From assembly GCA_029238935.1 (NCBI GenBank), contig JAQZBN010000018.1:1-64000 (forward strand): a stretch of DNA of 64,000 bases, written 5' to 3'. Under the pieces are notes generated by a model. The model searched no databases. It had not been told where the DNA came from and was given only the letters and a program-made list of their open reading frames with translations. A program made the translations under genes and the position numbers. Shown here piece by piece: positions 1 to 64,000 of the stretch; the stretch's first letter is position 1; each line of letters starts with the position of its first letter. The DNA is from Herbinix sp. (lineage in GTDB: Bacteria; Bacillota; Clostridia; Lachnospirales; Lachnospiraceae).

Positions 1-48
1 TCTTATAGAATAAAGGAGTATGTCAAGTGCGATGATGAATAGCAAAAT

Positions 49-250
49 TGTACATTCTTAACTGATCAAAAATGTACATTCTTATGTTGACATTTATAAA
101 TATGGTAAAGATAAAGACCCTTGAAAGCTTCGCTGTGAGTATATAACCAATTCTTCATCATATACAAATTTCTCTACTAACGAATTTATCGTACACCACG
201 CATAATTAACTGGTTGCATGATTTCTTTATTCATAAATATGTACATTCAT
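49..250. repeat. TGTACATTC direct repeats, possible IS end
   Basis: The 12-mer TGTACATTCTTA occurs at 49-60 and 73-84, 24 bp apart, and a related copy (TGTACATTCAT) lies at 240-250. Repeated short motifs of this type are typical of transposase-binding ends of IS21-like elements, so this may be the relic of such an end. No transposase of that family is recognisable in the window, so the assignment is tentative. Confidence 0.35.
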
Positions 251-305
251 TACCAGATGCGTTCGATTTTTCATTATAATTAGATTAATATAGCAAGTTA
301 AATAT

Positions 306-345
306 CAAAAAACCGCAACCCCTATAACGGATTACGGTTTATTTA
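306..345 (-). terminator. Intrinsic terminator, minus strand
   Basis: Read on the minus strand, AAACCG...CGGTTT arms form a stem of about 12 bp with two G-U pairs and a short loop, followed directly by a run of T. It lies about 430 bp downstream of the lipoprotein gene ending at 779 and may end that transcript or that of a lost gene. Confidence 0.55.
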
Positions 346-778
346 CTTAAAAATATCTAATTCTAACGTTTCATTTACAGTATTCAGCTTTTAGGTAGGA
401 ACTACTAGTTACTTCCTATCTGCTTTACTAGCCGACCGCGTAGATTTCCATATTATTCATGACACACTTTTATTTGTCGACGGTTGTCAGGCCATTTGAG
501 AATTTGCGAGCTGAGTCAAATTGCAAAGTAATAACCTCTTCTCTCTTAATGATTTATTAAGGCGGAAGTAACAAAAGTCAAGACTGCAGTAATGGATAAA
601 ACCTTTTTATGCAGTCTAACTTTATGCACAGATTGATTATGAGATATACTTCAATAATAAAATGCCCGGTATTGATCGATATTCTCTCTATTGACCTTGA
701 AAGCTATTGATTAACGTATATGGTAAGCATCAAGTTTGGCTTCAACATATTGTCGTAATTATATTATACACTGATGAA

Positions 779-1288
779 CTAGTAACCTAAAGTCTGCTCA
801 TTTACCTCTACTTGATTCTTAATATATGTAGTATCATATTTATAATAGCCAAGCTTATAGAAAAGATATTTTAGTTCAATATCATCGTCCTCGAAGCCTG
901 TTCCATAAAGAACGATATTGCTATCCATTTTTAAGTAATAGCTGCCTTCGCTACATCTTAACCAATACACCGAAGAACTATTTCCTGAGGTCGATACATT
1001 ATCCTTCTCATCTAATTCCTCACTGATGGTAGTGAACAGTTCTACTGCATCCTCTTCTGTCTCCATTTGATAATAAACAATATTGACGTCATGCATATTA
1101 CCCATTATAATCGTCGTTGCTTTTTCCGTATGAGGGTCAGAACTCAGTTCCACCACCTCACCTTTTATAGTAGTGAATATCTCTTGAAATTCATCCAGAC
1201 TTAAAGGCTCCGTTTTTTTAGTGTTACATCCCAATAAAGCTAACGATAATGTTAAAAACAATGTACAGCATAATACTTTCTTTTTCAT
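779..1288 (-). CDS. Putative lipoprotein, unknown function
   Basis: A 169-residue protein with a classic lipoprotein signal: KKK at residues 2-4, a hydrophobic stretch at about 5-20 and the lipobox LLGC with the lipidated Cys at about residue 21. The mature part is acidic and has no domain I recognise. It should be anchored on the outer face of the membrane. The start is supported by AAAGGAG about 8 nt upstream of the ATG. It is a single gene: a terminator-like palindrome (1527-1562) separates it from the gene upstream. No catalytic motif is visible, so no function is assigned. Confidence 0.75.
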   Translation of the reverse strand: MKKKVLCCTLFLTLSLALLGCNTKKTEPLSLDEFQEIFTTIKGEVVELSSDPHTEKATTIIMGNMHDVNIVYYQMETEEDAVELFTTISEELDEKDNVSTSGNSSSVYWLRCSEGSYYLKMDSNIVLYGTGFEDDDIELKYLFYKLGYYKYDTTYIKNQVEVNEQTLGY

Positions 1289-1590
1289 GATATCTTACTC
1301 CTTTTCTCTTTGTTATTCATTATTTCCGTTGGCTTTGTATATCTGTTCTATCGCATATTGTCCAACGGATATTTGTTTGTACTATATTAATCTTTGAAAT
1401 GATTGAAACACTCAAAAAGAAATGAAAATTTAAATTGTTCGCAATTTATTACTCATAAGTTTCGCATGATGAAGAAAGAGCCTGTTTTTAGGGATTGTTG
1501 AGATAAAGGATAGATACTCCTATAACGATAAAAAGAGTTTCGCTTACGAAACTCTTTTTATCGAGATTTATCGAGCGTGATGAATCTAAG
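1289..1590. other. Intergenic region with promoter elements and terminator
   Basis: It contains the leader of the lipoprotein gene and the terminator of the anti-sigma-like gene. A 7-bp inverted repeat (CCGTTGG at 1326-1332, CCAACGG at 1362-1368) flanks a TATACA-type -10 candidate on the minus strand, so it could be an operator. No gene is visible. Confidence 0.4.
1527..1562 (-). terminator. Strong bidirectional terminator
   Basis: A perfect 16-bp inverted repeat with a 4-nt loop (CTTA). Its arms carry A-runs and T-runs at the outer ends, so it works as a rho-independent terminator in either direction. It lies 28 bp past the stop of the anti-sigma-like gene and most likely ends the sigma/anti-sigma transcript. 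Confidence 0.85.
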
Positions 1591-2367
1591 CTAGACGTCC
1601 AGATAAAATATATATTCCCCTGACTGCAAATTCATGAAATTGATTTGATATACCCCGTCCTTATACTCTGCAACCTGGGCCAATGGCTCCATCTCCTTCT
1701 TATCTCCAATAAGAATTCCCATCGGGGGATTCTCCTGATAAGATGGTTTATTCTCCAGTTGTAAGGACAGCTGCATCTGATTACCATCTAATATTAGTCT
1801 GGTACCATTATTATCCGGAGCTACCAACAGATTGGACAAATTCATACTCTGTTTTATTTGTTCCAAAGACGATTTTTTCTCATCCGTACCCCCTCGCATT
1901 GCAAATGCTGGAATCGGCTCGAGTGTATTCAGAAGCGACAGTTGATCTTTCTTATTTAACATAAGAGAAGGGGTTTGCCACTTCTCGTTGTTATGGATCA
2001 TTCCGCTTAATTTGTTATATTTCTCATCCTTTAGATATACTTTAATGCTGCTCTCCATTTTGCCCCATTTATTTTTGATCCACTCTCTTATTCTGGCCTC
2101 CACCGATTTTCCAGATACCTTTATAAGAAGCTTATCAAGCTGATAACGTTCCAATAGCGCTTGTTCCAAGGACAAATAGCTCTCATACTCCCGAATAGAA
2201 AATTCATCCACTATCTGCCCGGCATAAAGCATCCTCTCATACTTGGCAGAACATTGCTCACACTCCATTAGATGCTCCGATATCCGTTCAAATCTGTCGG
2301 CATTATCATAGGAGTACTCTTGCATATCGATATATTCTCTTATCATCTCATAGGTTAGATGCTCCAC
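1591..2367 (-). CDS. Zinc-finger anti-sigma-like protein
   Basis: A 258-residue soluble protein. Near the N-terminus lies H32-x3-C36-x2-C39 (HLMECEQC), the zinc-binding signature of ZAS-type anti-sigma factors. No membrane helix is visible. The last 90 residues look beta-rich (DGVYQINF...GEYIFYLDV). It starts at GTG, with AAGGAG 9 nt upstream, 14 bp after the sigma-like gene, so the two should be co-transcribed and co-translated. Inference: it binds and restrains the sigma-like protein. Odd feature: residues 126-137 (NNEKWQTPSLML) are identical to residues 608-619 of the divergently encoded CHAT protein, and the DNA is nearly identical too. An alternative is a zinc-finger regulator that does not act on sigma. 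Confidence 0.65.
   Translation of the reverse strand: MEHLTYEMIREYIDMQEYSYDNADRFERISEHLMECEQCSAKYERMLYAGQIVDEFSIREYESYLSLEQALLERYQLDKLLIKVSGKSVEARIREWIKNKWGKMESSIKVYLKDEKYNKLSGMIHNNEKWQTPSLMLNKKDQLSLLNTLEPIPAFAMRGGTDEKKSSLEQIKQSMNLSNLLVAPDNNGTRLILDGNQMQLSLQLENKPSYQENPPMGILIGDKKEMEPLAQVAEYKDGVYQINFMNLQSGEYIFYLDV
1960..1994 (-). repeat. 35-nt repeat shared with CHAT gene (copy 1)
   Basis: On the minus strand this stretch matches 5239-5273 of the plus strand at 34 of 35 positions, including synonymous positions. Both copies are read in the same frame and encode NNEKWQTPSLML. The core is itself an imperfect palindrome (GAGAAG ... CTTCTC). Confidence 0.9.
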
Positions 2368-2381
2368 AGTTTTCTCACTCC

Positions 2382-3224
2382 TTAATCAAACTCATAACAG
2401 ATCTCATCCTTTAGCTTATTCCGAAATCGCAAGCTCCAATTCTCTAGGTCCTTTCGTTTAAATCTATCTCCAAATATGATATCACAGATTAATTGACCAA
2501 GCTCTTCTGACTCCATGCTGTCTTGAAAATCACTACCCCAGGATATCTTTCCAATCTTCACCCTTTTATTAAATTCATCAAGGAAGCGATCCGCACTATA
2601 CTGGATTGTATCAGCTTTCAATTCTTCAAAGGCCCAGGCAGGAGAACTCAGTTCCTTGGTCTTCGGATTGAACAGCTGGAATAAAACAATCGTATAACAG
2701 CATCCTACCGTCTTGTATGCTTTTTCTTTCTGATTCATGAGTATATGTACAAATCGTTTTAGCATTCCGATATGTTCCAGCTGGCTCTCGAGAGACAATA
2801 ATCTGTTCTCCGGTGTCATGATGGGTTCTTTGGTATGATTATATATAAGGTAATCGATTTTCTCATCCTCGTTGTAATCGTTGTCCTGATCGAATGCAAT
2901 CACAGCCATTGACTCACGTCTTCTTCGTTTCATATAATCAATTGCTTTATTTTTCGCAATCATGCAGCAATAACCAGCAAAGCTTTTACCCTGCTTTTTG
3001 TAATTTTTTAAGCCTGATTCTAAGATAACAAGCATTGTAATCTGAATTACCTCCTCAACATCCTCGAGAGCCGCTCGTCCTCCATTCCTAACTGTAATTT
3101 CAATTGTCCTTCTTATATATTGGTTCAAAAGTTCGAATAAATGGTTTCTATCCTTTAGAATCCCCGTTATGATTCCTTCATACTCTTGCTCAATTTCTTG
3201 TTTCAGCAGCTCATAATCAATCAC
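2382..3224 (-). CDS. Sigma-70 region 2-like protein
   Basis: A 280-residue protein. Residues about 30-105 resemble sigma-70/ECF region 2: the block EDVEEVIQITMLVILES, then the stretch SFAGYCCMIAKNKAIDYMKRR, which fits the core-binding and -10-recognition helices. The remaining 175 residues do not show a normal region 4 helix-turn-helix, which is unusual. The start is GTG, with GAGGTG 8 nt upstream. The next gene downstream is the zinc-finger anti-sigma-like protein, and a TPR-CHAT protein is divergent 195 bp away. Inference: an unusual ECF-like sigma factor, or a sigma-derived regulator, controlled by its downstream partner. The weak match outside region 2 leaves its promoter-recognition activity uncertain. 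Confidence 0.65.
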   Translation of the reverse strand: MIDYELLKQEIEQEYEGIITGILKDRNHLFELLNQYIRRTIEITVRNGGRAALEDVEEVIQITMLVILESGLKNYKKQGKSFAGYCCMIAKNKAIDYMKRRRRESMAVIAFDQDNDYNEDEKIDYLIYNHTKEPIMTPENRLLSLESQLEHIGMLKRFVHILMNQKEKAYKTVGCCYTIVLFQLFNPKTKELSSPAWAFEELKADTIQYSADRFLDEFNKRVKIGKISWGSDFQDSMESEELGQLICDIIFGDRFKRKDLENWSLRFRNKLKDEICYEFD

Positions 3225-3243
3225 TTAGTTAGTCACCTCATAC

Positions 3244-3249
3244 ATTATA
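3244..3249 (-). promoter_or_regulatory. -10 candidate of sigma/anti-sigma operon
   Basis: TATAAT on the minus strand, about 20 nt upstream of the GTG start of the sigma-like gene. No convincing -35 lies at the usual distance, so recognition by an alternative factor is possible. Confidence 0.35.
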
Positions 3250-3308
3250 ATATCATTAATATCAAAATTTTATCATTACAGGATGATTATTACAAGGCTT
3301 TATTGTTT

Positions 3309-3336
3309 TTTGACGAAATATGTTCTATGATAAAAT
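3309..3336 (+). promoter_or_regulatory. Promoter candidate of CHAT gene
   Basis: TTTGAC (3309-3314) and TAAAAT (3331-3336), 16 nt apart, lie about 85 nt upstream of the CHAT start codon on the plus strand. Confidence 0.45.
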
Positions 3337-3419
3337 AGTGTCCACAAATATCATAGTTTAACAATTGAAAGTATGCTTCGCGAACTTTCTCTTGTCATGA
3401 ATAAACGGTAGGAGAATTT

Positions 3420-6023
3420 ATGTCTGAAGCTAATCCAGGTTATTATTATTTACAATCAGCCAAAGCTGCTCATGCAACTGGAAATTTAATCAGCACAAAA
3501 GAGAATGCCACAGAGGCAGCCGGTTATTTCTACGGCAAGCCTGATCTTATTCTTGAATACTTAGACTGTATCACCCTATTACAGACAGTGGCTTCCATCA
3601 ATGGTAATCTGACGGAATATCAATCACTAGATTCCTTAGTCAAATCTGCCATTTTTCAATTATATGGCGACAAAGCACTCTGCTATTATGCCCTCCATCA
3701 ATATGACAGCAGTGAGTTCTATATGAACAGGGGCATGCTGGCAGACTCCGATCTTCTGATAACACAAGCGCATCATGCCTTATCGCAAGTATATGGAAGC
3801 CTTCCGGTTATAATATTCCAATATCACTATATTCGATCCCGGTATCTGTATTGTAACGAAGAATATTATAGCTGTATTGATTCCTGCCTGACTGTAAATG
3901 AGTTATGGATGGATCTGGAGGAGACAGATCTAGAGGATCATGGAGATGAGTTTCTAGCGACACTATATCAGAACAGATATCAAATCAGCCGAATGGGTCT
4001 TCTGAATACAATTCTACTAGCCTCCACTTATGGAAAGTTAAATAATAACGAAACTGGTATTCAAATTCTCCAAAGTATTCCGGAGTCTGAAAAACTTGAC
4101 TATTATATAAAATCTGCCATCGACTTAAACCTTGCCGAACTACATGCCAGAAATCGTAATTATCCGGAAGCTCTCCATCTGATGGAGCCATATAAGTTTG
4201 CCGATTACAGTAATTATCCGGATCTCGCTGCTTGTATCGACACCATCTATTTTGCTGTGAACTATTCGATCGGGTTCCAAAACGATGTACCTCTGAGATC
4301 ACCTTGGATAACAAAGATATCGGATACCATCAGTAATGATTATATGAAGCTTCATCGCTTTAATCTAGCTGTTGCAATGGCTTCCCAGGGGCATTACGAG
4401 GAAAGTCTGGCTCTCAGCTATGGAATAGGCAATAAAGGGTTGTCCCTGCGTATGGCTCTTTATCATGAGCTTAAATATTTTACCCTAATTCAAGATGATT
4501 TTCCCAAGGTTTGCAGCTATTACCTATCTGAAATAAACAATATCATTACACATTATAATGAAGAACTGGTCTATAACCATCTAAAAGCTTTGGAATATCA
4601 TATTTCCTTATGCCTGGGAGCTCTCCTATCGGAGGATTTAAAGAAAAGCCATTCCTGCTTAACCAGTGAACAGCTGTATGAGTTCTATCTGAATACTAAA
4701 GGTATCTCTCTTGAGAGATCCTATATCCATAGACAATATTCGGATGCTCAGGCTTTAAAGAATCGTAGCTTTACAAAGGTCCGGGACCTCCAAAGACGAA
4801 TTACTAATGATAGCCTATTGTTGGAGTATGCCCAGTCGCGTACTTTGAATGAAACCTATTACAGTATTTTTATAGTGAGTCATGATCAGGTTGATTATCT
4901 AAAGCTTGGTACAGAAGAGGAAATCAACGATTTACTTCAGAAATATCAGGATTATCTTCAGGATTATACCGGAAATCTGTATACAAAACAAGAAATCAAT
5001 GACCTTAGCTCCAAGCTAAGACGTAAACTGGTTCTTCCGCTGAGAAAATATTTAAGCAAAATCAATCGATTAATCATAGCTCCAGTCGGGGAGTTGTATC
5101 ATATCCCCTTTGAAGCTCTCACAATAAATTCCACCTCGGAGATGGGGAGTCTCTATCAGATTACTTATCTGAACATAGGACGGGAACTGGTACTTAGTTC
5201 TTACTCGAATAGTAATTATAATAATAAAAGTAGTAGTAATAACAATGAGAAGTGGCAAACCCCTTCTCTTATGCTGTCACACTCCCTTATCATAGGCAAT
5301 CCTAAGGTACACCAACTTCCCGATCTTCCCTTTGCTGCTCTGGAGACAAAATTCTTAGGAGAACTGGTTCAGGCAAAGGTGTATCATGGCAGCGAGGCAT
5401 CAGTCGACCTGTTTTACAATGATATTATGCAACCGCCTTTGCTTCATATTGCAGCACATGGTTTTTTTCGAGAGACAGTTAATTTGAGCAAAGCACCTGT
5501 ATCTGTCTCGGAAGTTTGCGGTGATCCCATGAAGGAGTGCGGTCTGTTTCTTGCGGATGAATATCCATTGACCGCCGATGAGATCTCCTCCTTTGACCTG
5601 TCTACCGTAGGGCTTTGCATTCTCTCCACCTGCTATTCCGGACTGGGGGAATGCAATGGTAATGAAGGCACCTTTGGTCTAAGGCGAGGCTTCTTTCTTG
5701 CCGGTTGCCATAGTCTGCTAATCAGTCTATGGAGTATTCATGACTTTTCCGGTATGCTTTTTATCAACTGCTTCTACGAGGGCATGATCCATATACAGCT
5801 TAATACCCTCGAGGCATTACAATATGCAAAACGAATTATGCGCAGCAGAACAATTAGTGATTGGAAGATCTATTGGCAGAAACTACTTAAGTCTACTGAT
5901 TCTGGAGAGTTATTAGCAGCTGTACAATCCTATTACTTACAGAATGATGATTATATCCCCTTTGAACATCCCTATCACTGGGCAGGGTTCCAATTAATCG
6001 GAAATCCGGTTTCCCTTCTGTAG
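3420..6023 (+). CDS. TPR-CHAT domain putative protease
   Basis: An 867-residue protein. The first 450 residues are helical, TPR-like repeats. The C-terminal 350 residues form a CHAT (caspase-like) domain: LIIAPVGELYHIPFEAL, then HIAAHGFF with the probable catalytic His680, LSTCYSG with the probable catalytic Cys738, and the terminal HPYHWAGFQLIGNP block. Both dyad residues are present, so an active cysteine protease is expected, with the repeats as sensor or substrate platform. The ATG is preceded by TAGGAG. It is divergent from the sigma-like/anti-sigma-like pair. Between the first CHAT strands and the His loop sits a low-complexity N/S linker and the peptide NNEKWQTPSLML (608-619), also present in the anti-sigma-like protein. 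CHAT proteases are known as effectors in type III-E CRISPR and gasdermin systems; neither context is present here. Confidence 0.85.
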   Translation: MSEANPGYYYLQSAKAAHATGNLISTKENATEAAGYFYGKPDLILEYLDCITLLQTVASINGNLTEYQSLDSLVKSAIFQLYGDKALCYYALHQYDSSEFYMNRGMLADSDLLITQAHHALSQVYGSLPVIIFQYHYIRSRYLYCNEEYYSCIDSCLTVNELWMDLEETDLEDHGDEFLATLYQNRYQISRMGLLNTILLASTYGKLNNNETGIQILQSIPESEKLDYYIKSAIDLNLAELHARNRNYPEALHLMEPYKFADYSNYPDLAACIDTIYFAVNYSIGFQNDVPLRSPWITKISDTISNDYMKLHRFNLAVAMASQGHYEESLALSYGIGNKGLSLRMALYHELKYFTLIQDDFPKVCSYYLSEINNIITHYNEELVYNHLKALEYHISLCLGALLSEDLKKSHSCLTSEQLYEFYLNTKGISLERSYIHRQYSDAQALKNRSFTKVRDLQRRITNDSLLLEYAQSRTLNETYYSIFIVSHDQVDYLKLGTEEEINDLLQKYQDYLQDYTGNLYTKQEINDLSSKLRRKLVLPLRKYLSKINRLIIAPVGELYHIPFEALTINSTSEMGSLYQITYLNIGRELVLSSYSNSNYNNKSSSNNNEKWQTPSLMLSHSLIIGNPKVHQLPDLPFAALETKFLGELVQAKVYHGSEASVDLFYNDIMQPPLLHIAAHGFFRETVNLSKAPVSVSEVCGDPMKECGLFLADEYPLTADEISSFDLSTVGLCILSTCYSGLGECNGNEGTFGLRRGFFLAGCHSLLISLWSIHDFSGMLFINCFYEGMIHIQLNTLEALQYAKRIMRSRTISDWKIYWQKLLKSTDSGELLAAVQSYYLQNDDYIPFEHPYHWAGFQLIGNPVSLL
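5239..5273 (+). repeat. 35-nt repeat shared with anti-sigma gene (copy 2)
   Basis: Same sequence as 1960-1994 on the opposite strand, with one internal mismatch (a synonymous Asn codon change). It sits directly after an Asn/Ser-rich stretch in a loop of the CHAT domain, a place that tolerates insertion. Confidence 0.9.
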
Positions 6024-6043
6024 TATTGTAAGGAAACCGGATT
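6003..6043 (+). other. Perfect 12-bp inverted repeat over CHAT stop codon
   Basis: The arms AATCCGGTTTCC (6003-6014) and GGAAACCGGATT (6032-6043) pair perfectly around a 17-nt loop that holds the TAG stop. There is no T-tract on either side, so it is not a typical rho-independent terminator. It may stabilise the mRNA end between the two convergent genes. Confidence 0.6.
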
Positions 6044-6111
6044 GATGCTCAAGGAATTGAAATAATCTATTGATCTGTATACATCGCTCCCATTCGTGTG
6101 ATACACTTTCA

Positions 6112-8250
6112 TTAATGCTTTCCATATAGTTCCTTTACATACTGATCCGCTTCCGGATGTCCATTAGTTTTCGCCTTGTCAAACATCCGCTTGGCTGCAT
6201 CAATATTCTTGGGAATTCGATATCCCTCCATATACAGCTTACCCATCTCAAATTGTGCATCAGCATAGCCCTGATCTGAAAGCCTGCGTAAAACCTCAAT
6301 TCCCTTCTGAAAAGAGGAGGTGTTGAGCATTTTCATAGCTTCCTGATAAGTCATCTCCATTGTAATAGCTGCATCTACTCTCTCAAATATTCGTTCAAAC
6401 CTTACACCAGTTAGCTTCCCCTGTTCAGCTTTCTTATAATAACGAAACGACTCTCTATAATTCTTCATCGTTCCATGTCCATAAAAATACATATCACCCA
6501 AGCATTTACATGCATAAAGATCGTTTTCTTCATCCGCTATTCTCTTGATAAAGACGAAATCATCGATATTTTTGCTTTCTGCGCGTTTGTCAAGAAATTG
6601 CTCCATTTTGTATCTGTTGGAATGTCCCGCCTTTTTAAAACATCGGTATGCCTCCATTAGGTTCTTCTTCCCAAGATAATCATGGCCGTAGATCTCCGCC
6701 AACTCCAGATATGCTAAGTCAAAATGCTGCGCAGCTGCCTTCTTATGCCACTTTTCAGCTTCATCTATATCTATATTTACCCCACGTCCATTCCGGTATA
6801 TTATTCCCAATGAATATTCTGCAGCTGCATAAGACTGAGCAGCAGATTTCTTAATCCAAACCAAAGCTTCAGCATTATTTTGTTCCACTCCATTTCCTTC
6901 CCAATAAGCAGTTCCCAGGCTGCATTGTGCAACCTTATCTCCCTTCATAGCCGATAGCTTTAACCATTTTACTGCTTCTGCATAATTCAACGAGACACCG
7001 TTCCCCGTATAATACAGATATCCCAAATTGCTTTGTGCTTGTACATGATCCTGCTCCGCAGCTTTTTTACAATACTTCACTGCTTCTGTCAGATCCTTAT
7101 TAATTCCTATACCATCTTGATAAGCCACGCTTAAGCAATATTGTGCATCACTATAACCTTTATCTGCAGATTGCTTGTAGTACTCTATTGCTTTTGATGT
7201 ATCCTTATTCACACCCAATCCTTCCTCATACATTCTACCCAGAAGAAATTGTCCCATTGGATCTTCTTGATCGGCAGCCTTTTGAAATAATTCTTTTGCC
7301 TTCTCAATATTAGATGATCGTAAATACTGACGACCTATAATAGCCTGAGCAGCTGCATGACCATGATTAGCAGCTCTTTCATAATATTCCATTGATTTTG
7401 AATTCGCCCTATTATTACTATTTTCTTCCAATTCATAGAATTGCCCTAAAAAAAACTCTCCCAGAGCATTTTTCTGTTCAGCTGATAATCTAATCCAATA
7501 CTTTGCCTCACTTAAGTCTTTCGGTACACCACGACCTTTCATGTATAAGTCACCCAGTTTAGCCTGGGCACGCGCATACCCCTGTTGTGCAGATTTCCAA
7601 TACCATATAGCAGCATAAGAAGGATCTTTTACAACATAATGACCATTTTCATATATCTCTCCGATCATACACTGCCCATAGGAATCACCCATATCGGCCG
7701 CTTCATTGGCTAGGGATAAGGCTTTTTTTTCATCCTTTTCTACTCCCAAACCCTCTAGGTACATCCTTGCGATCCCCGCTTTACCCCTACTTCCTCCAAG
7801 TTTAACAACCTTTTGAAATAGTTCGTATGCTTTTGAATAATTTCGCTCACCATCTGTATTCTCAAGATATTTCCATGCCGTATTAATTATCAGATTTATA
7901 TCATCACTGGGGCTTTGATAAGTATTCTCATCGCTGGGTTTTCTATGTTCCTCTTCCCCCCCTATTGAGGTTTCTGCACTTTGGTCTTCGGGTGTTCCTG
8001 TTTTCGTCCTTGTCAATCCAGTTGAGATACGTTTTATCGTCCAACTAATTAACTTTAAAGCTTTTTCAATATCATCAATATCTCTTTCCAGCTGTTTCTC
8101 TAGTTCCTCATCATGTAAGGTCTTGTTTGCTCTGTGCTGGATGACGTCTAATTGTTTAATCAACTGCAGTTGTTTCTGCTCCAGTTCGTCTTTGATTGTA
8201 TATATATTCTGGTTCGGTTTGATTCCAAGTCGTATCAGTATTTCTTCCAT
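6112..8250 (-). CDS. Sel1-repeat protein (712 aa)
   Basis: Residues 1-85 form a charged helical module beginning MEEILIRLGIKPN and containing ISWTIKRISTGL. After an acidic linker (about 90-120), about 13 Sel1-like repeats of roughly 36 residues follow, with cores such as GDLYMKGRGVPKD and GTAYWEGNGVEQN. Such repeats are protein-binding scaffolds; no enzyme motif is seen. There is no signal peptide, so it should be cytosolic. AGGAGG precedes the ATG. It is the last gene of the operon with the three-module AAA+ protein (72 bp upstream), Hsp70 and a second Sel1 protein whose N-terminus is similar. Inference: an adaptor or substrate receptor for the Hsp70/AAA+ machinery. Its N-terminus recalls the first helices of a J-domain but lacks HPD. 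Confidence 0.8.
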   Translation of the reverse strand: MEEILIRLGIKPNQNIYTIKDELEQKQLQLIKQLDVIQHRANKTLHDEELEKQLERDIDDIEKALKLISWTIKRISTGLTRTKTGTPEDQSAETSIGGEEEHRKPSDENTYQSPSDDINLIINTAWKYLENTDGERNYSKAYELFQKVVKLGGSRGKAGIARMYLEGLGVEKDEKKALSLANEAADMGDSYGQCMIGEIYENGHYVVKDPSYAAIWYWKSAQQGYARAQAKLGDLYMKGRGVPKDLSEAKYWIRLSAEQKNALGEFFLGQFYELEENSNNRANSKSMEYYERAANHGHAAAQAIIGRQYLRSSNIEKAKELFQKAADQEDPMGQFLLGRMYEEGLGVNKDTSKAIEYYKQSADKGYSDAQYCLSVAYQDGIGINKDLTEAVKYCKKAAEQDHVQAQSNLGYLYYTGNGVSLNYAEAVKWLKLSAMKGDKVAQCSLGTAYWEGNGVEQNNAEALVWIKKSAAQSYAAAEYSLGIIYRNGRGVNIDIDEAEKWHKKAAAQHFDLAYLELAEIYGHDYLGKKNLMEAYRCFKKAGHSNRYKMEQFLDKRAESKNIDDFVFIKRIADEENDLYACKCLGDMYFYGHGTMKNYRESFRYYKKAEQGKLTGVRFERIFERVDAAITMEMTYQEAMKMLNTSSFQKGIEVLRRLSDQGYADAQFEMGKLYMEGYRIPKNIDAAKRMFDKAKTNGHPEADQYVKELYGKH

Positions 8251-8322
8251 ATTTATCCTCCTACTTGCCTATACCTGCGAACTTGCGCGTCAGCACAAAC
8301 TTGCTGATTGAAAAACAGTATT

Positions 8323-11300
8323 TTATTTAAAATCTTCTTTGATAATTGTGGTGAATTGTTCTCTGGTAATAGAGCCTGTCTCCAGATCAAATAGACGCAG
8401 CGCTTGCTTCCGAAGCACTTCTTCATAAAGATTTCGCACTCCTCTGGCATTACCAAAGTCGGTATTCTTCTGTAACTCCTCCGATATTCTTTGCTCAATG
8501 AAGCTCTCCAGTTCTTCCTCCACAATAAGATGATCAGCTTCAGCCATATAATAGAAGATACATCTTAACTCCTCAACGGTATAATCCTCGAATATAATTT
8601 GAGTCGCCATGCGGCTTTTTAGTCCTTGGTTCGTACCAAAAAATTCCTCAATTCTATCTTGGTAACCAGCCATAATTACCATAAGATTATCTCGTTTATC
8701 CTCTATTGCTTTTAGGAGTGTACTTACGATTTCCGTGCCAAAATCATCATTACTTCCGTGGCATAAATCATATGCCTCATCGATAAAAAGTATACCACCT
8801 TCGGCCTCTTTTACCTTATCCTCAACCTTCTTTGTGGTATGTCCCTGATACTGGCCAATTAATCCCGCCCTTGAACATTCCACAAATATATCACCATTTT
8901 TGAGTACCCCCAGTTTCTCATAAATCTGCCCAATCAGCCTTGCTACTGTTGTCTTACCGGTTCCTGCATTTCCAAGGAATACTAGATGAAGTGAGCCAAA
9001 TTTATTATTGATTTTATAGTTTAATACCTCGCTCATTTGCTTGCGCTTTATCAATGCAACCATTTCGCGCACCTTTCTCTTTACACTTGCCAAACCGGTC
9101 ATATTCTCCAGCTCTATCATGAGCTCATCTATAGTTTTTTCCTTCACCGATTTCTGGTTAATTACCGCTTCGATATCCTGCACCTTGACAATATCATAAT
9201 CATTTCTGCTTAGAATCTCACCCTCCGATTTCATTTCCATCAGCCGCCGTTCCATAGATGCCTTCACCTTCTCCACTAGATTCCGAATGCCTCTCGCGTT
9301 ACCAAAATCTTTCTTCCCGGATTTCTCTTTGATTAACCTATAGATCGCATCTATCGTATTTCTATCTAATAGCATTCCTTTTTCCCGAACTATATAATTA
9401 AATATATCTACCATTTCATCAACAGTATAATCTTCGAAAAGAATCTCATTAGGGAAGCGACTTACCAATCCCGGATTGTGCGAAATCAGTTCGTCGATTT
9501 CCTCTGAATACCCAGCCAGAATTACCATAATCGAATCTCTGTAATTTTCGATATCTGCAACCAGCGTAGATAATGCTTCGAGTCCAAAGGAATCTCCCTG
9601 TCCCTGCACCAGAGAATAGGCCTCGTCGATAAACAGAACCCCGCCCAGGGCTTCTATAACTTTGTCGTGAGTTTTCTTGGCTGTATGACCCTGATACTCT
9701 CCGACCAGATCCTTCCTTGAACACTCAACAAATACATTACCCTTGGGTAACACACCAAGCTTCTGATAGATCTTCCCTATGATACGTGCCACTGTAGTTT
9801 TTCCAGTACCAGGTCCACCCTTGAATAACATATGAAGTGTACCAAAGCCCTCACTTCGTTTTGCACCGAGCTCAATTGCATTCTGTTGCACAATTACTCC
9901 ATCAATTTTACTGCGTACCTCTTTTTTAACGTTTACTAAACCAGTAAGCCCGTCCAGTTTATTTAAGAGCTCCTCGATGCTCTCACCTACAGTATCCTCT
10001 ACCTCAAAATCTTCTTCTTCAAACTGCAAAAGCGCACCCATGCTATCTTCATAATCATTTGCTTTATGTCTCTCTGCTTTGCGTTTTATAGCATCCTGAA
10101 GAACTGCCTCCAAGGTAATTGCATTAGCAAACTCCTCAGTGCATCGTTCTGTTTGAATTCGTTTTCTGAGTACTTTATAAGCAGATTGTTTTATCACAAA
10201 GCCTTTTTCACCGGCTAACCTACAGGTTAATTCAACCAATTCATCCGTTGTATATCCGGGAATATCTAGTCTGCAGTATACCTGGTTTCTCATTTCTTCA
10301 CTTACAAATTCATCAATAGCAGTCTTAGTTCCTGTAATAGCAAAAGCCAGGGAGTCTTTGCGAGCCTTCATCAATTCAACAATCCCCTCAGCTAGAGCGG
10401 AGTCTGGTTCTTTCTTTTCTGAATCCTCGAATAACCTGTCGATATGATCAATAATAACAACCATATTCTTCAATTTAGAGAATAGCTCCACTAAACCATT
10501 CGTCCCGCCTTTTGAAAAAGCTTCTTGAACCTCTCTGGCGTTAACCTCCATAATGGAAGCACTGTCAATTAATCCAAACATTTCGAGCAATGATGCCAAA
10601 ATCCCAGCTACTAGGGATTTACCTGATCCTTTCTCTCCGGTGATAAGAAAATTCTTAATCAAAATATCTTCTCCCACCCCAAGACTTCTAATCTGATTTT
10701 GGTACTGGAGAACATCATAGAAGGATTGCAGCCCTTCCTTAACCTGTTGCATCCCAATCACTTGTTCAAATAGCAGTTCAATTGATTGGGTGATCTGTTT
10801 TTTATCCTTTGATTTTTTTGTATTATTCTGAAACAGCTTAAGAAGAGCGGGATTTGTTTTCCCTTGTTCTAGCTGTTCCTCCTGTAACGGCTTTATAATA
10901 ACCTTCTCTTTTGAACCAGTCATCATAGCTGTTCCTTTGTTGCCTGCAATCGTCTCCATTACTGCAGATGTTTTAATACTCCTGCCATAGATTATTGTAC
11001 GTATCGTATCATTTTTTACGAATTCGCTTATAGTTCCTTCCTTAATCACTTCAAGCAATGAATTCGCATACTCCAGATATTGTTCCTGAGTAGAAAACCG
11101 AAGAACTTTCTTTATAAGCTTTTTTGCATCTCCAAGCTTTCCTTGCTTGATATAGAGTTCAGACAGCTCTATAAGATGCAAGTCATATAGTTCTTCTTCA
11201 ACATAGGTAATCAGAACAGCTACCAGTTTTTCCTCGGAACTCTTCTCACTAAGCATTTTCTCATATAAAATCATTCTTTGCTGATTGTCCGACAAATCTG

Positions 11301-11586
11301 ATTCCAATGCTTTTTGGTATAATTTATCCCAATCCTTACTACCCCGCCATGTAATTCGGTATAATTCCGAAATAGGAGTAAAAATATCCTCTCCCGATCC
11401 AAGCTCCATCGATCTTAGGTACCATTGAATGCTTTTTTCATAAAGCCTTAAATAAGAATAAACTTCAGCGATACTTAAGACAGTGTCTATTTTCTCTTCC
11501 TGCTCCGGTTCCAGTTTATCTGCCATAACTGCAATCTCGTTATACTTCTCTAAACCTCTTAGTCTGATGATTTCACTTTGTTCCAT
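8323..11586 (-). CDS. Triple-AAA+ ATPase, CbxX/SpoVK-like
   Basis: A 1087-residue cytosolic protein. Residues 1-190 are TPR-like helices. Three AAA+ modules follow: AAA1 with Walker A GEKGSGKS (317-324) and Walker B-like VVIIDHID (376-383); AAA2 with GGPGTGKTT (590-598), FIDEA (652-656) and the GNAR element (762-765); AAA3 with GNAGTGKTT (872-880), FIDEA (934-938) and GNAR (1045-1048). AAA2 and AAA3 belong to the CbxX/CfqX-SpoVK group, which form hexameric remodelling machines such as Rubisco activase CbbX. AAA1 is divergent. The start has a strong SD (GTGAGGAGAG). It lies 19 bp after the Hsp70 gene. Inference: a dedicated unfoldase or remodeller working with Hsp70 and the Sel1 proteins. It is much longer than SpoVK and is unlikely to be the sporulation protein. 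Confidence 0.85.
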   Translation of the reverse strand: MEQSEIIRLRGLEKYNEIAVMADKLEPEQEEKIDTVLSIAEVYSYLRLYEKSIQWYLRSMELGSGEDIFTPISELYRITWRGSKDWDKLYQKALESDLSDNQQRMILYEKMLSEKSSEEKLVAVLITYVEEELYDLHLIELSELYIKQGKLGDAKKLIKKVLRFSTQEQYLEYANSLLEVIKEGTISEFVKNDTIRTIIYGRSIKTSAVMETIAGNKGTAMMTGSKEKVIIKPLQEEQLEQGKTNPALLKLFQNNTKKSKDKKQITQSIELLFEQVIGMQQVKEGLQSFYDVLQYQNQIRSLGVGEDILIKNFLITGEKGSGKSLVAGILASLLEMFGLIDSASIMEVNAREVQEAFSKGGTNGLVELFSKLKNMVVIIDHIDRLFEDSEKKEPDSALAEGIVELMKARKDSLAFAITGTKTAIDEFVSEEMRNQVYCRLDIPGYTTDELVELTCRLAGEKGFVIKQSAYKVLRKRIQTERCTEEFANAITLEAVLQDAIKRKAERHKANDYEDSMGALLQFEEEDFEVEDTVGESIEELLNKLDGLTGLVNVKKEVRSKIDGVIVQQNAIELGAKRSEGFGTLHMLFKGGPGTGKTTVARIIGKIYQKLGVLPKGNVFVECSRKDLVGEYQGHTAKKTHDKVIEALGGVLFIDEAYSLVQGQGDSFGLEALSTLVADIENYRDSIMVILAGYSEEIDELISHNPGLVSRFPNEILFEDYTVDEMVDIFNYIVREKGMLLDRNTIDAIYRLIKEKSGKKDFGNARGIRNLVEKVKASMERRLMEMKSEGEILSRNDYDIVKVQDIEAVINQKSVKEKTIDELMIELENMTGLASVKRKVREMVALIKRKQMSEVLNYKINNKFGSLHLVFLGNAGTGKTTVARLIGQIYEKLGVLKNGDIFVECSRAGLIGQYQGHTTKKVEDKVKEAEGGILFIDEAYDLCHGSNDDFGTEIVSTLLKAIEDKRDNLMVIMAGYQDRIEEFFGTNQGLKSRMATQIIFEDYTVEELRCIFYYMAEADHLIVEEELESFIEQRISEELQKNTDFGNARGVRNLYEEVLRKQALRLFDLETGSITREQFTTIIKEDFK

Positions 11587-11604
11587 TTCATATCTCTCCT
11601 CACT

Positions 11605-13101
11605 CTAGAATACTGTTTTCTGAGACATGATACCTTGCAGCTTCTTAAGCTCTTCTTCACCTAAATTTGCATTACGCTCCATCTCAAATTCCTTCTCAAG
11701 CTTAACCGCTGGAACAGCAATCGATAAATGAATTAACTGTCTTTCATCCAGGCCTATTTTAATCGTAACCTCGGTATTAATAGGTAAGCCAGATGGCAAA
11801 TCTATCATAAATTCTCCAATGAGAGTAACATAGTCCAGTTCTTTGTATTCCCCTTCTGTGATACTGAGATTTATCTGCCTCTGACCACTAATCTTCGTAT
11901 AAAAGATCTGTTCCTTTGTACAGGGAATCTGAGACATTCGCGGTATGATAATCTGGTTTTCCTGGTGGATTTCATCCACAAAAACCAGGATTCCAATGCT
12001 ATGGGAGCAGACATCCTGAAATATTACTTTGTCCGTCTTAAATTTTTTTTGATAAATTGAACCATATAACGCGGCTCCTAATGCAACGGCCTCATCGGGA
12101 TTCACTTCCCTTGACGGTGCTTTACCAAACAGCTCCTCAAGCCTTTTACTCACATAGGGAATTTTACTGGAGCCCCCGACAAGCAATATCTTATCGATTT
12201 GTTCTGTCCGAATTCCAGAATTTCTTAATATCTTTTTAATGATATTCTCGGTCTTATTATAGGTTGCTTCAATCTTAGCTTCAAAGAATTCTCTGGTTAT
12301 TTCTAATTGCTCCTTTACCCCATCAATCTTCATATTAATGCTTGCTTTTTCACGGACGGTTAATTGTTTTTTACAGCTTTCAGCCTTATGAAATAATTCG
12401 TTATACTCAGCTCGATACTCTTCTTCCTCTAGATCAATTCCGTGCTGATCCTCAAAATATTGACATACATAATCCACGAGAAATTGATCAAACATGGTTC
12501 CTCCCGCTTTCGAAAGGCCATCCTTCTCGATTATACGAATTTTGTCATTCTCAATTTCCATTAGCGTTGCATCAAAGGTACCACCGCCAAAATCATAGAC
12601 TAGTATCTTAGCTTTATCCAGTTTGTTTTTATATGTATAATAAATTGCTGCTGCGGTAGGCTCATCGATTATTGTTAATAGATTTACACCGGCCAGCCTT
12701 ACAGCATCCTCTGTCGCTTTTCTTTGGGAATCCATGAAATAAGCAGGTACTGTTACGATTACATCTTGGATTACATCTCCAAGGTTGGCAGATGCGTCTT
12801 GAACCACTTTTTTAATAATTAAGCTTGATATGACTTCCGGCGTATATTCAATCTGATCGATTGTCTTGATTACTTTTCTCTTCCCCATATCCACTTTCAC
12901 TTTAGCAACTACATCCTCTGCATACATAACCTCATTCTCTTTTGCTATTTCTCCAACGATAATCTGACCACCCTCATCAAAGAAAACAACCGAAGGTGTT
13001 AATCTCTGAGATTCACTGTTAATAATAATCTGCGGTTCTCCGTTTTCATCAATAAATGCTCCGGCAGAAAATGTCGTTCCTAAGTCAATACCTAAAACCA
13101 T
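11605..13101 (-). CDS. Hsp70-family chaperone without lid
   Basis: A 498-residue DnaK-like protein, shorter than DnaK (about 610). The ATPase domain is complete: phosphate-1 DLGTT (6-10), TVPAYF (117-122), DEPTAAA (146-152), phosphate-2 DFGGGTFD (170-177) and the adenosine motif LLVGGSS (306-312). A reduced beta substrate-binding domain spans about 365-475; the helical lid and the C-terminal tail are missing. It should be an active ATPase with altered client handling. AGGAGG lies before the ATG. It is flanked by a possible GrpE-like gene upstream and the triple AAA+ gene downstream. It is not the housekeeping dnaK, since no hrcA/dnaJ surrounds it and the C-terminus differs. Confidence 0.9.
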   Translation of the reverse strand: MVLGIDLGTTFSAGAFIDENGEPQIIINSESQRLTPSVVFFDEGGQIIVGEIAKENEVMYAEDVVAKVKVDMGKRKVIKTIDQIEYTPEVISSLIIKKVVQDASANLGDVIQDVIVTVPAYFMDSQRKATEDAVRLAGVNLLTIIDEPTAAAIYYTYKNKLDKAKILVYDFGGGTFDATLMEIENDKIRIIEKDGLSKAGGTMFDQFLVDYVCQYFEDQHGIDLEEEEYRAEYNELFHKAESCKKQLTVREKASINMKIDGVKEQLEITREFFEAKIEATYNKTENIIKKILRNSGIRTEQIDKILLVGGSSKIPYVSKRLEELFGKAPSREVNPDEAVALGAALYGSIYQKKFKTDKVIFQDVCSHSIGILVFVDEIHQENQIIIPRMSQIPCTKEQIFYTKISGQRQINLSITEGEYKELDYVTLIGEFMIDLPSGLPINTEVTIKIGLDERQLIHLSIAVPAVKLEKEFEMERNANLGEEELKKLQGIMSQKTVF

Positions 13102-13152
13102 TTCTTATCCTCCTAGTAAAAACAAAACTCTCTATAATGATAATAATTTAAG

Positions 13153-14001
13153 TTAAATAATTGTATTAACAATACCATCCTTATAAATGACACAATATGC
13201 ATCAATGTATATCTCCAGAGTGAGAAAATCTGACCTGTCTGCATAATCAAAATATAAATCGTATCCTCTTTTTAGGTGCTCAGCCAGCTTGGGATCCTCT
13301 TCATTAACCGCCATATCCTCTCTTCTGTATATAGGAGTTCCCGGACGGCTTATTACCCCACACTCCATTAGATAATTCTCCATATCAGAGCGGTATATAA
13401 AAGTAAGTAACTCATTAATTCGGGTGTTTTCTTTACCTAATTGTTCTAATTTTTCTTGTATTCTTTTCTCTAAATCATCGATGATAGGATTGTGTGTCAG
13501 TTCATGGTTATTATTCTGTTGTGAGGATACCTCAAATGCTTGATTCTCTCTCTCTTCCTTAGTTATCTCAAATTTATTTTCTTTTCTATTCGTTATAGAC
13601 TCTTCCAAGCTCCAAGTATTTCCCTCTAAACCTTGGTTCTCTTTATCCTTCTGGTTATCCCCTTCAAATCGTTGAACTTCCTCATAACCCACATTCTCCT
13701 TATCATCAGGAGGATTATTTTCATTCGCTGCAGACCTGCAGGCAACCTGTTCTTGATTATTATCTTCATAATGATCATAGCTAATGGCAGTCTGTTCTCT
13801 CCGCAATAAATCCAGTTCTAATAACAGTTCTTGTAATTCTATCAAGTTCTTTATGTATGTTCTAGATCGTGGTCTACGCAGCTCTCTAAGTTTATCGTCG
13901 TTGTTCGGATTAACAGTAGGTCCGGTCAAAGGAGTAACGGTTCTTGCAGGAAGCTTAATCGTCTTGTTATTTGATTCGGATGTTTGTATTCTATTTAGCA
14001 T
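13153..14001 (-). CDS. Possible GrpE-like partner of Hsp70
   Basis: A 282-residue protein. The N-terminal half is polar and low-complexity, rich in Asn, Glu and Lys. A coiled coil follows at about 175-205 (DDLEKRIQEKLEQLGKEN), then a short globular part with MECGVISRPGTPIYRRED. The layout of coiled coil, helices and a final beta region with a G-V-x(4)-G-x-P segment recalls GrpE nucleotide-exchange factors, and the gene lies directly upstream of the Hsp70 gene, 51 bp away. The match is weak and the call is inference. The start at 14001 is chosen because GAGGGAAG precedes that ATG; an ATG seven codons upstream has no ribosome site. The alternative is a hypothetical adaptor. Confidence 0.5.
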   Translation of the reverse strand: MLNRIQTSESNNKTIKLPARTVTPLTGPTVNPNNDDKLRELRRPRSRTYIKNLIELQELLLELDLLRREQTAISYDHYEDNNQEQVACRSAANENNPPDDKENVGYEEVQRFEGDNQKDKENQGLEGNTWSLEESITNRKENKFEITKEERENQAFEVSSQQNNNHELTHNPIIDDLEKRIQEKLEQLGKENTRINELLTFIYRSDMENYLMECGVISRPGTPIYRREDMAVNEEDPKLAEHLKRGYDLYFDYADRSDFLTLEIYIDAYCVIYKDGIVNTII

Positions 14002-14114
14002 ATTCTTCCCTCTATCTTTCATTTCTATCGAATTATTTTCAATTTATTATCTAATTTTAGCAAACAACAAGTAATTAACATCTGCTGATTAATATAACAG
14101 CATTTCCTCAAAAA

Positions 14115-17100
14115 CTATTCCTCGTAAACATGTAGTAATTTCATACCCATTATTCTGCTCTTTGCTTTCAGCATACCTTTCTGAGCAGCTTTTCTAAAGT
14201 AGTCAGACGCTTTGCGATAATCCTTTTTCATCTCTTTCCCACTTATATAGATATCGCCGAGTACATATAGGACTTCCGGATCTTCATCAAGCTTCCCTAA
14301 TTCCAATAGCTCAGCAGCTTCTTTATAGTTTTTCTGTACGCCAAGTCCCTCATAATACATTAAGCCAAGCTCCCGATATGCCTCTTTATCACTCTGCTTC
14401 TCTATAAGCTTCCTATAGATCTCTGTGGCTTTACCATAATCCCGTTTTGTACCATTTCCTTTTCTATAGTACTCAGCTAGTTGGATCGTAATAACTCCTT
14501 CCTTTGATGCCCGCAAAAACCATTGAAAAGCCTTATCTAAATCACCAACTTTTTCATAACATTCGGCAATATGTATTTCTGGTACTTTTAAGCCCTTGGG
14601 TTCGCCTAACTTCACGGCCTCCTCGTACCATTTAGCTGCATTTCTATAATCTGGTGGGGTAATGCTTTCATACAGGTAAGCCAACTGCATTATTGAACTA
14701 GTATCCTCTTTCACTGCAGCCTTACTGAACCAATACACAGCTTTGTTTATGTCCTGTTTAACATTATATCCGAAAAGATAGATCGCCGCTGTGATTCTTT
14801 GTGCTTCAATTTTTCCGTTTTCAGCATTAAGCTCAAGCTCTTTCACTCGAATACCTATATCTTTACTAGTATATTCGTTATCAAAATCGTAAAGATATTT
14901 AAAAGTTTGTTGTGCAATTCGTCTGTATGCAACTCGTTCATTATACCCTCTCAAAGCTTCATCAACGTAACATTTTGTAATTGATTTTTCACTACTCATA
15001 TCATAAACAACTGTGATTCCATATTTAAACTTTTCATCAGTATATACGCACGCCCCCTTATACCAGTGAGCTGCATCTTCCCTACTTATAAAAGACAATC
15101 TGTCTTTAAGATATAAGTCACCCAAATGAACCATTGCATTATAATCATATTTCTCAGCTGCCGCTGTGAACCATTTTATTGCCTCGACATAATCTCTTTC
15201 TACTCCGGTACCATAATAATATTTCTCAGCCAGATCATGCTGAGCATATTTATTCCCACCTATTGCTGACATTTTCAAAAACTCAATTGCTTTTTTAATA
15301 TCTTTCGTATTGTATGTTCCATATTTATCTTCATAAATATCCGCCAGCCGCTTTTGAGCTTCGGTATCCCCATGTTCTGATGCCTGGTTAAACCATTTAA
15401 TCGCCTCTGCTAGGTCGCTAGTTACACCTTCTCCCCTTAGATACATTTCTCCAATTTGAAACTGCGGTTTTGTGTCTCCCTGCATTACAGCCTTTAAAAA
15501 ATATTTTATCGCTTGAACATATTTTTTGTCCTTATAATAAAAATCACCTAGTTTTGTACTAGCTATAGCAATATTTCCATCAGAGGCACTGCTATATAAT
15601 TTTTTTGCTTGTTCTAAATCTTCCTTTACACCATACCCCTTTTCATACAATTTTCCAAGATGGTACATCGCTTTTGCATTATTTTGATTGGCAGCCTTTT
15701 GATAATAATCTGATGCAATTTTATTCGACTCTTCATAGACATAATTTTTTTCATACATCATTCCTAGTATAAATAGGGCATCAGCATTCCCTAAATCTGC
15801 CGCTTTTTGATACCACTTTTTGGCTTCTCTTTCTACATGTCTATTCTTGTACACAGAGCCAAGTATTATAGATGCTTTTATACAGTCAGACTCCGCTGCG
15901 AAGGTAATCCAGTTAATCACTTCTTTAGTGCCCTGTTGCTCACATTGATATTCCGTTACAGCTTTTCCTGAATTGCTTCTGATAAAGTTCAGCTTTAAAC
16001 TGACTGAATTCATAGCCAATTCTTCTGCCTTAGAATAATATCTCAAAGCTTCGTCGATATTTTCTGTCGTTCCAAGACCGAAATATGACATATCTCCAAG
16101 ACGCTCATATACAACACCTTGATTAGAATCGTTTAAGTTCTCCAGTTTATGATAGCACTTATAAGCAGAAGTAAAATCCTGCTTAACTCCTAAGCCGCTC
16201 CAATACATTTCCCCAAGTTTATAGTTTACTTCCAGATATCCTTCCTCGGAAGCATTCTTAAAACAACGGAAAGCTTCAGAATAGTCTTGCTTTGTTTCAT
16301 GCCCATAATAATACAAATCCCCTAATATCTTAATTACTTCCAAGGAATACTTACCATGTTCTATTAGCTTATTACATTGATTAAAAGCTTTTAAATATTC
16401 TTTCCTTTCGTAATATATACTACAGAGATAACCTTCTGAATCTAACATACTATTATGATCAGCCATCATGAAATACTTAACTGCTTTTTCATATTCTTTA
16501 TTTACCACATCACCCTTATAGTATAGCTTACCCAAATGGTAGCATGCTTCCGCATTACCTTTATTAGCTGCTTTTTCCAACCAATATATACCTTTTTCTA
16601 TATCTTGTTTTACATTATCTCCCAGACATAACATCATTCCAAGGCTAAACATGGCCTTTACTTCTTCTGAGCCAGATGCCTTCATAAACCACTCTAATGC
16701 CTCAGAAGTGTTTCTTTCGCTTGTTCCTTTATACAGAGTTCTCTCTCTGCCTAGTAAATACTGTGCTTTACTATTGCCTTGTTCTGCAGCTTTCAGAAAT
16801 AATTCGAGGTTATTATTGACAATGTTAATATATTCCTGAGCATAACATTGTTCGATTACAAATTCTATTGCTTTTTGATGTCCTTGTTCTGCCGCCTTTA
16901 ATAACCAGTGAATCGCAGAAGAATCATTTTTATTTAAAAAGGAGCAGCCCACTTTATATTGGTTCTCCACATCTCCCTGTGAAGCTGCTTTCTCATACCA
17001 ATACCTGGACTTTACTTCATTTTGGTCAACACCGTCACCTAGTTCATACATTCTTCCAAGCATAAGTTGACTATCTAAGCTCCCCTTCGTAGCTGCTTTA

Positions 17101-17567
17101 GTAAACCAATATATTGCTTCTGTCTTGCTTTTTAGCGCGCCTTCTCCACTGTAATGCATTCTTCCCAACTGATACTGCGATTTTTCGTCATCCTGCTCTG
17201 CTGCTCTTCTCATAGCTTCATATGCCGAAACGACATCACAAACTGAGGTCTTCATTTCTGAGGCCTTCAACTCATGATCGTCTGGCTGTTTATTATCAAC
17301 TGGTTCTTTGCCATCGGTTTTATAATTATTCAGACCACTATTAAACAACTTAATAGACCATGTAATTGATTCTATTGCGTCTTCAATTTGCTGTAATTCT
17401 TTCTGCAACAATTCTACTCTATAAGTATCATCCTTATCTTCGTTGCTTTGTAATTGAATTTCACTAAGTGTATTCAATTTATCTCGCTGTATCTTTTCAA
17501 GTTCCTTCTTTATCATTTGGAATTCGCTATGTTCAGATATTCCATACTTCTTTAGTAATTCATCCAT
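14115..17567 (-). CDS. Large Sel1-repeat protein (1150 aa)
   Basis: The N-terminal module (MDELLKKYGI ... ITWSIKLFNSGL) is related to that of the 712-residue Sel1 protein downstream in the same operon. A polar linker follows, then more than 20 Sel1/TPR-like repeats with cores such as GEMYLRGEGVTSD and GLMYYEGLGVQKN fill the rest. No signal peptide or membrane helix is seen. The ATG at 17567 is preferred over one ten codons upstream because AGGTGGAG sits 7 nt before it and because the resulting N-terminus aligns with the paralog. It is the first gene of the Sel1-GrpE-like-Hsp70-AAA+-Sel1 operon. The repeats should form a long superhelix for protein binding; the client is unknown. Confidence 0.8.
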   Translation of the reverse strand: MDELLKKYGISEHSEFQMIKKELEKIQRDKLNTLSEIQLQSNEDKDDTYRVELLQKELQQIEDAIESITWSIKLFNSGLNNYKTDGKEPVDNKQPDDHELKASEMKTSVCDVVSAYEAMRRAAEQDDEKSQYQLGRMHYSGEGALKSKTEAIYWFTKAATKGSLDSQLMLGRMYELGDGVDQNEVKSRYWYEKAASQGDVENQYKVGCSFLNKNDSSAIHWLLKAAEQGHQKAIEFVIEQCYAQEYINIVNNNLELFLKAAEQGNSKAQYLLGRERTLYKGTSERNTSEALEWFMKASGSEEVKAMFSLGMMLCLGDNVKQDIEKGIYWLEKAANKGNAEACYHLGKLYYKGDVVNKEYEKAVKYFMMADHNSMLDSEGYLCSIYYERKEYLKAFNQCNKLIEHGKYSLEVIKILGDLYYYGHETKQDYSEAFRCFKNASEEGYLEVNYKLGEMYWSGLGVKQDFTSAYKCYHKLENLNDSNQGVVYERLGDMSYFGLGTTENIDEALRYYSKAEELAMNSVSLKLNFIRSNSGKAVTEYQCEQQGTKEVINWITFAAESDCIKASIILGSVYKNRHVEREAKKWYQKAADLGNADALFILGMMYEKNYVYEESNKIASDYYQKAANQNNAKAMYHLGKLYEKGYGVKEDLEQAKKLYSSASDGNIAIASTKLGDFYYKDKKYVQAIKYFLKAVMQGDTKPQFQIGEMYLRGEGVTSDLAEAIKWFNQASEHGDTEAQKRLADIYEDKYGTYNTKDIKKAIEFLKMSAIGGNKYAQHDLAEKYYYGTGVERDYVEAIKWFTAAAEKYDYNAMVHLGDLYLKDRLSFISREDAAHWYKGACVYTDEKFKYGITVVYDMSSEKSITKCYVDEALRGYNERVAYRRIAQQTFKYLYDFDNEYTSKDIGIRVKELELNAENGKIEAQRITAAIYLFGYNVKQDINKAVYWFSKAAVKEDTSSIMQLAYLYESITPPDYRNAAKWYEEAVKLGEPKGLKVPEIHIAECYEKVGDLDKAFQWFLRASKEGVITIQLAEYYRKGNGTKRDYGKATEIYRKLIEKQSDKEAYRELGLMYYEGLGVQKNYKEAAELLELGKLDEDPEVLYVLGDIYISGKEMKKDYRKASDYFRKAAQKGMLKAKSRIMGMKLLHVYEE

Positions 17568-17597
17568 TATACTTCTCCACCTTTTACCAAATATCAC

Positions 17598-17851
17598 TTC
17601 CTATGTTATAATATACCAAAACATAAAATTAAGATTATTATATCACAGACAACAGAAAAATAAAATATTATGGTAATTCAATTTGTGTCATTTTAACTCA
17701 ACCCAACTCATTTCAACTTATTTCTACTTATTTGAACTCATGTCAAGCCAAGTTTCCATCCAAATAATATAACCTTCAGCTCAGAGCTTATTGATGTATT
17801 GATTTACTTAATGGCTCAAGAGCCAAATGGAGTGAACAATAGGCCATCAAC
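17598..17851. other. Intergenic region between VirD4-like and Sel1 genes
   Basis: It holds the promoter of the Sel1 operon, degenerate 10-bp direct repeats of an ACTCATTTCA type (about 17694-17741) and a small hairpin TGGCT-CAAG-AGCCA (17813-17826) without a T-run. No gene is seen. Confidence 0.4.
17637..17645 (-). promoter_or_regulatory. Extended -10 of Sel1/Hsp70/AAA+ operon
   Basis: On the minus strand TGATATAAT, an extended -10 (TGn-TATAAT), lies about 70 nt upstream of the Sel1 start codon. A strong -35 is not seen, as is usual for extended -10 promoters. Confidence 0.5.
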
Positions 17852-19204
17852 CTATGATATCCAAGGATAATCTTCAATATCATAAACTCTAGTAATATAG
17901 GGAGCATTACGTCCGATCAGAACCAGCGCTTCCCCTTTTTCCTTGCTAAACTGCTGGAGGTCGCTAACACTGATCAATGTTCTTCTTATATTATTTTCAA
18001 AGATACAATCTCCACAAAGAGCTACTATCTCTTCTAACAGCTCTCTTTCTCTACTATTTAGAAAAACCCAGTTATTACAATTACCTTTAATAGTATGTGC
18101 ATCTCCTCCATACTTGGCTACCAATTGATGTTGACTTTGTATAAAGAGATAAAAACGGATATTTCTGCTTCTGGCCGCTGTTATCATCGCGGGCATATCT
18201 GATATCTTTGGAAGGTTGGAGAATTCATCTAGGATAAAATTCATACGTATCCCTAGCTGTTTATTTTTATTCTTTTGAGCCTCAATGATCAGCATTTCAT
18301 AATATTGCTTGATAAACATACTGGCAATAAAATGATATGTAGTTCTCTCATCCGGCAAAATAAGATAGATTGCTGTCATAATACTTGCGCATTCTCTTAA
18401 ATTTGTACTCTCAGCCGAAAGCACTTCCGTAAGCTTTGGCTGAGTCAGAAAAACATTCATCATAGCATCCACAAGCGCCAAGACACTTCCAACGGTCTTC
18501 TCAGAATTATTATTTAGTACTCGGAGCTTTGAAATTACAAGGAGATTCGTTGTCAGATCTTCTATGTCCTCCTTAAACATACTGTCTTTCTCATGGATAT
18601 CCTCTACCATCTGTAAAAGGTACTTTATGTTTTGCTTATCCTCTGGTGCATTCTCCAGAATAATAATAAGTAATCCATGCAAGATATTCATTGCTGCGTT
18701 TTCCCAATAAGGATCCTTTTCATTATGAACACTCTCACTCAGTCCTTGTACAAAATCAAATAAAGCTTCGTAGGCTTTCTCTTCTTCTCCCTCTTGAAGA
18801 AAAAGGCTGGCCAGTCTTATGGGATTCCAACAGTCACTTTTTCGTAAATCACGAAAGTTCATTACCATACATTGATAACCTTGGTCCTTCAGCGTACCGG
18901 CTGTTCGGTCATATAGCTCTCCCTTAGGATCTGTTACAATAAAGGACTCGCCCGCCTTCATCAAAATCTTTATCAATGGCATCGCAAATAATCTTGACTT
19001 TTTAGAACCGGTTGATCCAAACACTAATGTATGATTATCCTCCGTATCGATATAAGCCTCTTTTCCGTCAGTGATAATCGGTATTCCGCCCTTATCGTAT
19101 CTTTCTGAAGTAAGGTTTATTCTGGTTAACGACCTTTTAATCACTTCAGTCTTTGCAAAGTCTGCTCCGTAGCATTTTCCAATTTGATATTCCTGATATA
19201 ACAA
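17852..19204 (-). CDS. VirD4/TraG-like ATPase, no membrane anchor
   Basis: A 450-residue protein of the conjugative coupling protein (T4CP) family. Walker A is GSTGSKKS (63-70), with Lys where Gly is usual before the catalytic Lys; TDPKGELYD (91-99) follows; Walker B is FILDEF (323-328); and the TraG/TraD C-terminal motif ITAARSRNIRFYLFIQSQHQ is at 341-360. The two N-terminal membrane helices typical of VirD4 are absent, and no relaxase or type IV secretion genes are nearby. The start is a TTG preceded by AAAGGATG; no ATG or GTG is available near the N-terminus. It lies 39 bp after the degenerate AAA+ gene. Family members pump DNA or protein; here the role is unknown, and a cytosolic motor recruited to the Sel1/Hsp70 neighbours is possible. 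Confidence 0.8.
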   Translation of the reverse strand: MLYQEYQIGKCYGADFAKTEVIKRSLTRINLTSERYDKGGIPIITDGKEAYIDTEDNHTLVFGSTGSKKSRLFAMPLIKILMKAGESFIVTDPKGELYDRTAGTLKDQGYQCMVMNFRDLRKSDCWNPIRLASLFLQEGEEEKAYEALFDFVQGLSESVHNEKDPYWENAAMNILHGLLIIILENAPEDKQNIKYLLQMVEDIHEKDSMFKEDIEDLTTNLLVISKLRVLNNNSEKTVGSVLALVDAMMNVFLTQPKLTEVLSAESTNLRECASIMTAIYLILPDERTTYHFIASMFIKQYYEMLIIEAQKNKNKQLGIRMNFILDEFSNLPKISDMPAMITAARSRNIRFYLFIQSQHQLVAKYGGDAHTIKGNCNNWVFLNSRERELLEEIVALCGDCIFENNIRRTLISVSDLQQFSKEKGEALVLIGRNAPYITRVYDIEDYPWIS

Positions 19205-19243
19205 ATAGCTTCATCCTTTCTTTCCTTACCATTAATCGGTCAA

Positions 19244-20101
19244 TTAGCGATTTATATCAAACCCAAAACTAATCGTTTCCTTTTTCCGTATTATATCTTC
19301 AACCTTACGGATAGAGTGCTTTAAGTGCTGACATGTAACAATTCGATCCGGCAAAGTTGGATTTTTTATATATTCGAAAATAATATCCTCAAATATTAAT
19401 TCCATTTGTCGGTGGCTATCAATAACCTCAACATCTATAAATCTTCTTCCGATATCTTCAATACATAATCTTGCATCCTCCGAAAGTCCAAACCCCGACA
19501 TCTGTAAGTTGTCTTCAATAATTCCTATAAAATGATCAATGGAAATAGGTACACTTTTTACAATTCGTATATTAAAATGTTGCTGTAATAATTTTTCCAG
19601 CTGCAACGAATGACATTCCACCGTGGTCTGAAGGATAATCATCAGATCTGATCGCCGTTCCTCCAGATACTGAAGTAATGCCAGGAAGCGTTTATCCTCT
19701 AGGCGATAATCCTTTCCACACCATTCATCAATATGTATAAGCACAACTCCCCGAAATGCTTCACCAGCTACCTTCTCCTCCATAAGATACATCAGCCTGA
19801 TAAGAGAAGGATGCTCTGTCCCTTCCTTATATTCCATATTCAATTCAATAAAGCTGTCTCTTCCTTCAAAGGGAATCAATCCAGCACATTTAAGATGCTC
19901 TGTAATACTTTGAAGATAACGATTTATACCATTACCATATTTCTCGTAATTCAAGTAGATTGGGAAGCTAATTCGCTCCTTGATCAAGCTTCTATTTTCA
20001 TAAATATTGTGCCACTCTGTTAACATCTCCAATAAACTTTCATTATCATGCCATTCCCATTTTAGAATATTTTGGTATGAGATTAATTCGTTTGGTTTCA
20101 T
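19244..20101 (-). CDS. Degenerate AAA+-like protein
   Basis: A 285-residue protein I do not recognise by name. Its middle aligns by eye with AAA1 of the triple-AAA+ protein: FPIYLNYEKYGNGINRYL (46-63) lies where NFLITGEKGSGKSLV stands, followed in both by a helix ending in GLI, then VVLIHIDEW (119-127) in the Walker B position and DLMIILQTT (152-160) as sensor 1. The P-loop Lys is missing, so ATP hydrolysis is unlikely. The C-terminal part resembles an AAA+ lid. AGGAGG precedes the ATG. It is co-transcribed with the VirD4-like gene. Inference: a pseudo-ATPase subunit or adaptor for a neighbouring AAA+ complex. Confidence 0.55.
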   Translation of the reverse strand: MKPNELISYQNILKWEWHDNESLLEMLTEWHNIYENRSLIKERISFPIYLNYEKYGNGINRYLQSITEHLKCAGLIPFEGRDSFIELNMEYKEGTEHPSLIRLMYLMEEKVAGEAFRGVVLIHIDEWCGKDYRLEDKRFLALLQYLEERRSDLMIILQTTVECHSLQLEKLLQQHFNIRIVKSVPISIDHFIGIIEDNLQMSGFGLSEDARLCIEDIGRRFIDVEVIDSHRQMELIFEDIIFEYIKNPTLPDRIVTCQHLKHSIRKVEDIIRKKETISFGFDINR

Positions 20102-20379
20102 TTTTTTAACCTCCTGATGATTGATACTATATTAATCTCCCCAAAGAGGATAAACCCTAGATTTGTTTTTTTCTTATATAAAGTCAGAAGTAAAGCAGCA
20201 ATATTAAATCAGGTTTAAAAAGTGACATCATCCTTCGATCCTATGAGGAGATTATAATATACTGATTACTTAGTCTAGTATAAATATAGTCGCTCCTCAC
20301 CTGTCCCAGTGCAAGAAAAAATATCGCTATATCCTGACTATCTAGGGATTGTTGCTGGTTTAAGGTTATACGAGTCAAC

Positions 20380-20646
20380 GCAAGAAAAACAGTATTCTTA
20401 GAAGATGGTCGGTTACACTACCCAAACAATCTTTATGAGGAAAATATTAAGCCTTATGCGACAGATCGAAGAGCCTGGCTGTTTGCTGACACTCCTAAGG
20501 GTGCAACTGCGAATGCAGCTTTATATACCATTGTTAAATCAGCTTTTAGTAATCATTCAAAACTTATAGATATAGATTCTTGTACGCAAACTTTACGCAA
20601 ATCGAATCAAGTTTTCATATCGATACATGAGGTTTTACAAGGTTAA
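20380..20646 (+). pseudogene. IS66-family transposase C-terminal relic
   Basis: Reading the frame of 20401 on the plus strand gives TVFLEDGRLHYPNN, then NIKPYATDRRAWLFADTPKG and ANAALYTIVKSA. This is the conserved C-terminal block of IS66 transposases (usually LEDGRL-x2-NN ... I-x-PF-x2-GRKNWLF-x2-TPKGA). No start codon, N-terminal domain or accessory genes remain. The frame stays open to a TAA at 20644-20646, but the last 30 codons no longer look like transposase. It marks an old insertion at the tsf-proximal border of the accessory region. Confidence 0.8.
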
Positions 20647-20672
20647 AATCAACATAAAAGAGACCCTAAAAT

Positions 20673-20704
20673 CCCGTAAACCGCATATATGCGATAGTTA
20701 CAGG
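20673..20704. repeat. 32-bp imperfect dyad around CGCATATATGCG
   Basis: A perfect 12-bp palindrome (20682-20693) is extended on both sides by imperfect arms, CCCGTAAAC on the left and ATAGTTACAGG on the right. Two arms around an AT-rich centre resemble tyrosine-recombinase core sites. No integrase gene is visible, so its role is open. Confidence 0.35.
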
Positions 20705-20749
20705 CTTTTAGAGCCTCCTATAAAGTCATTAAAAATTATACTAAATTAG

Positions 20750-20990
20750 CTTTACTGTCCCATTTGCTTTGCTAACTTCCAATAGGATGCATCTAGGTAA
20801 TATCAACTTCCTTGGTTTTTTTGCTTCCTTAGGAAGCAGCATCTACAATTGATTACATTCCTATTTGCTTTGTTAACTTCCAAGAGGAAGTAGCATTTAC
20901 ACTTTGATTACATTCCCATTTGCTTTGCTAACTTCCAAGAGGAAGTAGCATTTACACTTTGATTACATTCCCATTTGCTTTGCTACTTCC
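20750..20990. repeat. 55-bp tandem repeats derived from tsf 3' end
   Basis: The sequence encoding the last residues of EF-Ts plus the stop recurs downstream. The block beginning ACATTC at 20965 (inside tsf) is repeated at 20910 and 20855, an exact 55-bp period, and a more diverged copy starts near 20755. Each extra unit also has an ACTTCC-AAGA-GGAAGT hairpin or a diverged form such as GCTTCC-TTA-GGAAGC. The repeats lie outside the reading frame, after the stop. Confidence 0.85.
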
Positions 20991-21895
20991 TCGGCAAAGT
21001 TTTCTTCTTTTTTTGCTAGACCTTCGCCAGTCTCAAAACGAACAAATTTCTTGATTGCGATAGGAGCACCAACCTGTTTAGCAACGCTTTCTACGTATTG
21101 ACCAACAGATAATTCGCCGTCTTTAACGTAAACTTGATCTAACAGACAGAATTCCTTTAATTCTTTGTTGAGACGGCCTTCTAACATCTTCTCAATGATG
21201 TTTTCAGGTTTCTTGGAATTAGCAGGATCATTCATAATCTGAGCCTTTAAGATTTCTTTTTCATGAGCTATGAAATCTGCAGGAACTTCGGATTGATTTA
21301 CATACTTAGGGTACATAGCAGCAATCTGCATTGCTACGTTCTTAGCAGCTTCCTGTACTAACTCGTTGTTTACAGTACTTTCAACTTCTACTAAGATACC
21401 AATTCTTCCACCGCCATGAATATAGGATACTACAAAGCCGTTTTCAGCAACAACTCTTTCGAATCTTCTGATGCTCATGTTTTCACCGATGATTGCGATC
21501 ATAGAAGATAATTCTTCCTTAACAGTCTTTGAGCTTTCAAGTGCCCAAGGCTCTACTATAAATGCATCCATATTAGCTGCATCTGATTTAGAAACTTGTG
21601 CAGCAACAGCAGCAACAAAGTCTCTAAACTTCTCATTCTTAGCAACAAAGTCTGTCTCACTATTTACTTCTACGATAGAAGCAATTTTACCGTCAGCGCT
21701 AACGTTTGTATCAACGATACCTTCAGCAGCAATTCTACCTGCTTTTTTCTCAGCAGCTGCAAGACCTTTTTCTCTTAAGAATTCTACTGCTTTGTCCATA
21801 TCACCATCAGTAGCAGCAAGTGCCTTCTTGCAATCCATCATACCGGCACCAGTCATTTCTCTTAACTCTTTTACCATACTTGCTGTAACTTCCAT
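20963..21895 (-). CDS. tsf: Elongation factor Ts
   Basis: A 310-residue nucleotide-exchange factor that recycles EF-Tu-GDP in the cytosol. The N-terminal UBA-like segment has VKELREMTGAGMMDCKKAL, the core has the conserved SETDFVAKNEKF that contacts EF-Tu, and two dimerisation-type repeats follow. The ATG at 21895 is chosen because GGAGGG lies just upstream and overlaps an earlier in-frame ATG at 21910. It follows rpsB as usual; the intercistronic gap holds a terminator. pyrH, normally next, is absent; accessory DNA follows. Its 3' end has been duplicated in tandem downstream. Confidence 0.97.
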   Translation of the reverse strand: MEVTASMVKELREMTGAGMMDCKKALAATDGDMDKAVEFLREKGLAAAEKKAGRIAAEGIVDTNVSADGKIASIVEVNSETDFVAKNEKFRDFVAAVAAQVSKSDAANMDAFIVEPWALESSKTVKEELSSMIAIIGENMSIRRFERVVAENGFVVSYIHGGGRIGILVEVESTVNNELVQEAAKNVAMQIAAMYPKYVNQSEVPADFIAHEKEILKAQIMNDPANSKKPENIIEKMLEGRLNKELKEFCLLDQVYVKDGELSVGQYVESVAKQVGAPIAIKKFVRFETGEGLAKKEENFAEEVAKQMGM

Positions 21896-22065
21896 TGTAT
21901 ATCCCTCCATTATTTGTATAAAGATATATTGATCTGAGTGTCAAAAGTTATAGCGTCATAAACACCATAGACAAAATGTATTTAAAAGGCATTGCTTTTT
22001 ATTCATTTGTCACATCATCTTCGATAATGTAGTCTTAGACACTGTAATCATTATTCCAGTTCTAT

Positions 22066-22104
22066 CTTTAAAAATGCTTCAACCAATACATTGGCTGAAG
22101 CATT
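22066..22104 (-). terminator. rpsB-tsf intercistronic terminator
   Basis: On the minus strand, AATGCTTCA and TGAAGCATT arms plus an inner CCAA/TTGG pairing form a hairpin at 22073-22104, followed by TTTTTA. It starts just after the rpsB stop and should reduce read-through into tsf. Confidence 0.75.
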
Positions 22105-22110
22105 CTCACA

Positions 22111-22866
22111 TTATTCTGCTATTGCTTCTTCCATAGCTTCTTCAGTGCCAACGCTATCAGTAGCTGTTGTATCAGTTAACTGAACACCCTGATTAGCTTC
22201 GATAACTGCATCAGCCATCTTAGATACGATCAACTTAACTGCTCTGATTGCATCATCATTACCAGGAATAACAAAATCTAATTCTTCTGGATCACAGTTA
22301 GTGTCTGCAATACCGATCAAAGGAATACCAAGTGAGCGAGCTTCTTGAATACAAATTCTTTCTTTCTTAGGATCTACTACGAAGATAGCATCCGGAATAT
22401 TCTTCATGTTCTTGATACCGCCAAGGTTCTTCTCAAGTTTTTCCCATTCCTTCTTAAGTCCGATAACTTCTTTCTTAGGAAGAACATTGAATGTACCGTC
22501 TTCGGACATTCTCTCTATATCTTTTAATCTTTGAATTCTGCTTTTGATGGTTTTAAAGTTAGTTAACATACCGCCTAACCATCTTTCATTAACAAAGTAC
22601 ATGCCACAACGCTCTGCTTCAGATTTCACTGAATCTTGAGCTTGCTTCTTTGTTCCTACAAAAAGAACTGTTCCACCGTTTGCTACTACATCTTTGATTG
22701 CGTAGTAAGCTTCATCTACCTTACCTACAGACTTCTGTAAGTCGATAATGTAGATACCATTTCTTTCTGTGTAGATGTACTCTGCCATCTTAGGGTTCCA
22801 TCTTCTTGTTTGGTGTCCAAAATGTACACCAGCTTCCAATAACTGTTTCATTGAAATAACGCTCAT
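22111..22866 (-). CDS. rpsB: 30S ribosomal protein S2
   Basis: A 251-residue ribosomal protein S2 with the family blocks [39 protein letters not shown] and [13 protein letters not shown]. It binds the 30S head-body junction late in assembly. The C-terminus carries a short acidic Thr/Glu tail. It has its own promoter (23005-23033) and a leader of about 130 nt with a perfect palindrome; GGAGG precedes the ATG. Position directly after the fla/che operon agrees with B. subtilis. Confidence 0.97.
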
Positions 22867-22932
22867 AATTTACCTCCATTTGGTTGATTTCTTCCGCATA
22901 TCTCATATTCATAACAGACCCTTCTCAAGTTT

Positions 22933-22949
22933 TGTCCATACTATGGACA
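22933..22949. promoter_or_regulatory. 17-bp palindrome in rpsB leader
   Basis: TGTCCATA-C-TATGGACA is a perfect palindrome in the untranslated leader of rpsB. In RNA it gives a 6-bp hairpin. It could be an autoregulatory S2 site or an operator; I cannot tell which. Confidence 0.45.
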
Positions 22950-23004
22950 TAGTTAGGAAAAGCACCTTGTTATAAATCCATATGCGTGTTAATTTAACGT
23001 TGAG

Positions 23005-23033
23005 ATTATACCATAACATTTTCATCATGGCAA
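23005..23033 (-). promoter_or_regulatory. rpsB-tsf promoter
   Basis: On the minus strand TTGCCA (23028-23033) and TATAAT (23005-23010) are 17 nt apart, a near-consensus vegetative promoter about 140 nt upstream of the rpsB start. Confidence 0.85.
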
Positions 23034-23066
23034 GTATTTTTTATTATGGAACGAATTACATCCATT

Positions 23067-23666
23067 TTACTCCTCTGTAATTATTTCCGCAATTTCATCA
23101 AATGATGCCCCGTTTTTAATTGAATACGCACCAACCCGTATGATTTTCGACTTTCCTTCTTCCATCAAATATTTATCAAACCCTACCAGATCTTCCACCA
23201 GACCAATTTCATGTAACATCTTAGCAACCTCATAAGATGACATACCTCTTTCTATAGTGAAGGAGTATTCTTTATCCTCGTTCGATTTATCTTCAGAAGT
23301 CTCATCTTTTGACGGCATATTAGTAGGCTTAGGTTTCATTGTCGGTTCTGGTTTTAAGGTCGGTTCCGGAGTAGGAGTTATTGTTACTGTAGGAGAAGGA
23401 GTTATAGGTGTTGGTTTGGTTTCATCATCCGGTTTCTGTGTCACAGCAGGCGTCACAGCAGGTGTTATAGATAGTTCTTGATTATCACTTTCTTTTAAAA
23501 CTTTATCCAAATTATCCTCTTCTTCTTGCATCACCATGCCTAATTGTTCGGCTCGTCTTATGATATCCTTATCCGAGAGGGTGTTTCTTTGATCACTAAC
23601 TGACAAAATAATTGTAGTTAATACCATTCCAATACCGAGACCTCTCATATAATATTTTAGTTTCAT
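23067..23666 (-). CDS. Membrane-anchored MltG/YceG LysM-like protein
   Basis: A 199-residue protein with an N-terminal membrane anchor (about 7-23), a long Pro/Thr/Lys linker (about 70-125) and a C-terminal 65-residue domain (FTIERGMSSYEVAKMLHEIG ... RVGAYSIKNGASFDEIAEII). That domain matches the LysM-like part that precedes the catalytic domain of the endolytic transglycosylase MltG. The catalytic part itself is missing, so a wall-binding rather than cutting role is likely. It is the last gene of the fla/che transcript; no clear terminator separates it from the rpsB promoter. Database names such as MltG would overstate it. Confidence 0.7.
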   Translation of the reverse strand: MKLKYYMRGLGIGMVLTTIILSVSDQRNTLSDKDIIRRAEQLGMVMQEEEDNLDKVLKESDNQELSITPAVTPAVTQKPDDETKPTPITPSPTVTITPTPEPTLKPEPTMKPKPTNMPSKDETSEDKSNEDKEYSFTIERGMSSYEVAKMLHEIGLVEDLVGFDKYLMEEGKSKIIRVGAYSIKNGASFDEIAEIITEE

Positions 23667-23687
23667 AACTTACACCAAGCCTTTCAA

Positions 23688-24401
23688 TTACTTTTTGCTT
23701 AAGAATAAGTCAATTACAAGCTTTACTTCCCCTTGACCTAAACTCAATAATTTAGATATTTCAACAATCGTTTTCCCTCTCTGATAAAGGGCAAGAATCT
23801 GCTGATTGCTATTCGCACTTAGACTGTTAAGAGATAAGGTATCTCCACGTTCAAAACTCATGATAGGATCATCATTTTGCATCTGGCTTTTTCTATGCTT
23901 TCCTTTTTGTGAATTCATCATATCTTCTATACTATCCTTAGCCTCTTCACTATTTTCATTATCAAATAAAGAGTCTCCAGAAGCATTGGTCTCATTAATT
24001 GACTGCAGTATTTTCTTACTTGAGTTAATCTCATGGATGGCAGACTTTAACTCCTTTTCTTTATCATTTAACATGTTGTAAAGAAAGACCACTTCATCAT
24101 GATTCCGATCAATCTTTTCCAATAACTGCTCAGCCAGTTCAGATACTGCCATAATCTTTTCATTGGATAATTTGCTCAAATAATCATCGGTTCTTACAAT
24201 CATTTCTTCGCTGATTTCTACCAGTAATTCATTTATTTTTATTTTTGCACTGTTTATCTCATCCTCTGAGATATATTCACCTAGGGTTATATTGGTCACA
24301 GCTTTTTTATTTTGATTGGTCTCTGTTTTCTCCACCAGCTTACAGCTGACTACCACTGTGATAATGCCAATAATAATCATTACTATTTCTAATGTGCTCA
24401 T
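23688..24401 (-). CDS. DUF6115-type membrane protein, SwrB position
   Basis: A 237-residue protein: one N-terminal membrane helix (5-24), a long helical, charged cytoplasmic part with coiled-coil character (about 45-130), a polar linker, and a C-terminal helix-turn-helix-like end (ILALYQRGKTIVEISKLLSL, then GEVKLVIDLFL). This layout and the place between sigma-D and rpsB match B. subtilis SwrB (YlxL), which promotes assembly of the flagellar export gate. Function by position is inference; sequence similarity is confined to the C-terminal motif. AGGAGG precedes the ATG. Confidence 0.65.
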   Translation of the reverse strand: MSTLEIVMIIIGIITVVVSCKLVEKTETNQNKKAVTNITLGEYISEDEINSAKIKINELLVEISEEMIVRTDDYLSKLSNEKIMAVSELAEQLLEKIDRNHDEVVFLYNMLNDKEKELKSAIHEINSSKKILQSINETNASGDSLFDNENSEEAKDSIEDMMNSQKGKHRKSQMQNDDPIMSFERGDTLSLNSLSANSNQQILALYQRGKTIVEISKLLSLGQGEVKLVIDLFLSKK

Positions 24402-24435
24402 ATATCCTCCTACTTTTACTTTCTATCGCTGTCTC

Positions 24436-24741
24436 TTATATGAGAACATCAAAACTTCCTGGTGTAACGGTCTTGTTTGTATCTTGCTTTTGAGCATTCT
24501 TAATATCTTTCTTTTTCTTTTTATTACCCGAGGAAGAAGAATTACCCTTTTCTTTCGCATCGTACCTAAATTCTTTGTTCTCACTCTGGGATGATTTTAT
24601 GGTTTTCCTTTGCTCATGATAAATACGATCTTGCATAGATGAAGTAATCTGAGCTTGTTCCTGCTGGGATCTCTGGTTTTCTATCTGTTTTATATGGGAT
24701 ACTTCAATTGTTTTCATAACATCAATTGGTTTTATCGGCAT
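24436..24741 (-). CDS. Small basic hypothetical protein of fla operon
   Basis: About 101 residues, beginning MPIKPIDVMKTIEVSHIKQI, followed by a Gln/Ser/Lys-rich, probably disordered region (NKKKKKDIKNAQKQ). No domain is recognised. The ATG at 24741 is chosen because GGAGG lies 7 nt upstream; an in-frame GTG two codons earlier overlaps that ribosome site. It lies between the FapA-like and DUF6115-type genes in the same transcript, so a flagellar or motility role is suggested only by position. Confidence 0.6.
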   Translation of the reverse strand: MPIKPIDVMKTIEVSHIKQIENQRSQQEQAQITSSMQDRIYHEQRKTIKSSQSENKEFRYDAKEKGNSSSSGNKKKKKDIKNAQKQDTNKTVTPGSFDVLI

Positions 24742-24765
24742 AATCACACCTCCGTGATAAGAAAA

Positions 24766-26367
24766 TTAATATGGGTGGACTCTGATATCTGCTCGGTCTC
24801 TAACAAATCTGCTATGTTTAACTTCTTCCCTGACATAATAGATCACACCTGATATTACTATTTTGGTTCCCGGATAAACTACTTCCTGTACTTTTATCGT
24901 ACCTGAGGAATTATTATCTATTTCATTTCGAAGCTCTTCATAACGTTTACGGTACTCTTTCATTTGAGCTTCCAGGATGACATTATTTTTCGTAATTTGC
25001 TTCAAAAATTCAATTTTATCGGATGTAATATCTATACCAGAATCTAGTTTCTTTCGTAACAAAGCCAAAGCTTTTGTAAGCTTTTCCTTATCAAGTTGCA
25101 TATTTACCAGTTGCTTCTCCAATCCACGGAATTCTTCCATAATTCCTGGATCGATACCAACTTCCATTAACGTAACAGTACCCATATGGGATCCTGCTGT
25201 TTTCACGGAAATCAATGTTCCGGACCGTATCTCACCACCGGTTACAAATCCTCGTTTTCCACCCACTAAAACATCTCCCTTGGCAGATACTTTACTATGT
25301 AAGATAGATTCCGTTGATATGTATCCTCCTGCATATACTTCGGAATTTTCAATGAACTTTGTGATAATATTACCGTTCGCTTTCAAAATTCCACGATTCA
25401 TTCCTTGCATACCACGTTTTAAGATGATTTGCCCGCCAGCTTCTAAAACAGCTCCTTCTACAATTCCATTGACTTCAATATTTCCCTTCGCAATAACCTT
25501 AAAACCCGTGATAACATTTCCTTTCACTATGACATTCCCATCATAGAAAATGTCTCCGGTTGATACATCAACATCGGCTGGTATTTCATATATATCAGAT
25601 ACGAAGACTCTCCCCTCGGTTAATGTAACATGACCATCTACTTCTGAATACATTCGTAAACCATCTTCCGAAAGCCTTATTTTATTACCATGTCGCAGAA
25701 CTTTATTATTTATTTTTGTAGGTTTGATCATATTACCACATACATCAATCCCAGGTCTTCCATTGTCAGCAGGTGTTAAAGTGGCTAAAAGCTCATTCTT
25801 CTTACAGGTACTAATGGTATTTAATTGGTGAAAATCAACAGATCCATCTTCATTCCGTTTTGGTTTCAACGATAAATCTGTATTAAAATGATAAGTAATC
25901 TTAGCATCGGTTCCCTGCACCGGTGATGTTGCTTTTGCAAGAATGATATCTGTACAGTAATTCCTCTGATTAAGAAACATCTGTATATTGTTCTCATCTA
26001 CACCGTATTTAACACCAGCTCGAACCAGATTACTAATAATATCTTCTTTCTTTAAAGTAGTTCCATGATTCGATGGAGGGTAAAATCTACCCATAGCTAA
26101 CATTCTTTCCTCTCGTATTTCTACTTTTATCAATTCATTCACTGGATATATCTTCTTATCCATCAACTTCACTTCAGTTTCTTTCTTTAATTCTGCTAGA
26201 GCTTTTCCGATCGCAACCTTATCATACTCATATAGTTTCATATCAAGTAAATAATCGGTCAAATCATTAAAGAGGATCGGTTGCCCCCCTAACTCAGGTT
26301 CAAATAATTTTATATACGTACCATCTTCTTTGATATTTAGCTGGAAAAATCCATTTCTACTCCCCAT
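24766..26367 (-). CDS. FapA/DUF342 family protein
   Basis: A 533-residue protein of the FapA (DUF342) family. The N-terminal third is a mixed domain, the middle (about 180-400) shows repeated short strands such as DVSTGDIFYDGNVIVKGNV and IEVNGIVEGAVLEAGGQII, typical of a right-handed beta-helix, and a coiled coil lies at about 405-485. Members occur in flagellar operons of Firmicutes and are linked to flagellar assembly or polymer/adhesion functions. It has no membrane helix, so it is cytosolic. AGGAGGGG precedes the ATG. It lies directly downstream of sigma-D; the exact role is unknown. Confidence 0.8.
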   Translation of the reverse strand: MGSRNGFFQLNIKEDGTYIKLFEPELGGQPILFNDLTDYLLDMKLYEYDKVAIGKALAELKKETEVKLMDKKIYPVNELIKVEIREERMLAMGRFYPPSNHGTTLKKEDIISNLVRAGVKYGVDENNIQMFLNQRNYCTDIILAKATSPVQGTDAKITYHFNTDLSLKPKRNEDGSVDFHQLNTISTCKKNELLATLTPADNGRPGIDVCGNMIKPTKINNKVLRHGNKIRLSEDGLRMYSEVDGHVTLTEGRVFVSDIYEIPADVDVSTGDIFYDGNVIVKGNVITGFKVIAKGNIEVNGIVEGAVLEAGGQIILKRGMQGMNRGILKANGNIITKFIENSEVYAGGYISTESILHSKVSAKGDVLVGGKRGFVTGGEIRSGTLISVKTAGSHMGTVTLMEVGIDPGIMEEFRGLEKQLVNMQLDKEKLTKALALLRKKLDSGIDITSDKIEFLKQITKNNVILEAQMKEYRKRYEELRNEIDNNSSGTIKVQEVVYPGTKIVISGVIYYVREEVKHSRFVRDRADIRVHPY

Positions 26368-26441
26368 GATCCCCTCCTATTTTCATTGATATTTGATTCC
26401 CATACAAAACTATCTCTTTTTCATTTACAATTACGGATTAA

Positions 26442-27209
26442 TTAAAGACCAATAAATAGCTCCATGTTATTACCCAACTTCATTCTTAGTTTTTGTAGCG
26501 CTTTTGTATGTAATTGTGAAATTCTAGATTCAGTTACTTCAAGTATTTCACTAATTTCTTTCAACGTCAGATCTTCATAATAATAGAGTACTATAACCTT
26601 CTTTTCTTTTTCTGTTAAAGTTTCTAAGGTTTTTACCAAAATTTCTTTCAGTTCCTGTTTCTCTACGATTTTTTCAGGTTGCGCAAAAGTAGCAGTGAGG
26701 CTTTGTTCCATCTTGCCCTCGCTGCCCTGTTCCATGAATTCATCTAATGATATAATATTTGTTATTTTAGCTTGATTTTGCCAATTATCTAGTTCATCCT
26801 CTGTGATATCCAGCTCTTTTGCTAATTCTTCTTCTGTTACACTTCTACCCAGTTTTGCCTCAAGACTTTGATAAGCCAGATCTATCTTCCGCTGTTTTTG
26901 ACGAATACTTCTGGGAATCCAGTCCATTTTACGAATCTGATCAAGAATTGCTCCACGGATACGCAAAGAAGCGTAAGTTTCGAACTTTACGCCTTTAAAA
27001 TAATCATATTTATCAATTGCATCGATTAGTCCAAATGTTCCATAGCCAACCAAGTCGTCATATTCGACGTTATAGCCTAAATACATGCTCAAACGACCGG
27101 CTACTATTTTTACCAGACCTGCATATTCAATAATTATCTTTTCCTGTAGCTCAGAAGTTTTCTTCTTTGCATATTCCTCCCAAAGCTTCTGTCTATTTTC
27201 TGCGTTCAT
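26442..27209 (-). CDS. sigD: Flagellar sigma factor sigma-D (FliA/WhiG type)
   Basis: A 255-residue sigma-28. Region 2 has YDDLVGYGTFGLIDAIDKYD and FETYASLRIRGAILDQIRK, region 3 the MDWIPRSIRQKQRKI block, and region 4 LTLKEISEILEVTESRISQL. It directs core polymerase to late flagellar and chemotaxis promoters (flagellin, motility, autolysin). The ATG follows AGGAGG. Located near the end of the early fla/che operon as in B. subtilis, so its level depends on the full 30-kb transcript. No anti-sigma factor flgM is in the window. Confidence 0.95.
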   Translation of the reverse strand: MNAENRQKLWEEYAKKKTSELQEKIIIEYAGLVKIVAGRLSMYLGYNVEYDDLVGYGTFGLIDAIDKYDYFKGVKFETYASLRIRGAILDQIRKMDWIPRSIRQKQRKIDLAYQSLEAKLGRSVTEEELAKELDITEDELDNWQNQAKITNIISLDEFMEQGSEGKMEQSLTATFAQPEKIVEKQELKEILVKTLETLTEKEKKVIVLYYYEDLTLKEISEILEVTESRISQLHTKALQKLRMKLGNNMELFIGL

Positions 27210-27258
27210 ACTGCCTCCTAAAAATAAATGACATTTCCTTGCAGAACATTATCCCATA

Positions 27259-27531
27259 TTAGCCTTTCGAAGATTTCACACTTTCTCCTAATTTCTCTTC
27301 CTGTAGTTCTTCCGTTCCCTTATTTTCTTTTGGTGGTGTTTTTGTAGTGGCTTTCTTAATAATCGCTCTTGCAATCAGACCTATGACATAAAAAATCAAC
27401 AATACGAGAAGTAATCGTTTTAGACCGGCTAACATCTCAACCTTATTAATGATATTTAATCCACTTACTACTGCTCCTGCAATTAAAGTTATAACCGCAG
27501 GAATATATCTGTCCTTCATCTGCTTCACCAT
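27259..27531 (-). CDS. Small two-helix membrane protein
   Basis: A 90-residue protein with two membrane helices (about 10-27 and 38-58) and a charged, Lys/Glu-rich C-terminal tail. No family is recognised. It sits between cheD and sigD in the fla/che transcript, 10 bp from cheD. A second ATG four codons in is an alternative start; neither has a strong ribosome site. Function is unknown; by position it may assist flagellar assembly. Confidence 0.6.
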   Translation of the reverse strand: MVKQMKDRYIPAVITLIAGAVVSGLNIINKVEMLAGLKRLLLVLLIFYVIGLIARAIIKKATTKTPPKENKGTEELQEEKLGESVKSSKG

Positions 27532-27541
27532 CTATACTATA

Positions 27542-28027
27542 TTATAGGATTTTACGTTCTTTCCCAACTGACTTTATGTGTAGTTCTCCTGATTCAGGAT
27601 AAAATTCAATGGTTCTACCGTAATCCTTCCCAGTATCCTCTGCTCTTAGACTAATCCCTAGTTCTTTTAGTTTAATTTTTGTTGCTTCCACATTACGATC
27701 GCCTATTCGGAGCATATCATTATTACTGTTAAATGCAAACATTTGGGCTCCACCGGCTATCTTAGCAATGAGTGAATTACGATTTGCTCCGATTCCTAGC
27801 ATCATTTTTATTAAGGCTTCGATTCCGGTATCAGCAAATTTGGCTATATTAGAATTATTCATTATTTTTGTACTATCAGGCAGCATAACATGCACCATAC
27901 CGGCAATTTTCTTGTTTGGGTCATATAAAACAATACCAACACAGGAGCCAAGCCCCAGGGTTGTAATACCATTCGGTGAGATACATACATTCATATCTGC
28001 CATTCCGACTTTTATCATTTCGTTCAT
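27542..28027 (-). CDS. cheD: Chemoreceptor glutamine deamidase CheD
   Basis: A 161-residue CheD. The catalytic triad region is visible: Cys29 in GLGSCVGIVLYD and His46 in GMVHVMLPDS. It deamidates receptor glutamines and also binds CheC, stimulating CheY-P phosphatase activity. The ATG follows TAGGTGGA. It is placed 8 bp after cheC, the usual partner. A cytosolic enzyme. Confidence 0.93.
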   Translation of the reverse strand: MNEMIKVGMADMNVCISPNGITTLGLGSCVGIVLYDPNKKIAGMVHVMLPDSTKIMNNSNIAKFADTGIEALIKMMLGIGANRNSLIAKIAGGAQMFAFNSNNDMLRIGDRNVEATKIKLKELGISLRAEDTGKDYGRTIEFYPESGELHIKSVGKERKIL

Positions 28028-28035
28028 GTATCCAC

Positions 28036-28653
28036 CTATAATCCTAAAGAATTTAATATTGCTCCATAGGATTCCAACGATGGAATTAAAATAAAATACC
28101 CGTTTAGCACTCTGATGTCGTCACCAAATTCTGATTCAATGAGTAGCGCTTTATCACTAATTTTACCAAATTCAATCGCTGGAACGCTTAAGATTGCCCC
28201 AGCCATATCAATCGCTGTATACGGTACACTGGCAGTTATTAACATACTAGTAAGGGTGGACAGGGATGACAGATATGCACCAGCTATAATATTACCTATT
28301 TCATTGATGGCAGATAACTCCAATTCTGAGAATTCCTCTTCGTTATCTTCAGCATTTCCCATCAATATGTTGACCAGATGATGCGCAGAAATTTTATCCA
28401 TCATAAACATCATCATTCCTTCTATTTGCCCTTCTAGAGTAAATAGAATACCAATTACGATTTTCTCAGCCCCACCAACCAGATCAGGTAGATCCTTAAA
28501 TTCTAGCAATGCTACTTTGGGGACCTTCATATCAATTTTTATGTTTAGCATCTGCGATAACGCTGTTGTGGCGTTACCAGCACCAATATTACCTATTTCT
28601 TTTAATACATCAAATTGTAAATTATCCATTTGATTTAAATCTATACGGGACAC
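28036..28653 (-). CDS. cheC: CheY-P phosphatase CheC
   Basis: A 205-residue CheC. Both active-site helices carry the E-x2-N signature: KEIGNIGAGNATTAL near residue 20 and INEIGNIIAGAYLSSL near residue 120. It removes phosphate from CheY and is enhanced by CheD. Two adjacent GTG codons are possible starts just after GAGGTGA; a GTG within that ribosome site, three codons earlier than 28653, is unlikely. It lies between cheW and cheD. Confidence 0.92.
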   Translation of the reverse strand: MSRIDLNQMDNLQFDVLKEIGNIGAGNATTALSQMLNIKIDMKVPKVALLEFKDLPDLVGGAEKIVIGILFTLEGQIEGMMMFMMDKISAHHLVNILMGNAEDNEEEFSELELSAINEIGNIIAGAYLSSLSTLTSMLITASVPYTAIDMAGAILSVPAIEFGKISDKALLIESEFGDDIRVLNGYFILIPSLESYGAILNSLGL

Positions 28654-28676
28654 CACAATCACCTCATCACTAAAAT

Positions 28677-29141
28677 TTATGAATTCACTGCTTCTTTTTC
28701 TATAATCACACTAACAATATTTAATAGGGTGATTAGTTCATTTCCTAATTTACCGACACCAGTACCAAAGGCAGCTTTCTCATCTTTTTCTTCATATACA
28801 ACCTGATCAATGTCAGTACTATTGATTGATACTACTTCCTTTACTTCATCAACAATGACTCCCACCGAAGCTTGTCCCTCAGGTTTTATGATTACAATTC
28901 TAGTCTTACCGTTATATTCTTCCTCTGAAAGCCCAAAACGTGAACGAAGGCTCATTACAGGTACAATATCACCTCGTAAATTGATTACACCTTTATAATA
29001 ACTCTGAGATTTTGGAATTCTAGTTATTCTCTGCATAACAACAATACTATCTACGAATTTTATATCAATACCATACTGTTCCTCTGCAATTTTAATTACG
29101 ATATATTGCTTAGAATCAACTGTTTTATTATTTATATCCAT
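28677..29141 (-). CDS. cheW: Chemotaxis coupling protein CheW
   Basis: About 154 residues forming one CheW domain, with YIVIKIAEEQYGIDIKFVDS, RIPKSQSYYKGVINLRGDIV and GVIVDEVKEVV. It links receptors to CheA at the membrane array. The ATG at 29141 follows AGGGGGTG with normal spacing; an in-frame GTG in that site is rejected as start. It directly follows cheA (13 bp). Confidence 0.93.
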   Translation of the reverse strand: MDINNKTVDSKQYIVIKIAEEQYGIDIKFVDSIVVMQRITRIPKSQSYYKGVINLRGDIVPVMSLRSRFGLSEEEYNGKTRIVIIKPEGQASVGVIVDEVKEVVSINSTDIDQVVYEEKDEKAAFGTGVGKLGNELITLLNIVSVIIEKEAVNS

Positions 29142-29153
29142 ATATTCCACCCC

Positions 29154-31247
29154 CTAAACTAATGTGTTAACATCTAGTATTAGTGCGACTTCACCATCGC
29201 CAAGGATGGTAGCACCGCTGATTATCTTGTGATTCTTTATGTATTTACCAATGGATTTAATTACAATTTCCTGTTGTCCAATCAATTGATCAACCACAAG
29301 ACCTGCTTGTCGTTCGCCTTTTTTCACAACAACCACAATCAGGCTTTCCGGGGATTCTTCTAAAGGTTTCACATCAAGGATATTTCCTAAACGGATGATT
29401 GGTAATACACGTCCTCTAAGGTTCATTACCTCTTTTCCTTGTACGGACTTAATATCCGAATGAGGTACATCTTCTACTGTAAGAATACTTCCTAGAGGAA
29501 TTGCATATTTCTCAGTACCAAGTACTACCATTAAGGATTGTATAATTGCTAAAGTTAACGGAAGTCTTATGATAAAGTTAGAACCTTCCCCTAATTTAGT
29601 CTTAGCTTCAATTTCACCACCAAGAGCTTCAATCTTAGTTTTTACAACATCTAGTCCAACTCCACGACCAGATACATCAGTAATTTGCTCTGCGGTTGAA
29701 AAACTTGGTTTGAAAAGTAGATCGATGATATCCTTCTCTGTCATGTTTTCGGCCTGCTCCGGTGTTAAGGTCCCTTTTTCAATCGCCTTCGCTTTAACCT
29801 TTACAGTATTGATACCATGTCCGTCATCCCTTACTTCAATCACTACATTATTACCGTCCTGGTAAGCATCTAAGTAAATAGATCCGGTAGGATTTTTTCC
29901 AGCTTTTGCCCTGTCTTCATTACTTTCTAACCCATGGTCAGCAGCATTACGAAGTAAATGCATCAATGGATCGCCTATTTCATCTATAACGGTACGGTCA
30001 AGTTCTGTCTCTTCACCAGTCATATAAAGTTCCATGTTCTTATCTAATTTCTTAGATAAATCACGAATCATACGAGGGAAACGATTAACAACACTTTCAA
30101 TCGGTACCATACGTACTTTCATAACTGATTCATGCAAATTGGTAGTTACGCGTTCCAGATACTCGATTTGCTCATTATATCCTGTGGTATCATTTAATTT
30201 ATCTACGGTACCGCTGATGCTGATTAAACCATTTTTAGCGATGATCAACTCACTAACCAAATTCATTAAAACATCTAATTTATCAATATCAACTCTGACC
30301 GAACGGTTCGCTACCGGTTTAGCAGCCTGTTGTTTTGCTGGTTGTGTATTACCGGCTTTTAAAGAGCTTGTCTCTTTTACTGTCTGTGAAGCAGAACCTT
30401 CTTCTTCCTGTTTGATCGTATCCGATAAGGTCGTAATATCATCCTCTGACAATTTGATATAGTCTGCAACAACTTCCTTTACTTCAGATACATTAGAAGC
30501 TACACTGATGATCTTTTCAGGAGTCTCCTTGGTAATGATGAATGCGGAATAGTCATAGTCGTATTTCTCGTCTTCGAGGTCTTGAGCACTGGGATTTAAT
30601 TTAATAATTTCACCCATCTCTTCCAGAGAACGATTTACCATAAACGCTCTTGCACCTTTAAGAACACAATACTCATGAATATAAATGGTAAGACCAATCA
30701 CATTAAAGCCAATCCTACCTGCTTGAACCATAGCTTTTTTCTCGTGTTCTTCTATTTTTAAAGTTTTAAACTTCATTTTACCATGGTCAGCTTGGGTAGC
30801 ATTACCTGTTAACTCTTGCGTTTTCACGGTTACATTTACAGCTTCTACAGGTTTTTTACCTAGCCCAGCATTCAAAATATCATTTAATGATTTGATGATA
30901 TCTTCGTAATCTTCAGTTCCTTCGTTTGCTTCAGATTGAATGTTGCTTAAATAAGATTCCAAAGCATCCAAACCCTTAAATAATACATCAATTAATTCAG
31001 AAGAAACCTTCATTTTTCCATTTCTTACTTCTGAGAATACATTCTCCATATCATGGGTTAACCTTTGCATTCTTTTATAACCCATGGTACCTGCCATTCC
31101 CTTAAGAGAATGAGCTGCACGGAAGATTTCGTTGATGGTATCCGCATTTTCGGGTTCCCGTTCTAAGATAAGTATTTGTTCATTTAGACTTTGTAAGTGT
31201 TCTTTTGTTTCTTCAATAAATATTTCTAAATATTGGCTTACGTCCAT
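29154..31247 (-). CDS. cheA: Chemotaxis histidine kinase CheA
   Basis: A 697-residue CheA. The P1 phosphotransfer domain has His46 in FRAAHSLKGMAGTMG, followed by a CheY-binding region and the P3 dimer domain (VRVDIDKLDVLMNLVSELI). The P4 kinase has the N-box HLLRNAADHGLE, DDGHGI and GRGVGLDVV. P5 is CheW-like (ALILDVNTL at the end). It autophosphorylates in response to receptors and feeds CheY and CheB. No receptor or cheR gene is in the window. The gene starts 1 bp after cheB. Confidence 0.96.
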   Translation of the reverse strand: MDVSQYLEIFIEETKEHLQSLNEQILILEREPENADTINEIFRAAHSLKGMAGTMGYKRMQRLTHDMENVFSEVRNGKMKVSSELIDVLFKGLDALESYLSNIQSEANEGTEDYEDIIKSLNDILNAGLGKKPVEAVNVTVKTQELTGNATQADHGKMKFKTLKIEEHEKKAMVQAGRIGFNVIGLTIYIHEYCVLKGARAFMVNRSLEEMGEIIKLNPSAQDLEDEKYDYDYSAFIITKETPEKIISVASNVSEVKEVVADYIKLSEDDITTLSDTIKQEEEGSASQTVKETSSLKAGNTQPAKQQAAKPVANRSVRVDIDKLDVLMNLVSELIIAKNGLISISGTVDKLNDTTGYNEQIEYLERVTTNLHESVMKVRMVPIESVVNRFPRMIRDLSKKLDKNMELYMTGEETELDRTVIDEIGDPLMHLLRNAADHGLESNEDRAKAGKNPTGSIYLDAYQDGNNVVIEVRDDGHGINTVKVKAKAIEKGTLTPEQAENMTEKDIIDLLFKPSFSTAEQITDVSGRGVGLDVVKTKIEALGGEIEAKTKLGEGSNFIIRLPLTLAIIQSLMVVLGTEKYAIPLGSILTVEDVPHSDIKSVQGKEVMNLRGRVLPIIRLGNILDVKPLEESPESLIVVVVKKGERQAGLVVDQLIGQQEIVIKSIGKYIKNHKIISGATILGDGEVALILDVNTLV

Positions 31248-31248
31248 T

Positions 31249-32319
31249 CTAATACACCCCCACGTTCTTTATGATGGCATCCGATACCTCGTTCAATGCT
31301 ACCACTTCATCTACCAGTCCTGCTTCCTTAATTACCTTTGGCATGCCATATACGATACAGGTCTCTTCATTCTGAGCTATCACATAAATATCTTTTTTGG
31401 TATTCAACTGTTTTATTCCGAGCGTTCCGTCGCCGCCCATACCTGTTAATACTACACAGGTTATTTGGTTATATTCCGTATCCAGAAGAGATTCATACAT
31501 AATATCTGCACAAGGTAACAATCCATGTCGTGCTGCTTCCTTTGTTACAGACAATTTACAAGTTCCATCCGGCTGCTGTATCGCCCTCATCTGGCTTCCA
31601 CCCTTGGCTATATATACCGTTCCTTTTTGAATGATTTCACCGTGTTCTGCTTCTTTTACTTTAATCTGACTTAATTCATTCAATCGATCCGCTAAGGATT
31701 TTGTAAAACCTTCTGGCATATGCTGTACGATAAGAACACTGGCATCCAGATTTGCTGGAAGTTTCGGTATTACAGTATGCAAAGCTTTTGGACCACCGGT
31801 TGAACAAGCGAGAGCAATTAATTTACCATTACTCTTACTGGCTTGAGAAGATATTACTTTTTGTTTTTGCTTTATTACCGGTTGAACCGCTTCCGTTACC
31901 TTACCTCCGGTTTCCGCCTTTGTTGCTATTCCAAGACATTCCAACAATCGGTTTGAAAATAAATTGCTTTTTAATTCGATATAACTCTCCGGTTTCGTTA
32001 CAAAATCAAACGCCCCCAATTCCAACGCGGTAATCGTTTCTTGAGCACCATGTTTTGCAATCGTACTAACCATAATGATATTTGCTTTTATATTTTTCTT
32101 TTTCAATTCTGCTAATAACTCTAAACCATTCATTTTGGGCATATTGATATCTAAGAGTACTGCATCAAATCGATCTCCTTGTGTCTGTAACAGGTTTAAC
32201 CCATCAAGGCCGTTTACAGCAAAATCTATAACTTCAAATCTAGGATCTGAATTTATTATATCAGACAGTACCCTTCTCATAAGTGCAGAGTCATCTATTA
32301 TTAAAATTTTTTTCTTCAT
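31249..32319 (-). CDS. cheB: Chemotaxis methylesterase CheB
   Basis: A 356-residue response-regulator methylesterase. The receiver domain has paired acids at 9-10 and the phosphorylated Asp57 in VLLDINMPKMNG. The C-terminal esterase has the triad regions ACSTGGPKAL (Ser), QHMPEGFT (His) and TGMGGDGTLG (Asp). It removes methyl groups from receptor glutamates once phosphorylated by CheA. The partner methyltransferase cheR is not encoded in this operon. Confidence 0.95.
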   Translation of the reverse strand: MKKKILIIDDSALMRRVLSDIINSDPRFEVIDFAVNGLDGLNLLQTQGDRFDAVLLDINMPKMNGLELLAELKKKNIKANIIMVSTIAKHGAQETITALELGAFDFVTKPESYIELKSNLFSNRLLECLGIATKAETGGKVTEAVQPVIKQKQKVISSQASKSNGKLIALACSTGGPKALHTVIPKLPANLDASVLIVQHMPEGFTKSLADRLNELSQIKVKEAEHGEIIQKGTVYIAKGGSQMRAIQQPDGTCKLSVTKEAARHGLLPCADIMYESLLDTEYNQITCVVLTGMGGDGTLGIKQLNTKKDIYVIAQNEETCIVYGMPKVIKEAGLVDEVVALNEVSDAIIKNVGVY

Positions 32320-32363
32320 CTTTCACCTATGCCTTTCCTTGTTCCTATTACAGAAGTATTGCT

Positions 32364-33122
32364 CTATTTATCAAGACTTCTTCTGAGTCGTTCTTGTTCA
32401 AATATGTATTTTATAATTTCTTCTCGTTCTTTTTTATCGATATTTGTAAATTCAATTCTGTGTTCATATTTTCCAGGACGATTTAATATCCCGGTAGATG
32501 TTATTACGATAGCACCGATACTTAATTTCTTTACCATCGAACTAGATCCCAGATCCAATCGGATATTTATCTGATCTCCTCTTTCATGTTGTGCATCCGA
32601 ATTAAATCTGGCACCACCACCGCTGATATCAATCATGGATGCTTTATACCACAATTTTCCCAACTCTTCATATCGTTTGATGGCTTCATTTTTCTCTGCA
32701 AGACTGATAAATTCGTTATTTTTTATCTTCTTCTCTAAATGTCCCTCTTCCGGTGAAATAATATGATATTGCATATCCAAGAGACATTCCAGACGATAAT
32801 ATTGTCTTCTTTGTACTTTTTCTAAATCGGTAGTTATCAGTACTGTGGCAAAGTAAATATTATTCTCACGAAATCGGTTCACTACTTGACAGTTGCATTG
32901 ATATAATCCTTTACTTGTATAAAAACACAGATTATATCCTTTTCCCATTTCTAAAAGAAGCATTCTACCATTTTCAAACGGCATGCCTATATTAAACTTT
33001 TCATGATCCACGTAGTCTAATAACTGACTGATATAACTTTTTGAATTTCGCATCGGTTTTCCAAAACCATCCAGCGGTTTGATGTCTATTTTATCACCGA
33101 TTGAAATAATTTTACGAAGCAT
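32364..33122 (-). CDS. PilZ-domain flagellar brake protein (YcgR-like)
   Basis: A 252-residue protein: an N-terminal YcgR-type domain followed by a PilZ domain. The c-di-GMP binding signatures are visible, RRQYYR at about 150 and DISGGGAR at about 195. On binding c-di-GMP, YcgR-type proteins act on the motor (MotA/FliG) and slow rotation; B. subtilis YpfA/DgrA is a comparable protein. The gene lies between flhG and cheB, which supports a motility role and implies c-di-GMP control of swimming. Confidence 0.85.
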   Translation of the reverse strand: MLRKIISIGDKIDIKPLDGFGKPMRNSKSYISQLLDYVDHEKFNIGMPFENGRMLLLEMGKGYNLCFYTSKGLYQCNCQVVNRFRENNIYFATVLITTDLEKVQRRQYYRLECLLDMQYHIISPEEGHLEKKIKNNEFISLAEKNEAIKRYEELGKLWYKASMIDISGGGARFNSDAQHERGDQINIRLDLGSSSMVKKLSIGAIVITSTGILNRPGKYEHRIEFTNIDKKEREEIIKYIFEQERLRRSLDK

Positions 33123-33153
33123 ATCATACCCCCAATTAATTTGTTATCATCTA

Positions 33154-34035
33154 CTATTTTTTAATTCTTGATCGTAATAAATTTGAGAAGAGCTGTGCAA
33201 TTCCTTTTTTCATATGGTATTCCGTTGCTTCGTTTTGACAAAGTGTTTTCGCAAAATCTATAATTGTCATTGCAAATGGTGAATTCGGATATAACATAAC
33301 AGCCGGTTTCTGTTTCATAACTGATTTTGATACCACACTATCCTGTGGCATCGCACCTAAATACTCCATCTTTATGCTTAAAAATTTGCTCACTACGATA
33401 CTTAATTTATCGTATAAGTCTTTCCCCTCATCATATGTGCTTACACGATTTGCAACCATTTTAATGACTGTATTCTGAAGAGAAATATCTGGTTTTTTAT
33501 TTAGTGTTTTTAATAGAGCATAAGCGTCGGTAATGGATGTTGGCTCCGGTGTTGCAACCAATAAAACTTCAGAACTCGCTGCTACAAACTCAAGAACTGA
33601 ATCAGCAATACCAGCACCAGTATCTACAATGATGAAGTCTGCTCTCTCATCAAGTTCAACTAATTTTTGTATTAAATAAATAATCTGATCCCTGGTTAAA
33701 CTTGTTAATTCCTGAATACCGGATCCACCTGAAATAAAACCGATATTTTCCGGTCCCTCAGTAATAATATCTGTTAGACTTTTTCCATGGAACATTAAAT
33801 CAGCCAAATTATACCTTGGACGAATCCCTAGCATAACTTCAATATTTGCAAGACCAAAATCTGCGTCCAGTATGATAACTCTCTTCCCTAGTTTACTAAG
33901 GCTTATAGCAAGATTTACTGAAAGACTTGATTTTCCTACTCCACCCTTACCACTGGTAACCGTAATTACTCTGGCAATACTTCTGGGAGCGCTTTGCTGT
34001 TTCACGAGATTTCTTAATTTTTCTGCTTGATCCAT
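33154..34035 (-). CDS. flhG: Flagellar number regulator FlhG (MinD-like)
   Basis: A 293-residue MinD/ParA-family ATPase. The deviant Walker A SGKGGVGKSS is at 28-37, switch-type DADFGLANIEVMLG follows, and FIIVDTGAGI is the second motif. The N-terminal MDQAEKLRNLVKQQ resembles the DQA-x2-LR motif that activates the FlhF GTPase. It controls flagellar number and placement. It follows flhF by 2 bp. Also called YlxH. Confidence 0.93.
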   Translation of the reverse strand: MDQAEKLRNLVKQQSAPRSIARVITVTSGKGGVGKSSLSVNLAISLSKLGKRVIILDADFGLANIEVMLGIRPRYNLADLMFHGKSLTDIITEGPENIGFISGGSGIQELTSLTRDQIIYLIQKLVELDERADFIIVDTGAGIADSVLEFVAASSEVLLVATPEPTSITDAYALLKTLNKKPDISLQNTVIKMVANRVSTYDEGKDLYDKLSIVVSKFLSIKMEYLGAMPQDSVVSKSVMKQKPAVMLYPNSPFAMTIIDFAKTLCQNEATEYHMKKGIAQLFSNLLRSRIKK

Positions 34036-34037
34036 AA

Positions 34038-35237
34038 TTATTGCCCCCTTAATAATTGCTTTGCAATATTCTGAGCATCAATGCGGCCAATATCATCCGG
34101 TACATTTTGTCCAAAGGTAGCGTAGGATAAAGGTGCATTGGTGTACATCCGTATATTAAATAAATTACCGATACATCCGGTTTCATCTAACTTCGTAAAT
34201 ATTAAACTATAATTTGTTATTTCAGAATAAGCTTCTGTAATCTTGATTAAGTCTCGATATTTCGTTGTTGCACTGAGAACCAGATATATTTCCCTTTCCT
34301 CTTCCGGTATGGTTTTTAAAAGCTGTTCAATATCATCTCTTTGCTCTTTGTTGCGATGTGAGCGACCTGCAGTATCCACGAAAACGAGATCAAAATCAGC
34401 ATATTCCTCTTTTGCCTGTCTCATCTCTTCTTCCGAATAAATAACTTTTAAGGGTATTCCTAGGATATTTGCATAGGTTCGAAGCTGTTCCACAGCGGCA
34501 ATTCGATAAGTATCCGCTGTAAGAAAAGCTACCTTAGCTTTCTCATTCACCTTAAAACTTGAGGCAATCTTTGCGATTGTAGTAGTTTTCCCAACACCGG
34601 TTGGACCGATAAAGAATACAAATTTGGGACGCTTACCAGTAATATTAATCGCGTTGGTTTGGCCTAATTTAAGAATAATCTTCTGATAGATACTTGCCAA
34701 TATATTATCCATGGAAGCATCTTTTTTTAATGTATTTTCAATTTCACTAATAATCTGATTCGCATATTTTTCATCAACTTCATTACTCACCAACTGATTA
34801 TAAATTAGTTGAATACATGCTAACGATTTATTTTGCTCATTAGGCTTTATCTCTGGAATATCCTGCACAGTTCTTGCAGTCATCTGCTTTTCCAATAGGC
34901 TTTGCAGATTATTTAACTTTTGTTCTATAGCGGATGGTTCGGATTTTTCCTGGAATGATTTCAAATCACTATTATTTTCTTCCGAATCCTTTTGGTAGAT
35001 AATATCCGGTACATAGGATTTGCGTATAGGCATATTGAATTTTGGCTTTTCCGACTTATAGGATACATTTTCGTCAATGGCTGCTGTAATCTCAACAACA
35101 GGCTTTTTGATCAACCTATAGAATCCTTTCGGTGAGATTGTCTTAATATTCATGACAATAGCATCCTTGCCTAGTTCCTCCTTAGCAAGCATGATTGCCT
35201 CTGTTTCTGTGTTTGCCTGAAACTTTTTTATAATCAC
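34038..35237 (-). CDS. flhF: SRP-type GTPase FlhF
   Basis: A 399-residue FlhF. A basic, variable N-terminal domain is followed by the NG domain with Walker A GPTGVGKTT (211-219), FLTADTYRIAAVEQL, DLVFVDTAGRSHRN and FTKLDETG. It recruits flagellar components to the right membrane site. The start is a GTG that overlaps the flhA stop by one base (TAGTG), so translation is coupled. Confidence 0.94.
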   Translation of the reverse strand: MIIKKFQANTETEAIMLAKEELGKDAIVMNIKTISPKGFYRLIKKPVVEITAAIDENVSYKSEKPKFNMPIRKSYVPDIIYQKDSEENNSDLKSFQEKSEPSAIEQKLNNLQSLLEKQMTARTVQDIPEIKPNEQNKSLACIQLIYNQLVSNEVDEKYANQIISEIENTLKKDASMDNILASIYQKIILKLGQTNAINITGKRPKFVFFIGPTGVGKTTTIAKIASSFKVNEKAKVAFLTADTYRIAAVEQLRTYANILGIPLKVIYSEEEMRQAKEEYADFDLVFVDTAGRSHRNKEQRDDIEQLLKTIPEEEREIYLVLSATTKYRDLIKITEAYSEITNYSLIFTKLDETGCIGNLFNIRMYTNAPLSYATFGQNVPDDIGRIDAQNIAKQLLRGQ

Positions 35238-37270
35238 TATACTGTCACCATCCCTATAGATTGCAATTCAACATTCGAATCAATCTCGTTATATGATACT
35301 ACTATTAAATCCTTAAAATAATCTTGTGTCAACCTCTTAAAATACATTCGAACGATCGGAGAGGTAATTATAATAGGATTCTTACCCATATCCTCAAGTT
35401 TCTGCACTTCGGATTGGACTGCTTCTATAATTTCTCTTGTGATACCCGGATCCAAAGATATATAAGAGCCTTGCTCTGTTTGCTTTACAGATCCCATAAT
35501 TTCTTGTTCTACCTTAGGATCCAAGGTAACTACACTGGTCATTTCACTGGAAGGAAAATATTTATTCGAAATTGCTCTCTTTAAGCTCTGTCTGACATAT
35601 TCAGTCAGGACATCGGTATCTCTTGATGTAGGAGCATGATCTGCCAAGGTTTCAAAAATTGTAACCAAATCCCTTATGGATATTCCTTCTCTTAAGAGAT
35701 TTTGCAGAACCTTTTGTATTTCTCCGATGTTTAATAACTTCGGTACCAATTCTAAGACCAAGGTTTGATTTGCTTCTTGAATATTATTAACAAGGTGCTG
35801 AACATCCTGTCTTGTAAGTAATTCGTCCAGATGGCTTCGTATTACTTCTGTTAAGTGAGTTGCAATAATAGAAGGTGGATCTACTACAGTATAGCCAAGG
35901 GACTCTGCCCGTTCTCTCTGACTCTCTGAAATCCAGAGAGCAGGAAGATGGAAGGAAGGCTCAAATGTGGGAATGCCCGTAATCTCTTCCTCTACATAAC
36001 CAGGATTCATTGCCATGTAGTGATCAAAGAGAATTTCACCTTCACTTACTTGAATTCCTTTTATCTTTATAATGTACTGATTAGGATTTAATTGTATATT
36101 ATCACGCAAACGTATCATCGGAACAACACAACCAAGTTCTAAAGCAATCTGTCTACGTATTAGAACCACACGATCCAGTAAATCTCCACCTTGATTTGCA
36201 TCAGCCAACGGAATAATACCGTAGCCAAATTCTAATTCAATCGGATCTACTTGTAACAAGGATACCACATTTTCCGGTTTCCTGATTTCATTGGCACTAC
36301 TCTCCTCAGCGGATACTTCTTCTTCGATTGCTGTAACTTCAATCTTAGAGGCGATTGCTCTACCTGAAATAATAAAGATAATACCATAACCACCAAATAC
36401 TAAAGTACTTAACGGAGTTACCACTCCAAGAAAGATTAAGCTTGCTCCTACCATATACAAAACCTTCGGAATAGCAAATAACTGTTTTACTAGCAGATCT
36501 CCAAAGTCTGCTTCCTTTGATACCTTCGTTACTAAGATACCTGTAGCCAACGAGATCATCAGTGAAGGGATCTGGCTTACAAGACCATCGCCAATTGTAA
36601 GGATCGTAAATTTTTCAAAAGCTTCTGCCATAGGAATATCCATAAATAGTACACCCATAACGACACCACCTGCAATATTTACAACCGTGATAATAAGACC
36701 AGCAATAGCATCTCCCTTTACGTACTTCGTAGCACCGTCCATGGATCCGAAGAATGCGGCTTCTTCTTGAATTTTTTCACGTCGCTCCTTTGCTTGAGCA
36801 TCATTGATCGCACCGGTATTTAAGTCAGCATCAATTGCCATCTGCTTACCGGGCATCGCATCCAAAGTAAATCTCGCTGTTACTTCCGCAACACGTTCAG
36901 AACCTTTATTGATAACCATGAATTGAATAACAATTAAAATAATGAATACAATAATACCAATGACTAGATTTCCGCTACCAACGAATTTACCAAATGTCTC
37001 TACAACATTACCTGGTTCACCCGTAGCTAAAATAAGCTTCGTACTGGACATATTAAGGGAAATTCGAAATATCGTGGTAAATAGCAAAATTGTAGGAAAT
37101 GCAGACATATTTAATACTTCTTTTGCATAAAGAGCATTAAATAAGATTACCATCGCCGTTGATATATTTAATGCTAATAATATATCAAGAAGAAAAGAAG
37201 GCATAGGAACAATAAGAAATATAATTGCTGCCAATAAATATAGCCCGACTGCCATATCCGTCTTCTTCAT
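35237..37270 (-). CDS. flhA: Flagellar export gate protein FlhA
   Basis: A 677-residue FlhA with about eight N-terminal membrane helices, the conserved FHIPEP-type cytoplasmic loop region (TARFTLDAMPGKQMAIDADL) and a large C-terminal cytoplasmic domain that docks chaperone-substrate complexes. The ATG at 37270 (MKKTDMAVG) is chosen because GAAGGGAG lies upstream; an in-frame TTG 21 codons earlier has no support. It follows flhB, as in most fla operons. Confidence 0.95.
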   Translation of the reverse strand: MKKTDMAVGLYLLAAIIFLIVPMPSFLLDILLALNISTAMVILFNALYAKEVLNMSAFPTILLFTTIFRISLNMSSTKLILATGEPGNVVETFGKFVGSGNLVIGIIVFIILIVIQFMVINKGSERVAEVTARFTLDAMPGKQMAIDADLNTGAINDAQAKERREKIQEEAAFFGSMDGATKYVKGDAIAGLIITVVNIAGGVVMGVLFMDIPMAEAFEKFTILTIGDGLVSQIPSLMISLATGILVTKVSKEADFGDLLVKQLFAIPKVLYMVGASLIFLGVVTPLSTLVFGGYGIIFIISGRAIASKIEVTAIEEEVSAEESSANEIRKPENVVSLLQVDPIELEFGYGIIPLADANQGGDLLDRVVLIRRQIALELGCVVPMIRLRDNIQLNPNQYIIKIKGIQVSEGEILFDHYMAMNPGYVEEEITGIPTFEPSFHLPALWISESQRERAESLGYTVVDPPSIIATHLTEVIRSHLDELLTRQDVQHLVNNIQEANQTLVLELVPKLLNIGEIQKVLQNLLREGISIRDLVTIFETLADHAPTSRDTDVLTEYVRQSLKRAISNKYFPSSEMTSVVTLDPKVEQEIMGSVKQTEQGSYISLDPGITREIIEAVQSEVQKLEDMGKNPIIITSPIVRMYFKRLTQDYFKDLIVVSYNEIDSNVELQSIGMVTV

Positions 37271-37405
37271 CCCAATTCTCCCTTCATTATAGGGAGAATT
37301 TTCTCCCCGAACTCTTTCTATGTTACATGTCAAAATCCTTCGTAATCAACAACTCTATGTAGACAAGGTGTTCATATTAAAATATACCGGATTTTGATTC
37401 CTTAA

Positions 37406-38539
37406 CTATTTATTTTTTAATCCATAGACATACGCTAATACCTCTGCGGTCATCTGATACAATTCCTGAGGAATTTCTGCTCCGACTTCTACATTATAGT
37501 ACAGCATACGAGCTAGTGGTTTATTTTCAACGATTATAATCTGATTTTCTTTCGCAACATCTTTGATCTTTTGTGCTAAATAATCGGCACCTTTAGCAAG
37601 TAAGATCGGTGCTTCTGATGTTTCTTTGTCATATTTTATAGCACATGCGAAGTGAGTAGGATTTGTTATAACAACATCTGCTTTAGGTAGAGCCTGCATC
37701 ATTCTTCTTTGAGAGACTTCCCTCATTTTAGCACGGATCTTTCCCTTTACTTGAGGATCACCTTCGGATTGTTTATATTCATCCTTTACTTCTTGCTTAC
37801 TCATCTTCATATCTTTTTTAAATTTAAATTTTTGAAAAATATAATCTGCAAAGCCAATAAAAATAAATAAAATACTAATTTTAATTCCTAAATCAATAAT
37901 AATATTCCCAATCATAGCGACCGCCTGCTCCAGATTGATATCATATAAATTCAATAAGGTTGGCCATTCATCTTTCAGGGTGTCATAAGATATATAAGTG
38001 ATAATTCCTATTTTTACAATGGATAGGAAGACTTCAAACAGTTTTTCTTTTGAAAATATCCGCTTAAATCCGGACACTGGGTTGATTTTACTAAACTTTG
38101 GCATAATTAATTTACCTGATACTTTCCACTTAACCTGAACGTATACCACCACAAAGGATGCAATCACTCCTGTGATGAAAATCGGAAAGCAAATCCATAT
38201 AATAGTAGATAGTGCAGATTTTAAGACTGCAGATGCAGCTCCGACGGTAAACTCTTCATTTGCATACTTTTCTATATTACCATAGCTGGAATAAAAGGAT
38301 TCCAGTAAGTTTTTTCCGATATAGCCCATAAAAAATCGTAGAGAATAAAACAAGGTTGCTAATGCAGTTGCAGTAATAAGCTCTGTACTTTTTGCTACCT
38401 GTCCCTCACTACGTGCATCCTTTAGTTTCTTGGAAGTAGCATCCTCTGTCTTTTCTCCAGCAAAAAACTGAAGGTTATAGGGAAGGAAATACTTACCTTC
38501 CTGTGCGTTATTTCCTTCAATATATTGTCTTTCCTTCAT
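37406..38539 (-). CDS. flhB: Flagellar export switch protein FlhB
   Basis: A 377-residue FlhB with four membrane helices and a cytoplasmic domain containing the self-cleavage site NPTH (293-296), used to switch from hook to filament substrates. The N-terminal region has the EKTEDATSKKLKDAR motif typical of the family, preceded by about 25 extra residues. It is located between fliR and flhA. Confidence 0.95.
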   Translation of the reverse strand: MKERQYIEGNNAQEGKYFLPYNLQFFAGEKTEDATSKKLKDARSEGQVAKSTELITATALATLFYSLRFFMGYIGKNLLESFYSSYGNIEKYANEEFTVGAASAVLKSALSTIIWICFPIFITGVIASFVVVYVQVKWKVSGKLIMPKFSKINPVSGFKRIFSKEKLFEVFLSIVKIGIITYISYDTLKDEWPTLLNLYDINLEQAVAMIGNIIIDLGIKISILFIFIGFADYIFQKFKFKKDMKMSKQEVKDEYKQSEGDPQVKGKIRAKMREVSQRRMMQALPKADVVITNPTHFACAIKYDKETSEAPILLAKGADYLAQKIKDVAKENQIIIVENKPLARMLYYNVEVGAEIPQELYQMTAEVLAYVYGLKNK

Positions 38540-38549
38540 TCCTTACCCC

Positions 38550-39314
38550 TTACATGTACTCCAGTATCGATTTTAACATGGTCATCATTTCATTAAAAAT
38601 GAAATCAGAAACAGCTGGAATTAATTCTACAATTAAAATCAATACAAAGATACCAACAAATAATTTTAACTGCATACCTACAACAAACATGTTCATCTGC
38701 GGAGCAATCTTCGCTAAAATAGCTAATATAGTATTCACGATCATTATGGCAGCAAATACGGGTAGTACAATCCGAAATCCGATGATAAAATAGTCGGTGA
38801 TAAAGCGAACCATTACTACGTACATTCCTGGATTAAACACAGCTTTTCCCAAAGGAACCACTTGATAAGAGTCTACTAATGCTTTAATGAAGAAATGATG
38901 CAGGTTGGTAATCATCATCATCAGAAGGATCAGATAACCATAAAAGTTTGAACTAATTGTCGTCTGAATATTAGAAAGTGGATCCAATTGATTTACCATG
39001 GAAAATCCGATTTCCATATCAATTATCTGTCCAGAAAATGAAATGATATAATATGCAATATTAGCAAAAAAACCCATTAATACTCCGACAATCACTTCTT
39101 TCGTAATTAATATTGCATACTCAATAACGCTGTTGTACTGCGGCATATCAGAGGATATGGTGTAAAGTAATAATATAGATAAAAAAATAGAAATACCAAT
39201 TTTTATTCGTATAGGCACATTCTTTAATGAAAAAAAAGGTGCTGTATATAAAAATCCAGTAATCCTCACAAATATTAATAAATATAATTCAAAGTTTTCT
39301 TGTACAAACGTCAT
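38550..39314 (-). CDS. fliR: Flagellar export protein FliR
   Basis: A 254-residue, very hydrophobic protein with several membrane helices and the family blocks RITGFLYTAPFFSLKNVP and GFANIAYYIISFSGQIIDMEIGFSM-like sequence. It is part of the FliPQR gate core. Its start overlaps the fliQ stop by four bases (ATGA), so the two are translated in a coupled way. Confidence 0.93.
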   Translation of the reverse strand: MTFVQENFELYLLIFVRITGFLYTAPFFSLKNVPIRIKIGISIFLSILLLYTISSDMPQYNSVIEYAILITKEVIVGVLMGFFANIAYYIISFSGQIIDMEIGFSMVNQLDPLSNIQTTISSNFYGYLILLMMMITNLHHFFIKALVDSYQVVPLGKAVFNPGMYVVMVRFITDYFIIGFRIVLPVFAAIMIVNTILAILAKIAPQMNMFVVGMQLKLFVGIFVLILIVELIPAVSDFIFNEMMTMLKSILEYM

Positions 39315-39586
39315 AAAGCATTAATGTAATAATTGAAATTAGAAAATAGCTCTATCATAAAATCCTTGATTGAGTTTAAAACCCAGCCTCCAGCCAGCAT
39401 TAATACAAGAAAGACTGCAATTAGCTTTGGAACAAATGTGAGGGTTTGTTCCTGTATCGAAGTTACTGTCTGAAGAATGCTAATAATTAGACCAACAACT
39501 AAAGAGGCAAGTAACATTGGCGCTGCAGTTTTAAGAATTAAATACAACGCCTGCCTAGCGATATCAATTATGATTACTTCATTCAT
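39311..39586 (-). CDS. fliQ: Flagellar export protein FliQ
   Basis: A 91-residue protein with two membrane helices and the FliQ blocks ILKTAAPMLLASLVVGLIIS and QEQTLTFVPKLIAVFLVL. It is a gate component together with FliP and FliR. The gene overlaps fliR and follows fliP by 15 bp. Confidence 0.94.
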   Translation of the reverse strand: MNEVIIIDIARQALYLILKTAAPMLLASLVVGLIISILQTVTSIQEQTLTFVPKLIAVFLVLMLAGGWVLNSIKDFMIELFSNFNYYINAL

Positions 39587-39601
39587 CCTGCATATCTCCC
39601 A

Positions 39602-40426
39602 CTAATAAAAGGTCTTTACGACTTGTCCAATAATTAAGTTCCAACCATCTGCCATGATGAATAATAAGATTTTGAAAGGCATAGAAATCATGGTAGGTGG
39701 AAGCATCATCATACCCATTGACATTAATGTTGATGCTACTACCATATCAATAACAATAAATGGTATATAAATCAGAAATCCTATGATAAATGCTTTTCTT
39801 AATTCGCTGATAATAAATGAGGGAATAATAACAGTTAAAGGTATATCCTCTTCTGTTTCTAATTCACTGATCTGTGCTATATCTAAGAATAAACGCAGAT
39901 CTTTTACCTCAGTCTGTTCCAGCATAAAAGTCCTAAGGGGCTTTGTACCTGTTTCAAAAGCTTCTTCTTGTGTGATTTCTCCATTGGATAGCGGTATAAT
40001 TGCATTGGTATTAATCTGAGTAAACACGGGGGACATAATAAAAAAGGTAATGAATAGCGCTAAGCCAACTATAATCTGATTCGGCGGAGTAGTCTGTGTA
40101 CCAAGTGCTGACCTTACAAAATGTAGTACGATAATAATTCTGGTAAAGGATGTAACCATAATTAAAATCGATGGTGCTAATGTAATTACAGTCAAAACCA
40201 ACAAAATCTGCAAAGTTGAAGAGAGACCCTCTCCATCTTCCCCTGTGTTTAATGAAAATTCCAAAGGTCCCAATGCTCCATTAACATCAACGTTATTTTC
40301 TGTAGTTTGCTGTACCTCAGCTGCTGATCCATATGCTACACGAAAAAAGGTTAATATACATATCGTAAATAATACAATACCGAATACTGTCCGCCTACTT
40401 ACACGTTTTCTTTCATATGTATTCAT
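39602..40426 (-). CDS. fliP: Flagellar export protein FliP
   Basis: A 274-residue FliP with an N-terminal membrane segment or signal (about 15-35), then the family blocks TRIIIVLHFVRSALGTQTTPPNQ, AFIIGFLIYIPFIVIDMVVAS and MMMLPPTMISMPFKILLF (parts of the gate core). The ATG at 40426 is preferred to an in-frame TTG three codons upstream. It lies between fliO and fliQ. Confidence 0.95.
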   Translation of the reverse strand: MNTYERKRVSRRTVFGIVLFTICILTFFRVAYGSAAEVQQTTENNVDVNGALGPLEFSLNTGEDGEGLSSTLQILLVLTVITLAPSILIMVTSFTRIIIVLHFVRSALGTQTTPPNQIIVGLALFITFFIMSPVFTQINTNAIIPLSNGEITQEEAFETGTKPLRTFMLEQTEVKDLRLFLDIAQISELETEEDIPLTVIIPSFIISELRKAFIIGFLIYIPFIVIDMVVASTLMSMGMMMLPPTMISMPFKILLFIMADGWNLIIGQVVKTFY

Positions 40427-40443
40427 CGATACCAACCTTTTCT

Positions 40444-40851
40444 TTACTTATTCTTAAAATGCTCCAATATCTGTTTAAAGCTTTGTTTCACATCGGTATT
40501 CGTCTCATTCATAACTATTTCTGCTTCACTCAATTCCGTAATTACAGTAACAGTATCCTTACCGATAGCAATTACTACATATTTTGTTCCTATCTTAATG
40601 AGTTGTAGGGCTTTATTAGAACTGATACGATACGTATCAAGGACTCTAAAATTACTGTGTTTCATTTGGTTAAGCTTTAACCCACCAACAAACTTCGATG
40701 TATAATATGCTGCGGCTAAAATAAATGCTAATAATAAGATTAAGCCAAGTAATTGCAAAATATTGCCCTGAGTGGACAATCCATCCGGTGAAGTTTCGAT
40801 CGGCTTTTCATTTAATTTGTCCAACAAACTGGATCCCTGCAATATCATCAT
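40444..40851 (-). CDS. fliO: Flagellar biosynthesis protein FliO
   Basis: A 135-residue protein with a short N-terminal stretch, one membrane helix (about 30-50) and a basic cytoplasmic domain of FliO/FliZ type (YRISSNKALQLIKIGTKYVV). FliO assists assembly of the FliP ring. It is placed between cheY and fliP as expected. Confidence 0.85.
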   Translation of the reverse strand: MMILQGSSLLDKLNEKPIETSPDGLSTQGNILQLLGLILLLAFILAAAYYTSKFVGGLKLNQMKHSNFRVLDTYRISSNKALQLIKIGTKYVVIAIGKDTVTVITELSEAEIVMNETNTDVKQSFKQILEHFKNK

Positions 40852-40873
40852 GGCTTATCCTATTACTCCTTCA

Positions 40874-41236
40874 TCAACCAACTGCTTTCTTAACTGCTTC
40901 TAATACTCTGTCTGCTTGGAATGGTTTAACGATAAAATCTTTTGCTCCTGATTGGATTGATTCTATAACCATTGCCTGTTGTCCCATCGCAGAACACATA
41001 ATAACATTTGCGCTAGGATCCATTGCTTTTATTTTCTTTAATGCCTGAATACCATCCATTTCTGGCATTGTGATATCCATCATTACTAAATCTGGCTTTG
41101 TCTCAGTATACTTATCGATCGCTTTTAAACCATTTTCTGCCTCTCCAGCAATATTGTAACCGTTCTTAATTAGAATATCCTTAATCATCATTCTCATAAA
41201 TGCTGCGTCATCACAAATCAAAATATTTTTAGCCAT
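40874..41236 (-). CDS. cheY: Chemotaxis response regulator CheY
   Basis: A single 120-residue receiver domain: acidic pair in ICDDAAFMRM, the phosphorylated Asp in LVMMDITMPEMDG (about residue 57), Ser/Thr region CSAMGQQA and the Lys in FIVKPFQ. When phosphorylated by CheA it binds FliM/FliY at the switch. The gene lies immediately downstream of fliY. Confidence 0.96.
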   Translation of the reverse strand: MAKNILICDDAAFMRMMIKDILIKNGYNIAGEAENGLKAIDKYTETKPDLVMMDITMPEMDGIQALKKIKAMDPSANVIMCSAMGQQAMVIESIQSGAKDFIVKPFQADRVLEAVKKAVG

Positions 41237-41282
41237 ATTCGTTCTCCCATCTTTTTATGTATTTTAATAAATACCTATTGTT

Positions 41283-42503
41283 CTATTTTTGTTTTGTAAT
41301 TTCAGTCACACGAATACCAAACGCTTCTTCCATTACTACTACTTCACCTTTTGCTACATATTTTCCATTCACCAGAACGTCGACCGGTTCGCCTGCAAGA
41401 CGATTTAATTCAATAATAGTTCCCGGTGTAAAATCCAGTATTTCCTTAATAGATTTACTGGTTCTTCCTAACTCAACCGTAACTTCTAATGGAACATCCA
41501 TTAATAGATCAATATTTTCCGGTTGTACCATCGGGTTACTCATTGGAGCAAACGGAGCAAATTGAACTGGAGCTACGTTAACATCCTGAACCGGAGGCAT
41601 ATTGTAAGGCATTGCTGTGGGCATTCCCATTGGTTGTCCGTATGGCATGCCATAAGCGCCATATCCTTGCATAGGCTGTTGCATCATTCCCTGTGGCATC
41701 ATAGTTTGTTGCATCACTGGTTGCTGAGCCATAGACTGAGCTTCTTGTGTTGTCGGATTTGGAGCATTTGTTGTTTTTTTATTCGTATTATCTTGAGATG
41801 ATTTTGTTGACATATCAGGACCAGTTGATGTAGCCTGAACAAATTGCTGATACAGATCTCTCGCAAATTCAAAAGGGTAAAGCTGCATCAGTACACTATC
41901 AACTAAATCTCCAATAACCATATGGAATGACACTTTGACAAAGGAACCATGTAAAAATTCAGCAATATTTTCCCCATTCATCGCATCAAACAAATCTACT
42001 ACTGTCGCTCTCGGTGGACTAATATTTACTCTTTTTTCTAACATAGAGGAAATTGACGTTGCAGCTGAGCCCATCATCTGATTCATAGCTTCACTGATTG
42101 CACTTAAATGCAATTCCGATAATTCTCCGTCCGTATTCGTTCCATCCCCACCCATCATCAGGTCGGTAATGATCTTAACATCTTTTTCTTTTAGTATTAA
42201 AATATTATTGCCATCCAGACCATCCTCATAATAGATCTGAATAAACACACATGGCTTGTCGTAACTGTTAACGATATCTTTCCAAGTTGCATAAGAAACT
42301 ACCGGAGTCGTTATGTTTACCCTTTGATTAACTAAGGAAAACAGAGTTGTCGCAGCTGTTCCCATACTGATATTTGAAATCTCACCGATTGCATCCTTTT
42401 CAGCATCCGTTAATTGTTCTTTTGTGATATTAATATCAGCATCATCCGAACTCATGCCGCTAAGTAAAGCATTAATCTCTTCTTGAGACAACATACCATC
42501 CAT
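41283..42503 (-). CDS. fliY: Flagellar switch protein FliY (CheC-FliN fusion)
   Basis: A 406-residue FliY. The N-terminal CheY-P-binding peptide LSQEEINALLSG resembles that of FliM, a CheC-like domain follows with DAIGEISNISMGTAATTL and LSAISEAMNQMMGSAAT, then a linker of about 75 residues rich in Met, Gln, Pro and Gly (about 250-315), and a C-terminal FliN domain (VTVELGRTSKSIKEILDF ... GEVVVMEEAFGIRVTEI). It replaces FliN in the C-ring and can dephosphorylate CheY-P. The compositionally biased linker is longer than usual. Confidence 0.94.
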   Translation of the reverse strand: MDGMLSQEEINALLSGMSSDDADINITKEQLTDAEKDAIGEISNISMGTAATTLFSLVNQRVNITTPVVSYATWKDIVNSYDKPCVFIQIYYEDGLDGNNILILKEKDVKIITDLMMGGDGTNTDGELSELHLSAISEAMNQMMGSAATSISSMLEKRVNISPPRATVVDLFDAMNGENIAEFLHGSFVKVSFHMVIGDLVDSVLMQLYPFEFARDLYQQFVQATSTGPDMSTKSSQDNTNKKTTNAPNPTTQEAQSMAQQPVMQQTMMPQGMMQQPMQGYGAYGMPYGQPMGMPTAMPYNMPPVQDVNVAPVQFAPFAPMSNPMVQPENIDLLMDVPLEVTVELGRTSKSIKEILDFTPGTIIELNRLAGEPVDVLVNGKYVAKGEVVVMEEAFGIRVTEITKQK

Positions 42504-42509
42504 ACCTTG

Positions 42510-43490
42510 TTACTCCTCTCCTCTTATTATTGATGAAATTTTTATTGCATAGGAACCCGAGGAAGAACCCGGAAGTGCTGTGAATTTATTTAAATTCCCT
42601 ACGTAGATATTTAACTCATCCTCTACTTTAGTATTTAATTTAATAATATCACCCTTTTGCATATTTACAAAATCATTAACAGAAATTGTACTTTTTCCCA
42701 AGACTGCTCTAAGTGGAATTCTAGCTTTTGCAATCGCAACTTCAATTACATCCTGATAGGTTTTATCATCCGCCATCTGCATCGTTGAATACCAATATTT
42801 TGTATTCAGCTTATCAATTACCTTCTCAAGGCAAACATACGGAAGGCAGATATTCATCATCCCCTCAATATTTCCTATCTTTATATTAAGAGTAACAATC
42901 GATATCATCTCACTTGGAGATATAATTTGAGCAAACTGTGAGTTTGTCTCAATACGAAGTAGCCTAGGCTGCAACTGAATTACATTTGCCCAAGGCTCTC
43001 GTAGAAGATTGGTACAAACGGTAAAAATTCGATCGATAATCGTAAGCTCAATCTCTGAAAAGTCTCTTAATTTTTCTAAGGGATATCCCCCTCCGCCAAG
43101 CATTCGATCAATCATCGCATATCCTAGATTATCAGCTAATTCAATAATTATATTCCCTTCAAGGGGTGAAAAATCAACAATACCTAATAATACCGGATTT
43201 GATAAAGCATTGGTAAATTCTGAATAAGCTACTGCTTCTGAATTTACGACTTCTACCTGTACATTTCTTCTAAGATAAGCCGGAAGATTTGTTGACAACA
43301 ATCTGCCATAATGTTCAAATATAATGTTCAGTGTACGTAGATGCTCCTTAGAAAACTTGGATGGTCTGGCAAAGTCATAATTCTTAATCTGCTTTTCATT
43401 CGTTTGTTTAAACTCATCTGCATCGAGTTCACCGCTGCTTAGGGCAGCCAGCAGATTATCTATCTCATTTTGGGATAAGACATCGCCCAT
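42510..43490 (-). CDS. fliM: Flagellar switch protein FliM
   Basis: A 326-residue FliM: N-terminal CheY-P-binding motif LSQNEIDNLLAAL (5-17), the middle CheC-like domain with GGGGYPLEKLRDFSEIEL, and the C-terminal FliN-like domain (VLGKSTISVNDFVNMQKGDI). It is part of the C-ring that sets rotation direction. It lies upstream of fliY (6 bp). Confidence 0.96.
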   Translation of the reverse strand: MGDVLSQNEIDNLLAALSSGELDADEFKQTNEKQIKNYDFARPSKFSKEHLRTLNIIFEHYGRLLSTNLPAYLRRNVQVEVVNSEAVAYSEFTNALSNPVLLGIVDFSPLEGNIIIELADNLGYAMIDRMLGGGGYPLEKLRDFSEIELTIIDRIFTVCTNLLREPWANVIQLQPRLLRIETNSQFAQIISPSEMISIVTLNIKIGNIEGMMNICLPYVCLEKVIDKLNTKYWYSTMQMADDKTYQDVIEVAIAKARIPLRAVLGKSTISVNDFVNMQKGDIIKLNTKVEDELNIYVGNLNKFTALPGSSSGSYAIKISSIIRGEE

Positions 43491-43555
43491 TCTCCTTACC
43501 TCCTAGTACTCTATACCTATAATATCATAAAATTCGAATAAAATCATTATAATTC

Positions 43556-44062
43556 TTATTCCATAATTAAATTTCCGAAAGAAACGTTAATTATAAAGTC
43601 TGAATTAAAATATTCTTGAATACGTTTCAGTACAGCATCTTTAATTAAATCCTTATTTTGTGTAACATCATCAATGGTATACTTTGAAAATTCTTCTGTT
43701 ACAATTTCCTTAATGCTACTTTCGTTCGGTTGAACGAGATCTCTATAGGTTTCTGTATCTTCATTCTTTTTATTAATGGATAAGGAAACCGACAAAAGTA
43801 CAAAATGATTTTTACTGTCACTCTTCTTTAAGTTAATTGTAAGATCTTCCTCTATATTATATACTTCAATATCAGCTACTGTAATTTGATCTTCCTCTTG
43901 CTCCGGTGATTCTAATTCCAAATCAATAATAGAAGCCACCTTTGATACAATTGCATTTGTTTTATTTGATGTAGGTACAATAACAAATATTACCACTGCG
44001 GATAATATTATATTGATGAAGCACATCGCTAAAATAATTATGGTCAATATATTCTTTTTCAT
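43556..44062 (-). CDS. fliL: Flagellar basal body protein FliL
   Basis: A 168-residue protein with one N-terminal membrane helix (about 7-30), an acidic linker and a C-terminal extracellular domain ending FNSDFIINVSFGNLIME. FliL proteins surround the stator and support torque. The call rests on layout, size and the position between motB and fliM; sequence conservation in this family is low. Confidence 0.85.
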   Translation of the reverse strand: MKKNILTIIILAMCFINIILSAVVIFVIVPTSNKTNAIVSKVASIIDLELESPEQEEDQITVADIEVYNIEEDLTINLKKSDSKNHFVLLSVSLSINKKNEDTETYRDLVQPNESSIKEIVTEEFSKYTIDDVTQNKDLIKDAVLKRIQEYFNSDFIINVSFGNLIME

Positions 44063-44098
44063 CCAGTTCTCCTTTACCCCCTACTAACTTTTGTCCTA

Positions 44099-44980
44099 TT
44101 ATCTTCCGCTTAACTCATTATAAATTTTAATCTCGATACGACGGTTCTTTGCTCTGCCCTCCGCTGTAGAGTTATTTGTTATTGGTTCATATTCACCTCT
44201 ACCTGAATATTTTAGTCTAGATGGGTCAAACCCTTTGTTTTGAATGAGATATTCGGCTGCGCTTAAAGCTCTTGCTGAAGATAACCAATTGTTATTCAAA
44301 TATTTAGAGTTACTGATAGGAACGTTATCCGTATGTCCTTCTATTTCAATCGTAAAATCCTCATATTGCTTAAGAAGATCTCCTAATTTTGAGAAAATTG
44401 GAATTGCTTCCTCTTTAATTCCTGCTTCCCCAGAATCAAATAATATAGATCCTCGCAAAGATAATTGAACAAATTGATATTCTGGATCCATGCTAACCTC
44501 TAAATAATCAGTAAGATTACTTTGATCTGTTAAATCAGAGATATCATCATACATCCCCTCTGATAATTCCTTACTTTCTTCTTTTATCTGCTCCATCGCC
44601 TCGTCAGTGGTTAGGTCCGATGAAGCTTCCGATGTATTTTTCTTATCTTCTGAGTCAGTAGCTCCGCTATCCTCTTCTTCTGATTCGCTGCTAGCTTCAC
44701 CCATACTGGAATAATACTCATCTAAATTATTTAATTGGTACATTCCTGAGGAGATAAGCTGTCCTTCACGAATAGCTGATCCACCACCGGAAAATATACT
44801 AAAAGTACTCGTAAAGGAATTCGTAATCTGCTCAAATTTCTCGGCATCTACCGTAGACATAGCAAATAATAATACGAAAAAACATAGTAATAAATTCATT
44901 AAATCTGCAAAGGTATTTAACCAAGGGGCATTACCGCCGGAGGGTGCTTCCTCCCTTTTCTTTCTAGCCAACTTCCTCAC
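44099..44980 (-). CDS. motB: Flagellar stator protein MotB
   Basis: A 293-residue stator protein with one membrane helix (about 22-42) containing the ion-binding Asp26 (NTFADLMNLLLCFFVLL), an acidic Ser/Glu linker (about 90-150) and a C-terminal OmpA-like peptidoglycan-binding domain (EIEGHTDNVPIS ... RALSAAEYLIQ ... GRAKNRRIEIKIY). Its start overlaps the motA end by 17 nt. Location inside the fla operon is unlike B. subtilis, where motAB is separate. Confidence 0.94.
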   Translation of the reverse strand: MRKLARKKREEAPSGGNAPWLNTFADLMNLLLCFFVLLFAMSTVDAEKFEQITNSFTSTFSIFSGGGSAIREGQLISSGMYQLNNLDEYYSSMGEASSESEEEDSGATDSEDKKNTSEASSDLTTDEAMEQIKEESKELSEGMYDDISDLTDQSNLTDYLEVSMDPEYQFVQLSLRGSILFDSGEAGIKEEAIPIFSKLGDLLKQYEDFTIEIEGHTDNVPISNSKYLNNNWLSSARALSAAEYLIQNKGFDPSRLKYSGRGEYEPITNNSTAEGRAKNRRIEIKIYNELSGR

Positions 44981-45770
44981 CGCCTTCTTCCTTCATCGCA
45001 GCTCTGCGTTTCGGTGACAGGAAGGATTTCAGTTTCTCTTCAATTACTCTTGGATTTTCGCCGGCTTGTATGGATAAAAGTCCCTCTACCATAACTTCTT
45101 TCATCATAATCTCTTTTGCATTGTTCGATTTTAACTTAGTTGAAACAGGGATACAAATCCAGTTAGCAAGCATCGCTCCGTACAATGTAGTAATTAATGC
45201 GACGGACATATTCGGACCGATAGAATCCGCATCACTCAGCGTTTTTAACATGTTAATTAAACCAATGAGGGTACCGATCATACCCCAAGCAGGACCCATG
45301 GCTCCTAATGCATCCCAGAAACTTGCTGTACTAGAATGTCTGGTCTCAATACAGCTAAGCTCAGTCTCTAAGATACTTCGTACCAGTTCAGGATCTGTAC
45401 CATCTACAATTAATAAAACACCCTTTTTTAAGAATTCATCTTCTATTCCATTAGCTGCTTCTTCTAATGCTAGTAATCCTTCTTTTCTTGCAACATTTGA
45501 TAAATCGATGATTTGTCTTATAGTCTCAGATTCGTTTGAAGGAAGCACTTTTAATACTAGTCCAAAACTTTTTAAATTTCCAAAGAAGTTTTTAAAATTT
45601 TCTGACATCGCAAGCATACAGAAGAAAGAACCACCGAGGGTAATATAAACCGATGGCATATCAATAAAATTCAGTAGTGCACCCCAGCCTGGATCTCCTA
45701 CGATACCGTAAATAATAATTGCAAAACAACCTATTAATCCCAAAATGGAAGCTATATCCAAATTTGCCAC
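44964..45770 (-). CDS. motA: Flagellar stator protein MotA
   Basis: A 268-residue MotA with four membrane helices: two near the N-terminus and two at about 150-215 (AMGPAWGMIGTLIGLINML and NMSVALITTLYGAMLANWI), with the conserved Pro in GPAWG. The cytoplasmic loop that contacts FliG is charged. It works with MotB as ion channel; whether H+ or Na+ is used is not evident. Confidence 0.94.
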   Translation of the reverse strand: MANLDIASILGLIGCFAIIIYGIVGDPGWGALLNFIDMPSVYITLGGSFFCMLAMSENFKNFFGNLKSFGLVLKVLPSNESETIRQIIDLSNVARKEGLLALEEAANGIEDEFLKKGVLLIVDGTDPELVRSILETELSCIETRHSSTASFWDALGAMGPAWGMIGTLIGLINMLKTLSDADSIGPNMSVALITTLYGAMLANWICIPVSTKLKSNNAKEIMMKEVMVEGLLSIQAGENPRVIEEKLKSFLSPKRRAAMKEEGGEEVG

Positions 45771-45844
45771 CGTCCCACTCTACATATTTTTTAAGGTAAT
45801 GACATTGATTTATGATTCATAAATCCAATCTAACCGATCTATTT

Positions 45845-46036
45845 CTACAAATCTCTACACAATACTTCTTTTTTGTATAATACTACAAGATTTTTGATCT
45901 CTTGTCTACTTTCTTTTACAATAATTTTATTACCAGATGTAAGTGTAATTACCGTATCTGGTGATTCCTCAACCTTTTCAATCAACTCTGCGTTAATAAT
46001 AATTTTTGTATTATTAAGTCTTGTTACTTCTATCAT
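45845..46036 (-). CDS. flbD: Flagellar protein FlbD
   Basis: A 63-residue FlbD-family protein (MIEVTRLNNTKIIINAELIE, then the ESPDTVITLTSGNKIIVKES block). These small proteins are constant members of Firmicute flagellar operons between flgE and motA; the role is poorly known (SwrD in B. subtilis raises motor power). The ATG at 46036 follows AGGAGG with normal spacing; a longer reading frame seven codons upstream has no such site. A structured gap of 191 bp separates it from flgE. Confidence 0.9.
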   Translation of the reverse strand: MIEVTRLNNTKIIINAELIEKVEESPDTVITLTSGNKIIVKESRQEIKNLVVLYKKEVLCRDL

Positions 46037-46227
46037 GTTAATCCTCCTATTGTCCATAGTCAGCCGCTTGGTGTCATATGGAATCTACACCATACCCAAA
46101 GCTTTCATAATCATCCTTAGACAATCAGTTCATCCGAAATCCCTCACGGATAAGTCGGAGATACGGGTGACATAATAGCTGCCACCCAATATCCAACTTA
46201 TATAATTTATTAATTATAAATAAAACC
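46037..46227 (-). other. Structured flgE-flbD intergenic segment
   Basis: The gap is long for this operon and less AT-rich than its surroundings. On the minus strand several hairpins can form in order: GGGTG/CACCC, a double stem TCCGA ... ATCC-GTGA-GGGAT ... TCGGA, and GGTGT/ACACC just before the flbD ribosome site. No start codon with a meaningful ORF and no known riboswitch consensus was recognised. Confidence 0.45.
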
Positions 46228-47667
46228 TTATCTCTTAAGATTAATTAATTCTTCCAATAAGGAGTCTGAAGTTGTAATAATTCTTGAGTTAGCCTGATAA
46301 CCTCTTTGTGTTGTAATCATATCGGTAAACTGTGCTGCCAAATCAACATTTGACATTTCAAGTACACCGGTAGATAAACTTCCTCCTCCTTGGGTTGCAT
46401 CTTGACCAACACCGTCAAATTGACCCGAGTTCTGAGTTTGTGCAAACATACTATTACCTACTGACTCTAGTCCGGATGGATTTGCAAAGGTAGCTACTAC
46501 AATTTGTCCAAGTAATTTGCTATCTCCATTATCATATTTACCATAAATTTTACCAGCTGCATCCACATTTACACCGGTCATATTTCCAACTTCTTTACCA
46601 GCTCCGATTCCATCCAGGCTTCCCTTCGTTGATTCTAAGGATGAGGATCCGCTGGAAGAATACATTGTAATCGTTGAGAAATCAATACTTATGGTCTTGA
46701 ATGGATTTGGTTCTGCTGTTATTGTAAAATCTAAGGTGTTTCCTGGAGTAGAACCATCTCCGACACTAACAAATGCGCCAGTTGAACCATTAAAACTTAA
46801 TAAAGGTGTATCAGAGGTATCAATAGTTACGGTACCATCTTCTGCTACCTCTGCCGAATAAGAATTTGCACCTAGGGTAAATGTATTGATAGCCGAAGGT
46901 TCGTATGTAACATCTCCGGTATCCGGATCAACGATCTTTGTACGGAAAATTGATTCTCCGTCTTCCCCTTTTATATCAGTGATAGCAACACTATAGACAT
47001 TGGTTGCATCCTCTGTTTGCATAATCTTTAAATCCGCTGTATAACCATGTCCCATATTATCATAAAAGCTGATATTTACTTTCTTACCGGTTTCACTGGC
47101 TATCTGAGTATCTTTACTATCAATATTACCTGAAATATACATTGCTGTTGTAGCTTCCGGATTTGCATATAAATTCTCAGGAGCCATAATTTTTAATGAA
47201 GATACGGTATTTGCTACCGTCTTTGAAGGATCGTTAGGATCTACCTGCCATCCCATTACGGAAGCACCGGAAGGTGTACAAAGTGTACCTCCCGCATCCA
47301 CTTTAAAAGATCCTGCCTTAGTAAAATAATTCGATCCACCACTATTCACTACGAAGAAACCATCTCCTTCGATCATAACATCAAATGGATTATCGGTTCT
47401 TTGGGATGCACCGGAAAGGGTGATATTTGAAGTAATGGAGTTTAATCCAGTACCAAGACCTACCTGTAAACCATTTCGACCTGCTGCTCCTGTAGCTGCA
47501 TTGGGACCGGTTGCTGCCTGAATTGTCTGATAGAATACATCAGAAAAAGTAACAGAACTCGCTTTGAAACCTATTGTATTTACGTTAGAAATATTATTAC
47601 CTATTACGTCCATCTTTGTCTGGTGTACTTTCAAGCCTGAAACACCAGAAAATAATGATCTCATCAT
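46228..47667 (-). CDS. flgE: Flagellar hook protein FlgE
   Basis: A 479-residue hook protein. The N-terminal D0 region MMRSLFSGVSGLKVHQTKMD and the flagellar-rod motif IGNNISNVNTIGFK are present; the C-terminal D0 part has NVDLAAQFTDMITTQRGYQA and the end of the heptad helix. The middle is a large Gly/Ser/Thr-rich variable domain. The ATG at 47667 follows AGGAGG; an upstream in-frame ATG would add 17 unrelated residues. Confidence 0.95.
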   Translation of the reverse strand: MMRSLFSGVSGLKVHQTKMDVIGNNISNVNTIGFKASSVTFSDVFYQTIQAATGPNAATGAAGRNGLQVGLGTGLNSITSNITLSGASQRTDNPFDVMIEGDGFFVVNSGGSNYFTKAGSFKVDAGGTLCTPSGASVMGWQVDPNDPSKTVANTVSSLKIMAPENLYANPEATTAMYISGNIDSKDTQIASETGKKVNISFYDNMGHGYTADLKIMQTEDATNVYSVAITDIKGEDGESIFRTKIVDPDTGDVTYEPSAINTFTLGANSYSAEVAEDGTVTIDTSDTPLLSFNGSTGAFVSVGDGSTPGNTLDFTITAEPNPFKTISIDFSTITMYSSSGSSSLESTKGSLDGIGAGKEVGNMTGVNVDAAGKIYGKYDNGDSKLLGQIVVATFANPSGLESVGNSMFAQTQNSGQFDGVGQDATQGGGSLSTGVLEMSNVDLAAQFTDMITTQRGYQANSRIITTSDSLLEELINLKR

Positions 47668-47748
47668 ATTAAATGACCTCCTATCTGTACCGCTCATGTG
47701 ATCCAATCTATCATTCATGGATCGATTGCCCCCAAAAGGTCCAGCAAA

Positions 47749-48144
47749 TTATATGATTACGGCACCGTCAATATTAGTAAACACCTTGTCTTCACCATCT
47801 CTTACCGCTGTTATTACGGTATTATTCTTAACATTTACGATAAAAGCAAGATCGTCTACCATGACCAGTGATTCATTGATTCCCTTCTCCCCGGCTTTTC
47901 TCGCACCGATTTCCAACCGTTTATACTGGTCATCCGTCAAATCAATGTTACGGCTAGCTAACCGTTCATTGGCATGCTTTGAAAATTTAAGTTCACCGGC
48001 TTCACTCACTGCCTGCTTCTGCTTTAAAACATCATCGAAGGAAATCCCACTGGACTGCTTACCTGTCTGCCCAACACTTTTACCTGTGCCAAGCTGTTCC
48101 GCCATTTGTTCAATGGAAGGAAATTTATTTACAGTAATATTCAT
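47749..48144 (-). CDS. Flagellar operon protein, TIGR02530 type
   Basis: A 131-residue protein with the conserved block FSKHANERLASRNIDLTDDQ and LVMVDDLAFIVNVKNNTVIT of the TIGR02530 (flg operon) family, found between flgD and flgE in Firmicutes and spirochetes. It is cytosolic with no known activity and presumably aids hook assembly. AGGAG precedes the ATG. Confidence 0.85.
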   Translation of the reverse strand: MNITVNKFPSIEQMAEQLGTGKSVGQTGKQSSGISFDDVLKQKQAVSEAGELKFSKHANERLASRNIDLTDDQYKRLEIGARKAGEKGINESLVMVDDLAFIVNVKNNTVITAVRDGEDKVFTNIDGAVII

Positions 48145-48157
48145 AAGCGTCTCCTTC

Positions 48158-48955
48158 TTATACTACATTCGTAGTATCATTCTCCTGCGTATTTGAGTTA
48201 TTCTGTTGTGAATTGGTAGATCCGTTATTGCTGTTTTTTACATCAACCGTTACCTTATCCGTTACTGTTGTATATAAGGAATTATTAAATACGACGGTTA
48301 ACTTATAACTACCGGTTTCATATGCAGAGAATGCATCTTTGTTGATCGTAACTTTATCTCCAGACACTGATACTAGACTTGTATCAATTACTTTATTACC
48401 TACAAGGATAGCAACATCATCTGCTTTTGCCTCTCCTTCCCCTAAGTTAACTTGAAAGGTGATATCCTTTGGATTAGCCAAATCATATTCCGACTTAACC
48501 GCAGTATCAATTCGAGGTAACCCTTTTTCTATGACATAGGCATCATCCAATACGGAATCCAGTTGATCTATGGAATATAATTTACCATTAACCGATATCT
48601 GAGCTTTCCCTCCGGACATATTGACAAAATCAACCTTGCCACTAAGGTAAGTGGTATTACCCGGTGCACTTTCTGTCTTAATAATTACATTCTTGCCAAC
48701 CATACTAAATGCTTGTGAATTCGTTGTTAAGGAACTAATATTTTGCATTTGTTCCAATTGTGAAAAGGTTGCAAGTTGTGCTATAAACTGTGTATCCGTA
48801 TTTGGATTTAAAGGATCCTGATATTTCATCTGTGTAACTAATAATTGAAGAAAAGCATCCTTACCGAGCGCATTGGATGATGATAAACCGGATGATTTTG
48901 CTTGTTGTGGCTGTTCTACAACACCATCTTTTACATTCTGTATTAAGTCACTCAT
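48158..48955 (-). CDS. flgD: Flagellar hook-capping protein FlgD
   Basis: A 265-residue protein. The N-terminal family block LGKDAFLQLLVTQMKYQDP, NPNTDTQFIAQLATFSQLEQ is unmistakable; a middle Tudor/Ig-like part (ITFQVNLGEGEAKADDVAIL) follows, and the last 30 residues are Asn/Ser/Thr-rich. FlgD caps the growing hook for FlgE polymerisation. It follows fliK. Confidence 0.94.
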   Translation of the reverse strand: MSDLIQNVKDGVVEQPQQAKSSGLSSSNALGKDAFLQLLVTQMKYQDPLNPNTDTQFIAQLATFSQLEQMQNISSLTTNSQAFSMVGKNVIIKTESAPGNTTYLSGKVDFVNMSGGKAQISVNGKLYSIDQLDSVLDDAYVIEKGLPRIDTAVKSEYDLANPKDITFQVNLGEGEAKADDVAILVGNKVIDTSLVSVSGDKVTINKDAFSAYETGSYKLTVVFNNSLYTTVTDKVTVDVKNSNNGSTNSQQNNSNTQENDTTNVV

Positions 48956-48988
48956 TCTTTTCCTCCCTTCTTAGATAATCATGTTTAC

Positions 48989-50446
48989 TTATGCGGTGTA
49001 ATCAATTCTGCTTCCCAGAAGCTCATTGGTATTGGTATCATCCTCTTCTTCTGGTATTTCGTCATTAAAATCATTGATTGCATCCAGTGTAATCGTTTTT
49101 TTACCATTGCTTTGCTTCATTTGCTGCTCTTGAGTATCCGCTTGATTACTCTGTCCAAATTCATAACCTGCTACTGTTACATCAATTGCATCTACCTTAA
49201 TTCCTTGGTTATTCAAAGCTTCTTTTAAGGTTTGAACCTGACTTTCAATTGCTTCTTTTGCAATCTCATTCTGTACCACAAAATTAGCTGTCATCGCTCC
49301 ATCCTTCAAATTGACAGTCAGATTAACTTTACCGAGATGTTCGGGATTTAATTGTAATTCCATAGATGAATGATTAGGCTTTATAACTACTTTGATTTGC
49401 TCAATAATCTGATTGGCAATTTCTCTCAGTTCGGTAACTCGCACTATCTCACCTTGGCTACTGACCTGAGTTTCTTTCACAGACATAACCATATTGTTAA
49501 TAAAGGTATTTTTCTGATCATTTGTGCCTACCGTATCTGAATTTGCTTCTGTTTCATTTGAACTTGAACTAAAGCTTTCCGTATTGGTATCGCTCATACT
49601 AGAATTTTCTAAGTTGATATCCTTAGCTAATGATTCAACTCTATGCTGGTTGCTTAGGTTGATTGCTTGATCGTTCTTTGCTTCATCATCAATCACATCA
49701 GTTTCCACATCAAAGTTTGCCATTAAGTCAACGCTTGGACCTTTATCTAACTGAGCAAGAAATTCTTTCATTTGGTCATTGGTTAGTCCTATTCCTGACT
49801 CCTGATTAATCACATTCACATTACTTAGAAGTTGATCTACTGTAGCTGCAAGATTTTCATCTGTTAGTAGAGAAGTAATGTCTGTAATACCCTTAGCATT
49901 CAAAATAAAATCCTTTAAAATATCAGAATCAAGAAGATCCACAGCTTCAATTCCCATCTCATTCATAAGATCTTGAAATTCTTCCGGTGAAATATGTAGC
50001 ACTTCCATTACGGTTTCTTGAACAGATAATAACATAGCATTAATCTGGGCTGTTGTATCATCCGTATTTTTTGTATCTTTTGCGATCTCAGAATCTTTAT
50101 TTACTTTTTCTTGGTCAACCTGATCCTTCACTTCCTTATTTTGAGATGCTTTCTTTGAGGTTATTGTATCTTTTTCAGTCACTGATTCATCCGCTTCTGT
50201 TTTCTTCCGGTCTGCCTTTTCCGAAGCATTGAGATCCTTCTTCGTATAATCTTTTGCCGAATCCTGCTTTGAACCGGTTCTTTCATTGGTAGAAATGACT
50301 GTATCCTCTGATTTAGATCTGTAATTAATATTTTGAATTAATAACTGATCAAACCCATTGCCTTCCTGCTTCTCTTTAGAAATAGGAATACTACTAGCAG
50401 CTGTGGAGCGATTTACTGATTGTGAATTAATATTCGTTGTCACCAT
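48989..50446 (-). CDS. fliK: Flagellar hook-length control protein FliK
   Basis: A 485-residue protein with a long, polar Lys/Asp/Ser-rich N-terminal part and a conserved C-terminal FliK domain at about 365-435 (MELQLNPEHLGKVNLTVNLK). It is exported, measures hook length and triggers the FlhB specificity switch. AGGAGG precedes the ATG. It lies between the MotE-like gene and flgD. Confidence 0.9.
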   Translation of the reverse strand: MVTTNINSQSVNRSTAASSIPISKEKQEGNGFDQLLIQNINYRSKSEDTVISTNERTGSKQDSAKDYTKKDLNASEKADRKKTEADESVTEKDTITSKKASQNKEVKDQVDQEKVNKDSEIAKDTKNTDDTTAQINAMLLSVQETVMEVLHISPEEFQDLMNEMGIEAVDLLDSDILKDFILNAKGITDITSLLTDENLAATVDQLLSNVNVINQESGIGLTNDQMKEFLAQLDKGPSVDLMANFDVETDVIDDEAKNDQAINLSNQHRVESLAKDINLENSSMSDTNTESFSSSSNETEANSDTVGTNDQKNTFINNMVMSVKETQVSSQGEIVRVTELREIANQIIEQIKVVIKPNHSSMELQLNPEHLGKVNLTVNLKDGAMTANFVVQNEIAKEAIESQVQTLKEALNNQGIKVDAIDVTVAGYEFGQSNQADTQEQQMKQSNGKKTITLDAINDFNDEIPEEEDDTNTNELLGSRIDYTA

Positions 50447-50539
50447 TTTTCTTTTCCTCCTTTCATTAAGGTATACAATTTATAGATTGTATCCTCTCGT
50501 CTCATCTATTACAACACGCAGGTTATGCGTAGCCGTAAA

Positions 50540-51304
50540 CTAATCCAATTTTTCTGCATCCATATCAAGCATCTTTTTCGTTATCTTAGCAGCTATTACA
50601 CTATCCATCTCAGCCATAATGGCAGCACTTTCTGCCGGTTTCATACTCAACAGAATTTGAGCCACCGCTTCAATGTCAGCGGACATTGTTTCTAAAATCT
50701 TGGCTGCTGCATCCGGTTCCATGTTCTTATAAATATTTGCTTTTTCTAAAATGGCATCCGAATACTGTAACTGTTCAATTACTTGGCGGTATATTGTTTC
50801 TGCATTGGCAGGATCAATCTGTTCATAATATTTTTTATATTCTTCTATATCCGGTGCTGCATCGGCAAATACAACTTCCTTATCAAATTCCAATTTTCTT
50901 TGTTCAAAATCTTTCTGAGATTCTTCAAATACTTTCAGTCTTTCTATTTCTGCTTCAAGTTCGGCAGTATTATTGCTGCTGTCTGAAGTATTCTGGGACA
51001 TGTCAGTGATTGTCTGCTCTAATTCATTGATTTTAGCAATCGCTTTCTCCAAAGAATCATAAGGATAATCATTCTCCCAAGCGATTTGCTCATCCGGTAC
51101 ACCCGGTAATATCATATTAACTACCGGAACATCCTTTAAAATCGGCCGTAATACCCCTGATCCGAAACCACCGACATCCAATTTTATTAATAAAGTAAAA
51201 ATAGCAAGCCAAATAATGACAATAAAAAGTGCTATGAGGATGGTCAGTACTTTATTACCTTCTTTTTTTTCCTTCTGCTCATTGGCTTTATCTTTCTTTG
51301 CCAT
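50540..51304 (-). CDS. MotE-like protein (MgtE N-terminal domain)
   Basis: A 254-residue protein with one N-terminal membrane helix (about 20-45), a coiled coil (about 85-130) and a C-terminal MgtE-N-like superhelical domain (YKNMEPDAAAKILETMSADI, MKPAESAAIMAEMD). This is the layout of MotE, a chaperone of the MotC stator component in Rhizobiales; in Firmicutes the homologue sits after fliJ (YlxF). Function here is inferred from layout and position. Its start overlaps the fliJ stop by one base. Confidence 0.8.
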   Translation of the reverse strand: MAKKDKANEQKEKKEGNKVLTILIALFIVIIWLAIFTLLIKLDVGGFGSGVLRPILKDVPVVNMILPGVPDEQIAWENDYPYDSLEKAIAKINELEQTITDMSQNTSDSSNNTAELEAEIERLKVFEESQKDFEQRKLEFDKEVVFADAAPDIEEYKKYYEQIDPANAETIYRQVIEQLQYSDAILEKANIYKNMEPDAAAKILETMSADIEAVAQILLSMKPAESAAIMAEMDSVIAAKITKKMLDMDAEKLD

Positions 51305-51765
51305 TACATTTCCCCCTCACTGCCTACAGGTACACTGAATTTGAAACTGTTTCTTTCATCAATTTCTTTTTGTTCTTCTGCTTCTAATTCAACCATGTAT
51401 TCTTTCAATGCATTTTCTCTCAGTTTTTCTTGTATTTTTCGTTCAGTGATAGCATCATTCAAACGTATTCTAGCTACCTCTAATCTTTGTGCAGCATTTT
51501 TAACCGTTATAATTTGTTGTTTTATTGAAACTTTTATTATTTCAATGGCTTCTTCACAATGTTTAATCTTACGTATATCCAGCCTTTGCATCCTTAAAGA
51601 ACGCATATGATCCTCATAAGATGCTTTGTTCTTCTCCAATGCTTCCAGCTTTTCTTCTTCTTGTGTTAACTTAAGCCTTGCATTTCCATAAGCAATTTTC
51701 GCTTGTTCCTCTAATTTGAGCTTTACTTCCAATAGATTTCGCATGTTATATATGAATTTTTTCAT
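51304..51765 (-). CDS. fliJ: Flagellar export protein FliJ
   Basis: A 153-residue, almost fully helical, charged protein expected to form the FliJ antiparallel coiled coil that fits in the FliI hexamer. Sequence similarity is weak, but length, composition and the position immediately after fliI, with a one-base overlap (TAATG), support the call. Confidence 0.88.
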   Translation of the reverse strand: MKKFIYNMRNLLEVKLKLEEQAKIAYGNARLKLTQEEEKLEALEKNKASYEDHMRSLRMQRLDIRKIKHCEEAIEIIKVSIKQQIITVKNAAQRLEVARIRLNDAITERKIQEKLRENALKEYMVELEAEEQKEIDERNSFKFSVPVGSEGEM

Positions 51766-53075
51766 TATTGGTTAAAGATCTCCTTTAACAGAGTAATTTC
51801 CTGATCGAATCCATGTTTTTCATATACATCCTGAAGCAAATAGCTATTCACTTCTTTTACCTTAGAGATTGCATAATCTATGTCCTTATTAGATCCAGGT
51901 TTGTATGCTCCGATATTAATTAAATCTTCTGCGTCTTGATAAGTAGCTAAAACCATCTTGAGCTTACCAGCTACCTGCTTATGATCCTTTGTAACAATTG
52001 AACTCATTACACGGGAGATGCTCTGTAATATATCAATCGCCGGAAAATGATTTTTATGTCCTAACTTTCTAGATAACATAATATGTCCATCAAGTATTCC
52101 TCTTGCCGTATCGGAAATAGGTTCATTAAAATCATCGCCATCTACTAAGACGGTATAGAGTCCGGTGATGGAACCTTTGTCGGATGTTCCTGCTCTCTCT
52201 AGGAGCTTTGGCATCTCAGAATAAACACTGGGCGGATACCCTCTGGAAACCGGTGGTTCTCCCGAAGCCAGTCCAATTTCTCTCTGTGCCATGGAAAAAC
52301 GCGTCAGGGAGTCCATCATCAGGAGAACATCTTTCCCCTGATCTCTAAAATATTCCGCTATCGCTGTTGCGGTTTTTGCTGCTTTCTTACGAATTAATGC
52401 CGGTTTATCAGAGGTTGCTACTACAATTACAGAACGCTGTATACCTTCTTCTCCGAGATCTCTCTCCAAGAATTCACGAACCTCACGTCCACGTTCTCCG
52501 ATTAATGCTATTACATTTATTTCAGCCTTCGTATTTCTTGCAAACATACCAAGTAAAGTACTCTTTCCTACACCACTACCTGCAAAGATACCAATTCTCT
52601 GACCTTTCCCTATGGTAAGTAATCCATCCACAGCTTTTACTCCCAGTGGCAATACTTCATCTATTATTTTTCTCTTCATTGGATCCGGGGGCATAGCCTC
52701 TGCACTGTAATATTTATTACAATGAAGTTCAGTATCATCAATCGGATTTCCTAAACCATCCAACGTTTTCCCTAATAGTTCTTCTCCAACCGGTACTTTA
52801 AAAGCTGCACCAGTATTTTCAACCATACTCCCAATCCCAACTCCAGTCATATCATCATAGGGCATGAGAAGGATTCGATTTTCACGGAAGCCTACCACTT
52901 CCGCTATTTTTTTTTCTTTATCTCCCTGGCAGGATATCAGACAAACATCATTCAAATTAGCATCAGGTCCGGTGGACTCTATGGTCAATCCTACCATTTT
53001 TACAACGCGGCCGATTTTCTTCTCGTAGTTTTTATAAAGCAATTGTTCATATTTACTAAAATCAATTGTATTCAT
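51765..53075 (-). CDS. fliI: Flagellar export ATPase FliI
   Basis: A 436-residue ATPase related to the F1 beta subunit. Walker A is GSGVGKST (166-173), followed by VIALIGERGREVREFLE and Walker B DVLLMMDSLTRFSMAQREIGL. It hydrolyses ATP to release export substrates from chaperones at the FlhA gate. It lies between fliH and fliJ. Confidence 0.96.
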   Translation of the reverse strand: MNTIDFSKYEQLLYKNYEKKIGRVVKMVGLTIESTGPDANLNDVCLISCQGDKEKKIAEVVGFRENRILLMPYDDMTGVGIGSMVENTGAAFKVPVGEELLGKTLDGLGNPIDDTELHCNKYYSAEAMPPDPMKRKIIDEVLPLGVKAVDGLLTIGKGQRIGIFAGSGVGKSTLLGMFARNTKAEINVIALIGERGREVREFLERDLGEEGIQRSVIVVATSDKPALIRKKAAKTATAIAEYFRDQGKDVLLMMDSLTRFSMAQREIGLASGEPPVSRGYPPSVYSEMPKLLERAGTSDKGSITGLYTVLVDGDDFNEPISDTARGILDGHIMLSRKLGHKNHFPAIDILQSISRVMSSIVTKDHKQVAGKLKMVLATYQDAEDLINIGAYKPGSNKDIDYAISKVKEVNSYLLQDVYEKHGFDQEITLLKEIFNQ

Positions 53076-53117
53076 AATTACCTGCTTTCTATGATATCGG
53101 CTATATTTGCATATTGA

Positions 53118-53909
53118 CTATATACCGCCCAATAGCTTAAGATCAGTGATTAAATTATTTAACTGAACATCCAGACTGCAGTCAATCACTCGTTGATCTG
53201 TTTCAATTAGGCATTGGTTTTTCGTAAGGTTGATTTCTTCCACAATTCGTAAAGTAGCATCGGTAGGTAACACATTGAGCAAATCGTTTTTCCTAGAAAT
53301 AAGGTATTCCAAGTCTTCCTTGGATACTTTAATGGTATATTCATTCGATTTATCCATTTGAAGTAATGCTCTGTGTATGAGATGATGAATAACCTCTTCC
53401 TTCTCTTCTACTATAACTCCGGTTATTTTCTCAATGAGGGAGATCATGATGTGCGCGAATTTTGGTTCTGCTTCCATCAGCTCCTGCTCATATTCCTTCT
53501 GTAGCAATCTAGATTTATTCTCATATTCTTGAAGCTTCTTTTGGATTTCTTGACTGCCTTTTTGCAGACCTTCTTGATATCCTTTTGCAGATGCAACATC
53601 TTTCGCATCTTCTTTTATCCTTAAAGCTTCCTTTTGTGCTTTTTCAATGATTGATCTTGCTTCCTCATTCGCCTGTTCTATAATTTTAGTTTTTGTTTCG
53701 GTTAAATTAGGCATCTCCTGAGGTTCTATCGTTTCCACAATCACAGCTTTTAAGCCTTCGACAAAGACTCCATCCTCGCTTGCAGATGTGACGGCAGTAT
53801 ATCTACTGATAAGTTCCTGATCAAATTTGAGATGCGTATCGATTGTCTTCTTCATCCCGTCATCATAATTAACGGAATAAGCTTTGATTACATTAGACAA
53901 TGATCTCAT
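53118..53909 (-). CDS. fliH: Flagellar export regulator FliH
   Basis: A 263-residue, charged, helical protein with a central coiled coil (about 75-165) and a C-terminal domain similar to the V/F-ATPase peripheral stalk (IHHLIHRALLQMDKSNEYTI). It holds FliI at the export gate. The ATG at 53909 is preferred to a GTG three codons upstream because GAGG lies at the right distance. Its 5' end overlaps fliG by 17 nt. Confidence 0.9.
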   Translation of the reverse strand: MRSLSNVIKAYSVNYDDGMKKTIDTHLKFDQELISRYTAVTSASEDGVFVEGLKAVIVETIEPQEMPNLTETKTKIIEQANEEARSIIEKAQKEALRIKEDAKDVASAKGYQEGLQKGSQEIQKKLQEYENKSRLLQKEYEQELMEAEPKFAHIMISLIEKITGVIVEEKEEVIHHLIHRALLQMDKSNEYTIKVSKEDLEYLISRKNDLLNVLPTDATLRIVEEINLTKNQCLIETDQRVIDCSLDVQLNNLITDLKLLGGI

Positions 53910-54909
53910 CACCTCCACCTCGTGATATGATAATCTCAGAGGAATCCTCTAATTTCCTAATAATGTTAACAATCTTCTGTTGAGCTTCTTCTACATCTTT
54001 CAGACGTACAGGGCCCATATATTCCATATCTTCTCTAATCATTGCAGCAAGACGCTTGGAAAGATTATTAAAGATAACAGTTTGTACCTGTTCATTGGAA
54101 CCTTTCAATGCTACAGCAAGTTCATTATTATCAACTTCACGGAGAACTCTTTGGATTGCTTTATCATCTAGACTTAAGATATCTTCAAATACAAACATCT
54201 TTCTTCTAATCTCATCGGCTAATTCCGGCTCTTCAATTTCAAGAGTTTCCATAATGTGTTTTTCTGTTCCTCGATCAACTGTATTTAAGATTTCTACGAT
54301 GGAATCTACGCCGCCGACAATGGTGTAATCCTGATTCATCAGGGATGCAAGCTTACGTTCCAATACCTTTTCCACTTCTTTAATAACATCCGGTGATGTA
54401 CGGTCCATCTGAGCTATACGTTTTGCTACATCAGCTTGTTTATCCGGCGCTAAAGACGATATGATCGTCGATGCCTGTGATGGCGACAAGTAGGATAGGA
54501 TCAGAGCTATAGTCTGTGGATGTTCGTCTTGAATAAAGTTTAATAACTGAGAAGCATCTGTTTTTCTGACAAATTCGAATGGGCGCACTTGTAAGGAAGC
54601 TGTAAGTTTTCCAATAACATCCCTCGCCTTATCAACTCCGAGAGCTTTCTCCAGTAATTCTTTCGCGTATGCAATACCGCCTTCCGCAATGTATTGCTGT
54701 GCAAGGCATATTTCGTAAAATTCGTCTAAAACCTCATCTTTGGTTGCAGGGGAGATACTTCTGGTATTTGCAATCTCTAATGTTAGTTGTTCAATTTCTT
54801 CTTCTTTTAAATGTTTAAATATATTTGCGGAACGTTCCGGTCCCAAAGCAATCAATAAGATAGCCGCCTTTGAAACTCCGCTGATATCACTACTTCCACT
54901 CTTTGCCAT
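53893..54909 (-). CDS. fliG: Flagellar switch protein FliG
   Basis: A 338-residue FliG with the three helical domains: N-terminal SKAAILLIALGPERSANIFK, middle HPQTIALILSYLSPSQAS (EHPQ motif), and the C-terminal torque domain with DDKAIQRVLREVDNNELA. It connects the MS ring to the C-ring and takes torque from MotA. It lies between fliF and fliH. Confidence 0.96.
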   Translation of the reverse strand: MAKSGSSDISGVSKAAILLIALGPERSANIFKHLKEEEIEQLTLEIANTRSISPATKDEVLDEFYEICLAQQYIAEGGIAYAKELLEKALGVDKARDVIGKLTASLQVRPFEFVRKTDASQLLNFIQDEHPQTIALILSYLSPSQASTIISSLAPDKQADVAKRIAQMDRTSPDVIKEVEKVLERKLASLMNQDYTIVGGVDSIVEILNTVDRGTEKHIMETLEIEEPELADEIRRKMFVFEDILSLDDKAIQRVLREVDNNELAVALKGSNEQVQTVIFNNLSKRLAAMIREDMEYMGPVRLKDVEEAQQKIVNIIRKLEDSSEIIISRGGGDEIIV

Positions 54910-54923
54910 ACCCTATCCTCCGT

Positions 54924-56516
54924 TTAGCTCCAATCATCATTGAGCCAGTTTCTTAAGAGATGTGCTACTGCATCCGGTTTTTCATCTACAAATTTCTCGA
55001 TCATTCTTCGAACTTCCGATACTTCATTAAATTCAATATCTTCAATCGATTGATTTTCTTTTGTTGTAGCCAATAGCTGCTCAACGGATAATTCTGGTTC
55101 TAATTCAGTAACTTCTACCGGTCCAATTCCCTTAAATACTACAAACAATAATAAGGCTACAATGAGAACCGCTAAAATAATCTGTAGATAATCTGTCCAG
55201 GATCTTGTCTCCTTTAACTCTGGTACAAAAAGTGGCTGCTCATAAGAAATAATTGTAATATCATCTTCTGCAATGCCAGTAGCCATCGATACCATAGTCA
55301 CAAGTTCAGGGTCAACTTCTGCTTTTTTATTAGTTCCATTTGCAAATGCATACTCTTCAAAAGTGGTATCTTCTAATAATCCTTGTAATTTAAGGTCTTC
55401 TTCTTTATAGGTAATCACTTTGCGAAGTACTATACTGATGGAGGAATCTTCAGGAATAATTGCTCCTACCTCACGCTCTATATTCGTCACCCGTTCATTT
55501 GGTAAATAATCTATCTCTTCAATCTCTACTGTTCCTGTACTGGAATTGGTATCCTGTGTCATATAATCTGTTTCATCATTGGAGTCTGTTCCAGGAATCC
55601 CTCCGGATGAACCCGCATTTTCGGAATTATAAGTATAAGAACGTCCATATAAACCTTGTTCTCCACCTTCAACCGGAAGATATTCGGTTAACAATTCGTT
55701 GACTTTGTCCATATTAAATACGAGATTCGGCATGATTTCTGCATCATCGTAGCCGTTTTTTAATAATCCCATATAAAGATTATTAATAAAAGTATTTCTT
55801 AGCCTTTCTTTGTAATCTTCGTTGGAATTGGCGCTGCCGGTATATAAATCTTGTTCACCACTAAAAAGCAGCGTACCGTTTTGGTCAGCTACTTTTATCT
55901 TATCTGTCGTTTTATTTCCTAAAATAGAAGCAACTACTTCTGCTATGGTTTCAGCCGTCTGTATTTCAAAATCATCGTTTACATTAAGCAAAACACTGGC
56001 ACTGGTGTCTTGAATCTCAGTCAAAATCGAGTTGTTAGCTTCCCTAGGAATATAATAAACTTGTGCATCCTCTACACCTGTCATTGTCATGAGGTATTGC
56101 CTCATCTGATTCTGCATGTATAAATTCATTTTTAATGTTCTATCACTATTGGTGGTACCTAAACTATTATTAAGAAGCTCATCCATGGATAAGCCTGTAG
56201 AAGGCATATCGTTGCTTGCCAAAAGCAGGACTGCGTCAGAATATCTCTTTTGATCAACAGAAATGGTTAAATTGTCATCGCTTAATCTATAGTCAATTCC
56301 TTCCGACTCCAGCAATTCGACAATCTGGCTGGTATCTTTCGGGGAGTCAGCAATTGATAATCTTTTGTACTCAACGCGTCCCATTAACCATATAAGTAAA
56401 AGAAACGCCAAAATAACAATACAAATCACACTAATGATGATTGTTTTTTGTTTACTTGTATATTTATTCCAAAAATCCAGTAACTGCTTTGGTAGCTGTT
56501 TTAATCTCTCCGCCAT
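54924..56516 (-). CDS. fliF: Flagellar MS-ring protein FliF
   Basis: A 530-residue protein with two membrane helices (about 25-45 and 438-458), the ring-building motifs between them (KRLSIADSPKDTSQIVELLE, VEDAQVYYIP) and an acidic C-terminus that binds FliG. It forms the base ring on which the export gate and switch assemble. ATG after AAAGG. Confidence 0.95.
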   Translation of the reverse strand: MAERLKQLPKQLLDFWNKYTSKQKTIIISVICIVILAFLLLIWLMGRVEYKRLSIADSPKDTSQIVELLESEGIDYRLSDDNLTISVDQKRYSDAVLLLASNDMPSTGLSMDELLNNSLGTTNSDRTLKMNLYMQNQMRQYLMTMTGVEDAQVYYIPREANNSILTEIQDTSASVLLNVNDDFEIQTAETIAEVVASILGNKTTDKIKVADQNGTLLFSGEQDLYTGSANSNEDYKERLRNTFINNLYMGLLKNGYDDAEIMPNLVFNMDKVNELLTEYLPVEGGEQGLYGRSYTYNSENAGSSGGIPGTDSNDETDYMTQDTNSSTGTVEIEEIDYLPNERVTNIEREVGAIIPEDSSISIVLRKVITYKEEDLKLQGLLEDTTFEEYAFANGTNKKAEVDPELVTMVSMATGIAEDDITIISYEQPLFVPELKETRSWTDYLQIILAVLIVALLLFVVFKGIGPVEVTELEPELSVEQLLATTKENQSIEDIEFNEVSEVRRMIEKFVDEKPDAVAHLLRNWLNDDWS

Positions 56517-56553
56517 TTACCTTTGCTCCTTATATGTATTTCTCGTGATCATA

Positions 56554-56865
56554 CTAGAACTGCAGATTCATAATCTCTTTGTAAGCATCCAATACTTGAT
56601 TTCGAATCGCTACGGTATATTGCAGTGAAAGATTTGCTTTTTGCTGAGCCACTTGCAAGTCATGGGTACTGTCTGTCATACCCAGTGCATAAGCCATTTC
56701 TGCTTCTTCTGCTTCATTGGTATAAGTATTGGTTTCATTAACCATATTTTGCGCAGCCTTAAATAAGCTTTCAAAGGTGACATTTCTGTTTTCTTTTGCA
56801 GTGTAAGCTCCGTTTACTCCATATTTACTAAGTTCTGTTAAATTCCCAACCGACGTAATATTCAT
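56554..56865 (-). CDS. fliE: Flagellar hook-basal body protein FliE
   Basis: A 103-residue FliE with the conserved C-terminal half MAYALGMTDSTHDLQVAQQK and SLQYTVAIRNQVLDAYKEIM. It links the MS ring to the rod and is the first exported rod protein. It lies between flgC and fliF as usual; AAGGAG precedes the ATG. Confidence 0.94.
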   Translation of the reverse strand: MNITSVGNLTELSKYGVNGAYTAKENRNVTFESLFKAAQNMVNETNTYTNEAEEAEMAYALGMTDSTHDLQVAQQKANLSLQYTVAIRNQVLDAYKEIMNLQF

Positions 56866-56907
56866 CGTTTATTTCTCCTTAATCCCCTATTTACCGAACT
56901 TTTTCTT

Positions 56908-57345
56908 TTATTTACCAACCTCTAAACCTTTCAATGCCATGCTTTTTGATGCATTAAACGCAGTTACATTAGCTTCATAGGACCTAGTTGCGTCGATCAA
57001 ATCCGTCATCTCCTGAACCGTATTTACATTCGGATAGGTTACATACCCTTCTTCATCAGCATCTGGATGAGATGGATCATATACTTTCCGCATCTCAGTC
57101 TCGTTATCTTCCGAAATCTCGGTAACCTTAACGCCATTACCGTAATTACCTGACGCTTTCATAAGTACTTCACTGAAAGGGGTTGCATCCTTCTCCGCAA
57201 ATACTACCGTTTTTCGCTTATAAGCATTTCCGTCCTCATCTCTGGTAGTGTTTACATTGGCTATATTTTGAGAAATTATATCCATTCGCAAGCGCTGTGC
57301 TGTCATTCCACTGGCGCTGATATTCATTCCGTTCATCATTGACAT
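56908..57345 (-). CDS. flgC: Flagellar rod protein FlgC
   Basis: A 145-residue proximal rod protein with the N-terminal motif [38 protein letters not shown] and the C-terminal [20 protein letters not shown] helix. AAGGAGG precedes the ATG. The 121-bp gap to flgB holds a possible internal promoter. Confidence 0.95.
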
Positions 57346-57390
57346 GAGATGTCCTCCTTGTTATATCAATATTTCCTTTCGTGGAATATC

Positions 57391-57399
57391 AGTATAGCA
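57391..57399 (-). promoter_or_regulatory. Possible internal promoter before flgC
   Basis: On the minus strand TGCTATACT forms an extended -10 (TGn-TATACT) about 45 nt upstream of flgC. No good -35 is seen. Confidence 0.3.
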
Positions 57400-57466
57400 T
57401 CTTCTTTTATAGATTGATATTGAAAAATGTATCCAAACAATAATAGTAATTAATATTATTATTACC

Positions 57467-57856
57467 TTATTTTGCTGTTAAGACTAATTTTAAACGATTA
57501 AACTCCTGTGACATCGAATCGAGCAATGAATAGTATTTAATTTGATTCTGAGCAAGATTGGCCGATTCTGTATCGATATCTACGTTATTTCCATCCAATC
57601 GATAACTTAGGGACGCATTATCTGTATAGGTAGTAGCATCTAAAGTATCTAAATCAGCACCCTCAACCCGTTTATCCAGAGAATTATCTCCCAACAATGC
57701 TGACTGTAAGTAGGATTCAAACTGAACATCCTTTCTTTTATACCCCGGAGTATCAACATTAGCTATATTATTCGCTATAACTTCATTCCGTTTCCAACTG
57801 GCATCTGCTGCTTTGTCCAGTACATTAATATAGTTAAACGCATTAGAACCTATCAT
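57467..57856 (-). CDS. flgB: Flagellar rod protein FlgB
   Basis: A 129-residue proximal rod protein with the flagellar-rod motif VIANNIANVDTPGYKRKDVQ and the C-terminal helix NQIKYYSLLDSMSQEFNRLK. It is the first gene of the fla/che operon, downstream of codY and its terminator. AAAGGATG precedes the ATG. Confidence 0.95.
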   Translation of the reverse strand: MIGSNAFNYINVLDKAADASWKRNEVIANNIANVDTPGYKRKDVQFESYLQSALLGDNSLDKRVEGADLDTLDATTYTDNASLSYRLDGNNVDIDTESANLAQNQIKYYSLLDSMSQEFNRLKLVLTAK

Positions 57857-57932
57857 GTTCGCACATCCTTTCTAATACAATATTATAATAAATATTTCAG
57901 AAAACACAAGATATATTTGAAAAATTAGTAGA

Positions 57933-58014
57933 ATTATACTAGCTATTGTAGTAATATGGGTTTTATTACAGTTTGATCTGTAATATTTTTACATCTAATT
58001 TGATATTTTTACAT
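57933..58014 (-). promoter_or_regulatory. Control region of the fla/che operon
   Basis: On the minus strand a TATAAT -10 (57933-57938) lies about 80 nt upstream of flgB, without a good -35. Upstream are a perfect 20-bp dyad ATTACAG-N6-CTGTAAT (57965-57984) and two direct repeats of ATATTTTTACAT (57983-57994, 58003-58014) with a 20-bp period. A poor -35 next to such sites suggests control by a regulator; which one is unknown. Confidence 0.5.
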
Positions 58015-58049
58015 AAAAAAAGGACTTATAAGATTGCCCTTACAAATCC
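58014..58049 (-). terminator. codY terminator
   Basis: On the minus strand an 11-bp stem with two G-U pairs (arms GGATTTGTAAG and CTTATAAGTCC) and a 6-nt loop is followed by seven T. It begins 29 bp after the codY stop and separates codY from the fla/che operon. Confidence 0.85.
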
Positions 58050-58077
58050 ATTTATGATCAATAAAATTTTTGTAAAA

Positions 58078-58848
58078 TCAATTATTCATATTCTTTAATT
58101 CATCAAAAACCACATCATTTAATACCTTAATATAAGTTCCTTTCATACCGGAGGATCTAGATTCAATCACACCTGCACTTTCGAACTTACGTAATGCATT
58201 AACGATTACTGATCTCGTAATTCCTACCCTATCTGCTATTTTACTAGCAACTAAGATACCCTCATTACCCCTAAGCTCTTCAAATATATGTGTAATCGCT
58301 TCCAATTCTGAAAACGATAATGTACTGATCGCAGATTTAACAATCTGAACCTTGCGATTTTCTTCTGCACTTTCTTCATTCACAGAACGCATCATCTCGA
58401 GTCCCACAACTGTGGTTCCATATTCACTTAGAATAATATCATCAATGGTATAAAGAGAATTTGTCTTATAGAGAAATAAAGTACCTAATCTCTCACCGGC
58501 GATATCTATCGGCGTTATGATAGCACGATAATCATCAACATGATCAAATTCAAAACCCAATGTTAATAAATTTACATTTTCCTTGGTTGAAAGGATGTTG
58601 AGCAATCTCTCGTTTAATAAGTTATCAATATATCTGCCTACGGAATCCTTAATCAATTCTTTTATTTCCCCGATATCATTTCGATTTTTTATTCCGAGTA
58701 CTTTGCCCTTCCGACTAATAACTATGATGTTTGATTCCAGTATATCACTTAAAACAACACAGATGTCGTTAAAAACAACCTTATGAGAATTATTGTTATG
58801 AAGCAGTTTGTTTATTTTTCTAGTTTTGTCCAGTAACTGTACACTCAT
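58078..58848 (-). CDS. codY: GTP/branched-chain amino acid sensor CodY
   Basis: A 256-residue global repressor of Firmicutes. The N-terminal GAF domain (about 1-155) binds Ile/Leu/Val; the C-terminal winged helix has ASKIADRVGITRSVIVNALR and the wing SSGMKGTYIKVLN. It lies between topA and flgB, as the B. subtilis codY lies directly upstream of flgB. The ATG at 58848 is preferred to the TTG just before it; GGGAGG lies upstream. Its promoter (58983-59011) and a perfect palindrome at the mRNA 5' end are visible. No typical CodY box was found in the leader. Confidence 0.95.
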   Translation of the reverse strand: MSVQLLDKTRKINKLLHNNNSHKVVFNDICVVLSDILESNIIVISRKGKVLGIKNRNDIGEIKELIKDSVGRYIDNLLNERLLNILSTKENVNLLTLGFEFDHVDDYRAIITPIDIAGERLGTLFLYKTNSLYTIDDIILSEYGTTVVGLEMMRSVNEESAEENRKVQIVKSAISTLSFSELEAITHIFEELRGNEGILVASKIADRVGITRSVIVNALRKFESAGVIESRSSGMKGTYIKVLNDVVFDELKNMNN

Positions 58849-58938
58849 CAAACGGTTCCTCCCACACTCTTTGCTTTCCTCCCCAACTCAAGGTTCAAGT
58901 TTTAGTTCCTATGTAAATTTAGCTGTATTAACTGGAAT

Positions 58939-58977
58939 AGGTAATACAATTACCAATCTCTGTTAATTGTATTACCT
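58939..58977. promoter_or_regulatory. Perfect 14-bp inverted repeat at codY mRNA start
   Basis: AGGTAATACAATTA and TAATTGTATTACCT flank 11 nt. It begins at the expected transcription start of codY, so the mRNA would carry a strong 5' stem-loop; as DNA it could be an operator. The T-run lies on the plus-strand side only, so it is a poor terminator for topA. Confidence 0.7.
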
Positions 58978-58982
58978 TTTCA

Positions 58983-59011
58983 ATTCTAGCACATATAGTT
59001 TTTAAAAACAA
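58983..59011 (-). promoter_or_regulatory. codY promoter
   Basis: On the minus strand TTGTTT (59006-59011) and TAGAAT (58983-58988), 17 nt apart, about 135 nt upstream of the codY ATG. Confidence 0.65.
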
Positions 59012-59102
59012 TAGTCTATTCGTTATTTTGACACACATTTCATGCAATTTAAAAACTTTTTTATCTAAATTCATACAATTTATTAAAAATAGTATATATT
59101 TG

Positions 59103-61169
59103 TTATTTTGAACTACTAATCATATATCCGCACTTCTCGTCATTGCAGACTAACTTATTCCCTTTTTCCAATAAAACACCGCCGCATTTTTCACATCTAG
59201 TTGCTGAGGGCTTTTGCCATGTCATAAATTCACAGTCAGGATTGTTAATACATCCATAATATTTACGACCCTTTTTGGTCTTCCGAATTACAATATCACT
59301 GCCACACTCAGGGCAAGCAACTCCTATCTTTTCGAGATATGGCTTCGTATTCTTACACTCAGGAAAGCCCGGACACGCTAAGAATTTTCCATGAGGGCCA
59401 TACTTAACCACCATATTTTTACCGCAGTTGTCACAAATTTCTTCTGTTACTTCATCTTCAATCTGTATTTTATCCAATTCTTCCAATGCGTTTAATACTG
59501 CTTCTTCCAAATCAGGATAAAAATTACTTACTACAGTCTTCCAATTAACTGTTCCATCCTCTACACAATCCAGTAGAGATTCCAGATTTACTGTAAAATT
59601 AACATCAACGATACTGGAGAAAGCAGCTTTCATAATGTTGTTCACCGCTTCACCAAGTTCTGTCACATATAAATTTTTATTTTCCTTTATCACATATCTT
59701 CTGGCAAGTATTGTTGTAATCGTCGGTGCATAGGTACTAGGCCGACCAATACCTAATTCTTCCAAGCTCTTTACTAAGGATGCTTCGGTAAAATGTGCCG
59801 GTGGCTGAGTAAAATGCTGGCTTTTCTTTAAATCAAGCAGGGTAAGCTTATCACCCTCAAAGAGTTCATCATAAGCAGCTGTTCCTCCCACTTCATCTTC
59901 GTCAGAAGTATAAACACTCATAAATCCGTCAAATACCAGTTTTGATGTGGAAGTTGTAAAACGATATTCATTACCGTCAATTTTAATTGTGGTCGTTTCG
60001 TATTTTGCTGGTTGCATTCTGCTGGCAACAAATCGTTTCCAAATCAACTGATATAACCGGAATTGATCTCTACTTAAGGAATCTTTGATTTCGGCTGGTG
60101 TAAACTCTACATAAGTAGGTCGAATCGCTTCATGGGAATCTTGAATCTTCTTCCCGGATCGTCCCACATTTTCTTCTGTTGCTACAAATTCACTACCATA
60201 ATTGTCTTTCACATATAGTTTTACTGCTTGATCCGCTTCATCGCTGATACGTATGGAATCGGTACGTAGATAGGTGATTAAACCTACCGTACCGTGTCCC
60301 TTCAAATCCACACCTTCATAAAGCTGCTGTGCTAATTGCATGGTCTTTTGCGTGGAATAGTTGAGATTCTTAGCAGCTTCTTGCTGTAATGTACTTGTAG
60401 TAAAAGGAAGAGGAGCTTTTTTCTGTCTCTCACTCTTTTTAATCTCAGATATAATAAATTCTGCATTCTCCAGGTTCTTAAGAATCTCATCCATCTCTGT
60501 CTCAGTATGGATGGCAGTCTTACCATTCTTGGATCCATAGAATTTAGCTGTTAAAGGCTTTTTCTTTCCTTTTAATGAAAAATCAGCATCTAAATTCCAA
60601 TATTCTTCTGGTACGAAGGCATTTATCTCTTCTTCTCGGTCACAGATAATACGAAGTGCAACGGATTGTACACGGCCTGCACTTAGTCCTCTCTTTACTT
60701 TTGCCCAAAGTAATGGGCTGATCTTATAGCCTACCATACGGTCTAATATTCTTCTTGCCTGTTGAGCATTTACCAGATCCATATCGATATCTCTTGCCTG
60801 TTTAATCGAGGATTTAACTGCATTTTTCGTAATTTCATTAAATGTGATTCTACTAGAATCCTTCTCCTCTAATTTCAGTGTCTGGGATAGATGCCAGGAG
60901 ATTGCTTCTCCCTCACGGTCAGGGTCAGTTGCAAGATAAACTTTATCCGCTTTTTTAACTTCTTTACGGAGCTTCGCTAACAAGTCTCCCTTTCCTCTGA
61001 TTGTAATATATTTCGGGTCATAATTATGTTCTACATCTATTCCTAATTGGCTCTTTGGCAAATCCCTAACATGTCCGTTTGATGCGACAACTTCATAGTT
61101 CGTTCCTAAAAATTTCTTAATAGTTTTTGCCTTTGCCGGAGATTCTACAATAACAAGATATCTTGGCAT
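59103..61169 (-). CDS. topA: DNA topoisomerase I
   Basis: A 688-residue type IA topoisomerase. The Toprim domain has VIVESPAKAKTIKKFLG and the acidic TDPDREGEAISWH; the active-site Tyr300 is in GLITYLRTDSIRIS. Three C-terminal Cys4 zinc ribbons follow (CDNCGKNMVVKYGPHGKF, CPECGSDIVIRK, CEKCGGVLLEKG). It relaxes negative supercoils. It lies between dprA and codY, as in B. subtilis where further genes intervene. Confidence 0.97.
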   Translation of the reverse strand: MPRYLVIVESPAKAKTIKKFLGTNYEVVASNGHVRDLPKSQLGIDVEHNYDPKYITIRGKGDLLAKLRKEVKKADKVYLATDPDREGEAISWHLSQTLKLEEKDSSRITFNEITKNAVKSSIKQARDIDMDLVNAQQARRILDRMVGYKISPLLWAKVKRGLSAGRVQSVALRIICDREEEINAFVPEEYWNLDADFSLKGKKKPLTAKFYGSKNGKTAIHTETEMDEILKNLENAEFIISEIKKSERQKKAPLPFTTSTLQQEAAKNLNYSTQKTMQLAQQLYEGVDLKGHGTVGLITYLRTDSIRISDEADQAVKLYVKDNYGSEFVATEENVGRSGKKIQDSHEAIRPTYVEFTPAEIKDSLSRDQFRLYQLIWKRFVASRMQPAKYETTTIKIDGNEYRFTTSTSKLVFDGFMSVYTSDEDEVGGTAAYDELFEGDKLTLLDLKKSQHFTQPPAHFTEASLVKSLEELGIGRPSTYAPTITTILARRYVIKENKNLYVTELGEAVNNIMKAAFSSIVDVNFTVNLESLLDCVEDGTVNWKTVVSNFYPDLEEAVLNALEELDKIQIEDEVTEEICDNCGKNMVVKYGPHGKFLACPGFPECKNTKPYLEKIGVACPECGSDIVIRKTKKGRKYYGCINNPDCEFMTWQKPSATRCEKCGGVLLEKGNKLVCNDEKCGYMISSSK

Positions 61170-61217
61170 ACTGCTATTCCCTCATTTCTTTGCGTATATG
61201 TTCTATGTCAGGATGTT

Positions 61218-62309
61218 TCATGTATTCGTAATCTGATAATAATTCTTCATCGATTGATGGGCATATCCACCTAACTCTAATAATATTAATTGTTCCATTA
61301 ACTCAATCATAGGAAGTTTGGTCTCCTGTGCCAGTTCTTCTATATGTTTTGGCACCAAGCTTAAACAAGCATACACTATTTTACCATTCGTTTCAAGCAA
61401 ATTATTATTTTTTTTACCATCGGTCAACGTAGGGCTGTGATCAGGAAGCAGTTCCTCCAAGATATCTTTTGGAGATGTAATTAATTTTGCCCCCATTTTT
61501 ATCAAATTATTACAACCCTCACTTAAACGATCCGTAACTCTTCCAGGTAATGCATAGATATCCTTTCCTTGTTCCAATCCCATATCTACAGTAATGAAAG
61601 AACCACTGCGTTCCTTGGCCTCTATCACAAGAATACCATCACTCAAACCGCTTATGATTCGATTGCGCATAGGAAATTGATGTGCTAAAGGCATGATACC
61701 TGGTTCATATTCTGATAGTATACCACCTTGTTCTTGAATCTTCCTATATAAAAATGCGTTTTCTTTTGGATAACAGATATCTATTCCGCAACCTAAGATT
61801 CCATAGGTTAAGCCATTGGCTTTTAAAGCACCGTCATGGGCATAAGCATCAATTCCACGGGCCAGTCCACTAATGATTGCAATCCTTTCTTTTGCAAGCT
61901 CTCCGGAAATATACTTTGCCATCTCCTGACCATAACCGGAGCAATCCCTGGCACCTACAACCGCCAGTGACTTCCGATTCACATCCGGAAGCTTTCCTTT
62001 CACGAAAAGAGCAAAAGGTGCGCTATAGATTTGTTTCAATTTTTCCGGATATCTGCTATCCTCCTTTGAAACAAAATATATGCCATTGTCCAGAAGTTTA
62101 GCATATTTTTCAGTGATTTTTTCTTTCTCTTTACTAGTAATGATTATTTCAATATCCTGTTCATTCAGATTCGTTTTATTCATTAGTTCTTCTTTTGGTG
62201 CATAAAAAATTGCTTCTGAACTAGGAAAAATATTTAATAAATGCTCTATTTTTCTTGGTCCGATATTTTTTAAAGTAGCAAGCCAATAATTATATTCTTC
62301 TCTTATCAT
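61218..62309 (-). CDS. dprA: DNA-processing protein DprA
   Basis: A 363-residue protein: an N-terminal HhH/SAM-like part, the Rossmann-like DprA core (LAVVGARDCSGYGQEMA, ISGLARGIDAYAHDGAL, GILGCGIDICYPKENAFLYR) and a C-terminal winged helix. It loads RecA on incoming single-stranded DNA in transformation. It follows yifB/comM by 10 bp. It is intact while the neighbouring comM-like gene is interrupted. Confidence 0.95.
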   Translation of the reverse strand: MIREEYNYWLATLKNIGPRKIEHLLNIFPSSEAIFYAPKEELMNKTNLNEQDIEIIITSKEKEKITEKYAKLLDNGIYFVSKEDSRYPEKLKQIYSAPFALFVKGKLPDVNRKSLAVVGARDCSGYGQEMAKYISGELAKERIAIISGLARGIDAYAHDGALKANGLTYGILGCGIDICYPKENAFLYRKIQEQGGILSEYEPGIMPLAHQFPMRNRIISGLSDGILVIEAKERSGSFITVDMGLEQGKDIYALPGRVTDRLSEGCNNLIKMGAKLITSPKDILEELLPDHSPTLTDGKKNNNLLETNGKIVYACLSLVPKHIEELAQETKLPMIELMEQLILLELGGYAHQSMKNYYQITNT

Positions 62310-62319
62310 ACAATCCCCT

Positions 62320-63852
62320 CTATTCTCCCCAGTATTTCTGATCTAGATTGCGATAACAGATGGCTTCACTAATATGTCTTGTGGTAATCTGTTCGCTCTG
62401 ATCCATGTCTGCAATTGTTCTGGCAACTTTTAAGATTCTGTGATAGGCTCTTGCACTGAGATTCATCTTAACAAAAGCTTGTTCCAGAAGTTTTTGTTCC
62501 TTATCGCCTAATTGACAATATTTCTTTATACTACGGGGTGTAAGTTGGGAATTAAAATAAATGGGTTGTCCCTGATATCGTTTTATTTGTATTTGTCTGG
62601 CTATACTGACCCTCTTACGGATGTCCTCGGAAGACTCAGATTGTTCATTCTGCTGCAACTCTTGGTAATTCATCTGCAAAGCTTCGATACAAATATCAAA
62701 GCGATCCAAAAGAGGTTGCGAAATACGGCCAAGGTATCGCTTGACCTGATTCATCGAACAATTGCATTTATTCCGATCCGGATAGTATCCACAACTACAG
62801 GGATTCATCGCAGCTACAAGCATAAATCCTGCGGGATACCGATAACTGGCGTTAAGTCTTGCTATCGTAACCGCTTTATCTTCGAGAGGTTGTCTTAATA
62901 CTTCAATTGTATTTTTTTGAAATTCAGGAAGTTCATCTAAAAATAACACTCCCAAATGAGCTAAACTAATTTCGCCGGGTCTTGGCTTTGCTCCTCCTCC
63001 AATCAGTGCAGTTGAAGTAATGGTGTGGTGAGGGGAACGAAAAGGTCTTTTTATGATTAATCCCTGACGGTCTAATAATCCTGCAATACTGTATACTTTC
63101 GAAATCTCCATGCTTTCTTCAAAGGAAAGCTCAGGCATAATCGTGGGTATTCGTTTGGCTAACATAGTTTTTCCTGATCCCGGTGGTCCGATCATTAGGA
63201 TATTATGCATCCCGGATACAGCGATTTCAATGGCCCGTTTTACCGCTTTTTGTCCGGCAACTTCCTGAAAATCAACAGTTTCATCTCCATGGGCTGAGCA
63301 AAATAAGTGCTCCATATCAACATATTCAGCATTGATATTTCCATTTCCATTTAATAATTCCACCGCTTCATTCAAGGTATTGACACCAAAGGTTTGAATT
63401 CCTGTAACAACGGCACCTTCATTGGCATTTTCCGAAGGAACGATGCATTTAAGAAAGCCCTGCTGTTTTGCGGCATAAACAATAGGCAGAACACCGTTCA
63501 CTTTATTAATTGTTCCATTTAAGCTGAGTTCTCCAACGATCAGGACGTGTTTTAAACTTTCTTCCTGAAGATACCCTAAGGCAGTTAGAATTGCGATTGC
63601 AACGGGAAGATCGAAGGCAGTACCTTCTTATCTGATATCTGCCGGTGACAGATTAACTGTAATTCGCTTTGCGGGAAGTCGGTAACCGGAGTTCTTTAAG
63701 GATATTCTTACTCGTTCCCTAGCCTCCTTTACCTCGGATCCTAAATACCCTACCATATCAAATAATGGCAGTCCATCGCTGACATCGGCTTCCACGGATA
63801 CGATAAGACCATCAATCCCGTGAATTGCCGCACTGTATGCTTTGCTAAACAT
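62320..63852 (-). pseudogene. YifB/ComM Mg-chelatase-like ATPase, nonsense-interrupted
   Basis: The reading frame would give a 510-residue YifB/ComM protein, but codon 75 is TAA (63628-63630). The upstream part ends SPADIR and the sequence continues in the same frame with EGTAFDLPVAIAILTALGYL, where the family has a Lys at the stop (AAA or AAG to TAA). The rest is complete: Walker A GPPGSGKT (about 222-229), LAHLGVLFLDELPEF, and the C-terminal domain with NLSARAYHRILKVARTIADM. ComM is a branch-migration helicase of transformation. Either a recent nonsense mutation, a sequencing error, or restart at the internal GTG near 63501. GAAGGAG precedes the first ATG. Confidence 0.85.
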
Positions 63853-63905
63853 ACTTTCTCCTTCCTAAGTCTCTCCCACTTAGAAGGAATCATTTGCTTA
63901 ATATT

Positions 63906-63934
63906 AGTATAGCAAAAGCATACTTATTCGGCAA
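63906..63934 (-). promoter_or_regulatory. yifB-dprA promoter
   Basis: On the minus strand TTGCCG (63929-63934) and TATACT (63906-63911), 17 nt apart. The leader that follows can fold CTTCTAAGT against ACTTAGGAAG, a stem with one bulge that covers part of the ribosome site. Confidence 0.75.
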
Positions 63935-64000
63935 GAAATTTTTGGTAATTACAGTTATAAATTGGTGGAAAGGATATTGCCCTTTACAATACGGTTTTTA

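Follow-up and report, generated by a model that had tools for sequence, protein, structure and literature searches.

Identical peptides in a CHAT protein and an anti-sigma-like protein of Herbinix sp. probably derive from a small dispersed palindromic DNA element

Two proteins encoded close together in a Herbinix sp. genome share the 12-residue peptide NNEKWQTPSLML, raising the question of whether the identity reflects a functional relationship between a protease and its target or the history of the underlying DNA. The genes lie on contig JAQZBN010000018.1, of which a stretch of 64,000 nucleotides was analysed (the window), and are arranged as follows.

1591..2367, minus strand: anti-sigma-like protein, 258 aa, with an H-x3-C-x2-C motif (HLMECEQC) read from the sequence
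2382..3224, minus strand: sigma-70 region 2 protein, 280 aa (PF04542, E 7.1e-7)
3420..6023, plus strand: CHAT protein, 867 aa (PF12770, E 2.3e-45, residues 529-862, C-terminal)

The sigma gene is the middle of the three, and the CHAT gene is divergent from the other two. The H-x3-C-x2-C motif presumably points to zinc-binding anti-sigma factors; the protein carrying it matched neither Pfam (E up to 0.001) nor NCBIfam (E up to 0.01), and among solved structures only NEDD8 was returned (E 0.73-0.89). Scored with the type III-E CRISPR sigma model, the sigma protein gave a weak 20.9 bits, where the cut-off is 100. The CHAT protein has predicted catalytic His and Cys residues: HIAAHG and LSTCYSG fell in conserved columns of an alignment with the protein from genome G030 and six plasmid CHAT proteins. 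Its copy of the peptide is located in a linker preceding LIIGNP, with the conserved His680 and Cys738 further on. A sequence search against solved structures gave no match for the CHAT protein at E up to 0.01, and AlphaFold2 models of the two proteins bearing the segment were poor (mean pLDDT 39.8 and 40.5).

In the anti-sigma-like protein the peptide occupies residues 126-137 and in the CHAT protein residues 608-619; it is the translation of both members of a 35-mer pair (1960-1994, minus strand, and 5239-5273, plus strand) identical at 34 of 35 bases. These coordinates, strands, residue numbers and the level of identity had been given in an earlier note on this DNA and were all reproduced. 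The peptide match reaches one codon past the DNA match (Leu, TTA versus CTG), and over the 12 codons the two copies differ at three bases, all of them silent. Chance can be excluded as the origin of the pair, since its longest exact run is 27 bases, whilst the longest exact repeats in 20 first-order Markov sequences of 64 kb each were 16-19 bases. In the host genome (G000, a 5.37-Mb draft of 157 contigs with contamination of 8.08 %; the other assemblies used were also mostly drafts) just two copies of the 35-mer were found, both in the window. A 71-base query containing the 35-mer returned only these two, and a 22-base core allowing up to three mismatches was found nowhere else in that genome. 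Degenerate patterns built on the stem recovered the two copies in the host genome, the same two plus one each in G032 and G014 across 34 genus genomes, and the same two plus two off-target matches across 397 family genomes, where a reversed control also gave two.

The stem-based patterns at first suggested that there was no family, a view overturned by a pattern comprising fixed ends and a free 18-nt middle, run on 99 genomes with up to two mismatches. It yielded 59 hits (52 with two mismatches, three with one and four with none). Most of these are attributable to chance, as the total was not above that of a reversed control pattern (64 hits; totals alone compared). The case for a family rests on the mismatch-free hits, of which around 0.04 were expected (calculated from the two-mismatch hits, assuming equal base frequencies) against four observed: the anti-sigma copy itself, two in G032 and one in G008, all within the genus. 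All four have self-complementary middles of differing sequence, although the pattern placed no constraint on the middle. Two of them were new and independent, given that the copy at G032:C5 had been seen earlier by another search. One two-mismatch hit, G032:C248, resembled them in its palindromic middle. Because its stem sequence varies from copy to copy, the family would have gone unnoticed in the test named in the earlier note, a count of exact 35-mers in unrelated genes.

We aligned the CHAT copy, the four mismatch-free copies and G032:C248 (six rows; alignment A5) and built a covariance model from these rows (R1); a second model (R2) was built from 11 rows. Applied to 52 pieces of G032 (442 kb), four of which had been picked for ends-pattern hits, R1 recovered its three training copies plus four new ones (E 7.8e-4, 3.4e-3, 0.093 and 0.16, the latter two weak). 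All four came from the 48 unselected pieces (about 404 kb) and form a 39-nt subfamily, ACAACGAGTG...CACTCTTATGTTAA; their R2 values (E 1e-6 to 4e-5) are circular, as all four are in R2 training. R1 also matched a hairpin in G014 that was outside its training and had first been seen by BLAST (E 4.3e-5). An additional weak R2 match in G032 (L153, E 0.015) was left out of the count. The collection therefore comprised 11 copies in four genomes: seven in G032, two in the host genome, one in G008 and one, weaker, in G014. The element thus occupies several sites in G032, with seven copies in 442 kb, and two known sites in the host. Run on 986 kb of the host genome (18 %), R2 found the window copies alone, and whole-genome patterns for the 36-nt form gave no further host copy with a palindromic middle. 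Two copies in neighbouring genes with none further found is an odd distribution for a mobile family. Phage and plasmid matches were at E 0.09 and 0.9, the phage one lying under an annotated terminator, and three patterns run on viral contigs gave no match. The two copies in the window are as follows.

1956..1991, minus strand: element copy 1, 36-nt core ACAACGA...TCTTATGTTAA, in frame, an exact match to the ends pattern
5239..5279, plus strand: element copy 2, in frame in the CHAT gene, R2 52.3 bits (a training row)

Copy 1, itself an R2 training row, matched that model at 1994-1954 (58.6 bits, E 5.2e-11) and runs past the 35-mer into the 36-nt core carrying the family ends. Copy 2 has a 3' end that is not of the family type, and 5239-5273 is the portion common with copy 1. 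Across the family the element has a core of 36-39 nt arranged as ACAACGA-hairpin-TCTTATGTTAA, with stems that vary among copies and are mostly paired. The core GAGAAG...CTTCTC, which the earlier note had put forward as that of a palindromic repeat, proved to be the stem of this hairpin. In A5, 91.7 % of 72 cells pair, compared with 80.3 % in shuffled alignments (reached by none of 500) and 33-49 % when the alignment is slid. No shuffle out of 500 reached the observed covariation score. Five of 12 pairs changed on both sides, a weak measure matched by 26 of 500 shuffles, and the number of pair types was unremarkable (reached by 215 of 500). Of the six possible frames, between one and four are open in every one of the 11 copies; the frame reading NE...LML is open in seven and contains a stop in four.

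The element is found between genes and, in three cases found, in frame within genes. The G008 copy overlaps a putative 77-codon open frame in a different frame, and the copy at G032:C5 directly precedes a lipoprotein-like gene. By eye, a terminator-like hairpin follows four of the six non-genic G032 copies at a distance of about 20 nt or less. Such placement, together with the covarying stems, would fit if the element were a conserved, immobile cis-acting hairpin (a binding site, or an RNA processing or 3'-end element) whose coding copies were incidental. The anti-sigma copy moreover ends in TTATGTTAAAT, which we take to be a Xer half-site and which has its only exact match in the window there. 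We nevertheless consider such a hairpin unlikely. The half-site with one mismatch occurs at chance frequency (six matches versus 5.7 expected), and CATAA-N6-TTATG, presumably the dif core, has two matches versus 5.6 expected, neither of them at the element. Rfam gave no match in window positions 1-20000 at E up to 1, and the existence of long and short gene alleles, described below, looks like insertion.

The three in-frame copies are in the anti-sigma-like gene, the CHAT gene and a G032 folate enzyme gene, on the same strand relative to the gene and in the same frame (NE...LML). The earlier note had left it to orthologues to show whether the segment is always present or is a variable insertion, and neither of the closest orthologues has it. 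For the anti-sigma-like protein this is the G020 orthologue, which is 62 % identical, colinear on both sides of the segment and 12 residues shorter. The corresponding 36-nt gap has 11 equally good placements, among them the exact 36-nt core, so the edges of the insertion are not fixed; no target-site duplication was identified at this site, where gap placement is ambiguous. The G020 gene contains an in-frame stop and, by eye, adjoins a truncated sigma gene, and a CHAT search of that genome gave no match, all of which make the locus look decayed. The CHAT orthologue, in G030, is 48 % identical and has a linker of 13 aa against 29 aa in the host, an excess of 16 aa that is greater than the contribution of the element. 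The CHAT linker was considered as a native source of the segment and rejected: it aligns to homologous linkers as shuffled sequences do (560 of 1000 reach the summed score). Orthologues of either protein were rare. CHAT orthologues were found in one of 33 other genus genomes (E up to 1e-5), none of 199 other family genomes (1e-10) and none of 372 other order genomes (1e-40), and a contig collection contained one locus, from the same record as G030. An anti-sigma orthologue was present in one of 60 other relatives, whilst 396 other family genomes gave five weak partial matches (E 8e-4 to 7e-3).

The third coding copy (G032, L162:1147-1190, minus strand) lies inside an open frame, is read in the same frame as in the window and encodes the peptide NECHASQDTLML. 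Among proteins of known structure, this frame matches 5-formyltetrahydrofolate cyclo-ligases, 1ydm being the best (E 2.6e-20), and in the three alignments shown, gaps of 10, 10 and 7 positions fall at the element. The host's own folate enzyme (L058) is 43 % identical, 12 residues shorter and lacks the element residues, VYVPKVTDKRIEFYRI there corresponding to VFVPRVEYNECHASQDTLMLKEMNFYQI in G032; R2 found the element absent from the host stretch encoding it. A second homologue, L088, is 11 residues shorter than the G032 enzyme. Carriage of the segment in the same frame by a folate enzyme indicates that the peptide belongs to the element and not to the protease.

This bears on the proposal that a single 12-residue sequence serves the CHAT protein as a cutting or binding site both in the anti-sigma-like protein and in its own interdomain linker, that cleavage frees the sigma factor, and that the sequence was copied or kept for that purpose. 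The set of CHAT, sigma and anti-sigma-like proteins resembles Csx29, CASP-sigma and Csx30, the CHAT segment precedes the block bearing the catalytic residues, and all three differences between the copies are silent, a property of 17 of the 99 single substitutions possible over 11 codons. Three differences are, however, too few to test, the segment is part of a repeat family with a third coding copy elsewhere, and it is absent from both nearest orthologues, though neither genome shows an intact pair. Craspase orthologues, furthermore, cut at sites that are not conserved, on the evidence given in PMC11106740. A shared cleavage or docking site, the first of two readings in the earlier note, has in its favour just the three silent differences, and we regard it as very unlikely; the silent-only differences leave a small chance that the peptide is functionally relevant. 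No protease-substrate explanation is required for the shared peptide.

The relationship between the two window copies was examined in A5, where they are identical at 35 of 41 columns, whereas no outside copy agrees with either of them at more than 29; their stem is seen in no other known copy. The four outside copies are unanimous at five of the columns that distinguish the two window copies. At four of these, all in the core, it is the anti-sigma copy that carries the family base; at the fifth (column 41), which falls outside the core, it is the CHAT copy. The CHAT copy looks derived because within the family it shares its stem with the anti-sigma copy but has a non-family 3' end, and its probable source is the anti-sigma copy or one closely related to it. 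Either a template switch or a second insertion could have produced it. If replication template switching between the genes were the whole explanation, there would be no family and the likeness to other hairpins would be chance. Template switching is known to alter proteins in yeast (PMC8604942), only two copies are known in the host genome, and they are inverted, 3.2 kb apart and, among the matches listed when stretches totalling 340 kb of host sequence were each compared with themselves, the only inverted pair of at least 20 exact bases more than 100 apart. Copies with identical ends but different stems nonetheless exist, and we judge this account highly unlikely as a complete explanation; local copying may still be how the second copy originated.

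The inverted arrangement could also act as a switch, recombination between the copies flipping the intervening segment to yield two in-frame chimeras: the N-terminal part of the CHAT protein joined to the anti-sigma tail, and the anti-sigma head joined to the catalytic part of the CHAT protein. Neither frame is interrupted when the segment is inverted in silico (stop-to-stop lengths of 745 and 391 codons), and short, partly coding inverted repeats undergo such inversion in Ureaplasma, as reported in PMC3047005. We consider a switch here the most improbable of the alternatives: orthologues match the existing arrangement to either side of the segment, Pfam searches of the 11 proteins at 0.8-20 kb revealed no recombinase domain, and a common strand and frame has, by our own estimate, a chance of about one in three to one in six.

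In sum, we put the probability at roughly 80 % that the peptide common to the two proteins comes from translation of a small palindromic DNA element that is dispersed in the genus. A copy would have entered the anti-sigma-like gene in this genome, and a second insertion or short-range copying would have placed another 3.2 kb away in the CHAT gene. A core length that is a multiple of three, together with open frames, suggests that a gene could absorb the element as an extra loop. Most likely, the peptide has no common function in the two proteins. The second reading of the earlier note is supported as regards a palindromic repeat inserted in frame, with paired-stem relatives in the genus; the element is not, however, a Rickettsia palindromic element.

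The locus may nonetheless work like Craspase, judging by its gene content. In that system the sigma inhibitor has a small flexible loop, the size of which matters, and is cut there by a TPR-CHAT protease (PMC10028731). The cut sites described for its orthologues are A|S, L|D and M|K; one orthologue tolerates single substitutions around the site, in two others some changes, above all at P1, reduce cutting, and position seems to carry more weight than sequence (PMC11106740). Here, too, a CHAT protease, a sigma factor and a possible sigma inhibitor are adjacent; unlike Craspase, no CRISPR effector domain was found by Pfam among the 11 proteins at 0.8-20 kb. There is a slim prospect that a double insertion gave the protease and the sigma inhibitor the same loop, which was later kept as a cleavage or docking site. 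If true, this would be a protease-substrate pair born of a single REP-sized mobile palindrome, translated in frame, in Clostridia. Identical peptides in neighbouring proteins are not in themselves evidence of interaction.

Protein-coding palindromic repeats are best known in Rickettsia and Wolbachia, whilst REP sequences, which are mobilised by RAYT transposases, are mostly extragenic. The present element resembles REP sequences in its size, imperfect hairpin and fixed flanks; it differs in that no RAYT, or any other transposase, was identified, a RAYT (Y1) motif scan over the portions of genomes read giving one unrelated-looking candidate. A literature search found no description of such a short family in Clostridia, though an earlier description may exist. 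Like the Rickettsia palindromic elements described in PMC2229807, the present element is palindromic, dispersed and found both between genes and in frame within protein genes. Those elements, in contrast, are rickettsial and measure 105-146 bp (PMC2229807), whereas ours occurs in the class Clostridia, of a different phylum, has variable stems and at 36-39 nt is about three to four times shorter. Bacterial MITEs with ORFs (Correia, ERIC, YPAL) are likewise small repeats fused in frame to genes but are about 100-200 bp long, and most of the families listed in the same source (PMC2229807) have terminal inverted repeats and target-site duplications; no such duplication was identified for the present element. 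Set beside these systems, a much shorter Clostridia family whose ends are fixed, whose stems covary and which is present in some genes but missing from their orthologues would offer a small, tractable case of repeats adding loops to proteins.

Sequences in the window between positions 1591 and 20101 form one gene cluster, which includes the sigma, anti-sigma-like and CHAT genes together with the following products:

1591-20101, two Sel1-repeat proteins
1591-20101, a large SpoVK/CbbX-like AAA+ protein carrying three AAA stretches
1591-20101, an Hsp70
1591-20101, a VirD4/TraG-like ATPase

This cluster could represent a chaperone or conflict module. In G020, the genome that supplied the nearest anti-sigma orthologue, the locus at L047:294-2187, read partly by eye, looks like a decayed relative of the sigma/anti-sigma/CHAT locus. 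There, a single open frame combined a Sel1-like start with the C-terminal half of the sigma protein, the anti-sigma gene carried an in-frame TAG and was followed by a lipoprotein-like gene, and a search of the G020 genome for a CHAT match returned none. Elsewhere in the window, a 57-base direct repeat with 55-base spacing and a partial third copy was observed at 20758-20985. It lies around the 3′ end of the 20963-21910 gene, which by eye looks like elongation factor Ts.

Inspection by eye of the flanks of the palindromic element in G032, a relative's genome, revealed a terminator-like hairpin no more than about 20 nt 3′ of four of the six extragenic copies (L106, L107, L161 and L126). In the window, the copy within the anti-sigma-like gene ends in TTATGTTAAAT (1954-1964, minus strand). 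A dif-like core was sought at this position and was absent; the end itself is identical to the XerD half-site of dif, and is the sole exact match to that half-site within the window.
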